Below are positions 1 through 64,000 of a stretch of DNA of 64,000 bases, one piece after another. The notes beneath the pieces are model-generated. The model searched no databases, had not been told where the DNA came from, and saw nothing but the letters and a program-made list of their open reading frames with translations. Source of the DNA: Owenia fusiformis (lineage: Eukaryota; Annelida; Polychaeta; Sabellida; Oweniidae). Where the stretch lies: NCBI GenBank assembly GCA_903813345.2, contig CAIIXF020000006.1, positions 22,141,936-22,205,935 of the forward strand, written 5' to 3'. The position numbers and the translations under genes are program-made. Each line of letters begins with the position of its first letter. The stretch's first letter is position 1.

Positions 1-132
1 GCCTAAATTGCACTGGATCCAACTGATAATTTTTTTTCTTTTCTTATTTGAAGAAAGCCACTCTTGCAAATATGAATGGATTCTTTATGTTTGAAAAATG
101 TCATTCTCTGCCAACCATTAAATCATACTCAC

Positions 133-235
133 ATTTTGGTGCATTCGAGTCCAATCCGAACAACGAAGATACATTGACGGCATAGCAGTTGTCATTTAGA
201 AAAAGCCATAGTTGAATTACAAGTACACCAAGCAT
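133..235 (-). CDS. First exon of a second secreted vWFA-type protein (partial gene)
   Basis: This is the signal-peptide exon of a paralogue of the vWFA gene at 3193-7756; the rest of the gene would lie to the left of the window. Read on the minus strand it starts with ATG at 235-233 and runs 103 nt, exactly the length of the neighbour's exon 1, to a GTGAGT donor with the same phase (1). The translation opens MLGVLVIQLWLFLNDNCYAV and then shares the run NVSSLFGLD and the APK ending with the neighbour. The hydrophobic start suggests secretion. Only this exon is visible, so the domain content is inferred from the neighbour. It could also be a stranded exon copy rather than a live gene. Confidence 0.6.
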
Positions 236-718
236 CTTAGGGATCTAAAACCAAAGAAACAGTCCATACTTCAGCCTCAAAAATATACATTTAGGAAGAC
301 GATAATGATACTGAGAATAAATCGAACAAACCTTTCAAATGCCGAAATTAAAAAATGACAATCACTTTCCAGAGTAAACAAAAAAAATTAATTTAATTTG
401 TAAAATTAACGAATGTTGCATTTTGATATTAACAAATCAAAATATTGATCTTATTTAACTAAAACACCGTGGATCACAATAAATTAATTAATACAGGATG
501 TAATTTTTAACTTGCGTGTCATTGTGTCAGGTTATTTTGCCATCTCCCTAAAGTAAGGCAATTCCCTGACGTATGGAAGATAATGTTTCAAATGAACTTT
601 AATTAAAAATGTCAACTAAAAACAGCAAAGCAACGGAGTGGCAAATCTCAACGAACAAAATATGTCTGATCACTATTAGTACAAACCAAAAATTCAAAAA
701 GGCCTTGGCTTTAATGTC

Positions 719-915
719 CTGTTTAAAAACCTATGCTTACTATTGAAAATGGATTCTAGCAATTCTATCCAACATGAATCTACTTGTTGAGATTCAATTA
801 ACTTGAGTTCTTCTGAGAAAATGAGGATTTTGTATCTATCCCCATGGTGACATACGTGATAGTATCCAAATGCTAAGTCTTGAGTCAATGGTGTCCCCAT
901 GTTAAGTCAATGCAC
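719..915 (+). repeat. Dispersed repeat, family copy 1
   Basis: The sequence from 'TGTTTAAAAACCTATGCTTA' through 'TGAATCTACTTGTTGAGA' to 'CTGAGAAAATGAGGATTT' recurs, diverged, at about 43250-43308 plus 44157-44260 (interrupted by a TA-flanked element) and at 48825-48960, all in the same orientation. The family is not recognised. The three copies give an uninterrupted reference against which the 43.3 kb insertion can be dated. Confidence 0.6.
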
Positions 916-1475
916 CCTAGCTGAAATTATCTATCAAACAGAGTAATAATGATCACTACATTTTCTACAGTACTAGAAACAAGGTAACTATCAATATTAT
1001 ATAAACATTTTTACTGGCATCAACTTCCGACAATCATTCCTCTACCCCCAAACACCTTGGTTTTTACGCCAAAATGTGTCATATCTGTTGCCCACGAAGA
1101 AAAGATAACAAAGGCGCGAAAAACTCCCTCGCAGACATTAGGGTAATACATTTACTTAAATTCATACGATGAATGCTTGTAGGGATTTATCGATATTTTA
1201 AGTGTTCAAATTTTGGAAAAAGTTAAGGACCAGTCTTTTTCCTCATAGGTTTACATGTTAAGCCCAATGTATGCTTGAACTCCGTTTTCTTAGCCTGAAA
1301 CGAAAGGAAGCTGATAATGTTAATGGATGTGTACCTTGACTCTATATTCGTCTATACCTCAAAAAATTTTCAATACAATTTTTCCGTTACAATTAGGTTT
1401 AAATTGATATCGATTTTGGTGAATTGAAAAATGGTAGAACCCCATGCTAACCAAAGAGAAATGGTGGGTAAGGGG

Positions 1476-1542
1476 CAGGCCCGTAACCCGGGGGGGTCGC
1501 AGGGTCCCCCCCCCCCCTTGGCAAACCATGGCTACGGGCCTG
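1476..1542. mobile_element. Very short hAT-like terminal-repeat element
   Basis: The ends are CAGGCCCGTA and the inverted TACGGGCCTG, enclosing a run of G then C. The five bases AGGGG flank both sides (1471-1475 and 1543-1547). The CAG...CTG ends resemble hAT elements, but hAT usually duplicates 8 bp, so the class is uncertain. There is no coding capacity. Confidence 0.4.
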
Positions 1543-2434
1543 AGGGGCAAATCAGATTTTTGGATATCTCTTCAGTAAGACATTTATTAAAAATGCTTAC
1601 TTTGTGAGAATTAACGATTCAGAGCATCAAAGTATTTTTGGGAACACATATTTGACCCCCTGTGTTATTTCAATGAAAGGTTTATTAGAAATAATTTTAC
1701 TTTGGACACTTGTCAGTTTTTCTTTCGTTTCGGGCCTAGAAAATAGAGGTCAAATACTAGTATACGAAGGGTGATTCAAAAGTAATGAACAGATTTTTAT
1801 AGGCATGCTTACTCTCATCCAATTTGCATAATATTTGGTTTATAAGTAGATCAACTAATTATCTATAAGTTGTGAAAACTGTATCACATCAAGAGAAATA
1901 CATTTCAAGATATGGCACATCTCCCGCATTAGGGAGCTTATACCCGGTGTAAAAGAAATGATGGTCCCCTGGGGATTATGGTCCCCTTTCTTAAAGCCCC
2001 TTACTGGACCTGATTGTGGATACGAGTAAGTTGTATTTAGGTCACCATATAAATCAATGGAAAGTAGGACCATAATTTCAAGGACCTCCTACCCTTTTAC
2101 ACCGGAATTGGCTTTCTAAAAACATACTGACATCTTAATAACATGAATTTTCATGAAAGGTTAACTGGTGAAATACATTTTGCAATATTTAAAGATGGAA
2201 GCACAATAAGTTCAACCATAATTTCACATCATTCCTGATCATCCATTTACATTCCATTTAATATTTAGATCATATTTAATGGCACTTATTCCCCTCAGTG
2301 TCAATCATCTGACTGCATTTCTTTGTGATCAGGGTGACCAGTCTGTGGTCTTCCTGTGGACACTATTTGAACAGAAAACACATTCCACACTTCCATTGAC
2401 CATTTTGAAGCAGTTTTAACCATTCAACAGTAAT

Positions 2435-2572
2435 GCCTGGGTCACATTTGCTCCTATCCATCGGCCGGCGCCAGGCCGATTGAGCGTTTTGTTCAATATT
2501 GTATTCAATTTTGAACAACATACTCAATCGCCCGGGCGCCGTAGTAAAAATCGGAGCAAATGTGACCAAGGC
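2435..2572. mobile_element. GC-rich foldback element, family copy 1
   Basis: Two arms beginning GGTCACATTTGCTCC and ending GGAGCAAATGTGACC can fold on each other, with GGCGCC-rich inner parts and an AT centre (TTCAATATTGTATTCAATTT). The same unit occurs at 39820-39961 and, truncated, at 40324-40412. Non-autonomous and non-coding. Confidence 0.7.
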
Positions 2573-3143
2573 TTTAAGGGGCATATTCCCTACACAAACA
2601 CTTAGAGGGGGCAAAGTTACCCCATGTGACCCAAAAACTGAGAAGCCCTTCATATAAATATTTTACAAAAATCAAAAGGAAACCTAATATTTTGTTTTGA
2701 GCCATATTTCATGAGAATTGGGCCATGCTTAATGAAGATATTGACATTTTAAGACCATATAGGGGTATGTTGCTATTTCAATGGAAAATGTTTTCTTCTT
2801 TAGAAACTTAGACCATTTCTTTGGATCACATTAACTGCAACTAACAGAGGCAGAATGCTAATTTTTACACTATAATGTGCAGGATTCAAAACCAAACAAA
2901 GTTAGAAAACATTGGAATTTTCAGACTGCAGCTAAAACGATTTCCACATGAAGATTGTTCAAGAATCGCAAATGTTGAAGTTCACATTTTATCGATTTTC
3001 AGTGATGTTTGGTTAGGGCTTATAACTTCTGCAAATTTCAAGACTACGAAGAATGTTTGGTTCCAACAAAAAATTTACAATACAACAAGGAGTCTCGCAC
3101 AATGGCGTGTAGATCAATGAATCAGATTTAAAGAATTTAAAAC

Positions 3144-3149
3144 TTTATT
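3144..3149 (-). terminator. Poly(A) signal of the vWFA gene
   Basis: AATAAA on the minus strand, about 45 bases beyond the stop codon of the two-vWFA gene. Confidence 0.5.
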
Positions 3150-3192
3150 CAGATGAAATAGATGCTTACAAACAAGCTTTGTTAATTCACCC

Positions 3193-6100
3193 TTAGGGGG
3201 CTAATGAACATATTTGTTCAGCAATATAAGGAGCAATAGAGATGAGATCATCAAATGAACTTCCATCTTGAAGGTTGAAAATATTGTCATCAGGAGAAGA
3301 TTCTGAGTTATTCGGATCAAAATCAGGATCTGTTGCCGTTTGACGCCATTCTTCATAACCATATTTTCCATTTCCGTTTGGCACTCCTATGAGGACTAAA
3401 TTGAACCTTGCCCGGGAGTAGTAATATCCTTCTGCAATCGTTGGGTTTCTTCGATTTGGCAGAGATGCTGCACTGTTACCTTTTACCCAGGTTACACCAT
3501 CGGTGCCGACCACAGTAACTTTAGTTGCATCGGCACGACTCGAACGGCCAAGAATATCTTCAATAATGAGAATATCAATTTTATAAGATGTACAAAAGTC
3601 TGAATATAGGGTCTATCTAATGGAATATTGTACTTTCATAGGGTTTTATAAAGATTTAAAGGTGATGCCGAGGGAGGTAATGTATATCAGATTTATTCTG
3701 GGGATAATGTAATTCATTCCATATTTCTGCGATACTCATTTGATATCAAATAATATAAACATGATATTATATGAGATACAGCGGTATAGTTATCTAACTA
3801 TAACGAATGCGAGAATCATTAAAATTCTAACATACCTTGTCTTGCTATTTTTAAAGCTCTATATGTTTCAGTGAACTTATCATTATTCTCAGGAACATCA
3901 CCAATTAGCTTATCGATGTTGGCATTGTTTGACTCGTCAAGTTTGAAATGGCGATACACATCGTGGTTGTAACTAATCATTGCTGCAGATATCAAAAACT
4001 AATGAATTTGTTTGTTACATAATGACATAACAGTCTCAATGTATTTATATTACAAGCACATTGATCTATAGACATTTCATTGCAACATAAACAGTACAAA
4101 TGGCCATTAGTATGAGCGCATCACAATGATGGATGTACGAGATTTGGATTATAACAATGGCTGTCTTTATTTTTGTAGAACCCGCCAGATGAACTAGGAA
4201 CAAGGATGGACATCTTTTGGAACAATGTCTGGTGACGATGTTTTAGATGACAACCATGTAGAATATTACACTCATTCACAGCCCCACGTATTACACTCAT
4301 TCACCCCCCCCCCCCCCATGATTGACCTATTTTGGATGGTGTGGATATTGTAATTCAAAGCTGATGGGCAGATTCTATTAGAACTCACCGATGCATGCAT
4401 GATCCGGACCAAGGGTGAAAGAGTCGGCAAGCTTTTTGAAGAATGTTTTTGTCTTGTTAATGTTCTCAGGACTGATACTATTGCTTCTGTCCAGCGCAAA
4501 CACAATGTCCAATTTTTTAGAGCAGGTGTCTGCAAAATTGAATAATTTGAATTTTGATTAGGAACTACAGTAAAACCTGCGTACACTCAACACCTATTGA
4601 GCCACAAAAATGTGTTCTTACGCCCCCCCCCCCCTCAACTTACATGGACATTTATGACGGGCCAATGTTTTGAAGACAATCTTAACTCCTTCTGCAAGGT
4701 CATCAATGGCAAACTTATGCTGATTTAGCGGTTCACTAGCGATTGCATCAAATATGTAATGCTTGTCTTCTGGGATAATTTGACCATTACTGTTTCGCAC
4801 CATCACAACTATACCAGTGATCCCATCATCCTTATTCAGTGTGGCTTGGGAAATAGTGTCGGCTATTGCTTGCTCTTCTGATTTCTAAAAAGCAATCAGA
4901 TCTAATTGTTTGAGGAACCAACTTTGCGTTTCCATGTCGTTTTGCATATGTATGTATGTATGTGCGTGTATGATATTATCGTTTTAATGGTTTCCCTTTA
5001 GTACTTTTTCTTTCATAGATGGAAAGTACGAGAAATGGTAAGTCAACAGAAATCAAAAGGACATTATATATATTATGTTATACATATGACCCCAGAACTC
5101 GCCTCTCTCTTTTTATAGTACGGTACACCATCTGTAATCATAACCATGATCCGGGCCCTGCCTTCGACTTTCTCACCGCCAAGTAGAGCAGGATCCTCTC
5201 TGTTAATAAACAAATGCGCATAACATTTATTCATTTCTCATTTTTATGATACACCTAATACGTTTGTTGTCCATAAGAACATGGGGGCAGATCTGCCCCT
5301 ATATTAACCGTTGTTTTAGTTCTCTATCTAGCCGTTTAAGGGTTTAACTAAAAACAGATACTATTTCTTTCAACAAGACGATCCAGTGAATATTTCACTA
5401 GAAAAATATCTCATATCTGATATGATATGTGGAGTTAACCACTAAAAGTGACAGACATTGAACTAAATGCATATTTAACATATTTATAACGAATATATTA
5501 AGAATTAAAATCGCATCATATGACGACTTGATAGTTGCCTTGACGACCTGCCATTTAAGCTAATAAAGACGGGCCTTGGGGAAGAGAAAGTCATGTGAAT
5601 GGTGCAAACCCGATCCAAAGAACGAAGAGCTCCGCCTATTTCGCGAAGGGCCTTCTTAAAAAGAGGAATGACATAGTTAACTCACCTAACCATTTGGAGA
5701 GCTACATCCGTATTAGTGCGACAACCAACGTCATTGAAGCTAGCAGAGGTAATGGCGTTTTTCAGTTGCTGTTTATCTGTGTATTCATCAATCGGAATTA
5801 CAACTCTTGCCCCTTCGTCAAACATACCAACTCCAATCTGTATGAAATGCAAACGGAAGAATAAGGTAACCAGACAACTCAACCCCTGAAAATCCATGGG
5901 CAACTCATCCCTAGACAACTCAACCCCTGAAAAGCCATGGGCAACTCATCCCTAGACAACTCAACCCCTGAAAATCCATGGGCAACTCATCCCTAGACAA
6001 CTCAACCCCTGCAAATCCATGGGCAACTCATCCCTAGACAACTCAATCCCTAGATAAATCATTCTCTGGAACCTGGAAAAATCATACTTTACCACATAAC

Positions 6101-7756
6101 GTTTATGATTATGTTATTGGGTGATTAACATCATATTTGAAAATGCGTTGAACTTGTAAAATAGATTACAATCCTTCACTTTATTGTCTTTATTGAAAGG
6201 TTCAAGTTCTAGGCGTGTCTGCAAACTGGCAAAGGAATGTTCGACATTCAGAGTGTTCACAATGCTCATAAAAGTGCATCGTTTAGTTAGTCATCTGCAA
6301 CTTCTTGTGGGGTTGCTTCATTAAGTCTAGTTTTTATGCTTTAAAAGTCAGATTTCTTATTCCAGTCACAAAGACACGCTCATTTTAAATTTGGGTTTGT
6401 ATTGACTCATATTTTGAGTAGGTGAATTAATTACAAGTTAAATAAATGACACATTCAATATGTGTCTATCTCTTATAGAATTATTTCAATATAAAACACG
6501 TGAATTATAAAACACATGAATTGAATTATATATGTTCAATTCAAAACATACAGGACGATTAATTTCCCCCAAACCAAGGGGATCAAAATCTGTGTACATA
6601 AATCTGTACAATCTAAATAGTAAACACAGCTTATTTTCAGTGCAAGAATATCTTGGAATCAATTGGAAATCGAACATAGGGAGTTAACGTTGTGCAGAGA
6701 TGATTTTGTCTAGGGGTTGACTTACCAAGATTGGGCCAAGATTGGATGAAAGATTATAACCTCTAACCCGAGGTATATAAATATCATCATGGTTGCTATG
6801 TTGATATCGTAGCTGGTTGTCCTTTTTAGTGTTGCTATACAACCCCATCCCTACCTAACCTTGATACATACCCTTGTTGTTAAAGGACTAAGTTCTTCAA
6901 TTCCATCTACCATATCTGTCATAAATTTCTGCATCTTTGGAAAATCTTCATCGGCAACGCTGCATGAGGTATCTACCATGAAGACGAGGTCCATACAGAG
7001 GGCTAAAACATCAAGAGGATGTTTCTACATATGGACAAAATTAAACATAGTGCTAATTTCAGCGAGAGTGGGGAACTTAAAATATATTGAAAACATCACA
7101 ATTCCCATATTGAGCAAAGCAATCGAGAATTGCAAATCCGGCTGTAAACTACTGTTAAAAGTTGGGTTCAAATAATTTGGTACCAATTATGCCAAAGGCC
7201 TGATCTCATTTTCAAATGTACGGTATCGGAATCTAAGGAAAATATAAGTTCTCTATGTGGAGTGAAACCTTACTTCACTTTATAAAATAGTGTATTTAAC
7301 TTGATAGACATTGCCTTTTAATATGAACTGAATTGAGTCACTATAAAGAAAATATTATATACGGGATGCCAATCAAGGCGACTGATGACTTACATTTTGA
7401 TAATTGTTTTCGGCGAAGTGATTTCGAGAATAAAGTGGGCTATACGTGATGTTGATGTTGAGCTTGGACAAATAAATAGTTTGGACGAACCACAACCAGA
7501 AAACTTGTCGAAATTAGTTCCATTTTCCATTTTTTAGATTCTTGTAAGATGAAAGTTCAAGGAGTGAAAATCTATAAATATCATCATAGGGAATAACAAG
7601 CCAGGTTCTTATGTAAGTTTAGTGGTTAGTGTTGTACAAAACAACGAACTCACATTTTGGTGCCGTAGGGTCCAATCCGAACAACGAGGAGACATTGACA
7701 GCATAGCAGCAAGTCAGAACATTGACCAATAGCCACAATCGCATTGTACCATGCAT
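3193..7756 (-). CDS. Secreted protein with two vWFA domains, 450 aa, 8 exons
   Basis: Exons read from high to low coordinate: 7654-7756, 6872-7002, 5686-5837, 5127-5199, 4644-4884, 4389-4529, 3836-3982, 3193-3557. All phases match and give 450 codons plus TAA. Residues 1-20 are a signal peptide. Domain 1 (about 38-232) has the metal-binding MIDAS motif DTSCS (residues 45-49), the threonine segment GCRTNTDVAL and MITDG. Domain 2 (about 238-400) has DRSNS (247-251) and VVGTDG. Such tandem vWFA proteins bind ligands or matrix outside the cell in a Mg2+-dependent way (family knowledge, as in matrilins and collagen VI); the partner here is unknown. The exon 4 donor (GT at 5126-5125, before ACCGTA) is atypical and was chosen because it joins MITDG to KSEEQ. 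The exon 8 acceptor is weak. It is the tandem neighbour of the partial gene at 133-235. Confidence 0.85.
5872..6054. repeat. 41-bp minisatellite, 4.5 units
   Basis: Four near-identical 41-bp units begin AGACAACTCAACCCCTG at 5872, 5913, 5954 and 5995, followed by a partial unit from 6036. Only single-base differences separate them. It sits in intron 2 of the two-vWFA gene, just beyond the acceptor of exon 3. Confidence 0.95.
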
Positions 7757-8589
7757 TGTAGGAATCTTAACAAAATAAGTCGTTCAGAACATATTGTAAA
7801 AGGCCCAAAATCAATAAGTACATGTACCAAGTAAGATCGGCTTGTTACCAACCTTTTGGGTCTCACTTTATTGGGGGACCTAACCCCCCCCCCCACCCCA
7901 CCCCAATTTCCGTCACTGCGTACTCGTAATTTGCGTTTTAAACGTATCAGCAGTCCATGAACTACAGTTTACATTGAACACTGTGGCTAGTCGATCTATG
8001 TGGATGCAGTCATTTATATGCAATGTATCGTGGGTACTCGCGTACATTATAGGGAATGGGATCATTGCAAAAATATGACAGCAAATCGAAGTGAGTGATC
8101 TCAGAGTTTCTACTTAACATAGTGACTTGAAATCTTGCATACATATTCAATATACATAGTATGACAATGTGTGAAAGTTTCAGCTTCCATATTCCTGTTA
8201 TAGGGAAGATATTTGAAAAACATTTCGTAAACGTCAACATATATGTATAAAATGGATGCCACTATGTATCATTTGGATTCATAACGGTAACAAATGGATG
8301 CTATATTAAATTATACTTTAATCATGATGATTTATTTACTGATGGACAACTGGCCAGATTTCTTTGTATCCATTGTTTGAATAAACATTCCTCACTCAGT
8401 AAAGTGATTAGCCACACCATTACAAGACACCCGCCTCATGAAGAATTGAAAATACTATATATAAACCCATCAACTGGAAAATGCCATTACAGATGAAAAA
8501 ACTATGGTTTTATCCCTAATACTTTTATTTGAAAAACGGGTCCATAACATGTAACGATGACAATGAAAATGTTGAAATTAGGTACGCCA

Positions 8590-11130
8590 ATGAAGTGAAT
8601 TCAGAGCCAAAGACCCATCAACCCACTGGAATGCCAACAAATCAAGTTTACTTGCTATCGCCCTCCAGGAATGAACCAAATTGAGGCTGACCATTTTATT
8701 GATCTTTTATCTGAAAATCTGAATGAAGTAGTGAATCTGAAACCAGATTATCTTGTCTTACTAGGTGATTTTAATGACTCTTGCACTTCATGGGACTCCC
8801 AATATAATCAAAGCGAATTAAGCAACAAATTTGTTGATTTACTTTCTCATTTCAATCTTGATCAAATGATCCAGACACAGACTCGAGGTAACTCTATTCT
8901 TGATCTTATAATAACAGATTCCCCAGCTTTTATTTTGAATTCAGGGGTAGGTGAACCACTTGCAAATCTTGACCACTGCTTCATTTTTGGCACACTCAGT
9001 TTTAAGCGTTAAGCAAGACTTACATATAAACGAACAATATTTGACTACAAAAACACAAACTTTGTGCTTTTAGGCGACCATCTTCTCTCCTTACCATGGG
9101 AGGTAATTTATTTTCACAACATTAACATAGATGACATCTTCGAGATTGGTACTTGCTATTTTGGTCCTGTGTGAATTTGTATGTACACAGAAATATCATT
9201 ACAGTTTCAAACAGAGACAAACCTTGGATGACTAAACAAATAAAAAGTCTCATTAAACAGAGGAATTCTCTTCATTATAAATTCAAAATATCTAACAATT
9301 TAAATGATCATGAGAAATTTTGTAGAAAACGAACCGAAGTTAAACACGCAATCATCCAAGCAAAAAAATTACCTTACTAATTCCAAGGACGTCTATCAGA
9401 CGTCCTTGCTAATTCACTTAAAACAAAATTATCCGACAATCAAACCTCACCTAAATTATACTTTACTATTTTGAAAAAATTATATGGCTCAAAAATTTCG
9501 AGAAGTATACCTCCTCTCATTGAAAATGATGATGTTATAATTACTGACATTAAAGCCAAGGCAAACGTTTTGAATAACTACTTTGCCGACTAAACTATTT
9601 TACCACTTAATCAAAATGATCCGCCTCTTCCAAACTTGACATATATTACTAATGCAAGACTTGATCTAATTCAATTTGAAGAGCATGAAGTATTTAAAGT
9701 CCTTTCTTCTCAATATATCTAAATCAAATGGTCCAGATAATGTCTCAAATAAACTTTTAAAAGAATGTGCATTAGGACTTGCACCATCATTATGCGGTAT
9801 TTTCAACCATTCTCTTTTAACTGGAATATTTTGAAAGAAGCAAATGTTTCGCCGATTTTCAAAAAAGATGATACACAAATCAAGGGAAATTATAGGCCAA
9901 TTTCATTACTTTCTTGCATTTCCAAAGTTTTTGAGCGTCTTGTTTTTAATGTTATTTATAGATTCTGTTTAATAAACAACATACCGAATCTCAAAAGCTC
10001 TGGTTTCAAACCACTTGACTCAGCTGTGAATCAGTTAGTGAACTTAGTGAACAAAATCTATAATGGTTTAGATGATCAAAAATAAATTCTTGTCTTCCTA
10101 GATATCTCCAAGGCATTCGATAAAGTTTGGCACCTTAGTCTTATTTTCAAATTACAAATGCATGGGATTTCTGGCCAACTCTTGAAATGGATAGATAGTT
10201 ACCTTTCAAATAGAAAACAACGGGTAGTTATTGATGGAATCGAATCAGATTGGCGTTTTAAGCTTGTGTTCCTCAAGGGTCTATATTAGGCCCTTTATTA
10301 TTTCTTTTTTATATTAATGGTATAGTAGCATCAATGGAAACAGATATTAACTTATTTGCAGATGATACATCTCTAATGGAGATTGTATCAGACCCATTAA
10401 TCAGTACAAATAAGATACAACGTGATTTGGCACGCCTGGAAGCATGGTCCAAAACATGGAAAGTTACTTTTAACGCAAATAAGAAAAACTTTTGACCATA
10501 ACTCTGAAAAAGAACAAATTTCTTTACCCTGATTTAACTTGCAACAATACCATTTTGAGGAATGTCGAAGAGATTGTCACCTAGGGCTAACTCTTCAGTC
10601 GAAAATGAACTGGAACTCTAATATAAATAAAATTGCCTCAAAAGCAAATCGGCGCCTATCCCTAATAAAAAGATCAGCTTTTAGATACAATCTTGATAAA
10701 AAAACACTTGGAAACTCTCTACTTTTCGATGGTAAGATCTGTCTTAGAATATTGTGATGTCATATACAATAACTGTACTGACAACCAAAGCAAAATCTTA
10801 GAAAAAGTTCAGAGGGATGCAGCAATCATATGTACCAGAGCTTATAGGCACACTAACTGCAATAATATTTTGAAAGAGCTCGGCTGGGATACATTAAAGA
10901 AAAGAAGAGAAATGCATGCTCTATTCCTGTTTCATAAAATTTCTAATAAAAATGCACCCACTACCTAAGTGACCTGATTCAACCATTCATCCAAAACCCC
11001 AACAGAGATATTTACTCAGAAATATCCATGATTTTAGGTTACCCCACTGCCGATTAAAAATGACCTCCTCCTCCTTCTTACCTTATATTTTAAATAAATG
11101 GAACAATCTAAGCAAAGAACTCAAAAGCAT
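8590..11130 (+). pseudogene. Decayed non-LTR retrotransposon ORF2 (endonuclease and reverse transcriptase)
   Basis: Fragments in shifting frames follow the order of a Jockey/CR1-type ORF2. At 8650-9012 is an endonuclease part with CYRPPG, VLLGDFND, SILDLIITD and LDHCFIFG. A linker with KPWMTKQIKSLIKQRN (9215-9380) and YFTILKKLYGSK (9455-9595) follows. The reverse transcriptase runs from NYRPISLLSCISKVFERL (about 9885) through FLDISKAFDKVWH (10095) and a GSILGPLLFF block (10280) to the catalytic FADD (about 10355). The C-terminal part (10560-11000) has LGLTLQSKMNWN and LEYCDVIYNN. Stops at 9012, 9595 and 10085 and frameshifts near 10260 and 10490 show it is dead. It lies wholly inside the element with CACTGTGG ends. 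Confidence 0.85.
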
Positions 11131-12405
11131 CAGCTACCTTCCTCTTTCAAACACAAATACAAACTATTCCTTGTTTCATAGCCTTGCCCAAGTCAGTCTC
11201 TTTTACTTCTCTTGATTTCTATTATAACCGCCTTGTACCCAAGAGAAAGCCACATGCTTTACCGACCCAATGTTTTTGTCGGTAAATTTTGACCAATCAA
11301 CGACGGTCCTACATTGCCGGACTAGGTCTTCGTGCATATCCATCGCGAATTCAGTTTTCATTTCGAATCAACATTGAATTGCATTATTTCATTTATACGA
11401 GTATTAATGACTTCTTACATTCCAATGTACATTTAATAACATAATATATTGTAACTCTCAAGAAACACCTGATCAGAACAGATAACGTTTTGATTGGTCA
11501 ATCAGACTGAAGTCACAGGTCGTGTCCATGCGATCTTGTCAATCAATAATGTTTCGCGATAACCTTAGGTAGCGTAGGTATTATGGGAATCTCGGAACCG
11601 CTGAATAATATCAGCGATGATGCATTGGATTGTACAAGGTGGTAATAATTCAAGATCAAATAAGTAACTAAATACCGACTTGGGTAAGGCTACACATTTC
11701 AGAGCCATTAACATTCCTTAAAAGTGACAATGAGCAGCCAACAGATAGACCATCTGTAAATCTTGATGCCTACAGATTCCTCGAAACAAATGACCCAAAT
11801 TCAAGAATAATATTATCTATTTACAATTTTTTTGAAATCGTGGTAAGTGGAATCTTTCCAATTTCCAATATAGCATTGTTATTGTTCTTGGACACTGTGG
11901 ATTAAATTATTAAAAAACACACATTCAAAATGAGTCAATTAAAACCTAGCCAGTCTGTTCATTGAATCCATTAAGAACGTCTACTAATCCACATGATACA
12001 TCATAATTAAATTGTTTTTTTAAAGCGGATATTTCATACCATAACGCCAGAAATATTATAAAACGCATTGTATTTGTATTTTACTTCACATAGACATATT
12101 TGTGTACGTGAAATAATTATATTACTTGATTTTTTTATTCCCCATTATAAGGTAAACCTATGGCAACTTATACATACCTTCTCACAGCTATGAGCAAGAT
12201 GATAAAACTGGTCGAATGAACTCGTTTGAGTTATCTATTCTCCGTAAAAATATCAGAGAATGTGTGTTTATAGCGTAGCTTTGGTTTTGTAAATCAATGA
12301 AGTATGATATACACGGATGAGTAAATATAGATTATTTAAACAGAAGTGCAAAATGCTTCCATTGAAAAGTACAGAGGCGGGTACTCACGAAACATTACAT
12401 GTGTC
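11131..12405. other. Non-coding remainder of the element interior
   Basis: A+T-rich sequence between the retrotransposon remnant and the right terminal repeat. No transposase domain, tRNA or tandem array was seen. The open frame that begins near 12317 runs through the right terminal repeat into flanking DNA and is not credible as a gene. Confidence 0.4.
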
Positions 12406-12444
12406 TGACTGCATCCACATAGATCGACTAGCCACAGTGTTGAA

Positions 12445-14011
12445 ATACAAGGACCGTTCCAAACGTTTGTTCCCTCGGTCGGTTGTACACAATAACGAAT
12501 CAGTGGACGACGATTTCATGAATTTGAATAAATTGAATATTAACAGACTGATAGTGAGTTTCAACAAAATAGCCAAACGTAACTAAAATGGTTTTATAAA
12601 ATTACGAGGCACCACCCAACAGCCTGTATTACACCACCAAATGTGCTTAAAAATGTTCCAAAATTATTATATTTTTTGGACCAGCACAAACTTAAAAACT
12701 GGCTGAAATGAGATATTTTATGCGCGCCTTTATAACTTGAAATTCCCAAACATGCAAGCTTTGTGTACTCCCCGGGGTGTACTCATTTCAGACTCATCAT
12801 TTTCTGAAAGCCAGAGTCGGAGATCAATGCATTTTACAGTCATTCCACATATAAGCAGACATTCGTGTCGCCAAGGGTTTTTTCTCAAGCGTTAATAGAT
12901 ATATATAGACATTTTTTAAGAACATCTACTTAGGACCAATACCCACTTGTACAACCACCATACAGCAAATTTTAATTGTTTGGTAGTAAGTGAGAATTTT
13001 TTCTAACTTAATTTGATGACAAATTCCTCAGGTACGTTATGTCGCCAGAGTGCATAGTGATGTTTTATAAGCATAACTGAAGTAGTTATAGATTTCTGAA
13101 CACATCCAAACTTCCTGAAAAGATACCTGTGGGTATATACTTTATTTTACCAACTTTTCGAGTAATTTAATCCTTTCCAACCTAATAATCAGATGCCCGG
13201 AACCCATGTCGCCAGTTTTTTTTCTAAAATACCACTTTAGATATTTCAATTTCTAGAGAATGCACGAATTACTTAAATGTTTAACCCAGAGTGATATTTT
13301 ATCAGAAAATGGTTTACCAAAATGCATGCAATGTTTAAAAACTGTATTCTATCCAGAACAAAAGTTATAGGTCATAAAGGTGTCATTTTTCAATTCAAAA
13401 GATAAGGATTTTAAGGTACGTTACAACATTTCCCAACATTTTGTAATATCTTGATGGAATTAGCAAATAAATTCTTGAATATGACAAGGCGGACATTCAA
13501 TACAATGTGCTCATTACCTTTGTTCGCTCTGTTATATTGCTTTATTGGAACATGTAATGAGTTTTACTCATGTACGTTGCAATAAGGTACGTTACGGAAA
13601 GTGCGAAATAAGTTGATAACTCAGCAATAAATGCTACTAACTCAAGTGGAGGAGGTCATCACGTGATCTCATGATACGCCATACTTTATTTGCAGTCTAA
13701 GGAATAGGGATTTCTTCCTAATAATCCCTAAATAATACAGCAATCGCGTAAGTACAACATCTGTATCTTTTGCCTAAACAAAGCTGGTTAATCAAAGATC
13801 TAGGATATCCCGATTCGGTTGAAAGATATTCTCAATAAACAACTTAATTGGTCATTGTTAAAACATGATGTCAAATTTTTTCCCAAATCACATACGACTT
13901 GAGTTTTATATCAATTAAGGTACGTTGCTTTTGATAACGTCACTTAATACTTGTTTTATTTCTGTCTTAACAGTGGTAACTAACCCGGGAATTCACAATT
14001 TGTTGCAGAAT
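12445..14011. other. Non-coding stretch with repeated GGTACGTT motifs
   Basis: No coding exon was recognised. The string GGTACGTT recurs at about 13030, 13413, 13586 and 13918, three times in the longer form AAGGTACGTT, and GTCGCCA occurs nearby at about 12869, 13040 and 13207. No regular period is seen, so this is not a simple tandem repeat. Confidence 0.4.
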
Positions 14012-15165
14012 ATGGCCAAGACTAAAGCAGAAATTCAAAAGAATTATACAGGGCGTATCAAAAAAAACGCAACAAGTTGTTATCTCGTAAAATCACAAAA
14101 ATAGTAATGACTAAATCAATTTCATTTAATGTACCATAAAGCCATGTCTCTCCTCTTTGCAATGATATGTCATTCATTCACATGTGGTAATGGTTGGGTG
14201 AGAAATCCTTCCATTTACACAGTGGGTCAAAATCGGCTCTGCGCCAAGTTTTAGATATTGAAAAAATCAGTGCAAGGGCTAAGTGCCAATGGAAGTTCCC
14301 CTGACTTTAATTGTTGTGACTTTTTCTTTTGGAGCTATCTCAGGAGCATCTGTGCTCACAATTCCTCCACCAGATATTGCAAAACCTCGAGAAAGATTTG
14401 CCCATGGGCTACTTTTCTTTGCTTTAACCCACACATGATTTAGGGCTGAACCATGCATGACGTGGACAGATGAGCGCATCTTTATGTGCAAGGAAGTGGT
14501 GGCAATTTGAAGGTGTATAGGATGTATTCTTGCAAGAGTATGAGTATGAACACTTTACTGTCTATGCCATACCTTTCACACCTTCTTCCAATAGCCCCTA
14601 TGCCCCTTGTACTGACTTTTGAAATGTTTTAAACTTGGGTCCGAGTTGAATTTTGCCCCACTTTGCAAAATTAATGATTATTCGGACAAAGATGACTACC
14701 TGTGAATGAATGATATTTCATCGCAAAGAGGAGTAATTTGGCTTTTTGGTACATTGAATTAAAAGGATGCAGTCAGCATTGGTTTCATATTTTCGTCCAA
14801 TATTGCATCGGGCTCCGTACACTGACTTTTGCAATGTTTATAACTTGGCCCGAAGCTAATTCTGGCCCACTTTTCAAATGGAATGATTACTCACCCGACC
14901 ATGACCAAATATCAATGGATGATATATCATTGTAAAGAGGAGACACATAGCTTTGGTGCATTAAATGAAATCAATGCTGTTATCACTGGTTTTGTGTTTT
15001 TCCAAGATAACAATCTGTTGCGTTTTTTTTGATACGCATTGTAGAGAAAGAAAAGAATTGAGGGACAAAAATACCTTGAAAAGGAACGTATCAGAAGAAG
15101 ACGATACTATGTGCCCCGTGCTGAGCTAAATGGAAAACAATTGAAATAAGATGATGAAAATCGCC
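14012..15165 (+). pseudogene. Decayed short basic-protein gene split by a transposon
   Basis: The left part at 14012-14048 starts ATG and reads MAKTKAEIQKNY. Beyond the inserted element, from 15044, the frame continues RERKELRD and then, after a frameshift, reads GQKYLEKERIRRRRYYVPRA and ELNGKQLK before a TAA. Deleting the element and one TA copy joins the tyrosine codon to RERK, as expected if the element inserted there. Highly basic proteins with an AEIQK...YRER...YLEKER pattern are widespread, uncharacterised predictions in invertebrate genomes, often repeated. No function can be assigned. Insertion plus frameshift make it non-functional. Confidence 0.6.
14049..15041. mobile_element. TA-flanked mariner-like non-autonomous element, 993 bp
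   Basis: The ends are CAGGGCGTATCAAAAAAAAC and, inverted, CAATGCGTATCAAAAAAAAC; similarity extends about 35 bp inward through GCAACA..TTGTTATCT. TA flanks both sides (14047-14048, 15042-15043), the Tc1/mariner target duplication. Inside, a diverged direct repeat of about 175 bp (14613-14790 and 14806-14985, sharing TACNCTGACTTTTG.AATGTTT) is matched by an inverted counterpart near 14100-14260. There is no transposase, so mobility would need a related enzyme. Confidence 0.75.
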
Positions 15166-16662
15166 GCCAGTGACATGGAATTGATCCTGCAAAAGTAGAG
15201 CACATCTAGTGAAAACGTTCGCTAAAGCCTTATTCCGGCGAAGTAAACATTTGACATTTGTGAAGGAACGAAATGTCTTAGATTTAAGCGACGTTCCCTT
15301 TCATTTGCCTCTGCTATTATATATGAAGCATTTTATGTTTTGTTGCTTAAGAAGTTGTTTTTGCTTGTAGTTGGTCATATCACGAGTTTATATTCTTTTA
15401 AACAAATAAATAAATGATATTGATCGAGTTAAAATGTTTTCATAATGATATTAAGATACGTTATTATTTTCAAAGTAATTTTTTATCTCTATTAAAAGAT
15501 ATAAAATGGTTTATGGTGACAATACAATGGACAGGAGCTTGTGTTTTAAGACTTTGGGTATATACGAGAAAGATTCGGTGGATTAACAATTGCGTCAATT
15601 TTTACTTTAAGCGACGTTGTTTTGCACTGACAAGTTTAACTTATTTCTGATTATTACTAGATGTCTTTGCCACATACAAATATATGATGATTTGAAAGCG
15701 AAATCTCATAGTTTCATTGTATGCCCAAAATAACTTTTCACATGTTGTGTTAAACATCATGAGAATACATGGCAGTGTTGCGTTTTGTAAAATAATTTTT
15801 TTGAGAAGCGACTGCATTTATGCATTACAACGTAAATTTATGTTATTTCTTGATTAAAATGATTAGTGATTTCCCAAATACAATTTATAGTTTTGTTCCT
15901 TAGTGATCTATAGAATAGAGATTACTAGAGGAAGACATCGCATATCAAGTTAGCTAAAATCTCCATAGAATAAAAGAGGTATCGAGAACGAACCTTAAAC
16001 TATACGCTTTTTATAATTTTACACCTCTTATTTTCAAAATAGTGTAACTTTTGATATGTAAAAGTTAAAATACCAAAACTTTGGGATTCTATAGAGGATA
16101 CATAAAACAAAATCAAAATCTTAAAATGAATGTAATGAAACGAAGTTCATTTTTCAAAAGTTTGGAACCTTAAATGTCTCCTTATATGTAGAATGACCGT
16201 TTAAAGCATAAACTTTGAAAGTATATGTAAATTTTTAATATAAGAAATGATTGTAGTGTCAAAATAGACTTACCTTCCGTCAGTGTCAGTGGGAATAATA
16301 CCGGTAACGACCCATCTGATTTTACCTTTAATGTTACAAATATTCCGATGACGTAGCATTTGCTTTTTGCGAATTATGATATACTGTACCTCAATCTTAT
16401 TTCGTGTCATTTTAATTTAGTGAGTTTGAAATATGTGCAATTCTTTTTTGTAGTATATGTTTTGCCAATGAAATATAATATAATTTTTAATAGCAAGTTC
16501 ACTTTGATAGCCTGAAATATTCTTCTGACAAAAATTACATATGTAATAAAGGCAACGTTTTTTTGTGATTGTAGTGTATCTTGTTTAAACTGACAAAATC
16601 TGAAGCAACGATTTTCTCATGAGTATGAAACTTAGCTAACATTCTCAAATTTAATCACCGGT

Positions 16663-16773
16663 TGACTGATTAACCGCTTTTTTAGGGCAAACTCATTTAG
16701 ATATGAATATGAATAGTAACAGCCTCTATTCATATTCAATTGAGTTGATTTAAAAATAGCGGTTTGTCCGTCA
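16663..16773. repeat. Imperfect foldback
   Basis: CTGATTAACCGCT at the left pairs with AGCGGTTTGTCCGTCAG at the right, and ACTCATTTAGATATGAATAT pairs with an inner ATTCATATTCAATTGAGT. It is probably a small decayed terminal-repeat element. Confidence 0.4.
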
Positions 16774-17596
16774 GCCGTCAGTTGAATTTCTGAATGCTAC
16801 TTAAGTCAACACTATAAATCAAGTCCCATAAAACTGAGCTTTTTGTATATTTTGTGACAAATAGTTCGGTTACATGTTTTAAATGATTTCTTAACAAAAG
16901 GTGAAAACGTCTATATGGAGAATTTTGACAAAATTGACTTGTTTTACAGTAGCCATTCTTTAGAATGAATAATGGATTAAAATATGTGTTGATACTGCGC
17001 ATGCTAATAAGAATATTGGATTAATATAGATAGTTATAAACTGCAATGTTAGTGTCAACTGTCAGTTTTGAATTATTTAGAATTCCAGCCATATCTCATC
17101 AATATTTAAGTTTGGATTCCATCATAATCAGAAATTCTAATCTGATACTAAAATAAATAACAACTGACACTAAAGTATTGGGTGAAATGTGAGGATTCTT
17201 ATTCTACAGATACATCTTTCTCTCGGTTTGTCTCATGGTTGTTTTAGTGGATTGATACGTCTATTTGCAAAATTAATATTTTCAATATGAAATAATCTCA
17301 TGACTTTTAGCACCAGAGTTGTGATTGGATGTAATTTAAACAAGATATAGAAAAAACTAAATGTCAGTTTTATATGGTTCATGTACTATATTTTTTATTT
17401 TCTCACCTATGCTATAGTAGATGGGTAAATGCAAAGTCTTTTCAGATCATGCAATTATTGTTGATTAATTATGAAAAAACTATAAATATTTCTCACATAC
17501 AACATTTTATTCAAAATCAAAGGCCCAATGCTTTTAAGCTAGCAGAGGTATAACCAGGAAATTTAAAAAGGCAAAAATTGACTTAAAAGCAATATA

Positions 17597-18093
17597 CTGT
17601 AAAACGGGTAATTGTGACACCGGGAAATTTTAGCGATTTTTCAATTTTAGGGGGTTTTAGCGCAGGAAATTTTAGCGAAATGATGATTAATCTTTGAAAA
17701 ATCAAATTAGTGAAATGCATTAGAAATTTTATCATTTATGGCAGAAGAATGAATAACGGACATGACAGAGGAATTATCAAAATGTAAGACTTCTAACGCA
17801 CATGGTATTGGTCCAAACTACTGTATTTCACTGATGGATGGCTATTTATCCTTCAGATATTGAAAGAAACATACGATTTAAAAATACCTTTTTCAAATTA
17901 CAAACTGGAAGTCGAGCAGTGAAGGAAAAGCTCCTTAAATACTAGTATTCATGTAGTTTCCCGGGAATTTGCAAATTTTAGCGCCCGGTTTATTTTAACC
18001 CCGGTTTATTTTAGCGAATTGAATTTTTAGCGAAACTAGCGATCGCTAACAATCGCTAACAATTACCCCTCGCTAACAATACCCGTTTTACAG
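17597..18093. mobile_element. TA-flanked element with CTGTAAAACGGG ends, 497 bp
   Basis: The inverted ends are CTGTAAAACGGGTA and TACCCGTTTTACAG (imperfect just inside the right end), with TA on both sides (17595-17596 and 18094-18095). The subterminal parts are full of TTTTAGCG strings on the left and TTTTAGCGAA/TCGCTAACAA strings on the right. Non-coding, mariner-type by target duplication. It ends about 130 bases from the ZGPAT stop codon. Confidence 0.75.
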
Positions 18094-18120
18094 TAATACT
18101 TTCAGTACTATTTTTACAGT

Positions 18121-18126
18121 TTTATT
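18121..18126 (-). terminator. Poly(A) signal of ZGPAT
   Basis: AATAAA on the minus strand about 97 bases past the ZGPAT stop codon at 18225-18223. Confidence 0.5.
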
Positions 18127-18222
18127 TGAGAAAAATGTCTGTATTGATATTTTTCTGCAGATTTGGAGAAGTTGTCTTATGCATGGATGATGCACCTGAA
18201 AACCCATGTTCCAGATGAATGA

Positions 18223-21200
18223 TCAAAAAATTGTTAGTTTTTTATGTGCCTTCCTACTTTCTCGATGTTTTTCTATAGACTTCTCTGATGTCTTTAATTG
18301 TTCCATGTATTTTTCCAATGATTGTAGCTTTGCTGTGATAGTTCTTGCCATTTTTGGATCCCTGAAAATATGATATGATGTCGACTTGCCACATTATCTA
18401 ATATTTATCATCATATTGTTAGTTGATTTGCACCATATCTATGAAGCGAGATGGATATTTTCTGTATCTGCTTGGATTCCTAAAGACATACTGCAATACC
18501 CATACCAGTCTTCCTCGTCAAATAAAAATTGGAAAAAAAGAAAATGTGAAAAAGGAACCTTAATGCTAAGTGTAATGTATGGTTGATTTGAGACACAGTT
18601 TAACCCTCTGGAAGTATGTGAATACACAAAAAAGATATATGAAATAAGTTTAAAAAATTACAGTCCTTACTGTAAGTACAATGACCTTAGTCATTCCTCT
18701 ACAGATTCAGAGATTAAAACTATGTATTCTATTCATGTCCATATGTTACATGTGTTCAGTGACCAACAATAATATTTGATACATAAATCACATAAATCAC
18801 ATACTAGTAATAATTATTTCAATTTTCTTTTATCTCAATCTGTTTTTATTCCAATTGTTATTCATTTGTAACATACTGAGATGATTTGTCTTACTTTTAA
18901 TGATACAGAAGTGTCAATAACAAAAGTAAAAAAATGGCAATAAATCTAGTCAAGATACAAAGGTATCTTAAATGGTATTAGTACATTGCTACAAAATAAA
19001 CTCTAAGCATCTATATTAAAAAACAGGTGTCTAATTAGGCAATTTTCACTGGTTGTTTTTACAAAATTGCCTGTTGTTTTTAGTGACTTTTCCATGTTAA
19101 ATTTATGATTTCCATTAATTTTACCTGTTGGTTTCATTCATTTAGCATCATAATAGCCTGAATTTGAGTGAAACCCCTGTAAAAGTATAACTTTTTATTT
19201 GACTGACAAGGACATATGTTACATATATTTAATATCTTATCCTTTTACTACTTATGATGGCTTCACTATCTATTCATTAATTATTCATAAAATATATTCA
19301 CAATCTGTTTATCTGAGAGAAGAATGCACATAGTTATTAGTATTATCATGGTGTTATAGCATGACGGTTAAGTCAAGGCGATTTGCAAAATTTTGCGGTA
19401 ACGATAACAAAAAATGGTGGATGGGAAAGACAGCATGTCCTCTTTCTCGCCTGTAGGCAAGATTCACAGATAAGATTTACTTTTCAACTACAGTAGTTCC
19501 ATTCGGTGACGCATATATGGATGGTTATAAAGACTGGGTCAAATCTGCCAGGTGGTTTACTAGAAGCAGAATATAATCTGTAAACTTACCGACTGATATA
19601 TCCAAGTTCATAATTTTTAATCCATTTTCATGATTTCTCAGTATATGTGCCTCAGAGCCACTCAAACTATTTACTGTAAGTAAATTGTGTATAAACAAGC
19701 CATAAATGACAAATCATCAGGAACGTGGTGTATATTGTAAATAATAGGGTTTCAAACGCACTTACGTTAGACGACTATGTATGAATTCTATGGACGGTAA
19801 TGTATTGTATTAGTTGTACATTGGATATTTAGCAGACGGTTACGTGCATGTACACCTTTCAAGTCAAGGTTGCTAGTTCTGATAGCCTTTTTCCATGTCA
19901 TTGTTAAAATGGATAAAAAATAGAATATTGAATTGCTTATATTTGTTTTCAGGACTCGCAAAAGACGCTCTTGTTTGAGCCTCTATAGGGCAAGGAAAAA
20001 ATTGTGTCTTGCTTTATTCATGAAACCAATGAAAGTCAAAAAGATAGCAATGGAGAGGCAAAAGAAGAATTAGCATCAAGTACTGATGAATATGACAAAA
20101 TTAATAACAATGAATCTGGGATACATATTTGAATGAGGTTTTCGTAACCGTCCATCAATTTTTTGCGTACCATATTAGGTGGTTTCGAATGCTCAATTGG
20201 CTTTTTACGATCGTATGTGGGTTACATCTATATACCCGAGGTCGTAAGGCTATGTAGACCATGCCCTAATGACAAGAATAGACAAATTACTAAATTTTGT
20301 GTAGTTTTGAATTTCAAACTACAGTTTTTCGCTTATTTCATGTTATCCCCGGGCATCAATTTGCAAAGACTACGTTCAAAATATACATTTCTAGATGCAT
20401 CACTGAATGCGATGCTTACATAAATCGTTCATCCTTTCATTGATATACAGTAGTAGAAAATAATGCACCAACCTTAGTTTTCTGTTCCATCGCGGCCATT
20501 TTATTGGATAAATCAGTGAACGTAGCCGTCCAACCTTGTTTTCAGAGCATAACCGTCATGCTATATCAGGGTGATTATGTTCACTCTTTGTTGAAGAATC
20601 GGTAAAAACATTTGGCACTTGCTACGTAAATAGACTAGATGTCAGTTGAAATCATCTTGATTTCCATGTTTCAATATTCAAAATTTTAGGATGGAAAATC
20701 CAAAATGGCCACCGTTAAGGGACCAAATACGACTTTCTACGACTTTACGACTTTTGAATCTCCCGCCTCTAACTTTGTGTTCCCAGACCATGCTACCCTA
20801 TACTTTTAGATTTTGTTTTTTGTCCATTGTAGGTTGCGCATGTGTAGTAAAAATGTTCAGAAAAATAAAAATAAAATCGAAATTTTGACTTTGTTTATCG
20901 TTTTTGAGGTGTATTTTAATTGAAACATAAACAAATATGAATGTATAAATATGTAGATATATGCCAAAAAGGGGATTATGTGATCACCAGGTTACAATTC
21001 TGAGCGATAGCGAAGAGGACAGTGATGTGAAAGTAAGTGAACTTGACAGCGATGTGGTTATTAATAGAATTTTATGGTGATTTTTGCAAATAAGTCGGTC
21101 ACTCAAAACCTAATCAAAACCTAATCAGTTCCAGATTATCATGCTAAGAATCATCCCTGAAAATTTAAAAGTGATCCATTAAACGATTTGCCTGAAAATG

Positions 21201-24200
21201 TGTAAACAAGAATTTACAGACAAAGATTTAACGACGGAAAATCAAAAATGGCTGTGTTACATTTACCCAGAATGCCAAAAAAACTGTTCGAGATATTCAT
21301 CAAGAGAATCATCCCTGAAAATATAAAATCGATCCATCAAATGGTTCACCTGTAAAGGCATAGATAAGACAAGATTTTATGAGGGAAAACACTAAAATGG
21401 CCGACAATAAAAACTACTGTGAACAGTGACATGAGTTGTTACAATTCAGAAGACCTGAAATCCTTTATAATGCTTCTAAAACTATACGTTGACTTACCGT
21501 CCTTCATTTCTTTTTAATCCTTGTTTCAGTCTCACAATTTCTTTTTCAGTATTCCTCAATTCTTCACTTGTTTTCAAGAGTTGAACATTGATTGATTTCT
21601 CTGTTTTACTTTTTAAATCTTTTTCAGAGATTTCTGCACGTCTCGATTTGGTGAGAAAGTGATTATGGCCTTTCACCAAGTCGTTTATATTTGCTGAAAA
21701 TAATAAACAGCTACAGTAGAATAAAAAACAGTATATCAATGGAGTACATGTACCAAATCCCATCAAACAATTTATGTTAACTCCCTGAAAATCTTCTCAT
21801 TTTGAAACATGCTAAAGCTAGTCAATAACTAACCATGGTATGGCCAAGACACATAACCATTCCAAATGTATGAACCAAATCAGCTGAACAGTTTTCATGT
21901 AGGCAGGCTATTAAATATGTATTATTCCCCAAAATGGCATCAAATCTATATGGCAGACATTTTTATAAGTTAAAGCCAATAATGTTTCTCATGGTGCCCA
22001 TCTTTAATTTAGCAGTCATATACTTGAATTCAATTCATTGGGATGATAAGGAATAAAGTGAATACTAAAAGCTAACCTTTTTTATGGCCCAACTTTTTAT
22101 TGATGAAATCAAACACATTCTGTTTCTCTTTCTTTTCAGTGTATCCTGTCTCCATTTGTTTTTTCTGCTTCTTTGTCTTTCGTTTTTCTTTCTTCATCAC
22201 TTCTATGAGGTCTCTCTCTCCAGCAATTTCCTTAAGCTTCATGATCTGATCCAAGGATTTACCTTTCGAAGAATAAAATAAGTACTTTTATAAAGATGTG
22301 ATTCATCGTCCTTTAATATAAATACATGCATTGTCAATATTATTCAGTGATGATAGGCTATTTAAAAATAATTTGGTCAATTTGAAGCAAGTTGAAAAAT
22401 TCAAAATGGTTGATTTATTAAAAAATTCAAAATGTCTGCCATGTAGTTTAACCAGCATAACTAAAACCTGCTAAGATCTTGACACTAGTCTAAACCTTAT
22501 CAGATCTTGGCATTACTCTGCTTTTGCATCTGTAAAAAATGAACAGGTAATTTTGATGACAAGATTTGACTTATGTGGCAGCCACACGCATCGCAATATA
22601 GCACCTTTTTAAAGTGCGATAATAAATAAATCAAATTTCAATTTAGTAATTCAATAAATAAACAAATAATTTAAATTCATCTCACCAGGTGGAAGTACAT
22701 GTATCGGGACTGGTTCCGCCCTTCCTCGACCATTCTTGCCAAGACCCTGGCCAACAACAAAACCCATCTTGGCCATCAACTTAGAGGCAATACCCTACAG
22801 ATAACATAAAACTTTTTAAAGCAAAATCAAATAAAAAACAAACAGCTATTTGACACTCCTTCAGTATAAGCACTGTTTGACCAATCTAAATGATTCTATT
22901 TTGTGGTATCTTAACATACCTTTGTGTGTGTCTCCCATTCCCCGATACACTGCAGAGTCTTAGGTTTATCCCAGAGTACCATGGGAACTGCATCCTCCTC
23001 TGAGGAGTCGTCTGATATTTCATTGTCCTCTAATGTTTTATTCTCCTCTGATGTTGTATCTAAATTGTCCTCATCTGATTCCTCTGTTGACCCATGATCT
23101 GAAATCATATAATATAATATACAATGTTCATTCAAACCTTTTTAATGAAAAAAACACTGGGACAGGCAGTTGTTCAGACTTCAAGTTTTTTTAAATGTGA
23201 GTCAATGGGATATAACGAAAAAGAGAGATGTCTGGATATACAGGGTTCATTGTACATTTAACTGTAAATATAATCTATAAAATCATCAATTAAGTGACCT
23301 ATGATTGGGAGTTGGAATCTTGCAACCATCAACTCACCAAATGGTAGTATGTCCTCAAAGGGTAGCTCCACCACCTCATCATAAGACTTATATTTAACTG
23401 CACATGTGTTCTCATGGCCAACATCGTCAACAGTTGCCTCATACCAGAGGTCATCTTCATACTTAGCCAGGCATCTCCTACCTTCTTGCAGTTGACTGAA
23501 TGAAGAAAAATAGAAAGATGTACAAGTCATTCAATAAGTAAAACTAATTTTGCACTAAAACTATTATTTTACAATGACTAGAGCAAAAATATTCCCAGGG
23601 GTAGCATAAAACATTCCACTAACCATCCCTAAAATATGGCTAAGATATGTTGACATTTGGTTCGCAAATGGTTGTCATAGTAACATTTAGTTGTTGCTAT
23701 AGATAGTAGCAAATCCCAACAGCCATGGCTGCCAAAATCCTTTTGGTTCTACAAAATCCTTCAACTACATGTAATTTTTCAGTTATAGCAAAAATCGTAG
23801 AATAACACACAAAAATGGGCCACCATTTTCAAAATGATTGCACACTAGCCAAATTGTCATAACAAAGTGTAATATGCTTCCAAGAAGGCACATGTAAATG
23901 GTTAAAGCAATATTCGTAAAATAGCGTGTAAAGGACGCCATATTGCTATTAAAGTTTTTGAACTTCGTTCGATGGGATAACTAATTCATTACCTGTAGTC
24001 TGGATCCTTGTATTCCTCCAAGTCATCAACACTTACAATAAAACCATGTGAATATCTGAAAAATATAATATGCCCTTTCAGTTTTCTTCAAAAATGTTCA
24101 TTCAGATTGACTGATTCCAGCTCAATAACTGACTGCAAAGACATTTGATTTGATGATCATGTTTATCACATAACTTGACTATTTAATATGATAATCACGA

Positions 24201-27200
24201 CTCTCTTAATTTCATGATTTAAAATTCTGTTTTTGTCCATTTCATTTTAGTTCAGTATAATTTGTGATATTATGATCCAATATTTCTAAAACTTTTTCTA
24301 TATTAATGTAAGAAACACCTGAATTGTACATGCATGTCACCGGACAATCCTTAAGGCGGCTAGTAAGTCATGAAGCATACCTGCATGAGTCTTCCGAGAA
24401 CCTACATGTCCCATCAAGTAAATAAGAACATGGCTTTAGAGATTGCTTGGTAGGATTACACAATAACACTCGAATCTAAAATTAAACAAAACATCTTCCA
24501 TTATATTTGACAGTCCTGGTATACACATTACAAAAAGTCCTAAAGATATATAAGGGTTATGTACTGGGAGGTTTTGGATATGGGGTTTATCCAGAGGGAG
24601 ATATGCATATCTACCTGAGGGACTGTAGGGACCGAAGGTAGATGTGCATATCTCACGAGAGATGAACCCCATATCCAAACCAACCATACATAACTGCTTT
24701 ATCCTATACCAAGTAGAGTTTTCAGGGGCATATGGCCATTTCAATAGTACAAGGTGTAAAAATAAACAAATCAAGTCATTTTATTGCATTACCAGAAGCA
24801 GGAAGATATGCACCGAAGCAGGAGATATGGAGGTTCTGGATATGGAAACCTCAAAATCAGGATACGTGATATATCTTACCAACTTATCTCCCTAAAATTC
24901 TACTTGGCATAGGATAAATAGAGATTATCCTATATGAGGTTCAGGATATTGGGATTATCCCGAGGCCAATATAATATATTTGCCCGAGGGCCGCAGGTCC
25001 CGAGGGAAAATATATTATATTGGCCAAGGGATAATCTCAATATCTTGAACCGACTATAGGATAATATGTTTATCCCATACCAATCTTGGTCATTTGGTTA
25101 ACATTGTTCAATCGTGGAAATATTCTAGAATACTCATGTCCAGTTTTGTTTTCTTGGCCGTGGACGGATTTTCCTGTTCTCTCAAATATTCCCACATTTA
25201 TTTTCTCGAATTTCTGATTGATTAAGTGGATGCTCCTTCTCTTTTTTAAACCATCAACCAGATCCCGATTGTCTGTGTTTTCTCCATTGTCGTTTACAGT
25301 CATTATGCGAACGTTACAAATTATGAACAAATATGCGAGCGGCGATTATGACGTCGCGGGCAGATATACTATATCTGCCCGCTCTGAGCGGGACGTAAAG
25401 CTATATCTGCCCGCTGATGAAAATATAAGTTTTTACAAACCGGCTTTATGTACCTGTAACACGTCCAAGTATGGGATAAATATATATAAGTGATGTCAGA
25501 ATGTGAAATAATTTGGCAATAATTATAATGGACATTAATGCAACAGAATTGTGAAAATCATCATAGATTTATTACCAAAAAACAACTGTACTAAAATAGT
25601 GCAAAGTAATGTATATGCCTAATCTAGTTCATTCCAGAAACTTTAATATTTTTCAGACTCTGTGATGCATTGATTAAATGCACTAATGTGCATATATATG
25701 TGGAAGTTCAATACCCAGGATCAATTATGTTGTTGTTTTACTGTTTACCATATTTATATTCCCTATATTGGTGTCATCAGAGTGTCAGTTTGCATTTTTA
25801 GTGGAACACCTTTGGATTAATTTTGTTTGTGTCTTTGTGCAGACTGATATATTCTTTATTGGTCTGACAAAATATGTTTACCTTTGTGTCATCTTGGTCA
25901 ATGGATTCTACTTTCAATATGACTGCATTGTGATATGATGTTGGTCCCCAGTCCTCACTGTGGGGCACTCTACACCTAGTTCCACATAAATCTGAGAATG
26001 AACTGTCCAATGATGCATCATTTCTTTGAGGAGAATCACTATCATCTTTGCTTGCTGTTGCATTGTGGGTAGACTTATATGGTTTTTGTGAGGTATTTAT
26101 TGCATTATGGGTAGGGTGATAAGATTCTTGTGAGGTATTTGCTGTATTCTGGGATATTGAATCCTCTTCATTTATAGCAGCCTAAAATATAATGAAGTAT
26201 GCAAAGAGCCTTGACAAGAATGAGATGACTTGAATGTTTTAAACATGGAGATATATAGCAGTTTGATCTAGCAATGTGACAGAGTCACTGGAACAAAAAC
26301 AGTTTTCAAACAGTTTTCAGAACTGAAGACTGCATATAAAATACTGTCACAGTGATTTTAAATGACGAATAATATTTCCATTCAACTGAAATCAAAATCA
26401 GTAGAATTTACATGTTTTAATTTTAATTTAACTCCATCCACTACACTCCATCTTAACAGTTATCTTTTTCAAGAGCAACAGTCTTTAAAAATTATTCCAA
26501 AAGCATGTAAATTTAAGTAGTACCTGAAATGCTGCAAATTCATCATCTAAATCATTACAATGGGTGGCACTGGTACTTGAGCCCTTTTGTGTTGTGTTAC
26601 TTTTTGAAGATTGAGAATCTTCACCTAGCATAGAGAGTAGGTTACTCTTTCTCAATTGTAGCAGACTGTCTACAAGGCATTAGGTACAATTCTAAGTTAC
26701 AAGTTATGTTACATCACTACAGACAACAAACAAAAGAATTATAACAACAGACAAAATTATTGGAAATAACTTTTTAAAACAATTTTGGTAAAAACAACTG
26801 GAAAAAACTCCCAGTTGCCTGCTGTTTTTGAAACCTCTGAACTAATAGTAAACAGTATATTTGAATCATAGACCTTTCTTGAGTGGTGAGAAAGTCCAAC
26901 AGAACAACTTCACACAAATGTTTCTCCTCCAATGGTCTGCTAAATCAGGAACCAGGGAAAACCAGGGCTAAGGTAATGTATTTAGCTTATAAAACTATTG
27001 TCCAATAGCTGTTGAAGCAACCGACAGGAATGCCAATCAACCCTAGCAGTTGACCAATAAGTTATCCAAAAAAGAATATTCCAAGATTAATTTTCCAAAC
27101 AAAATAGCGATCCACACTAAAAATGTTGATATTATGTCATGTTAATGTTACTGATGTGGAATGCCAAGTCTGACATAAAATGGACAATGGTCACAGGAAC

Positions 27201-30043
27201 TTGTAGCACTATGATATCATATGAGATGCTTATGCCAGATCTGAGTCAATATATCTATCTATAAATAGATATATTGACTCATATCTGGCATAAGCATCAT
27301 ATATCATTGTGCTACAAGTTCCTGTGACAATGGTTATCACAAAAAATGTTTGTTCAAACAGTTCAATGTCTGAATGTATGTCAAGCATCACCATCAGTCT
27401 TACTGGTGATAAAATAGCACAATAATAATATGTGTACCTTCTGTAAGTTTGATCAGCTCCTGTAGATCGCTACGCAATTTGAGAAGATCTTCGCTCCCAC
27501 CAGCAGCTTGCAGAGCAACTTCAACCTGGCCCAGCTGAAATATTTTTGAAGATGAGAGTATAATTAAATATTATCCTACACTTAGTGTACTAAATGTAGA
27601 ATAACATCAAAAAATAAATTTGATATTTATTGGCAAAATAAATAACCGGAGGATATCGTGATGATATACTCCGGGCGGAGGATATCCTAACGATATATTC
27701 CGGAAAACCCAATATGCGCAGGATATTGTGACGATATACTCTGCTTGTTTATTTCCCGCCAAATTGACTCCATTTGGCATGAAATTCATTTTGCAATGAT
27801 GTTATACATTTGTATATCTTGTAAGTGTAGGATAATAAGAACATCCTATGATTTTTTCAGAATATCATTTTAATCTACTCGGTGATATTGATATATGCCC
27901 TCGTTCGCTTTGCTCTCTCGTGCAGATATCAATATCACCGAGTAGATAATAATGATATTCCTCAAAATCATAGGATATCCTATAAATATACAAATATTTC
28001 ATTCTATTGAGGTCAATACATGTACATGTGTATCTTTCACAAGCAATATTCTCCAAAGACTGGAGGGCTAGGGGATTTTTGCTTCTCAATAAAATTAACA
28101 TCTCATCAACATATTCACCAATTTTTATGGTAAGAATCTTGTAAAAAACAAGAGGTTTATGTGCAAAAAGTTTTGCAGAATTTTCCATAGGAGACAGGTT
28201 ACCTGAAAAGGAAGATAGATATCATTATCTCTTATCTCAAGGACTGAAACTGAGGCAAGTCTACCCTGGCTGAAATCAGCTCTGAAATAACAATTACTGC
28301 ATGTCAAGCCGTCATTCAATGCTGATTTTGTAGAAAACAGATCTGTCCATCCTTCTACATGTGAGTTTTTCCCATAAAGATGCTTGATTAAGTAGAAATT
28401 CATCAAATTATACCCCTAGAATATCAAAGTTCAACTGTACATCAATCGCGTGAGGAAAAAAAACAAATCCATTCTTCACCTTCTGTTCACAAACCCTTCT
28501 TCTTCTTCTTGGAAAAGTTGTCCCTAATTTGACTAACAGCAAATGTGTATGTTTATGCAGCAATATATGTTAGTTTAGAAAATGATTAATTACAATCTTA
28601 CCTGTACTTCACAGAAACATCCTAAGTATGAAAATATTTCACTAAAAATACATGCTTCCATTTTGTCACATGTTCATAATAATTTACATATTGACCATGT
28701 GATGTTGACAGGGATTGTAAACGCACCTAGCGTACAGGAAATATGTTATGATATTTATTAAGAAATTAGGTATGGTAATCATTATTACTTATTGTATTAA
28801 GCCCCCAACCCACTTCACAAAGTTCATGAAGTACCAAGGAAAGACCAAATATTAAATAAATTAGAAAAATTTGAATTTCCAAAAAAATCAAGTGGGCGAT
28901 AATAGAGCCTCTGAAACATGGCAAAAGTGACATATTTTGTAATTTTCAATGCATACTCCCGATAATTATCTATCATTGTGTGCTTTCCACACCATATCAA
29001 ACTAATATTATCTAAAAATAATGTATGTAATAAGTTAATGAAGGAAAAATTTAATGTTTCAGAGACTCTATTATCGCCCACTTGATTTTTTGGGAAATTC
29101 AAATTTTTCTAATTTACTTAATATTTGGTCTTTCCTTGGTACTTCATGAACTTTGTGAAGTGGGTTGGGGGCTTAATACAATAAGTAATAATGATTACCA
29201 TACCTAATTTCTTAATAAATATCATAACATATTTCCTGTACGCTAGGTGCGTTTACACTCCCTGTCAACATCACATGGTCAATATGTAAATTATTATGAA
29301 CATGTGACAAAATGGAAGCATGTATTTTTAGTGAAATATTTTCATACTTAGGATGTTTCTGTGAAGTACAGGTAAGATTGTAATTAATCATTTTCTAAAC
29401 TAACATATATTGCTGCATAAACATACACATTTGCTGTTAGTCAAATGAGGGACAACTTTTCCAAGAAGAAGAAGAAGGGTTTGTGAACAGAAGGTGAAGA
29501 ATGGATTTGTTTTTTTTCCTCACGCGATTGATGTACAGTTGAACTTTGATATTCTAGGGGTATAATTTGATGAATTTCTACTTATCAAGCATCTTTATGG
29601 GAAAAACTCACATGTAGAAGGATGGACAGATCTGTTTTCTACAAAATCAGCATTGAATGAAGGCTTGACATGCAGTAATTGTTATTTCAGAGCTGATTTC
29701 AGCCAGGGTAGACTTGCCTCAGTTTCAGTCCTTGAGATAAGAGATAATGATATCTATCTTCCTTTTCAGGTAACCTGTCTCCTATGGAATTTTCCACAAG
29801 ATGAATATCAAAGATAATCCAGATAGTGTACACATAATTTACCTATGTCAAAAGATGCTGACTGATTCTGATATACAGCCTTTAACACTCATCTCAATGG
29901 TAGAAAAATGAAGGAGAGTTCGCCTGGTATTATTGTGGGCGATAATAAAGACTTTCAAATAATACTCAACCCCGATTGAGATTGAGGAGACGTACTTGCG
30001 TTTTGTATAACTCCAGAGATGCCTCGATTCCAGCCTCATCCAT
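18223..30043 (-). CDS. ZGPAT: ZGPAT: CCCH zinc finger, Tudor and G-patch protein, 571 aa, 12 exons
   Basis: Exons from 5' to 3': 29996-30043, 27438-27534, 26524-26669, 25882-26181, 24381-24475, 23993-24055, 23338-23495, 22920-23098, 22686-22794, 22077-22262, 21498-21693, 18223-18361; all phases close on a TGA. ZGPAT is a nuclear DNA/RNA-binding protein that in mammals represses transcription with the NuRD complex and joins spliceosome steps (family knowledge). Visible parts are an N-terminal helical segment (VEVALQ...DLQELIKL), a CCCH finger C213-C221-C228-H232, a Tudor-like domain (about 255-303, GRRCLAKYEDDLWYEATV), an acidic stretch (304-345), a G-patch (363-398, MGFVVGQGLGKNGRG) and a coiled coil ending HKKLTIF, the counterpart of the vertebrate HKKMTEF end. 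Exon 11 could read through its donor to a TAA, but the GTAAGTC donor and conserved last exon argue for splicing. Human protein is about 530 aa. Confidence 0.93.
19355..20565. mobile_element. Terminal-repeat element in the last ZGPAT intron, 1.2 kb
   Basis: TATAGCATGACGGTTA at the left is matched by the inverted TAACCGTCATGCTATA at the right. The copy lies in ZGPAT intron 11. Further CGGTTACG/GTAACCGTCC strings inside suggest a foldback interior. The open frame at about 20163-20423 inside has no recognisable domain. TA-type insertion is likely but the palindromic TATA ends hide the exact border. Confidence 0.6.
24548..24685. repeat. Imperfect palindrome in a ZGPAT intron
   Basis: GGTTTTGGATATGGGGTT with AGATATGCATATCTACC on the left mirrors GGTAGATGTGCATATCTC and AACCCCATATCCAAACC on the right, around a GAGGGACTGTAGGGACCGAAGG centre. 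It lies in intron 4 of ZGPAT and is probably part of a foldback element family. Confidence 0.65.
24698..24917. mobile_element. Short element with TTTATCCTATACCAAGTAGA ends
   Basis: TTTATCCTATACCAAGTAGA at 24698 is mirrored by TCTACTTGGCATAGGATAAA ending at 24917 (arms about 30 bp). Two adjacent units (24925-25065 and 25069-25480) share the TATCC(T/C)ATA...GGATAA border style, so this is a cluster of related foldbacks. Non-coding. Confidence 0.6.
24925..25065. repeat. Long palindrome with CCCGAGGG core
   Basis: The left arm ATTATCCTATATGAGGTTCA and GGCCAATATAATATATTT pairs with the right arm AAATATATTATATTGGCC and ATCTTGAACCGACTATAGGAT around CCCGAGGGCCGCAGGTCCCG. It could form a hairpin of over 50 bp in the ZGPAT pre-mRNA. 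Confidence 0.7.
25069..25480. mobile_element. Short element with TTTATCCCATACCAA ends
   Basis: TTTATCCCATACCAATCTTGG at the left matches an inverted CCAAGTATGGGATAAA at the right. The interior includes the palindrome GCGGGCAGATATACTATATC with TGCCCGC and a second copy of the CAGATATAG string near 25405. Intronic and non-coding. Confidence 0.55.
27190..27328. repeat. Near-perfect hairpin, stem about 65 bp
   Basis: GTCACAGGAACTTGTAGCAC and ATGCTTATGCCAGATCTGAG on the left mirror CATATCTGGCATAAGCAT and GTGCTACAAGTTCCTGTGAC on the right, with the centre TATCTATCTATAAATAGATA. Only a few bases bulge. It lies in ZGPAT intron 2 and, if transcribed with it, would fold into a long double-stranded hairpin. 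Confidence 0.85.
27570..27837. mobile_element. Element with ATTATCCTACACTTA ends
   Basis: ATTATCCTACACTTA at 27570-27584 is mirrored by TAAGTGTAGGATAAT at 27823-27837. The interior has three diverged GGAGGATATCGTGATGATAT-like units that contain GATATACTCC. It sits next to exon 2 of ZGPAT, in intron 1. Confidence 0.6.
27843..27977. repeat. Hairpin-forming inverted repeat
   Basis: ATCCTATGATTTT and ATCTACTCGGTGATATTGAT on the left pair with ATCAATATCACCGAGTAGAT and AAAATCATAGGAT on the right, around GCCCTCGTTCGCTTTGCTCT. The stem is about 50 bp with small bulges. Located in ZGPAT intron 1, directly after the element ending at 27837. Confidence 0.8.
28203..28661 (-). CDS. Unknown gene nested in ZGPAT intron 1 (exons 1-2 visible)
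   Basis: Exon 1 (28602-28661) starts with ATG and encodes 20 residues, MEACIFSEIFSYLGCFCEVQ, ending at CAG before GTAAGA. Exon 2 (28203-28415, 71 codons) follows a CTAG acceptor and ends CAG before GTAACC. It includes NFYLIKHLYGKNSHVEGW, LTCSNCYFRADF and LASVSVLEIRDNDIYLPF. Both joints are phase 0. A possible third exon starts near 28131 (after ACAAG) with ILTIKIGEYVDEMLILLR and LQSLENIACER, but its end is unclear. The family is not recognised. Multiple cysteines and no signal peptide suggest an intracellular protein, which is a weak inference. It runs on the same strand as ZGPAT, so it could also be an alternative or fossil transcript unit. Confidence 0.5.
28891..29082. mobile_element. 192-bp element with AGTGGGCGATAATAGAG ends
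   Basis: AGTGGGCGATAATAGAG with CCTCTGAAAC at the left and GTTTCAGAGACTCTATTATC with GCCCACT at the right are inverted. It occupies the centre of the large inverted duplication. Single ends of the same motif are seen at about 29935-29955 and, inverted, at 57319-57338. Confidence 0.6.
29312..29769 (+). pseudogene. Inverted copy of the nested gene's exons 1-2, frameshifted
   Basis: Exon 1 copy at 29312-29371 keeps the ATG, all 20 codons and the GTAAGA donor. Exon 2 copy at 29558-29769 keeps acceptor and donor but is 212 nt rather than 213: one A is missing in the codons for LIK, shifting the frame. A change in the ALNDG codons gives ALNEG. It points against ZGPAT and nothing that resembles the possible third exon follows it. 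It is best read as a broken duplicate, possibly producing an antisense transcript. Confidence 0.65.
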
Positions 30044-30224
30044 TATGAAATACAATAATTCAAATTGTGTGCAAATAAAATAACATGGTTTGATAAATAA
30101 AAATACTCGTCCCAAAATCAAAAAGTAAAAATAAATCAGTATTGGTAGAATGGCGGTCTTGGAGGTATCACGATATTTCGAAACATAAAACCGCACTGGT
30201 ATTCAACGGTTCACAATCCCAGGT

Positions 30225-30475
30225 CAGTGGCGGATCCAGAAATTAACAAGGAGTGGGGCCAAATATTGAGTCTGGAAAAAATTTTGGGCCCCTAAAACCA
30301 AAAATTGGGCCAAAATTTTGAAAAAGTAAGCAAGTAAGGCCCACTTTTTTGATAAATTGGCCAAAAAGGCCAAATTATGACCAAAAAGGCCCATTTTTAA
30401 GGCCACACAAAATTTGTGGGGCTTAAAAACTAAAAAAAATTCTGGGCCCACTAAAGGGGGATGCCCCTATGAATT
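30225..30475. mobile_element. hAT-like repeat with GGGCC strings, left-end copy
   Basis: It starts CAGTGGCGGATCCAG, a style of end common in hAT elements, and continues with GGGCCCCTAAAACCAAAAAT and many GGCCAAAA strings to GGGGGATGCCCC. A related segment with the opposite end is at 34560-34756. It lies just upstream of the ZGPAT start codon (30043), within 200 bases. Confidence 0.5.
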
Positions 30476-33400
30476 AAAATTCCTCACAGCAAATAAAAAA
30501 CGATGCAGATTGCTTCTAGTCAATTTTAGTGAATGAAATAGCACTTATTTTATTACTAAGTTGAATGTTAGATCTATGAGACCTACATGTTGGCCCACGA
30601 AATGCACTAAGCAAACATGATTAAACTGTCGTGTGTTGAGCATGATTTACGACCAAGACGAAAATCATCGTTACTCATGCTGTGATTAAGCCTAACATCC
30701 ATTCTCAATAAGAATGCAAATTCCAGGTATGAATCTGACGAAAATTAAAGTAGCTTTGAATGGTTTAAAGTTGATGTATTTTTATTTGAATATATGTTAA
30801 GTATCTAAAGTCAAAATATCTTCATCAATCTTATACCCCTTCATGGAAAAGTCACATGTTGAAGCTTATCTAGTGTTTATTTAAAAAAGTAGGTCTCTGT
30901 CATTTACGTTATAGAGGGTTGTCGTAGCAAGAGACCTATATTTTCATTCAACATATTATTCTCATGTCTGTTTTTGTTCCTAACAATAAGGATATATTTT
31001 GTCTTAATACTAAATCATACATCAGGCATTTTGAAGAGACATAAGTGGAAAGAATTCACATTGAAGTCAACAATTACATGTGACTTATTATTTCTTTTCA
31101 GAAACAAAACCTAAGTGCTACATGTCATTCCAATTTTATAGAAAATCAGTCTGTTAACATTAAATTTATCTTTCTTTTCTGATTAGAAATAGTGTTCAGA
31201 ATCAATTGATAGCCATATCTTGGTGTTTGCTATGCCATACAAAATTTATTTGAAATTTGTATATCGTTACACCCTTGGTAACGTATATGATCCAAAAATA
31301 GTAACATCGTAGAATGAGTCATATCATATGTGATCATGGTTAAACCATCAACTGGTGCTTCTTTAATCATGTTTACACTGCATTTTAACCAATAGTAACA
31401 TTTAAAACAAACGTAGTTCAGTGGACCATCAAGTAACGTAAATGATGGAGAAATTAACTAACTTTTGCAATAGAAACATTAAAGCTAACACAAACATTAT
31501 TTATGCACAAAACACGTAATGAATTAATATATTGTCACATACGCTATATGTTGGAATGAATATATACAGGATTAAAGGGACTTAGTCTTTCTTCACACAA
31601 TTGTAATGCTAAATCCTTTGTAACGTAAGTGATTACAAAACTTACAATCGCAAGATCAAAACTATACTATATAATTTGTGATTATCGTCAAAAAGTAACA
31701 ACATTCAGTGTCTCCCTCTAATATCATAGGTACATATGAACTCCTGAAAACGTTACTTAATCCTAGCTTGGACAAATAAATCCAATAGAACACGAGTTTG
31801 AATCTCAGGACACAGATCTAGAATTTAAATAGCCCTTTAAACTTCCCTGTTGGAATTGACTCCTCTACTACACACTCAAAATCTGAGACTCTCAGCCAAA
31901 TAACGTAACATTCTAGAGACCATTGGAGATTCTTCTTTTCTTAAAAAATATTATTTATTATCATCAGTATCTACATGAAGTGTCTTTTCGACATACCAAC
32001 AGTAATTGTAAACTGCAGTGAAAAAAATCGCCAAGATGTAGCTCTTTATCTCCACTCTCAGTCTGCATGATGGCCCTGTCAGAATACTCTTGGATAGCTA
32101 TGTTGTCTCTTCTTGTATGTCATTCCTGGTTTGTTTCACTTTTGTGAGGGGCGCTTTTAACACTGTTTATTTGCTTCAACAAATTTATATTCCTTTGCTT
32201 GTGGTAAACGTCGAGTACTCATTTCATTTTTGTCCAGCCAAGCAAGGCCCTTAAGCTTGTATCACCTTCCATCGCCTTTAGTCATATTATATCAACTAGA
32301 CTTGAACACTCTTTCAGGCATTTCCCCGCCAGTCATGTTGCGTCTTCAACTCTTCAACTACGTGTTTTCCTCGTACTAATCTTCTCCTCAACTCTAGGGA
32401 TATCACTATGTTAAAGTTTGCATCGCATCACTTTTCCCCTGCACTCTTTGGTGTTTTGGCGTGCTTGGACCCTTGGTTCTATTTTTCTCTGCTTCTGTAA
32501 GATCCTTTGGAATGATTTGTGATTGTTTTTTCCATGTTTATCTATGTTCAGGGAGCTTTGTTTTTTTATGGGTACGTACGTCCCCAAGTTCTACTTATCC
32601 GTTTTTTAAAGAGCCATGCATGTCCTCTTGCAAAATTCCAGGCAAAATTTATATGAACTATTAATTGTGTGTTACTTGTACCACTGCCATAAACACGGTC
32701 ACAATCATTGTCATCGGCATTACTTGGGTCATTGCTAACAGTCTCTCTTCTTTTTGATTTGTCTCCTGTATTATTACGCTATCTGAGACTAACATAACAT
32801 GTCTCGGGCGCAATGACATAATTTTTTCTTTTATGGTCTTTATCTTTTTCAGATATTGCACTCAGCTATTGAGACAATGCATTTATGAACCAGAGCACGC
32901 TCTTTTTGGTGCTTTTTCCTATCACTATAGTCTTTTTGAATTTCAGCAGGATGCTTTCCCATCTACGAAAAGTATACAAGTTGATAAATGAACATACCTG
33001 TAAAGATTTGACGACAGAAAATGTGTGCAATAGAATTTATCAATTACGTTACCTATGGTAACGTAATTTATGACATAGAAAACGCAAGACTATAGCTTCA
33101 ATTCAAATTGAATGATAGAAAAGTGTTTTTATATTCATTTTCACATTTATACTGACTGTCTTTATGCCATAGATAACATCAAATTAACACTACATCTTCG
33201 TTTTACAAGAGAGATACTATATTAGGTGTGATATATACCTTAAATTGTGTGGATTTACTCTACAAAGGTGGTAGTGTTTCTTTTTTCAGATTCAAATGAA
33301 TATGAATACTCAAATTTCCCGCTTTATAAACTTTATTCAGAGCTAGGAGTATGGTGACCGTTATTTTCGTACTACTAGGTATCGTAAATGATGGTGTCGT

Positions 33401-34559
33401 AAATGATGCAAATACCCTTTTGCTGGCTGTATTATATTCAAATAATGTCAATTTAGTTAAAAAATACTGATCAACAAGGATCACTCCTACCATACAATAA
33501 GGTGATATAACATTAATTTGCTCAGACACTTATTGCCTGTGAAAACTATGATCACGTAAATGATTTTCTTATCTATAACTTCATGAAAAACGGGAATTAT
33601 AATTTTCTGGCCCCAAAATCTCAACGTTTCAAATATCAACTTTTACGACTTTCTATTAAGTATTCAAATTGGAATCCAGATACGTATATGACACATATGA
33701 AACATTAATTTTTCACCAGTTTTTATTTGATTTATAGCACAGGGGGGTTGATATAAAAAAGTCTGGCGACATTGGTCAAGGAACAGTTTCAACATGGTAA
33801 AAATGTCAAAATGATAGTTTCTGTCATTTAACCAGAAGCTGGGATCGTCTTGTGTATAATACACCACTTTATATGGGATGTTATGCATGAAAAATTCTCT
33901 AATGGCACCATACAATCCTGATTTTTGATATGGCGACAGTCACGTAACTGATGAATAGCCCTATTCTAGTACATATAATAAAATATGTGTAACTGAGAAA
34001 TCATATATTACAAACGTGCTAGGTAGAGGGTCATATATACTATTTATATATACAACAAAAAGTGATGTTGGTAATGTAAATGCTGAGATTGAGCCCTGGG
34101 TCACCTATTTTGCATTCTTATTGAGAATGGGTGCTAAATGGAAACAGAATTCAATTAAGCAAATCCCAAACATATTTAAAACTAATTTAGCGTTTTCCCA
34201 AATTGAATGAGCCTTATGGTGCTATTTTGACAAACAATAAAAAATTAACAATTCTGACTTTATGACTCTATATCTATCTATCTATGATCTTTGGCCGTAG
34301 ACGAATTTCACATCTTAATATACTCTTACGGTGCATAAATACATCTAAGTTAGCATTGACTACATGTACATGTAATTAAATTATCTTTTAAGAATCTCAA
34401 ATTGAACCCTTCAAACTGTACGTTACGTGGGAACGAGATTTTTATACAAAGCCCATGGAAACATAGAAACATATGCCTGCCTCAGCTCACTAAAAACGTA
34501 TTTTCTGGGCTTTGTATAAAAAAGGTGGGTATGATGAGGTAGGAGGTTTTTTATACAAT
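30476..34559. other. Four-kilobase non-coding region with recurring ACGTAAATGAT-like motifs
   Basis: No coding exon was found. Strings of the type (T)AACGTAAATGA recur on both strands at about 30901, 31277, 31431, 31620, 31899, 33060, 33376, 33392, 33550 and 33938. One site is a perfect palindrome, AATTACGTTACC/TAT/GGTAACGTAATT, at 33042-33068. Spacing is irregular. The role is unknown. Confidence 0.45.
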
Positions 34560-34756
34560 TACAAAGACATTTTTTGGGCCCCTAAAACCAAAGAGTGGGC
34601 CCAAATTTCGAGGCCCATTTTCTTCAAAATTTGGCCTAAAATTAAAAAATAAGGCCTTAGAAGGTCCATTTATTACCAAAAAGGCCCACTTTGGCTCAAA
34701 ATCTTATTGGCCCCAATTGTTTCTGTTGGCCCTCCCCCCCCCCAGGTCCGCCAGTG
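34560..34756. mobile_element. hAT-like repeat with GGGCC strings, right-end copy
   Basis: It contains TTTTTTGGGCCCCTAAAACC as in the 30.2 kb copy, in the same orientation, and ends CCCCCCCAGGTCCGCCAGTG, the inverted counterpart of a CACTGGCGGACC end. The left end is missing. Flanks do not match those of the 30.2 kb copy, so the two are treated as separate partial copies. Confidence 0.5.
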
Positions 34757-34825
34757 ATATAATAATTATTATAGTTCGGTCTCTTTCTGTCATTCAGACC
34801 ACATTTACTGAATTACATACATTTT

Positions 34826-34858
34826 TATCCCGTACCAGGACTATCCTGGTACGGGATA
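34826..34858. repeat. Perfect 15-bp stem, 3-base loop
   Basis: TATCCCGTACCAGGA and TCCTGGTACGGGATA surround the loop CTA. There is no T-run after it and no adjacent gene end, so a terminator role is not suggested. It could be the core of a foldback element. Confidence 0.85.
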
Positions 34859-35238
34859 ACATACATTTAATTTCATAAACAGACTGACTGTATGCCGCTA
34901 TTCACGAAGATACTGATAACAATTCATCATCACTTTCATTCTAGCAATACAATATCTATATAGTACCCTACTTTTTTAAAGTATAAAAATGTGAGCCATT
35001 AAGTCTGCACTTTTTTGTACTGATTGTAAACCCAACAATCTTTTTTATCTAATATCGACATTTTTCTCAACGGGTTTTGTAAATAAATTACTTTTTATCA
35101 GCTTAGGCCATCGGGACCCAGGATCAAGGACTTTTTGTACACCCCCGGCGGCGGACGCACACCTTGGCTCGGCCATATGTAGGATACTGAAATCTACAGT
35201 TCATGTTACGTAGTCCATATTCACTGGTACTCACCTAG

Positions 35239-35295
35239 TTACGCTGACGATACGTCAGCGTAACAAGATGGAAGAACTTCTGGGCTTCGGTTTCG
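35239..35295 (+). other. Hairpin followed by a short ATG exon-like unit, copy 1
   Basis: A perfect palindrome TTACGCTGACG/ATA/CGTCAGCGTAA (35239-35263) precedes ATG at 35268. The 28-nt frame MEELLGFGF ends at a GTAAGA donor in phase 1, followed by ATATTTTTATTTCTCG. A diverged copy with the same layout is at 40429-40486 and a third, without donor, near 40664-40740. It may be a promoter-proximal exon carried by a repeat; no downstream exon was identified. Confidence 0.45.
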
Positions 35296-35675
35296 GTAAG
35301 ATATTTTTATTTCTCGATTCTACACCACTTATAAGTCAAGTTGTCGAGTGTGGACAATAATTTTGCTCAAAGTTAAGGAAGATAGTCTAGTTTGCGAATA
35401 TGCAGGCGGTTCTATGTTTGGTATATTAAGGAAGACGCAATTCACATATTTAGTCCATCGCTTTTGTTACGTTGACGATCTTCATGGATATTGTCACATT
35501 GGTGTAATCATGTATGTCATCTCGAAGTTCTTGGGTTGTCGGTTGTCTTGTGTAACTTCATCCTTTTGGAGAAATTACAGAATCAAAAATGTTGAATCCG
35601 AATGATGGAATCCATCATTTAACTTAGGTCACTCGGAGAAATTCGTTTCCAAACTAATGGAAAGGATTGTACGTA

Positions 35676-35913
35676 CAGTGCTCACCATAAATAAATGACA
35701 CCTGGATTTGCTATGGTGAGAATTTCCCGTGTTAAAAAAGAAGAGAATTTTCAAGAGGCTATACATCAGTGGATGAGCGTATACAAAATGTAAAATATAC
35801 AAAACTTAAGGGATGTGTATCTAGACATTATTAGAAAATATGGAGTCTCAAATCACCATGATCTGGAAATGGTGATAGAAAATCCAGGTGGCATTTATTT
35901 ATGGTGAGCACTT
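35676..35913. mobile_element. TA-flanked element, 238 bp, copy 1
   Basis: The ends CAGTGCTCACCATAAATAAA and, inverted, AAGTGCTCACCATAAATAAA continue as TG.CACCTGGATT. TA lies on both sides (35674-35675 and 35914-35915). A diverged relative is found at about 57389-57604 inside CDC26. Non-coding, Tc1/mariner-type by target duplication. Confidence 0.8.
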
Positions 35914-36206
35914 TAGACGAGTAAACTAAACTTGACATATGGCGTCTGAAACGTGTGATAAAATACATGGAGTCCATGCAACATTATAATTGTTTAGTCG
36001 AATCAACCAATCACAGACCTAGAATTTAAACAAAATATGAAATTATGATGGGTTTCATTGTGGATCGAACAACGAGTACATTTTGCAATTCACCTCACCC
36101 AAAAAAATGAGTTCGCAATGTAACTGACCTTTTTTTATATATAGTGTAATGTGATCCCATATGTTTCATACCATTAAAAAGTTGGGAACCAAGAATAACC
36201 TGAGAT

Positions 36207-39200
36207 ATGTCATTATATTTTTGTAGTTTCTTATTTGCTGTGTCAGTCGGTGAGTAGTAGTTTTTTCAATTCTTAATCAATCATTTACATGTCTCTCCAT
36301 TTATTTCCATTTATTTTAGTTGACACACGCTTTGCTTGCGACTGCATATTTCGACTTTCGGCTAACAGATTAACCTACTATTTCATGACCAAATCATTTA
36401 AATATGAATGGAAAAGTGTCATAGATCAATATCTAAGTATTAGGCGTTTTTTGGGGCTGCTGTTACACTTGACATGTGACCAGAAGTCAAGGTCATTCGA
36501 AGGATCAACGGTCAGTATCTCAGTATCTGGCGTTTTTATCAATTCAAGATCATCACAAGGTCAAACGTCAATATTTAAGTATTTGGCGTTTTAAAGAACT
36601 TGGGGGGATGTTGTGACCCTCAGTGACCCATGACTTGTCGACTTGGGGTCAAAGTCATTACTGATGGGCCAATGTCACTTCAAGGTCAAAAGTCAATAAC
36701 TAAGTATTAAGCCCTCTAAAGCCCCCGGGCAAGTTCATCACAGGAATCAGAAAAGGTCAAAAGTCAATAGCCAGTTGTACTTAAATGTAGCAACTTGTTT
36801 TCTAAGTCATTAACATTCCATTAAAAAGAAAATGTAATGACCCGAGGGCGCCCCAGGGGAATGACTAACTAACTATGTCATGTATGTCCCGTGTGGGAAT
36901 CGAACCTACAGTAGGACCCTTGGGCCCAAAGATACTCTGTCAACTGAGCTATAAAGGCTTAAGCCACTACAGCTGGACTGTAGTAGCAACTTGCTATCAA
37001 GGGTCGTAACACTATCTCCCCTTTGAAAGGACCACGCCCTCGTGGTCAGCCCTGCTTTCCCTAGCACACACGGGCGCAAAGGATACAACCAATGCTTTGA
37101 TCCCACATCTGACACCAATGTAATGACCCGAGGGTGCCCCATGGGAATGACTAACTAACGAGCATAGTGTAACAAGCCAGATAGAGAAATTGAAAGAAAG
37201 TGTGCTAAATGCAATGCCCCGTGTGGGAATCGAACCTACATGTAGGACCATTGGACCCAAAGTCTGATACTCTACCAACTGAGCTATAAAGGCTTAAGCC
37301 AAGCAACTTGCTATCAAGGGTCGTTACAAAAACATTAGGTTAATGACTTCAATCAGTAATCATCAGTCACGTTGACAAGTTTTTTTCATAAAAGAGTTAC
37401 TTCACTAATCCCCACCTGGTTATAAAGTCTTTATAACAAAATCAGTCAATAGTATAAACGCCAAGGGGTCTAATAATCGAGTGAGAATTCCTCACTTCAG
37501 CAACCAGGACGTAAAAAGGCCATAATATGAAGCAATCAAGACGTTTTGAAATTTCCCAGATAACGTTCTTTTTGCCGAAGTGAATTTGGTATATAATGGT
37601 TTTTATTCAAAAACTAATGATATTATTCCTATTTTACCTATCAAATGCTTTTTGCATATCCTAATAACTATTATATTAGTTTTTTGGCAAAGTAAATAAT
37701 TGTGGGGCTCACACAAGGGTCATCTTTATTGAAGACTTTTCCGTACTGGTATATATCACTTTAAGAGCAAGAGCAATGAATTGTGATTATCAGTTGAAAC
37801 AACAAAACAAACACATAATTATTATATTGTTAAAACATTTGCACCCGTGTAGCTCAGCGGTAGCGCAGGTACCTCTTACGCAATAGGTCCCGGATTCGAT
37901 CCCCGGTTCAGGCAAGACTAAATTTGCTTGTTTGCGTGAAGTACTTCAGGGTGTTTGACTGAGTGGTCCGCAACTCGTACAAAAGGCTGTGGTGTGTACT
38001 TGTATGTCTATGTATAAGTGCACATAAAAGAAAACAGGGCTCCTTCAAGGAGGGGTTTCTGGGTCTATCTTCTATCTTCCATGTTAATTACGTAAATTAT
38101 GACCGTATATATACGGGACATACCCAAGAGGTATTGCTCACCTTCATTGGTGGTAAACAAAATACAAAATACAATACAATACAATTAACAGATGAAATTG
38201 TGTTAAACTTCGTGTTTTTTCAAAACATCACTAAATATGAAAAAAGGCTGTTAATAAAGTTGATCCTTGTGTGGGGCCTACAATTATTTACTTTGCCAAA
38301 AAATGATATAATGATAATTGAAATGCTTAGAAAAATTGAGTAGGTAAAATTGGAATATTATTATTAACAACAGTGACTTTTGAATTAAAATGGCATTTTA
38401 AGGTCAGAAATATATAATTCTTTACCATTATTGTTTTTAATAAAAATGACCACACCCAAATGGACTATCATATATATTATTGAAAAAAAATCTCATCTTT
38501 TTGACGGTTGCACCTTGCGGCAAGCCGTTTAGCCCTTTCGTGTAACCTTTTCGACTGCAGTAAAAATGAATAGTCCATTAATGTACCAATCTATAATGAA
38601 TATGGGTTACTTCATAGTAAGCTACCTCAACATCGGTTTATGGAATTTTCTTTAGTTTTGGCGCACACTAAATGGTATATTCAAGAAATGCTGATATTTC
38701 AGGAAAATGAATGTCTTTTCAGTTTTCCAAATTTCTTCTTCAAGTTTCTCAATAACACTGGATTGCCATTGACCTCTTAGTACAGATATATTAATTAATG
38801 GAAGACAATGTAATGATACTTTCCTGAAAAAGTAAGGAAAACACGCTTGCCTTCATACCTTATTTTGTACCAGAAAATAACATGTGCAGGTATAGCAATT
38901 TTTCAAATGTGTTTTCTTCCCACCAGTAGCTTAAATACCTGGACAGACGATGAACATTTTGTTGCACATTTATGTTCCTATACTGTATCTTCAGTGCAAT
39001 GTGCCCCAAGCAGTCAAATCATCAGTGGTGTGGAGGTAAATAAAGGAGAGTTTCCTTACACACTTTCACTGCAGAGATTTAACGCATCGACAGGATGGAG
39101 TCATGTCTGTGGTGCCACTCTGATCTTCTTTGAGTATGCAATCACTGCTGCGACATGTTTCCTTAGATCGAGGTACATGTAGGCTATTGTAGTATTGTAT

Positions 39201-42194
39201 TGGTATCGTATCGTATCGAATTGTATTGTCGTTTGCAATTCTTCTCAAATTCCAAAACTGTGATTTCGAAACGGAGATGAGTATGACATTTTTCTTTGTA
39301 ATCATAAGTGATGAGTAAATTGTAATTTGCCCATGTGATTGATTTGTTATCTTAATATCTTTCCTCCAGTTTATGTGACGAGGAATTTATTTGAGTCTGT
39401 TTTTCGGATAACTATCCCATCTTTACTCGGAAACTAGTAAGATCAATCCTTACGGTATTTAAGAGCACGGCATGAATATACTGTTCTATTTCGATTTCAG
39501 CGATCCAATAGAGTACAGAGTAGTTGCTGGACTACATGAGTTAGCCAACACCCCAGAGCAACAGTTCTTGAGCGTTTTGACCATAGACATAGTGAGTTAT
39601 CAAAACGAGGTTCTTTCCTAATTAACAAAAAGTGTACGTTTCTTTTAAATATTTTCACCCAAGTCCTGCAAAATGATAAAAACAGATACAATGGTTCATT
39701 GTCCACAAAGCCTATCAATCTGCAACAAACCGTTTCTGTCCTGAGATGATTTTGGAAGAATGGTTTTATGTACTGTATAAATATGATTCGTGTTTATTAT
39801 TCCAAAGTGAGAATTTCAAGCCTTGGTCACATTTGCTCCGATTTTCACTACGGCGCCCGGCCGATTGAGTATTTTGTTCAAAATTGAATACAATATTGAA
39901 CAAAACACGTACTCAATCGGCCGAGCGCCGGCCGATGGATCGGAGGAAATGTGACCCAGGCATTAGTTAGTTATGTGACCCAGCCATTAGGGAGCATGTT
40001 GTACTATTTAAATCGTGTTCTATTGTCTTGACAGAATCCAGCATTCTCAAATGACCAAGCAAACGGTTACCCAAATAACATCGCAGTCATCAGACATCAG
40101 GCTGCCACATACAATGCCTACGTACACAGTATACCATTACCAAGTGCAGCAACCTTCTTCGACCAATTCTGTAATATCACCGGATGGGGCAGATACGAAG
40201 GTATTACACAACAATATAATAGTCTTGCCCAAGTCTGTATTATCTTTTATCTATCTTGATTTTCAAATATGTGAAAATGAATAAAAAATAAAAAGTCACA
40301 GCCCTGGGCAAGGCTAATCTAATGCCTGGGTCACATTTGCTCCGATTCATCGCCCGGCGCCCGGCCGAGATTGAGTGTTTTGTTCAAAATTGGATTCAGT
40401 TTGGAACAAAATCACTGCTACCCACCTAGTAACACAGACGTATCGTCAGTGTATCATGGCTGAACTACTTCCGGGATTTGAATTTGGTAAGATATTTTTA
40501 TTTCTCGATTTACATCTACTTATAAGTCACGATGTGGATTATAATTTGGCTCGAAGTCGTATGTGGTGCTATTTCTTAGTTCTATTACCTACAGTTGGTG
40601 GTACTTCAGTTCAAAGTATACAATAGTTTTCACATGTGTGACCGATTAGCACTGTTCCACAACTAGTTACCTTGACGGAACGTCAATGTAACAAAACGGA
40701 TGAACTTCCTGCTTACGAGTTTTATAATTTGCAACGCTCGGTATGCGACGTCTTCTCGTAACATATTTTTAAATATAGCTTAAGGTGACATGATACTTAA
40801 CAGGAAATTACAAAACAGGAAGTGACAAAAAAAATTGCATTTTTAGACATTTTTTGAACAAAGATAACAGAGTTCTGTTTTGACCTCCAGTCAATTGAAC
40901 TATTTCCACATATTATTTACATGATACACTGGTACAACTTTTGAAATGTTAGAAAATTGTCTGAAGCAAAAATGGCGGTCATAAAAAGGAAAATAGATCG
41001 CTTTTCAAATCAGTTTTTTCAATTTTATGATATCAAACTTTCAAAGATTGTATCATTTATAGCAATATATTGGGCACATTTTCTGAAAAATTCAAAAGAT
41101 TCTGTTCAGTGACCTTTCCTAGCTCCTTCTTTTAGCTATTTTTCAGTCACATTTTCAGAGGGCTGAAAAGGTTATTTCATCATGTTTAGGGTCATGTTTA
41201 GGAACATTGGGATCCTGGACCTGTAAATATGTGGCACTAGTTGAATTGACTGGAGGTCAAAACAGAACTCTGTTATCTTTGTTCAAAAAATGTCTATAAA
41301 TGCAAAAGATTTTGTCACTTCCTGTTTTGTCATTTCCATGGCACCTTAAGCATACTAAGTAGTTAGGGGCGTCCAGTTAACAGGGTAAACGTACACATTC
41401 TCTCTACTCCTATATCCCCTACACTTTTCACTATCATCCCAGTTGTGAAGAGTGTTACGTTTAACCCTTGACGGAATAACTCCCAACATCCAATCACAAT
41501 CTACAAATAAAATATACGCGTCAATTTCAAAGGAGGGGCAGTGGCCCCTGTTCTACGACGGGGAGAGGACAGGATCATCAATGATATAGATTGTAATGCA
41601 GCATACCCATCCATCAACATCAACTACAACTACCACGTATGCTTTGGGGATGGTCAAATCAGCGCGTGTGGCGTGAGTACAGATTATGTTCAATCAGGAT
41701 AGCCTACACGAGACCCACGACTCGTGTACCAGTGTTCGTTTTATTATCAAATTCTATTTCTACAAATATTTTATAAAAGGGAAAATAACATTATAATAAA
41801 TTACCAAGTTTGGATAAGTCCTTGTAGTTTGAACAGTTTTAAGAAAACAACATACATGCAAAATATACACATATATAATAATGTACATATTTTAGGTACG
41901 ATTATTATAGCTATCTAGTAATAAACCTGATTAAACCATAATTGACTAATTGCATTTTTTATCACTCTGTATATATATCCTTGGTATATGAAAATTATAA
42001 AAATGAAAAATTGTTATACATTCTAGCTTGACGAAGGTGGTCCATTGATTTGCCGAGAACCCGAAGGAGCCCAAGCCCCAACCGTGGCTGGTGTAAGTTC
42101 CTTCAATGACATCAGCTGCTCAAGTGGCCCATCAGTCTACACAAGGGTTTCATCCTACCTAGCCTGGATATGCTCAATTACACAAAGTTGCTGA
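36207..42194 (+). CDS. Secreted trypsin-fold pseudoprotease A, 261 aa, 6 exons
   Basis: Exons: 36207-36249, 38995-39172, 39501-39591, 40035-40200, 41533-41672, 42027-42194; phases close on TGA. The first 14 residues (MSLYFCSFLFAVSV) look like a signal peptide. The mature part follows the S1 peptidase fold: IISGVE at the usual IVGG position, HVCGATL, ITAATCF, NNIAV, FCNITGWGR, CFGDGQISACG and DEGGPLIC. All three catalytic positions are changed: His57 is Thr68 (AATC for AAHC), Asp102 is Asn119, Ser195 is Glu209. The residue before IISG is Gln, not Arg/Lys, so trypsin-like activation is unlikely. Disulfide cysteines are kept, so the fold is probably intact and the role is binding or decoy. First-exon choice rests on equal length, phase and type with gene B; intron 1 is 2.7 kb and repeat-filled. 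Confidence 0.85.
36405..36790. repeat. Degenerate repeat with AAGGTCA strings
   Basis: Diverged units carrying AAGGTCA(A/T)(A/T).GTCAATA..TAAGTATTNGGCGTTTT recur about four to five times in intron 1 of pseudoprotease A. AGGTCA is the nuclear-receptor half-site; whether it acts as one here is not shown. Confidence 0.5.
36832..37010 (-). mobile_element. tRNA-derived SINE, copy 1
   Basis: On the minus strand GCCTTTATAGCTCAGTTGAC (A box) and GGTTCGATTCCCACACGGG (B box) form a tRNA-like head. The unit goes on to CATTCCCC..GGGCGCCCTCGGGTCATTA. The 3' acceptor strand does not pair with the 5' end, so this is not a working tRNA. Copy 2 follows at 37117-37326 in the same orientation. Confidence 0.7.
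37117..37326 (-). mobile_element. tRNA-derived SINE, copy 2
   Basis: Same structure as copy 1: GCCTTTATAGCTCAGTTGGT then AGAGTATCAGAC, and the B box GGTTCGATTCC. It is slightly longer because of an AGATAGAGAAATTGAAAG-type insertion. The tail GGGGCACCCTCGGGTCATTA matches copy 1. Located in intron 1 of pseudoprotease A. Confidence 0.7.
37841..38186 (+). mobile_element. tRNA-derived SINE of another family, with ACAAT tail
   Basis: The head GCACCCGTGTAGCTCAGCGG TAGCGCAGG has an A box, and GGATTCGATCC at about 37892 is a B box. A 200-bp body follows and the unit ends in AAATACAAAATACAATACAA, a short-repeat tail typical of SINEs. Cloverleaf pairing is poor in the T arm and the acceptor stem does not close, so it is not called as a tRNA gene. 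Confidence 0.7.
39820..39961. mobile_element. GC-rich foldback element, family copy 2
   Basis: GGTCACATTTGCTCCGATTT and CGGCGCCCGGCCGATTGAGT at the left mirror ACTCAATCGGCCGAGCGCCG and GGAGGAAATGTGACC at the right, around an AT centre. Same family as 2435-2572. In intron 3 of pseudoprotease A. Confidence 0.75.
40324..40412. mobile_element. GC-rich foldback element, family copy 3, truncated
   Basis: It begins GCCTGGGTCACATTTGCTCC and reaches the AT centre (TTCAAAATTGGATTCAGTTT) but the second arm is absent. Directly after it comes copy 2 of the hairpin-plus-ATG unit. Confidence 0.65.
40429..40486 (+). other. Hairpin-plus-ATG exon-like unit, copy 2
   Basis: AGTAACACAGACGTATCGTC with AGTGTAT is a diverged form of the copy 1 palindrome. 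ATG at 40456 opens a 31-nt frame (MAELLPGFEF) ending at GTAAGA in phase 1, and the following ATATTTTTATTTCTCGATTT matches copy 1 for over 60 bases. It lies in intron 4 of pseudoprotease A. No partner exon was recognised. Confidence 0.4.
40779..41351. mobile_element. Terminal-repeat element, 573 bp, long arms
   Basis: The arms GCTTAAGGTG...AAACAGGAAGTGACAAA...GAACAAAGATAACAGAGTTC...TGACCTCCAGTCAATT (40779-40910) and their inverse (41245-41351) are about 130 bp with indels. The bases ATA adjoin both ends, so the target duplication is 2-3 bp. Non-coding, in intron 4 of pseudoprotease A. Confidence 0.75.
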
Positions 42195-42595
42195 TGAATA
42201 TATAATTCAAAAATGTCATTTTGTGGAAAAAATTTTAAATCAACTTTGTTGTATCTTAAATCATGAATAAAAATAGAACTCCGTATATAATTTCTCTATG
42301 AAAAACCAAGTTGGCTCATACCTTAAGCTTCCCTCTCGGGAAATTGGATCCCAAATGTCTCTTGAACAGCAATAAAACTGACCACAATGGTCCTCTGCTC
42401 AAGTGTCAGTTGAACCATATTTGCAGACTTATTCCACAGTAGCTTCAGTTTTTTCCAATTCTTATTACTATAAGAGACTTACTCAGCCCCCAATTCACTC
42501 CATTGTGTAAGGCCTGTTCCCTAAAAATATGCAACGAAAAAGAATATTAGCTACACATCGATTGCCACACAGGATAATAACCTGGCACACCATTA

Positions 42596-42765
42596 ATTTT
42601 ACCACCTCTCATAATGGTTATAATTGCTCAGTCATCCATGACTATTCCATAATGATCAAATTAAGCTTTTTGCTGCTACCTTTGTATTTCAAACAAATTG
42701 CTCGGAATTCTAGAAATCTGGCTATGAAGTTTGGTATACTTTTTGTGGATGCCCTGAAGAATGAA
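42596..42765 (+). repeat. Dispersed repeat shared with 49196-49392
   Basis: TTTTACCACCTCTCATAATG and ATTGCTCAGTCATCCATGAC through GAATTCTAGAAATCTGGCTA to GAAGTTTGGTATACTTTTTG recur diverged at 49196-49392, downstream of the second pseudoprotease gene. The end TTTTTTGTGGACACCCTGTA of the second copy resembles a mariner-type terminus. Confidence 0.65.
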
Positions 42766-43310
42766 GCACACACATATTGACACAATTTATTAGGGATCCT
42801 CTACACATGTATGAATATAATTGCTTTGAGTGTCACACATGCCTTAGTTTGGAAAATATCACGAATTCAAATATAAAGTTCGCAAGGTGCGCACATGGTA
42901 TCCACACCGCTTGTCCAGTCAGGTTGTCTGTATCACGTTCTCACTTGCGGAATAGCACTAACCTTCGGAATATTGGAGTTGTTCACTGCTAAAAATTTAA
43001 AACTTTTTCCAGAAGATAAATGCATTAGAAATACACAAAACTAGATATACTGGATAGAACAGTGAACAATCATTGCAGCAGTTATCCAGAACCGCATCCT
43101 TCGTCCAAGGGTATTTCACTTCTTTCCATTGAATTTAAGTGAAAATGAAGTCCTTTGAAGAAGGATACCAGAATAATATAGGCTAATGTAGGGAGGCCAT
43201 AATTGAAATATCTAGAACCAACAAAAAGTTCTGAAAAGCAAGCCCGGTGTCCTGTTTAAGAGCATATTACCTACTTAGTATTGAAAATGTATTCTAGCAA
43301 CACTATCCTA

Positions 43311-44156
43311 CACTCCCCTCCATAAGTTTGGCAACCTTAGCTCCCCCATTGAACTACGTGTTAAAGCCTCTTTACTTTTGAATTTTTATTTACTTAACCT
43401 GCGATGAAAATACTTATACTATTGATTGAAACGTAATTTGACTTTATTTCCAATACCTCCAAATGTTCTCAATTTTTTTCCTCAATTACAATAAGTCCCC
43501 AAAATTGATGATAAATTTGATGAATTTTTGAAAAAAAGGTTTGCTGCAAGTCATATGACAGAATATCAATCACTCCGAGTTCTTGCAAAAATTACAAGTT
43601 AGGTAGGCAATTGAATTTGCTAACTTTATTTCACAAAAGATTGATACCCTTCTTCAGGATCAGCAAAGTTATAGGTCTTTAAAGTCAAAATCATTTTTCA
43701 AAAAAGGTCTGCCATTGAAATAACACAGGAGGCGAAAGATGATTTTCAAAAATGACTTTGAAGCTCTGTAACTTTAGTATTCATCAAGTAAGCTAAACAC
43801 TTAGTGTACAAAAAAGTTAGACAATTCAATTTTCTATATAAAAATATTTTTGCTGAATCTTTTATTGAATAGATATCCTGATTTCTGATTTGCCCCGAAC
43901 CCACCGTTTCCCATTGGTTTACATGGGAATGACGATTTTCAAAAATTCATCAAATTTATCATCAATTTTCGACCTATTGTAATCGAGGGAAAGAATTGGG
44001 AAAATTTGAAGGTATTGGAAATAAAGTCAAGTTACGTTCCCATCAATATTATAAGCTATTTCATCACAGGTTAAGTGAATAAAAATCCAAACGTAAAGAG
44101 GCTTTAACACGTAGTTCAATGGGGGAGCTAAGGTTGCCAAACTTATGGAGGGGGTG
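43311..44156. mobile_element. TA-flanked element with 220-bp inverted arms, 846 bp
   Basis: The ends are CACTCCCCTCCATAAGTTTG and, inverted, CACCCCCTCCATAAGTTTGG. Arms of about 220 bp (43311-43535 and 43935-44156) enclose about 400 bp with another inverted pair (GATTTTCAAAAA/TTTTTCAAAA). TA flanks both sides (43309-43310 and 44157-44158). It interrupts the dispersed repeat also seen at 719-915, which is continuous there. No transposase. Confidence 0.85.
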
Positions 44157-45361
44157 TAAATGAATCTACTTGTTGAGACTCCATTAACTTGAGTTCTTCT
44201 GAGAAAAAAAGGATTTCAGCAAAGGTGCATTGGCTTAACATGAGGTTGACTATTGACTTTGCATCGGGATACCATCATGTATGTCAACCTTCATTTGCAT
44301 ATTAAATTTTTACCCAAAGTTGATTTTTTGGCACTCCAGCTAAATCACTTCATAAATCCCTAATGATAGTGATTACGCAGTAAAACCTCGTACTTTTACA
44401 TATTCATACGTAAGAAAATGACAAATGGACTAATGTGAGAATAAGCCCATTAATGCGGTTAATAACGGAGATATAGCTTGTTCCAAGGGTTCAATTTTTG
44501 GACCACACTTATTTTATATACGTATATCTCAGACACCCCGTAGCCTATGATAGTGACTGACATCATTGTACACTTCGGAATCGGAAATTCGCTGACTTCT
44601 GCATGTCATAGTTCATTTCTCTTTTGCTCTTCTTACAGCAAGATGATATTTTAAGCTACATTCTGACTCCTAAATACTAGGCTGTTAAAGTATGTAAACT
44701 TTTTGTATTCTAAAAGTTCTAGTCAATAACCTAAGCCAGTTTCCAAAGAGGTGTCATTCTAGGGGATTAGAAAATTGGTACAGTCACAAATATGAAGTGG
44801 TATTTCAAACCTGAAACATTCTGAATAAAAAATGTGCTAGATAAGTCTAACGATCATACACTTGTGAAATGCCAACGTTTAAGTAGAATTTTTACTTTCT
44901 TTTTGGCACAAACTTTTGCAGGCATCATGTCTTTCTGAAAATCTAAGTAAAGCATACAAGTTCGAGTGATCCCAGTATCCGAGTGGTCCCAATAAATGCT
45001 TTATGGTAGTCGTACTTTAAAATGTATTGAATTTCAAATGGCCAGTTGTTGGACGTTGATGTTAACGATCTTTATCTCATCGGGTACTTTACCAGATGTT
45101 GTCTTAAACTTTTTCTCGTTACAGCCCAGATAAAACACAATGATATAGTTTTGAGCAGGCTTGTGCAGATAGCTGCATTGTAGGCAAGTAATTTTATGTT
45201 CTGAAAGTATGACAATAGGATTCATAATTAATGTATTTTATTATATATTTTCGGTAATACCAGTTACATGATTATGTTATTGCATATTACAGGTCTGTAT
45301 TGAGTATTGTTAAAAAACAAAGCTGAACCTTTAAAGAAAGAAAAACATCAGGAAAACAAAA

Positions 45362-47617
45362 ATGTTGTTGGGAACTTACGTTATCCTCGTTGCAATTTCA
45401 ATCGGTGAGTGCTAATTATATGATATATAAATAATAGTTTACAGAATTAACCAAATCTTGAAATGAGATATAATTTAATTTATGCAGCTATTATTAAAAT
45501 TGAAACAACCAGCGTTTGGGAAATTAAATGATTTGAATTTTTCCATGATTCTTTCAGTGAAATGTGCTCCGAGCAGTCAAATCATCAGTGGGGTGGAAGC
45601 TATAAAAGGAGAGTTTCCTTCTATGCTTTCACTGCAGAGATTTAACTCAGCAACTGGATGGAGCCATGTCTGTGGTGCCACCCTGATCAACTTTGAGCAT
45701 TCAATCACTGCTGCTACTTGCTTCTTGCAATCAAGGTAAGCCCGTACCATGCCAAATACAGTATGACGACTTCTGCTATGAGTCAAGTTATGGTTTTCCC
45801 CATAAATAAATGAGTTGGCCACAAAAATGTAGGTTAAACCGTCATCCGGAAGTTGATTTCGCGAATGCACCTTAGTGGACGAGGAATAGAAATAGATCGA
45901 TTATGTCCAATTATGGTGGCTGTGAAACAGTTTTGAGTGCCCCCTCTTCTGATTGTTTCAAGTACCGCTAAAACTAGTGGTTAGAGTTAGATGCTTTGAG
46001 TGCCCCCTCTTCTGATTATTTCACGTATAGCTAAAAATTGTGGTCAAAGTTAGATGTTTTGAGTGCCCACTCAATGAAATGTTTCTGTTTCAGCAACGCG
46101 ACAGAGTACAGAGTTGTTGCTGGGCTACATGAGTTAGTCAATACTCCAGAGCAACAATTCTTGACAGTATCGACCATTGACATAGTGAGTTAAGAATACG
46201 TATCTGATCACAATATTAATTTGTAGATGGTTTTGGGATAGTTGTCCAAAAATTAACGTTGATATGTTTCTTTTAGAACCCGTCATTTGCGAACGATCCT
46301 GCGAACGGCTACCCCAATAACATTGCGGTCCTTAGGCACCAGGCCGCCACACGCACTGCCTACGTGAACGTCATTGCTTTGCCTACGACAGCTACATACT
46401 ACGACCAGTTCTGTAATATCACCGGATGGGGCAGATACGAAGGTAAAGTACTCGTCAAGTAGCTGAAAAGACGTAGTAACGATGTATTTGACTAACATAT
46501 TTAAAGATCGTGCTTTAACTACATGCTCGCGTAATACAAAAAGCGATGAGCCTGTGTAAAACGAAACAAAATGCATATTCATATTTTAGGAGGTGAGCCG
46601 GCGCCTGTGCTGCGACGTGCCATGGACAGAGTGATCAATGATCTTGATTGCAACGCAGCTTATCCCACCATTAACATAAACTACAACTATCATATATGCT
46701 TTGGAGATGGCCAAATCAGCGCATGTGGGGTGAGTAAATCTAACACGAACACCTAATTTGGAAGATGCGCTACACTACCTCATCGTCACAACCCCTGGAG
46801 GTGGAGTGGATAGGGGATCCAGAGACATGACGTAAGACTAGATTAGGCCTACAGAACACGGACAGTAAATTTGGCACCAAAAAATAGTTATTGCTATCTG
46901 CACCAAATTCATTTTTGACTTGTTATGCATGCAAATGCTTTTCTAAACAGCGAAATAACTCTCCAATATGCATGCATGACATTATACAGGGTGGTCCAAA
47001 AAATGGGACACTCGTATTTCAAAAATAAATATTGATTTTCTTGATGAAAAAATGTCATTATATACCAGTGGATAGGGAATTTACACATCTTTAATTTGGT
47101 ATATCGTAAGTTCAAATTTATTATAATGTCTGTCAACCAGCATCCATAATATAAATGACGTCATTTTAGTTTCAAAACGGGTTTTCCAAAACTTGCAAAA
47201 ACCAACTATTTACATAAACAGACGTTCAATATGTCCACCGTTTTGATCATTTGTAGCCCTCAATTTTTGCCTCAACTGGCCAATAGCATCATTGATTTGC
47301 TGTTGAGAAAATTAATTTTACTGTAGGTATAACAATACTTTGTTGTTTTAATAGTCCCTTTTCATATAACCTAAAAGTTTATTATTCCTTTGACTAAGCT
47401 TCTTAAAAATTTCGTTTACAGTCATGATACATACATTTTCACATTCTCTCAACAGGTTGATCATGGTGGTCCGATCATTTGCCCAGAACCACAGGGAAGT
47501 CCAGCTATTGCTGGTGTTAACTCGTTCAATGACATCAGCTGCCAAAATGGTCCTTCCGTCTACACCAGAGTGTCGACATACCTGACCTGGATATGCTCAA
47601 TCACGCAGAGTTGTTAG
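45362..47617 (+). CDS. Secreted trypsin-fold pseudoprotease B, 259 aa, 6 exons
   Basis: Exons: 45362-45404, 45558-45735, 46094-46184, 46277-46442, 46590-46729, 47456-47617, ending in TAG. The first five exons match gene A nucleotide for nucleotide in length (43, 178, 91, 166, 140); the last is 6 nt shorter. Signal peptide: MLLGTYVILVAISI. S1 landmarks: IISGVEA, HVCGATL, ITAATCF, NNIAVL, FCNITGWGR (an N-glycosylation site, as in gene A), ICFGDGQISACG, VDHGGPIIC. The catalytic triad is Thr68, Asn119 and His209 instead of His, Asp and Ser; Asp208 (the 194 position) is kept. The activation-site residue is Gln22. A catalytically dead, disulfide-stabilised secreted protein is inferred. It is the tandem duplicate of the gene ending at 42194, about 3.2 kb upstream. 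Confidence 0.92.
46985..47320 (-). mobile_element. Mariner/IS630-type transposon fragment with transposase C-terminus
   Basis: It begins at TACAGGGTGGTCCAAAAAAT, a terminal repeat. On the minus strand about 47310-47210 encodes QQQINDAIGQLRQKLRATN and DQNGGHIERLFM before TAA; the NGGHIE ending is typical of IS630/Tc1-type transposases. The rest of the coding region is absent. In intron 5 of pseudoprotease B. Confidence 0.7.
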
Positions 47618-47738
47618 AAATACGGCACTCGGTTGTTATTATAACCATGCATGTTAAACAGTGTGCAGTGCACTCATTTGTGAGTTACAACGAGAAGTTC
47701 CTAGTTGGCAGAATTATTAAGAATTGTAAATAACAAAT

Positions 47739-47744
47739 AATAAA
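47739..47744 (+). terminator. Poly(A) signal of pseudoprotease B
   Basis: AATAAA about 120 bases after the TAG stop at 47615-47617. Confidence 0.55.
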
Positions 47745-48145
47745 TATATTTTATGTTATTTTCGAATATTTCTTTTTTTGGATTCAAATTAAGTTATAGA
47801 AATAATGAAAGAATCAGGAGTATTACGGCAAATATTTTTGGAAAGTTTTAAATTGATAAATACTTTTCCAACACCGTTGTCCTTTATATGGGAAAAAACA
47901 TTGCTAAGAATATCAAATTCATGATCATTTAAAATTCCATTTCTCATATACCATGTTCCAACATTCTACCAGAACAAAATACAAGCATACTACAACAAAA
48001 ATCAAGCGTACTCTCGATTATCATTTTCATCGGAAAGAGTACACCAAAATAACACCCTTTGCAGACAGAGTCTGTGGGAAATATTTGGTGCTGCAGAAAT
48101 GAGCGCTTTGGTGCGGAGGCAATGGTCATTTTTGAATTTAAAGGT

Positions 48146-48510
48146 CCATGTGCAGTATGGCAAGTGATTTTAGATAGTCATATCTTTAACGATGAGTACT
48201 TCCTGGGCACAAATACAGTGTTTTTTATTAAAACAATATGTTTTCTTTTAAGTGAAGTACCCATGAAGTTCAAATTGAGAAAAACAAGATCCTCTTTTTA
48301 GAAAATGAACCTAACATTTTTAAAAAAGTGCCAAGATGGGGTCCTAATCCATCATTTTTTAGAGAGTTGGATTGATATTTTACTACCATGGGGACTTCAC
48401 TTGAAAGAAAACATATTGTTTTAATAAAAAGCACAGTATTGATGGCCAGAAAGTACCCATGGTGAAAGATATGACTGTCTAAAATCACTCGCCATACTGC
48501 TCATGGACCC
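48146..48510. mobile_element. Inverted-repeat element about 360 bp
   Basis: GGTCCATGTGCAGTATGGCA AGTGATTTTAGA at the left is mirrored by CTAAAATCACTCGCCATACT with GCTCATGGACC at the right. GTCATATCTTTA, GAGTACTTCCTGG and AAAACAATATGTTTTCTTT also have inverted partners further in, so the arms are about 130 bp. Non-coding. Confidence 0.7.
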
Positions 48511-48824
48511 TTGGGATATTTCTGATACTTAGCCGTTTCAGGACTTCAAATATACCCATGCATATATATGTGTAGCTGACAGCGAGTATCAATAAAAAAA
48601 TTGAAAATAGTAGTGTAATTCATTCTATAGCGACGCAGTATGTATTAAACCTATCCCTGAGATATATTTTTAGAAATTGTCGTTGTTATACAACGTTATA
48701 TAAAATTGTAACTGAAGCAAAAAGCTTGACTTACTCTAACATTGGCTTGCAAGCGCAAATATGGTTCAACTGACACCTGAGCAGTAGAGCCAACAAAAAG
48801 TTCTAAAAAGCCAATCCAATGTAC

Positions 48825-48960
48825 TGTTTAAGAACCCCTATTCTTACTATTGAAAATTGATCTAGCAATACTGTCCCACGTGAATCTACTTCTTGAGACT
48901 CAATCAAATTGAGTTCTGAGAGAATGAGGATTTCAGCAAGGGTATATCGACTTTACATGG
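48825..48960 (+). repeat. Dispersed repeat, family copy 3
   Basis: TGTTTAAGAACCCCTATTCT TACTATTGAAAATTG and GTGAATCTACTTCTTGAGAC match the copies at 719-915 and 43250-44260, same orientation. An inverted match to 42396-42425 (ATATGGTTCAACTGACAC) lies just upstream. Confidence 0.6.
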
Positions 48961-50881
48961 AGGATACAATCATACAATTGATTTCAAAGCTGCGTATCGT
49001 CATGTAAAAGTTTCAGTGTCAACAGGCTCTTGGGATCCAATTTCCGGAGAGGAAGGTACCAACAAAAAGTAATGGAAAAGTATGCAAAAAGTGTGAAGAA
49101 AATGGAACAAATTTGAAATTGAACACTAATAATGTTTTAAACACAAAAAAACATTAACTGTGTCGTTCCTACTTGAATGCTTGACTTAGCACAGTGTTGA
49201 TTTTACCACCTTTCATAATGGCTATGATTGCTCAGTCATCCGTGACAATCGCATAATGATTTAGGTACCATTTGATGGAGAACAAATTAGGCCTTTTACT
49301 GCGACCTTTATATTTTCAAAATATTGCTCAGAATTCTAGAATCCTGGCTTTGAAGTTTGGTATACTTTTTTGTGGACACCCTGTACTTCTATTTTCACAA
49401 TTTTATTGATGTCAGTTGTCAACATATATGAGTATATTTGAAGTCCCAAATTTAGATTAAAAAATAACCGTTGTCGAAGTTAATCATTAATCCACACCGT
49501 ATTGGGTTGTTTTGGTTTATATCACAAGCCAATGAGGTGTGTGTTAATGATTAACTTTCCTGTTATCTCAAAATCTGCTTGGAACTACAGTATACCATTG
49601 GATTGCTATGGGAAATTCCTCAAAGAGAAAATTCTTGGGATTAAGGAAGGGGTACCATTTACACAATTTGATAAATCATTGGCATACATGAAATCTTTTT
49701 AAAACAGCATTAATATTATTCAAAAGCGATCGTAATAATGATTCTCAGCCCTCTGAAGTTTGAAAAATAACAATACCTGGGTGTTAATCCATAGATACTC
49801 CTTGAAAATGAGAAATATTTTTTAGGATTATATGGTGCAATCTTATAGTCAATAAAATGTTTTAAAGTGGAGCGATGTTTGTTGGATGAAAAACACAAGC
49901 GAAATGCATCAAAAAGCTCCCCAGATTCATTCTACAAACAACTCGCGGTCCTTTACAAAACAATAACGGTTCATGGATTTGTTACTAGAACTAATAAAAT
50001 GTAATGCAACCGTTTTTCTCTAAATTCCATGCATATCAATTTTTACAATCGTTTAAGTGGATTCACCGACCGTTTTTCAAATTCCAAAAATTTATTTTAG
50101 AAATACTGTTTCTCTATTAAAAAAATTGATTATTTTATAAAGTGTCGAAAACATGTGCTCTGTTGAAAGCCAATGACGAAACTAAAAACAAAAAAAATGA
50201 AAACCTAAATGGTCCGAAAATTCGAACTAAAAAATCAGCATTGCACTTGCAAGATCATTTTTCTATCCAAACAGTTCAGCATTTTGCGTGATACTAAATA
50301 CTTCCTAAAACTTGGAAGAATGGTACAAAGTGTCCCATTTTTATTGCCAACCCTGTACTGTACATCTGTTAAAATTGAAACATGTTTGTGACAGCACTGA
50401 CAGTGACAGTCCCTCTCAATGGATTTCGTAACCGGATGAGATATTGTATTAAAGAATCGATTTTGAATTTTGAAATTTTGCTCAATAATTATGTAAAAGG
50501 TCTGATGTGAAACAGTTTATGAATTTTAGAAAATTGCAACAAAAACAGGCTTTCATAAATAGTCTAAGGGGGCTGGGCATTTGAAGGGGAGTGAACGTAT
50601 GTCAAAGAATCGTCATGTATTCACCATTGAAACTACATTAATCCACATAATGTGTAGCTAGTATGGATAGATTAGACCTCCAATAGACGTGTTGCTTTAT
50701 AACCTTGGATGCGAAACAAAAACAAGAAAAAATTAAAAAATGAATTCCGAATTAACGTGATTTACAATAAATTCGTGTTAAATAAAACAAAGTTAATAAA
50801 CTTTATACCGTATACTGCTGACGCAACGGTTGTGTTATAGCCTCATCGTTCTCAATACTGGAAACAAGTACAGCTAGGGTT

Positions 50882-53671
50882 ATGCAAACACGGTTTAGCT
50901 CACGTTCTTTCAAGACCGTGCGACGGTGTCTATCACCGGGTAAACTACTCTTATTGGTTGCAATTGGAATCTTAGTTGTGTTTCAAATGATTTCCAATAA
51001 ATCGGACAAGGTATTAAAGAATTATTCACTTTATTAGTTTTAACGAAGCTGGGGCAATCGACCCTCCATCACCTAAATAAAAATCAATATTATCCATCGT
51101 ATAAGAGACCAAATATGAATTTCATGGCTATAGAGAATCTAAATGACAGAAACGTTTATTTGCTAAAACTGGTCCTTTGTATCTGGACGTTGACAATAAT
51201 TTTAAGTTGAACAATACACGTCTCAACAATCATTTGACATTCTCTATGCTCTAATTTAAAAGAAAAACATTATTTTTCTTTAGACATACTCAAGTTCTAT
51301 ACATGTGACCGCCACCGAAGAATTGGATCAATCTACAAATGAAGACAGTCAGCATTCTGGCACACATCCTCCAGGTGGCCAGCAGAGAGAAGTAAACATG
51401 GAAATCATGGCAACTGTGCAATCATTATGGAGTGAGCATCCTTACCAAGGAGTGCGATTAAATGATGCTAAGACTGACTTTGAAATAGAAGATGCTTTTA
51501 GTAGTTATGCTATCTATAAACAGGTACTATATTTGAGCTTATATAATGGACAATTTCTGTAAATGTCCATGTTTTTCTATCATTGGGAATCATGGCTTTC
51601 TATCAGTTCCTTAGTAGTTTCTAGAAAATATTTCTATTTGAAAAACAGAAAGATGTAATGAGTATCAGAATGTGTATCCATTCATTTTATTTAAACAATA
51701 GTAGACCCTAATATAAAAATATTAATAGCATCAATGAAACAGCATTGATTCGCTCTGAAAGTGCTTTGGATGAAATTTCAAATTTGGTTAGATTTTATCA
51801 AAATCGGATAATCAACGATCAAACCCGGAATAAAACACAATAAAACAAGGCACACATGGTCTGATAGGTATATTGACTGGTTTCAAATTACTAGCTTGTG
51901 CATTTTTCAAAATGATGTACTAAAATAATTTTCCTCATCCTAGTACTGACTAACATACTACATGGTATTTCTGTAGTTTCTGAGTTTCTCGTAATTAACG
52001 CCAATCGTCATTTTGAAAGTGATTTCATTTTTTGAGAAATGATATCGATGGTGGTGACACTTCTTCCCCAATTCTCAGATAAACATGAATAAAAATGCAA
52101 TTATCAAAGTGAAAAAAAATCTTAATGAATTCGAAACAAGAAATGTTTAATTTTCATGTAATGCAGAAAGCGTTTTAATGTAAAATAGTCACTGAAAGTG
52201 CATCCATCCTATGTCGAAGAAAAAACTGTCATGGTAGATGCATTTTATCATTATACATTTAATCACTTTTTGACTTTAGATAGATTGTCCCTTGAAAGAG
52301 AGGTATGGCCATTGGAAGGACGGAGGCTGGGATATTTGTGTTACACCTCCATTTGGACTTTCCGAGGATAATTGCATTGTTTATTCATTTGGGTATGTAT
52401 GAAGTTATCCTGGTACACCATTCTATAGTTTCATTCATTCAACGTCTACTAAGGGCCGCTTCTCAATGCGCAATGATTTGTCTTTTCATATCCAAAGACC
52501 ATGGTTTGCTCGTTTCCGTGAATGTAACTTACAATATATGGTTTTGTCATTTGAATCCCAGTTTTTTTTTGTAGGATTGGACTCGATTGGAGTTTCGATG
52601 ATGCTTTGGCGAAAAGAAAGAGATGCGAGATATATTCATTTGATCCCACGTAAGTGCAGTGTGCGATCTGCCAACCAATAATCGTGTAATTTTCTGCTAT
52701 TTCTCAACATCCTGATGACAAATAATGAAAAATTAAGATTGACCTCCCTCCGGCTAACTCTGTATTATTAATGATATGTATATAATAATGTGCTAATAAT
52801 TCACTTTCTGGTTGATACCTGAATTCCGTCATATCCAAAACATGAGTATATTAGAAAATACATCATGTATATATACATGTAGTCTTGCTTCAACACTATG
52901 TACTTGTTTCAACACAAGTAAGTTAGGGTCACAAGAGCGTGTAGCTTGACTACATTTATTTAGAATGTGGAATTTCAGAGCACAGCGAAATTTGTTAAAT
53001 CATGGTACATTACATCTTGGATTCCAGGATCGGGAAAAAGCGACACAAAAGAGGAGACTATATACATTTCTTTGACATCGGATTGGAGGACAAAAACCGC
53101 AAAAATAGCTCAAAGGGTTTTGAAACTAAAACCTTTGACACAATAATTAAAGAAAATGGACACACAAATGTAAGTCTTAGATAAACTTAATTGTGACATA
53201 TAAGTTGACATTTTCAAGTTTCGGTATTAGAAAACTGTTATTCTCTCTATTTAGTTGCTAGTTTAACTGAAATAGAATAAAAAATTTATAAATAGTGGAG
53301 CTGTCGGTTGGTTTAATGAAATAAAATAAAAGCACGTATTTGTCTTGTTTCAGAAAATCATTGATATGTTAAAGGTTGATATTGAAGGATCCGAATGGGC
53401 AGTAATTCCTAATATGTTCAAAACAGGCATGCTCCACAATATCAAACAGCTCGCCATGGAAATACACACTTTCGGACGTAACACTTCTATTGAATTTTAC
53501 AAACGTGCTTATCGGGCAATGGAAATGTTAGACAAGGCAGGTTTCAGACGCTATTACTCCGAGCCTAATGACCACTGTAGATATTTTTCACCGTTTGATA
53601 CAGGAAGACGACCAGTTAAAAGATGGGGTTGCTATAACGTCTATTACATCAACATCAACTTTGTAAAATGA
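50882..53671 (+). CDS. METTL24-like (FkbM-type) methyltransferase, 338 aa, 6 exons
   Basis: Exons: 50882-51010, 51284-51523, 52280-52392, 52575-52649, 53028-53169, 53354-53671; all phases close on TGA. The N-terminus has a basic flank and one hydrophobic segment (about 21-37, KLLLLVAIGILVVFQM), a type II membrane anchor as in Golgi enzymes. A Ser/Thr/His-rich stem follows. The methyltransferase part has DCPLKERYGHWKDGGWDICV, YSFGIGLDWSFDDAL, CEIYSFDPTIGKKR, HFFDIGLED and the FkbM-type motif MLKVDIEGSEW (238-248). This order matches METTL24 and related predicted SAM-dependent methyltransferases, whose substrate is unknown. The exon 5 acceptor (CCAG at 53027) was chosen because it gives SFDPTIG and avoids an upstream in-frame TAA. 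Human METTL24 is of similar length. Confidence 0.85.
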
Positions 53672-53976
53672 TGTCGTTGAATACATAACTACATCCGTTT
53701 TATTCAATAATATGATTTCAGTTATTTTATCAATATTTATAACATAGGAACATCACAATTTAGACTCAAATGTCATTATTTCAAACATTAGTCTGAGATT
53801 TCTGATATGATGGCGATTTCAAATTGTGCAATCTGACTGACTTTCCAATTTGTGATAAAAGGCAATAAGATGCTCTGCGATGCTAATGTCCCCATTGAAA
53901 TACTTGTAAGCTTGCTGCATTCGAATTTTAATTTGCAAAACTTTTTGTTAATTTGTTGTGCTTATCAAACACGCGA

Positions 53977-53982
53977 AATAAA
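53977..53982 (+). terminator. Possible poly(A) signal of the METTL24-like gene
   Basis: AATAAA about 305 bases past the stop; no closer signal was noticed. Confidence 0.35.
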
Positions 53983-54481
53983 ATTTATACTACATATTTC
54001 GTAAGAATATTTTAGCTTTGGTTTATATTATCCAAAATTCGACAAGATTTCCAAGTACGACTAAATTTACTGTCTGTGAAATAACAAGCAGAATTGGTAT
54101 TGTAGTTTATCGGGCGTGAATATGCATACAATGTTTATACAGAGATAAGATGAAAAATTGAATTGAGTTGTAACGTAATTGAAATTTGAGTTGAAAGATA
54201 CACGCCAATTACCTACATTTAATTTTGAATTAATTTAATCTGATATATGTCAATCAAAAATACAGCTGGACTGATAAAACATGGGAATTGATGACGTCCT
54301 CATGCAACAGCTTGTCTCATTCACTTATATTGTCATGCATATACATATTGTCCTATCCAATCGTTCATATCGGATTGTGAATCAATTAAAATACTTCTAA
54401 TGTGTCAAATAATGTAGATATATACGTACATTTCAAACACAATCACACTGCAAACAATTCCGATTTTTGAAGAGGGCAGTT

Positions 54482-54979
54482 ATGACAATATTTACCGTAA
54501 ACAATTTTGTATTGTTTGTTTCATCATATGTATTAGTATTGGATTTGGTTTGCTGGAGAGATGACACTTGCAAAGGTTATCAATGCAACTACTGTATTGG
54601 TAAGTTTCGCGGACACAATGCAGATTTAAGATATCATATTAAAAAAGTCTCACAGTGGGGTAACCGTTTCGATAACTTGAGTTTCCGAACATTTACTTAT
54701 TTCTATCACTTCGTCAGTGGGTTTGGGGTCACTAAGACCTTTTACAAATGTGTCAATTCAAAAACAACTACCTCGCTTTTACGCCATTTTGGAAAATATT
54801 ATGAATTTCACGTAAACTGTAGTCGTCGTAACGCCTACTCCACTGTGAGTCGGTACAATGAGAGCCGCGTGATCGGCCATCCTCCGAACACAGGCCTCCA
54901 GACCTCGTACCACGGCCGGATTGAAGCAGACGTCCGCATTGTCCGAGACTATCTGTATGAAGCTAATGAGAATTATTAA
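54482..54979 (+). CDS. Orphan secreted protein, 165 aa, single exon
   Basis: An open frame starts with ATG at 54482 (the upstream in-frame TTG at 54467 is not a likely start) and ends TAA. The first 20-odd residues (MTIFTVNNFVLFVSSYVLVL) form a convincing signal peptide or anchor. Next comes a cysteine cluster (CWRDDTCKGYQCNYC), then an aromatic and basic region (FRTFTYFYHFVSGFG, CVNSKTT, FHVNCSRRN). Six cysteines after the leader suggest an extracellular disulfide-bonded protein. No family was recognised. AATAAA at 55293-55298 would give a 3' UTR of about 320 bases, and a TATATA string lies at 54418-54423. A missed second exon cannot be excluded. It is 0.8 kb downstream of the METTL24-like gene, same strand. 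Confidence 0.55.
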   Translation: MTIFTVNNFVLFVSSYVLVLDLVCWRDDTCKGYQCNYCIGKFRGHNADLRYHIKKVSQWGNRFDNLSFRTFTYFYHFVSGFGVTKTFYKCVNSKTTTSLLRHFGKYYEFHVNCSRRNAYSTVSRYNESRVIGHPPNTGLQTSYHGRIEADVRIVRDYLYEANENY

Positions 54980-57177
54980 CAGAAACGGAACTCTAGCCGG
55001 TATTTGTGGAGATGTGTGAGGGAACAATATATATGAAATCTGTTTCTTTGCACGTCCCCATTCTTACAGGTAGATAGATAACCAAAGCATATTTTTCAAC
55101 GTTATCAACGTCTGACAAGGAATGGATACAATACCTTCTGGATAGCAGCACTCTGAGCGTCCAGATACGACGCTTAAAGCCACGTGTCGTATAGAATGAT
55201 CCGCTGTTATAAGATGATATTGGCAACGTATTTCAATTTCCATGGACTTTAAGAAGTGACTTGCTAGAGATTTCCTTGCTAGTTGGCTGTTAAATAAACA
55301 TTGACATCAACAGAACCACCCAAATTCCTTACTGATACTCGATGTGTATACAATACATTATGGACTGATATAATTAATATTCATATATTAAGTCTGTTTC
55401 AAGTAATCATCAAGTCACAAATGTAACCAATTAGTGACAGGGGCGTAGCCAGCTTTCAGTCAGGGGGATGTGATTGCTAAAATGTTTTCGGTTTTCAGTC
55501 AGGGGTGCGATTGTGGCATAAACGAGCCAAAAACATAAGATTATTTTGATTTTTCAAAATTTTATGAAACTTCCTTCAAAATTGAGCTAGACGCTTCAAA
55601 TAATTGAGCATTTTAAAGCTCTTTCCTTCTTCTATCTCAGATTTCTATTTTTGGTTAGGGCACCCATCGCACCCCCGCCCCCCTCCCCTGGCTACGCCTA
55701 CGACTATTTAGTTGGAACTTTTTGAACAAAAAATCTAAAACTACACGTACATTGTACAGTATATTGTAGTCTTTAAGCGGGAAATTTTACTTTGGCGTTC
55801 TTCTTAACGTTTTAATTGCGAGAAAGCTAATATTTTAGATTTTTCAACCTCATTTTTTATATTAATAGTGACTGAAAATCATTTGATACACTTGTCAGAT
55901 AAAAAAAACTAATGTTTGCCATACAAGACATTTTGAGTACATTTTAAATGAGCCTTTGAATAAAAATATTGCTAATTTCTTTAATTTTGATTGTGAGTAC
56001 ATTTATGGTGAAAATCACCAATTGGAATTAGACGCAGAGAACAGAATTTGCAAAAATATTCGTCACATTTTCTTCTTTTGGGGTATTTTCCGATACCTAA
56101 ACATCAAGCTCTTGCTAAACTTACAATCGCTGTACAAAAAAAACTTGCCAGCACGTTTCCACGTGCGCACTTCTCTTGAAATTCTCAGTTTCTCAAAGAT
56201 GGATTATTCTGTACAGTCTATTCCTGAAAGAGAACTTAGATGCAGAAAATAATCATGATCAATGTGTGTTTTCTGAATAAGGTTTACGATGCTTTGTTTT
56301 TTCTTTGAAATAAAAAAAATTAAATAAAAAAAGTTTACGATGCTTCTCTAGCCAAGGTCATGAAATATTGCAATCGCTGCCTCACAGCTTCTTGCTTAGA
56401 AGGGTTAATAGTTATGTTGGAAAACGGATTTGGCTGGCCAGCTTCTCTTCAAAACTACCACTCTCGTCAGCGTCGGTATGCAGTTATGATTTGGGGCACG
56501 CCCAAATCAATATCTAATGATTTGAGCTTGCCTCCGTGAATACGAGCATAACTGCATACTGACCTGATTGTGATCTCGGTAGGTACGATCCTGATTTGTA
56601 CTGGGTATCCGATAGTAGTGTACTGTCGGATCAGATGGCCTTGTCAAGAAATTAAAATTCCATATGAATGCAGCCAGCAGGGAGGGACTGGGAGTTCTGT
56701 AAAACCATGGGTTTTCAATTAGTGGTAAAACCAAATAATATCCCTCCTATGCAGGTTCTCACCTCCCACCTACACTCCATCCACAATTTAATTGAATAAA
56801 CCGGATAAACATTGGATTTAGTGACACCTCATCAACGTTCCAATCTGACACCTAATTATCAAAAAGCCTTTCCACAATACTAGTGGCACTGGCAGCTCCA
56901 CCACTGAATGATGTATAGGCTTACCTATATGCTTTTATCAGCTAATATAGCTTATAAACGGTCAATCATGGCTCAAAAGAGGCCACACTAAGAAAATAGC
57001 TTGTTTCAATGAATACGTTATTTGATTGTAACCACGTTGACCGATGACCGATACTCCCTCGTGGGTTTAACTCCTTTTGCAAAATGTTTTAACTTCGTGA
57101 ATTATACAACGCCGTCATTTGAGATATGCCAAGTTTCCGGTTGCGAACATTTTTACATTTTTGAAAGAAAATTAAAG
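54980..57177. other. Spacer between the orphan gene and CDC26
   Basis: No further gene was recognised. It holds a possible poly(A) signal (55293), a hAT-like short element (55438-55702), and a small inverted pair GTATGCAGTTATG/CATAACTGCATAC at about 56474-56562. The open frame near 55956-56252 has no domain, splice context or signal peptide. Confidence 0.5.
55438..55702. mobile_element. hAT-like short element
   Basis: It begins CAGGGGCGTAGCCAGC and ends CCTGGCTACGCCTACG, inverted versions of an end style common in animal hAT elements. TCAGTCAGGGG is repeated inside the left end. No clean 8-bp target duplication was found and there is no coding capacity. Confidence 0.5.
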
Positions 57178-58913
57178 ATGTTACGGAGGAAACCAACACG
57201 TATTGAAATGAAACTTGACGATCTAGAGGAATGGGAGAATGTAAAAAAGGAGAGAGAACAACTTAAAAAGCAAGAGGAAAGCAGTTTAGGTGAGAAATCC
57301 AGATTTGAAAGTTTTGTTACTCTATTATCGCCCACCTCGATATTTAACGGATGAAATTGAGTACCAGTTTTAAGTCTCCGCCAGTACATTGCTCGCCATA
57401 AGTCCATGACACCTGGATTTGCTGAATTGAGGATCCCATGTTAAAAAGAAGAGAATTTTATACAAAATGTAAAACATACAAAACTTGAGGGATGTGTAGA
57501 TATCTAGTCTATCTAGACATTATTGGGAAGTATGAAGTCTCAATATTTGAGTCAAATCACCATGGTCTGGGAATGGTGATAGAAAATCAAGATGTCATTT
57601 ATGACATGGACTTTGTTCAACGTTTCTTTCCAAACTTACTGGCAATTAAGTTACCTGTTTCATTTCCCTATTCTCGCCTAATTATCTCATCTTAGTGACT
57701 TGAAATTGCACAGCTACATTAACAAGAGTCTTATAGTATCCTATTACTCAAAATGTAACTGTAATTGTATCTATTAGCCTCATTTGACCATTTTTATAGA
57801 CTGGTAAGATCCAGTCAGAGTTTTTGCAGTGGATGACATTTTCAGATTTATGTGTACATCAATCTATATGACGACCAATCAAATAGCACGATATGATCAT
57901 GTGATCAATCACAAGCACACATTTTCCAAGAGTTAGCCAATGATGCCTTTTTATGAAGAGGTGATCATGTGCCCTTCTGCCAAAGCGCTGGCTGCTTGTT
58001 TCCAATCCTGGTAAAATTATATGGCAGTACCTTTCGAAAGAAATGTTGACTCAAGTCCGTGATTTATTATGGGAAGCACTGTAGGAATGAATAAAGTGAA
58101 AGTAATCTAATAGTAGTACACATAAAATAGACTTAAAAGACTTAGCTACTACTTTTCCATAAGCCTGAGAAGTACTACCTTTTTATGACCTGACTGCTGA
58201 CTGACTTGCTAGCATTAAAAAAATAGGACTTAGCAAAAGAATTCCAAATCTTCCAAAAGCTAGTTAATATCAAATTAACTGAAAAACTCCCTGGTTTGCT
58301 TTATTTTGAGGACGAATGTCCAATTATATTAGTCACTTTAAACTATGTTTTCACAATTAGATGGCGTTGCTTATGCTTCATGATCGACAAACAAAGCTGA
58401 TAGAGTCTCGTTATTTAGCTTGAGTCTTATTTTTTGATTTTAGTGATTCAGTCAAACCATGAAAAAGGTAGTACACTATTAGCAAGCCAATGATCTGATG
58501 ATGATCCAATGGGGCGTGTTGCAAAAATACATATTCATTCTTTATAAACCTGCCTTGGACTATTTACACAGGGCCCTCTAATTTTTTTCATAATATTTTT
58601 GCACTTATGATTTGAATAAAAGTTCAAGTCAAAATCTTTTGATCACATACAAAACTTATAACCACCATTTTGTTTGTTTGGGTAAGGCTGCAATATTAGC
58701 CAAAGTTGGTGAAACTTAAATATATTGGACCATTTACTTAATATTAAAAGTAGAATATTTCAGTTCCTCTTTAATAGTTTAATGTTTTATCTTATTTTAG
58801 ACAGCCCAGGGTCCAGCACAAAGCCAACAAAAACAAAACAAGAAATAATCCATGAGCGTATTGGATATAACCCACAACCAATTGTGCCGTCTTCCAGATT
58901 AGCATTACATTAG
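57178..58913 (+). CDS. CDC26: CDC26: anaphase-promoting complex subunit, 74 aa, 2 exons
   Basis: Exon 1 (57178-57289) encodes [20 protein letters not shown] and continues as a charged helix to a GTGAGA donor in phase 1. Exon 2 (58801-58913) follows TATTTTAG and reads [27 protein letters not shown] and a short tail to TAG. The N-terminal MLRRKPTR motif is the segment that binds and stabilises the TPR subunit APC6/CDC16 in the APC/C ubiquitin ligase, and the IGY.PQP motif is also conserved (family knowledge). Human CDC26 is 85 aa, so the length fits. The upstream in-frame extension from 57022 is rejected because the ATG at 57178 aligns with the family start. MTRF1L begins 210 bases downstream on the same strand. 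Confidence 0.93.
57389..57604. mobile_element. Diverged relative of the 35676-35913 element
   Basis: Located in the CDC26 intron. It shares GACACCTGGATTTGCT, GTTAAAA.GAAGAGAATTTT, TACAAAATGTAAAA.ATACAA, TCTAGACATTATT and ATGGTGATAGAAAATC with the 35.7 kb copy. The ends are degraded (GCTCGCCATAAGTCCATGAC). Just upstream, at 57319-57338, is the ACTCTATTATCGCCCAC motif also found in the centre of the ZGPAT-intron palindrome. Confidence 0.7.
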
Positions 58914-58926
58914 TGGCTTCATCTTT

Positions 58927-58936
58927 AATAAATAAA
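58927..58936 (+). terminator. Poly(A) signals of CDC26
   Basis: Two overlapping AATAAA strings 14 bases after the CDC26 stop codon, so the 3' UTR is very short and ends before MTRF1L. Confidence 0.6.
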
Positions 58937-59122
58937 CTGAACACACAAGTTTTACAAAATACATTTATTACAACTACAACCTGTAAAAATATAGTTAAGA
59001 ATTTTCTAAGCATAATAGTAGGTTAGATTTAAGGTACTCTATAAGCTGGTCCACTTTACTTGCTACTAAGAACTCTGTATCATTACATTTCATAGAAAAT
59101 TGATCAACTTGACCATCTAAAC

Positions 59123-62100
59123 ATGTTTCTGAAATATATTGGAAGGTGCTTCTCTTCTGAAAGTGGGATGGCTACAAAGGGGGTACATTGGATAAAAAGC
59201 ATATATAATGGTGAAAGAAATATTTCACAGTATTCATATGGAGCCAACATTGACCATCATAGATGCGCACAAAGCAAAAGGAACTTTGAGTCAAAGTACA
59301 ACTATAGTTCAATGTACGCCATGGGTACACTACATATGAATCCACATCGAAAGTATTCTAGCACAAATATAACCTCGCTTAGAGTAGATGCAAGACACAA
59401 TACATGTGGATTACTGAAAAGGAACTTGTATCAATTTGGAGTTAACATCATAGGAACTCAGAGACTGTATTCAACCATGTTAAAACATAGTGTTTCATTG
59501 GATGAACTGCTAAGAGCCCACATAGACCAACTAAGTGCTGAGTATGAAGAGTTGAATAAGATGCTGTTGGAGTGTGGAAGTGATGATAGAGAATTGGCAG
59601 CTGCACAGGTATATGTAACAGATAGAAACATGTACTAAGTCTGTGATAGGGATGGGAATAGGGAGGTTACACAGGCAGGTATGCCAAGTACTCAATTAGC
59701 ACCCATCATGGCTTTTTAGCACTAATTGAGTTTTCATATTAGTGAATACTGAATACTAGATGAGCATTTACATTCTAAAACATTTACAGACTAAAACATT
59801 CATTGCATGTTTTAGGACTAATAAATAAGTACTCATGTAGTACTAAATTAGCACCATGACAATTCCATGCTCATTATATGAGTACTCATTTTATACTAAT
59901 TGAGTACTAGGCATAATCTCCCTGTGTCAGCCACATGTTTTTAAGAGAACTTGCACGTGAATATGTAATATTATGACCCTTCGAGGATTACATTCCCCTC
60001 AAAAACTATTCTCCATATACCTTTATGCTCACTCAGGCAAGTACTACATAGGGGAGAAAGAATCTGTACTCTTCTTGAATTTTACAGGTGTCAAAACGTC
60101 TTGCAGAGTTAGGACCTGTCATGTACAAAGTAGCTGAATATAATGCTGCATTGCAAGAAAGACAAGAATTAAAGAACATCCTTAAAAGTAAGAGCTTAAT
60201 ATGCAAAGCATGAACTATTCATCCCAGCACTCTCAATTCCCCCAAGTGCAGGCAGAGTCATAAACAGCTTATATATTAATTTACCATAAGGTATGACTGC
60301 ATAAATAGCATTTATATTGCGTACTGCAGTGTAATATATTCATAGTGCATGAGGATCTTATTGCCAATGGAAAATTTTTATGATTTCAAGAAATTCATAT
60401 GAGGCAAGACTATGCCCGACAGGCTACTTTCATATTTGATAACACTATATAGTTCTAAAGATCATGATTTGAATTGAAATCGTGTGATGCCTGGTTCACC
60501 TTTTGATATACAATGTATACTGCGTGCATAAATCTCATTTCAACAATTGGCAATGAATATGACATACAGGTCAGGATTTACATTGTAATTGTAGATGAGT
60601 TGGACAAGGAACTTATTGCAATGGTCAATGAGGAACTAGAAGACAATCAAACTAGAACTACAGAGCTGCAGGATAAGGTAAGAAAATGTAATGCTTGAAA
60701 TAGACAGCAATAGAGAAATTATAAGGGTGGGTAAAATTTTTAAAAAATCTAAAAGATCCAGGATATTGCATCAAATAGTGAAAATTTTAATTTAGAATTT
60801 AAAACAGTTGTTACACATTTGTAACTACTAACCAATTGTCATAAATGATACGATTGACAATCTTGAAAGACAGGTAAAATTAATGTGGGCCATTGTGGAG
60901 TTCAGGAAACTAGTCATGCAAGACAATTGTAAAACATATATAAGACTATGCAAAAGTTGAAAAGGCAATCAATCCTGGACTCCTGTAGCTCAGTGATATA
61001 GCACTTTCCCAGGTACTGGTAGGTAGTGAGGGGTCGGGGTTCAATCTCTTCTGAGGTAGACTGACTGTTTCACATCATCCCTATAAGCACAGAATTTCAC
61101 TCTTTGTTTGCATTATCTTCATTAAATTGAACCACTTATCTTGTTAATGTCTTCTTTTACCTTTATTTCCCAGGTGAAATTATATTCATAGAATTAATGC
61201 TGATATTTCAGTTGCTTCACCAGCTTGTACCCCGACTAGATGGAGATGAGGTCGATGAAGTCATACTTGAAGTGAGTGCTGGGGTCGGAGGTCAAGAGGC
61301 CATGCTGTTTACAGAAGAAATGTTTCGGCTTTATGAGGCCTATGCACAGAATTCAGGCTGGTTGTTTCAGAGCATTGGACAATCTACTTCTGATATAGGT
61401 ATGTTTTATTCTGGATCTGTGCATTATACCATACTATAATACAGAATAGCATGGTACCAAAGTATTATCGATGAAGGAATAGTAAAGTTTCATAGGGAAA
61501 AATTAAAAAAGTACCTCCCAGTTTACTCTTTTGTATATCTGTATGATAAAAGGATACACCTTCAGATTTACTCAGCCCAGGCACTCAATTTATATAATAT
61601 TTCTCTGTTAAGATAGGGAACAGATGAAAGGTACAATATTTATGTATCTGTTTCATTATAGGTGGAATGAAGAAGGCCTCCGCCTCTATCAGTGGCTCAG
61701 GGGTTTACAGAGAGATGAAGTATGAGTGTGGTGTGCACCGTGTTCAGAGAGTACCACGCACAGAAAAGGCTGGTAGAGTACACACTAGTACAATGACTGT
61801 AGCTATACTTCCCAGACCTACACAGGTACTAGTATTTACTATTATTTTGCATCTTGAATATATTCAGGCATTAAAATGGCACTGGTACCTTGAGGTTATT
61901 TATTACATATGCCACCAATCAATTAGGAATGCTATATGCTAAGATGAATGCTAGTAACAAAAGAGAATGCTGACTATTAGCTACATGTCATCACTGTCAT
62001 GTGATGGTTCATTCTACTATATCTAACCCCTAGAAATGCATAAGATACTCTGTCTAATTGTATTTTTTTAGTATATTTTTGAAAGTACCTTATTAACATC

Positions 62101-63864
62101 TAACAGTCATCCGATGAACCATTAATAAGGAAAAGACAATAAAAACAAATGATATAATCATTACTTATAAGCCAAATTGGTAGCTCATGAACACCAAATG
62201 CAAGGTGTAGTAGAGTGTGGTTGAGACCAGATGAATGAAAAAATTAAGATTTAAAAAAGTGAAGCTCATTTGATAATACTGATATTTTGTATAACCTTTT
62301 GCTTTGTAGATTGATGTAGTTCTGAGGCCTCAAGATATCCACTTTGAGGCATTCAGGGCCAGTGGGGCTGGAGGTCAACATGTCAATACCACAAGCAGTG
62401 CAGTCAGGGTCAAACATATACCAACAGGTATATTTAATTGAGCGCAAAGAAATTGGTTGTCATTCAATATTTTGTATTTGACAATTTTTATCAAAAAGTA
62501 TTTTATGAGTTAAAAGCCAGTCAATATTTAGTTGAGAGGTTTAGAGTACATTCCTTTCTCACTAACGAATGTCACTTGTCAAAAACTCGAAATCAATAAA
62601 AACGTTACTGTAACAATCAATTTACTGTAACCCTAACTGTCAATATGATACACAGTACACTGTAATTTTATGTGAAAAACAGGAAAAGATATCTTCACAT
62701 GGCCCTTTATCTTAGAATGATTAAGCACTGTTTTAAGGGAGTTGTCTCCTATGTTAGCATTCTCTCCTATTTTTCAGGCACTGTTGTTGAGAGATCCACT
62801 GATAGGTCACAGATCGTCAACCGCAAGAGAGCCATGGAGGAGCTTGCCTCTAGGTATTGGATTTATGTATCACCTACCTTAAAGGCAGAATCAGATCTAT
62901 ATGAGTGACAAAATTACAAGCAACATGTACAATTGACCTACCAATCTATTCCTTACAATCTCAAATACAATATCTACAAAAAGATTCATGATATGTTTTA
63001 AATCGGTGAAGTTAATATGGATTCAAAGTGCAAAAATGGGTGAAAAATGTTTAAATTCTCCCAAATAATAAGAATGGTGACCATTCTTACAAAAAAATAA
63101 TACATTTATTGTAAAAATCTTTAGTTTTCCTGAAATAAATTGTTCACTTCGGGGATTTTTAGAAAATAGACATGACAAGGAATGACATGAGCCAGAAATA
63201 TTCTAAAATTGGGACAATTTTTTTGGCCTACTCGCTAGATCTGATTCTCTCTTTAACACCTTGCCTTATCCAGCCAAATCCGATTATGTTCTGTTTACAA
63301 CTGAAGCATGGCATATTTTGTACCTCATTTGTTGATAGTCCATGCTCAAGGAAATGAATTGATACACAATATTCAACTATAAAGGGAATGCCTTTGCAGT
63401 CCAGCTTAAATGAATTCTTAGCATTTTAGAAATGTGATAAGTGGTGGGAAAATGATTGTTATTTAATGGTATATGACAATGAAGCACAGCCAAATCAAGT
63501 TTTGTCTATATCAATTGCATATCAATCCCAGTTGAACATCTACTAAGCCTGAAAGATACATATAATTAGGCTTCACTTCTTGTGTTTTAGGATCTATAGT
63601 GCTCAGCTTGAACGTGAGATGGCAGCACGTAAGTCACAGCGAAAACTTCAAGTTGGAACAGCTGGACGCTCCGAGAAAATTCGTACTTATAACATCCCTC
63701 AAGATAGGGTTACCGATCACAGAATTGGTGTCAGCCTTTATGACTTGAATGATTTTATGAATGGAGGGCGAGGTTTGGGTGAACTTATTGAGGCTTTGTT
63801 GAAGTTTGAATGGGAGGAATCAGTGACAGAGTTCCTGCAGAAACAAACCATTAAAAGTACTTGA
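59123..63864 (+). CDS. MTRF1L: MTRF1L: mitochondrial peptide chain release factor 1, 495 aa, 8 exons
   Basis: Exons: 59123-59608, 60088-60187, 60595-60677, 61212-61398, 61662-61825, 62310-62427, 62778-62853, 63591-63864; phases close on TGA. It ends mitochondrial translation by reading UAA/UAG and hydrolysing peptidyl-tRNA. The N-terminus ([13 protein letters not shown]) looks like a mitochondrial presequence. A coiled-coil domain 1 (about 135-225) leads to [14 protein letters not shown]. The codon-reading motif is PRT at 317-319 in [20 protein letters not shown], the short-loop form of MTRF1L rather than the altered loop of MTRF1. The catalytic GGQ is at 361-363 ([15 protein letters not shown]), and [18 protein letters not shown] is conserved near the C-terminus. 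At 495 aa it is longer than human MTRF1L (about 380); the extra length lies in exon 1, so the true start may be a later ATG. It is the last gene in the window. Confidence 0.92.
60979..61063 (+). mobile_element. tRNA-derived SINE head or tRNA pseudogene
   Basis: CTCCTGTAGCTCAGTGATAT AGCACTTTCCC resembles an A box arm and GGTCGGGGTTCAATCTC a B box. The anticodon and acceptor stems do not pair well and the right side lacks a matching 3' strand. In intron 3 of MTRF1L. Confidence 0.5.
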
Positions 63865-64000
63865 TGATAGGAGAAACTTGTAGAAAAACTCTTAAAGGAC
63901 TTGTAAAAGAAACTCTTACTGAGTGTATTAAAATTAACTCTGAAAAGGACTTCAGTGAAAAATTCATCTATAAAAGCAACAATTCCTCAAGCAAACTTAT
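63865..64000 (+). other. 3' UTR of MTRF1L up to the window edge
   Basis: Repeated motifs AAACTCTTA/AGGACTTGTA/AAAAGGACTT follow the stop. No AATAAA is seen before the window ends, so the transcript end probably lies outside. Confidence 0.4.

What the first reader, a model, noticed from the sequence alone, without database searches (positions are those of the whole stretch)
36207..47617. Tandem pair of secreted trypsin-fold proteins with all three catalytic residues replaced, differently at Ser195
Both genes keep signal peptide, S1-fold landmarks, disulfide cysteines and the FCNITGWGR block, but read Thr for His57 (AATC), Asn for Asp102 (NNIAV) and Glu (A) or His (B) for Ser195 (DEGGP/DHGGP). 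The activation residue is Gln. Five of six exon lengths are identical between the genes and both frames are open, so loss of catalysis was followed by maintenance and duplication. A binding, decoy or assembly role is inferred. Complete triad loss in two neighbouring, intact paralogues whose 195 residue differs is unusual.
Basis: partly seen in the sequence, partly recalled or inferred. Interest (0 to 1): 0.75.

Follow-up and report, generated by a model that had tools for sequence, protein, structure and literature searches.

The report
Tandem dead elastase-like proteases, still maintained
Two neighbouring animal genes encode secreted proteins related to the digestive enzyme elastase but lacking all three residues needed to cut proteins, and their pattern of change shows that selection has kept both, so they probably act by binding something; such dead proteases are already well known.

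Summary
Observation confirmed. Two six-exon genes (A 36207-42194, B 45362-47617, + strand, introns GT-AG) encode 261- and 259-aa S1 (trypsin/elastase) proteins. In both, His57 is Thr and Asp102 is Asn; Ser195 is Glu (A) or His (B). Nearest solved relative: pancreatic elastase 1. Nearest relatives in the same genome: a tandem pair 4.5 Mb away, one with an intact triad, one with Asp195. dN/dS between A and B is 0.145 (dS about 1); if the two copies are equally old, neutrality is rejected for each separately, and their constraint matches that of the sister pair. They look like maintained pseudoproteases, not decaying genes. Corrections: Gln15 also occurs in three triad-intact paralogues, so it does not mark loss; triad loss is not rare: a third gene in this genome has all three residues changed, 13 of 105 residue-195 readings here are not Ser, and 125 of 269 S1 proteins of a beetle have a changed triad (PMC11172050, passages). 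Most likely role: non-catalytic binding through the retained cleft, as in other S1 pseudoproteases; partner unknown. A new member of a known kind, of moderate interest.

The parts
36207..36249 (+). gene A exon 1, presumed signal peptide (MSLYFCSFLFAVSV)
   Evidence: read from sequence; donor GTGAGT
38995..39172 (+). gene A exon 2: propeptide CAPSSQ, I16-I-S-G, Cys42, Thr57, Cys58
39501..39591 (+). gene A exon 3
40035..40200 (+). gene A exon 4: Asn102 (NNIAV), Cys136, FCNITGWGR
41533..41672 (+). gene A exon 5: Cys168, Cys182, Ser189, Cys191, Gly192
   Evidence: the acceptor looks weak (tttcaaag)
42027..42194 (+). gene A exon 6: Leu193-Asp194-Glu195, Cys201, Cys220, tail with two further Cys, TGA
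45362..45404 (+). gene B exon 1, presumed signal peptide (MLLGTYVILVAISI)
45558..45735 (+). gene B exon 2: propeptide CAPSSQ, I16-I-S-G, Thr57
46094..46184 (+). gene B exon 3
46277..46442 (+). gene B exon 4: Asn102, FCNITGWGR
46590..46729 (+). gene B exon 5: Ser189, Gly192
47456..47617 (+). gene B exon 6: Val193-Asp194-His195, tail, TAG

Best explanation
A and B are a tandem pair of secreted, elastase-like S1 pseudoproteases. Shown by sequence: full S1 domain, conserved disulfide cysteines, all three catalytic residues and the oxyanion-hole glycine gone, purifying selection between the copies after duplication. Inferred: they fold like elastase, may be cut after Gln15 as their triad-intact paralogues with Gln15 would be (Ile16 and Asp194, the activation salt-bridge pair, are kept), and act without cutting by holding a peptide, protease, inhibitor or microbial/host ligand in or beside the former substrate cleft. 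This would be a decoy or cofactor role like that of protein Z, HGF and the scabies-mite SMIPPs. The partner is unknown.
For: Pfam Trypsin over its full length; best solved match elastase 1, E 8.1e-30; T57/N102/L or V193/E or H195; A-B dN 0.143, dS 0.98, dN/dS 0.145, likelihood ratio against 1 of 109; with equal age of the two copies, 0.113 (A) and 0.139 (B), each rejecting 1 (2 x delta lnL 75 and 65), about the same as the g1/g2 sister branches at 0.13; cleft positions 44 of 50 identical against 133 of 175 elsewhere (permutation P 0.048); pocket residues S189, A190, F215, S226 identical in A and B; recognised modes of S1 pseudoproteases: receptor ligand, cofactor or decoy, scaffold (PMC13194640, passages).
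Against: No transcript, protein, ligand or orthologue in another species could be examined. The cleft-versus-rest difference is no larger than in g1-g2 (35 of 50 against 97 of 173) or in triad-intact pairs (L2-L4 41 of 50 against 117 of 175; L4-L3 39 of 50 against 95 of 179), so it does not by itself point to a ligand in the cleft. Residues 193 and 195 themselves differ between A and B. Without the equal-age assumption the codon model did not reject neutrality for A alone. The fold was not modelled.
Confidence: 0.65

Rival explanations
1. The proteins are maintained, but their role lies away from the old cleft (a scaffold, a surface exosite or a covalent complex through an odd cysteine); the dead cleft is irrelevant.
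For: Position 195 changed radically between A and B (E/H) while the frame is constrained. A, B, g1 and g2 have a propeptide cysteine that the other six modelled paralogues lack, giving 11 cysteines after exon 1.
Against: Cleft positions are kept about as well as in triad-intact pairs. The odd cysteine count is weak evidence: triad-intact L3 also has 11 and L6 has 13 without a propeptide cysteine, and the cysteine may leave with the signal peptide.
Confidence: 0.25
2. Recently silenced, decaying pseudogenes.
For: All catalytic residues are lost; no expression data. A codon model with free branch lengths did not reject neutrality for A (lnL -3016.9 with A fixed at 1 against -3017.0 free) and rejected it only mildly for B (-3019.7).
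Against: Open frames, intact splice sites, pairwise dN/dS 0.145 over dS about 1. In one search the distant sister pair could not place the silent changes between A and B; with equal ages, as duplicates should have, neutrality is rejected for each copy.
Confidence: 0.04
3. Still an enzyme, with a different chemistry at the altered site.
For: Charged or ionisable residues stand at 195; the cleft is conserved.
Against: 195 is Glu in one and His in the other, 193 is bulky in both, and of the three triad positions only Thr57 and Asn102 are common to both, with no general base among them (inference).
Confidence: 0.03
4. An assembly or exon-reading artefact: chimeric copies, or catalytic residues on unseen alternative exons.
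For: Exon 5 of A has a weak-looking acceptor.
Against: Two copies whose introns do not align (five of the 11 blastn matches are exons 2-6; the other six lie in the flanks outside the genes) carry the same changes; each changed residue lies inside an exon flanked by normal S1 sequence and disulfide cysteines.
Confidence: 0.03

Closest known systems
Chymotrypsin-like elastase 1 (CELA1) and the triad-intact elastase-like paralogues of this genome (g2, L2, L3, L4, L6, L7, L10)
   Same: Full S1 domain and the core cysteines; the paralogues also share the C-terminal cysteine pair and several intron positions
   Different: A and B lack His57, Asp102, Gly193 and Ser195; L2 and L4 lack intron 4 and L7 is split differently
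Scabies mite inactivated protease paralogues (SMIPP-S)
   Same: A family of duplicated S1 genes with mutated triads beside active paralogues (PMC4930577 passages)
   Different: A mite expansion of group 3 allergen homologues, some inhibiting host complement; A and B are elastase-like and lie in another animal; common descent of the dead forms was not tested
Insect serine protease homologues (SPHs)
   Same: S1 domain with a changed triad, often without regulatory domains: 102 of 125 Tenebrio SPHs (PMC11172050 passages)
   Different: There Ser195 is mostly replaced by G, T, N, L, V or I, and Asp102 is changed in only 13
Protein Z, HGF/MSP beta chains, haptoglobin
   Same: Non-catalytic S1 domains used for binding; in HGF and MSP the pseudo-active site is the core of the receptor interface (PMC13194640 passages)
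   Different: These have other domains or chains besides the S1 domain (recalled); in A and B only the S1 domain was found

Membership tests
S1 (chymotrypsin/trypsin) family | full-length match to the trypsin domain | tested here: met
   PF00089 over 1-220 of 220, 116.4 and 115.7 bits against a cut-off of 20.6
S1 (chymotrypsin/trypsin) family | core cysteines 42, 58, 136, 168, 182, 191, 201, 220 | tested here: met
   all present in A and B
Active S1 peptidase | His57-Asp102-Ser195 triad | tested here: not met
   T-N-E and T-N-H
Active S1 peptidase | oxyanion hole, Gly193 | tested here: not met
   Leu and Val
S1 pseudoprotease / serine protease homologue | S1 domain with one or more triad residues replaced | tested here: met
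S1 pseudoprotease / serine protease homologue | kept by selection, not a pseudogene | tested here: met
   pairwise dN/dS 0.145; both copies constrained if equally old; not separable without that assumption
S1 pseudoprotease / serine protease homologue | no catalytic activity in an assay | not testable with these tools
   needs protein
SMIPP-like family | common descent with mite group 3 allergen paralogues | not tested
   no mite sequence was compared
Clip-domain SPH (prophenoloxidase cofactor) | N-terminal clip domain | tested here: not met
   only PF00089 found at E up to 0.001; the stretch before Ile16 is about 22 aa including the presumed signal peptide

The most novel reading that the evidence does not exclude
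This genome has repeatedly built pseudo-elastases with an acidic residue in place of Ser195 (A Glu, L5 Glu, L014 Glu, g1 Asp, L012 Asp). A and L014 share Asn102, a bulky residue at 193 and Glu195 on different chromosomes. If these arose independently, which the tree neither shows nor excludes, a carboxylate at the dead site is selected for a specific ligand-binding function, which B then changed to His.
Probability: 0.12. Interest if true: 0.55.

Novelty: new member of a known kind. Interest (0 to 1): 0.33.

Why it matters
It is a clean example of duplicated, triad-less proteases under constraint about as strong as that on their nearest sisters, one of which still has an intact triad. That makes the switch from cutting to binding testable within one small gene clade. 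It does not change the picture of S1 pseudoproteases, which are common in animals.

Tried and rejected
Gln15 as a sign of lost activation: rejected, since triad-intact g2, L3 and L7 also have it and triad-intact L2 and L4 have Phe. Non-Ser195 inherited from one event shared with g1: a clade of A, B and g1 without g2 is rejected by the AU and KH tests (p-AU 0.012, p-KH 0.008) but not by the more lenient SH test (0.18), so g1 and the A/B stem most likely lost Ser195 separately. Glu195 shared by descent with L5 or L014: not rejected (p-AU 0.28 and 0.38), so convergence is not shown. The codon model with free branch lengths was not informative, because the stem is saturated. A genome search for cox1, meant to tell the phylum, found nothing; the organism remains unidentified.

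Papers: searches were seen as listings with abstract starts; passages were read from PMC11172050, PMC4930577 and PMC13194640; no paper was read whole. One search was tied to a guessed annelid species (3 papers, nothing on these genes in the listing). 'Serine protease homolog' with 'all three catalytic residues' returned 0 papers, which shows only that the exact phrases do not occur together in that library.

An odd cysteine as a mark of the A/B/g1/g2 clade: weakened, since L3 and L6 also have odd counts.

Full report
Reading the sequence and fixing splice sites by phase gives two six-exon genes, A (36207-42194) and B (45362-47617). Exon lengths are 43/178/91/166/140 in both and 168 or 162 for the last; intron phases agree and the introns are GT-AG. 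The products are 261 and 259 aa with hydrophobic N-termini read as signal peptides. A tblastn of the exons of A against the window found A, B and one chance-level match (E 0.65), no third copy.

Both match Pfam Trypsin over the whole profile. The best solved relative is chymotrypsin-like elastase 1 (E 8.1e-30; best 60 of 435 matches shown). Aligned to it, residue 57 is Thr in both, 102 Asn in both, 195 Glu in A and His in B, and 193 Leu in A and Val in B, while Asp194, Ile16 and the core cysteines are kept (numbering typed from recall). Thr57 is written ACA in A and ACT in B, so it survived a silent change; 195 is GAA in A and CAT in B.

In the same genome the closest relatives are two tandem genes at C6:17.65 Mb (L001). 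g1 has H57, D102 and D195 with Arg15; g2 has an intact triad with Gln15. A tree of 18 sequences (A, B, g1, g2, L2-L7, L8, elastase 1, and partial sequences of L10-L14 and L17; the other genes and slices fetched were left out) joins A, B, g1 and g2 with 100/100 support and g1+g2 with 99.4/100. In the alignment of 12, L2, L3, L4, L6, L7, L8 and elastase 1 have intact triads and L5 has N57, D102 and E195. Gln15 occurs in g2, L3, L5 and L7 as well as in A and B, so it does not mark loss of function. A clade of A, B and g1 without g2 is rejected by the AU test (p 0.012; SH test 0.18), so Ser195 was most likely lost at least twice. Common descent of Glu195 in A with L5 or L014 is not rejected (p-AU 0.28 and 0.38).

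Selection: 60 of 259 aligned residues and 138 of 259 codons differ between A and B. By maximum likelihood dN is 0.143, dS 0.98 and dN/dS 0.145, with a likelihood ratio of 109 against neutrality; NG86 and YN00 give dN 0.145 and 0.147 and dS 1.10 and 0.95. g1-g2 gives 0.09 (its dS of 3.95 is saturated) and the triad-intact pair L2-L4 0.24. A four-gene model with free branch lengths could not place the silent changes on the A or B branch; it did not reject neutrality of A and rejected that of B only mildly (lnL -3017.0 free, -3016.9 with A = 1, -3019.7 with B = 1). With the two copies given equal age, as duplicates should have, dN/dS is 0.113 (A) and 0.139 (B), g branches 0.13, and neutrality of either is rejected (lnL -3018.0 against -3055.5 and -3050.4; the stem is saturated here too). 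Since both copies share Thr57 and Asn102, this constraint most likely acted after those losses. Between the two gene regions blastn finds 11 matches: exons 2-6, and six repeat-like stretches in the flanks; no intron aligns, in keeping with an old duplication.

How rare is it? I read residue 195 in 105 exons of this genome: 12 genes of the first set (A, B and ten in L001-L009), 13 of L010-L019 (a second L012 copy had no readable exon), and 80 slices L020-L099 (of the slices 77 by script and 3 by eye, the rest from alignments or tblastn output). 92 are Ser; 13 are not (E 3, D 2, H 1, G 3, F 2, R 1, T 1). The list is incomplete and leans to good matches to A or to the Pfam model (searches list only part of their matches). 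Residues 57 and 102 were not read in most slices. L014 (C5:10.96 Mb) has Arg57, Asn102, Trp193 and Glu195, so a third gene here lacks the whole triad. In the beetle Tenebrio 125 of 269 S1 proteins have at least one triad change (PMC11172050, passages), and scabies mites have families of such paralogues (PMC4930577, passages). Acidic residues at 195 are few in the beetle (D and E are among residues seen 1-4 times each) and 5 of 13 here; this is suggestive only, since g1, L5, L012 and L014 were found through similarity to A.

Mechanism. Identity between A and B is 44 of 50 at cleft positions and 133 of 175 elsewhere (permutation P 0.048); the same tendency is seen in g1-g2 (35 of 50 against 97 of 173, P 0.054), L2-L4 (41 of 50 against 117 of 175, P 0.025) and L4-L3 (39 of 50 against 95 of 179, P 0.0008), so the cleft is kept about as in triad-intact genes, not better. 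Pocket residues S189, A190, F215 and S226 are the same in A and B. Together with kept Ile16 and Asp194 this fits a domain that still forms a cleft and binds without cutting. Known S1 pseudoproteases work as receptor ligands, cofactors or decoys, and scaffolds (PMC13194640, passages). Which applies here cannot be told from sequence. A propeptide cysteine present in A, B, g1 and g2 and in none of the other six modelled paralogues gives them 11 cysteines, an odd number that would allow a covalent partner; but L3 and L6 also have odd counts, and the cysteine may leave with the signal peptide (inference).

The kind is well known, so the interest is moderate.

Noticed in passing
L014 (G000 C5:10959500-10963500): Another S1 gene with all three triad residues changed (Arg57, Asn102, Glu195) and Trp at 193; a second copy of its residue-57 exon lies inverted at L014 3002-3073.
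   Followed up: partly
L012 (G000 C6:27545800-27552200): Two tandem S1 copies; one has Asp195 with His57 and Asp102 kept; the other's last exon was not found.
   Followed up: partly
L005 (G000 C2:17280300-17288500): An elastase-like gene with Asn57, Asp102 kept and Glu195.
   Followed up: partly
L013 8648-8797 (+): An elastase-like exon reading TAANC, i.e. Asn for His57.
   Followed up: no
L026 and L027 (C11:20.78 Mb and C1:2.62 Mb): Two closely similar S1 last exons on different chromosomes, both with Phe195.
   Followed up: no
window 43309-43497 and 43971-44158: An inverted pair of repeats, 90.5% alike, between A and B.
   Followed up: no
window 42593-42756 / 49197-49383 and 43213-43308 / 48785-48876: Repeat-like stretches shared by the downstream flanks of A and B, not in the same order.
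   Followed up: no
window 8599-9009 and 9753-10082: An endonuclease-reverse transcriptase fragment and a reverse transcriptase match below its cut-off, probably remains of a retroelement.
   Followed up: no
window 53330-53668 and 57013-57351: Frames matching an FkbM-type methyltransferase and the APC subunit CDC26.
   Followed up: no
window 36890-37300: Twice-repeated stretch in intron 1 of A that resembles a tRNA-derived repeat on the minus strand (seen by eye).
   Followed up: no
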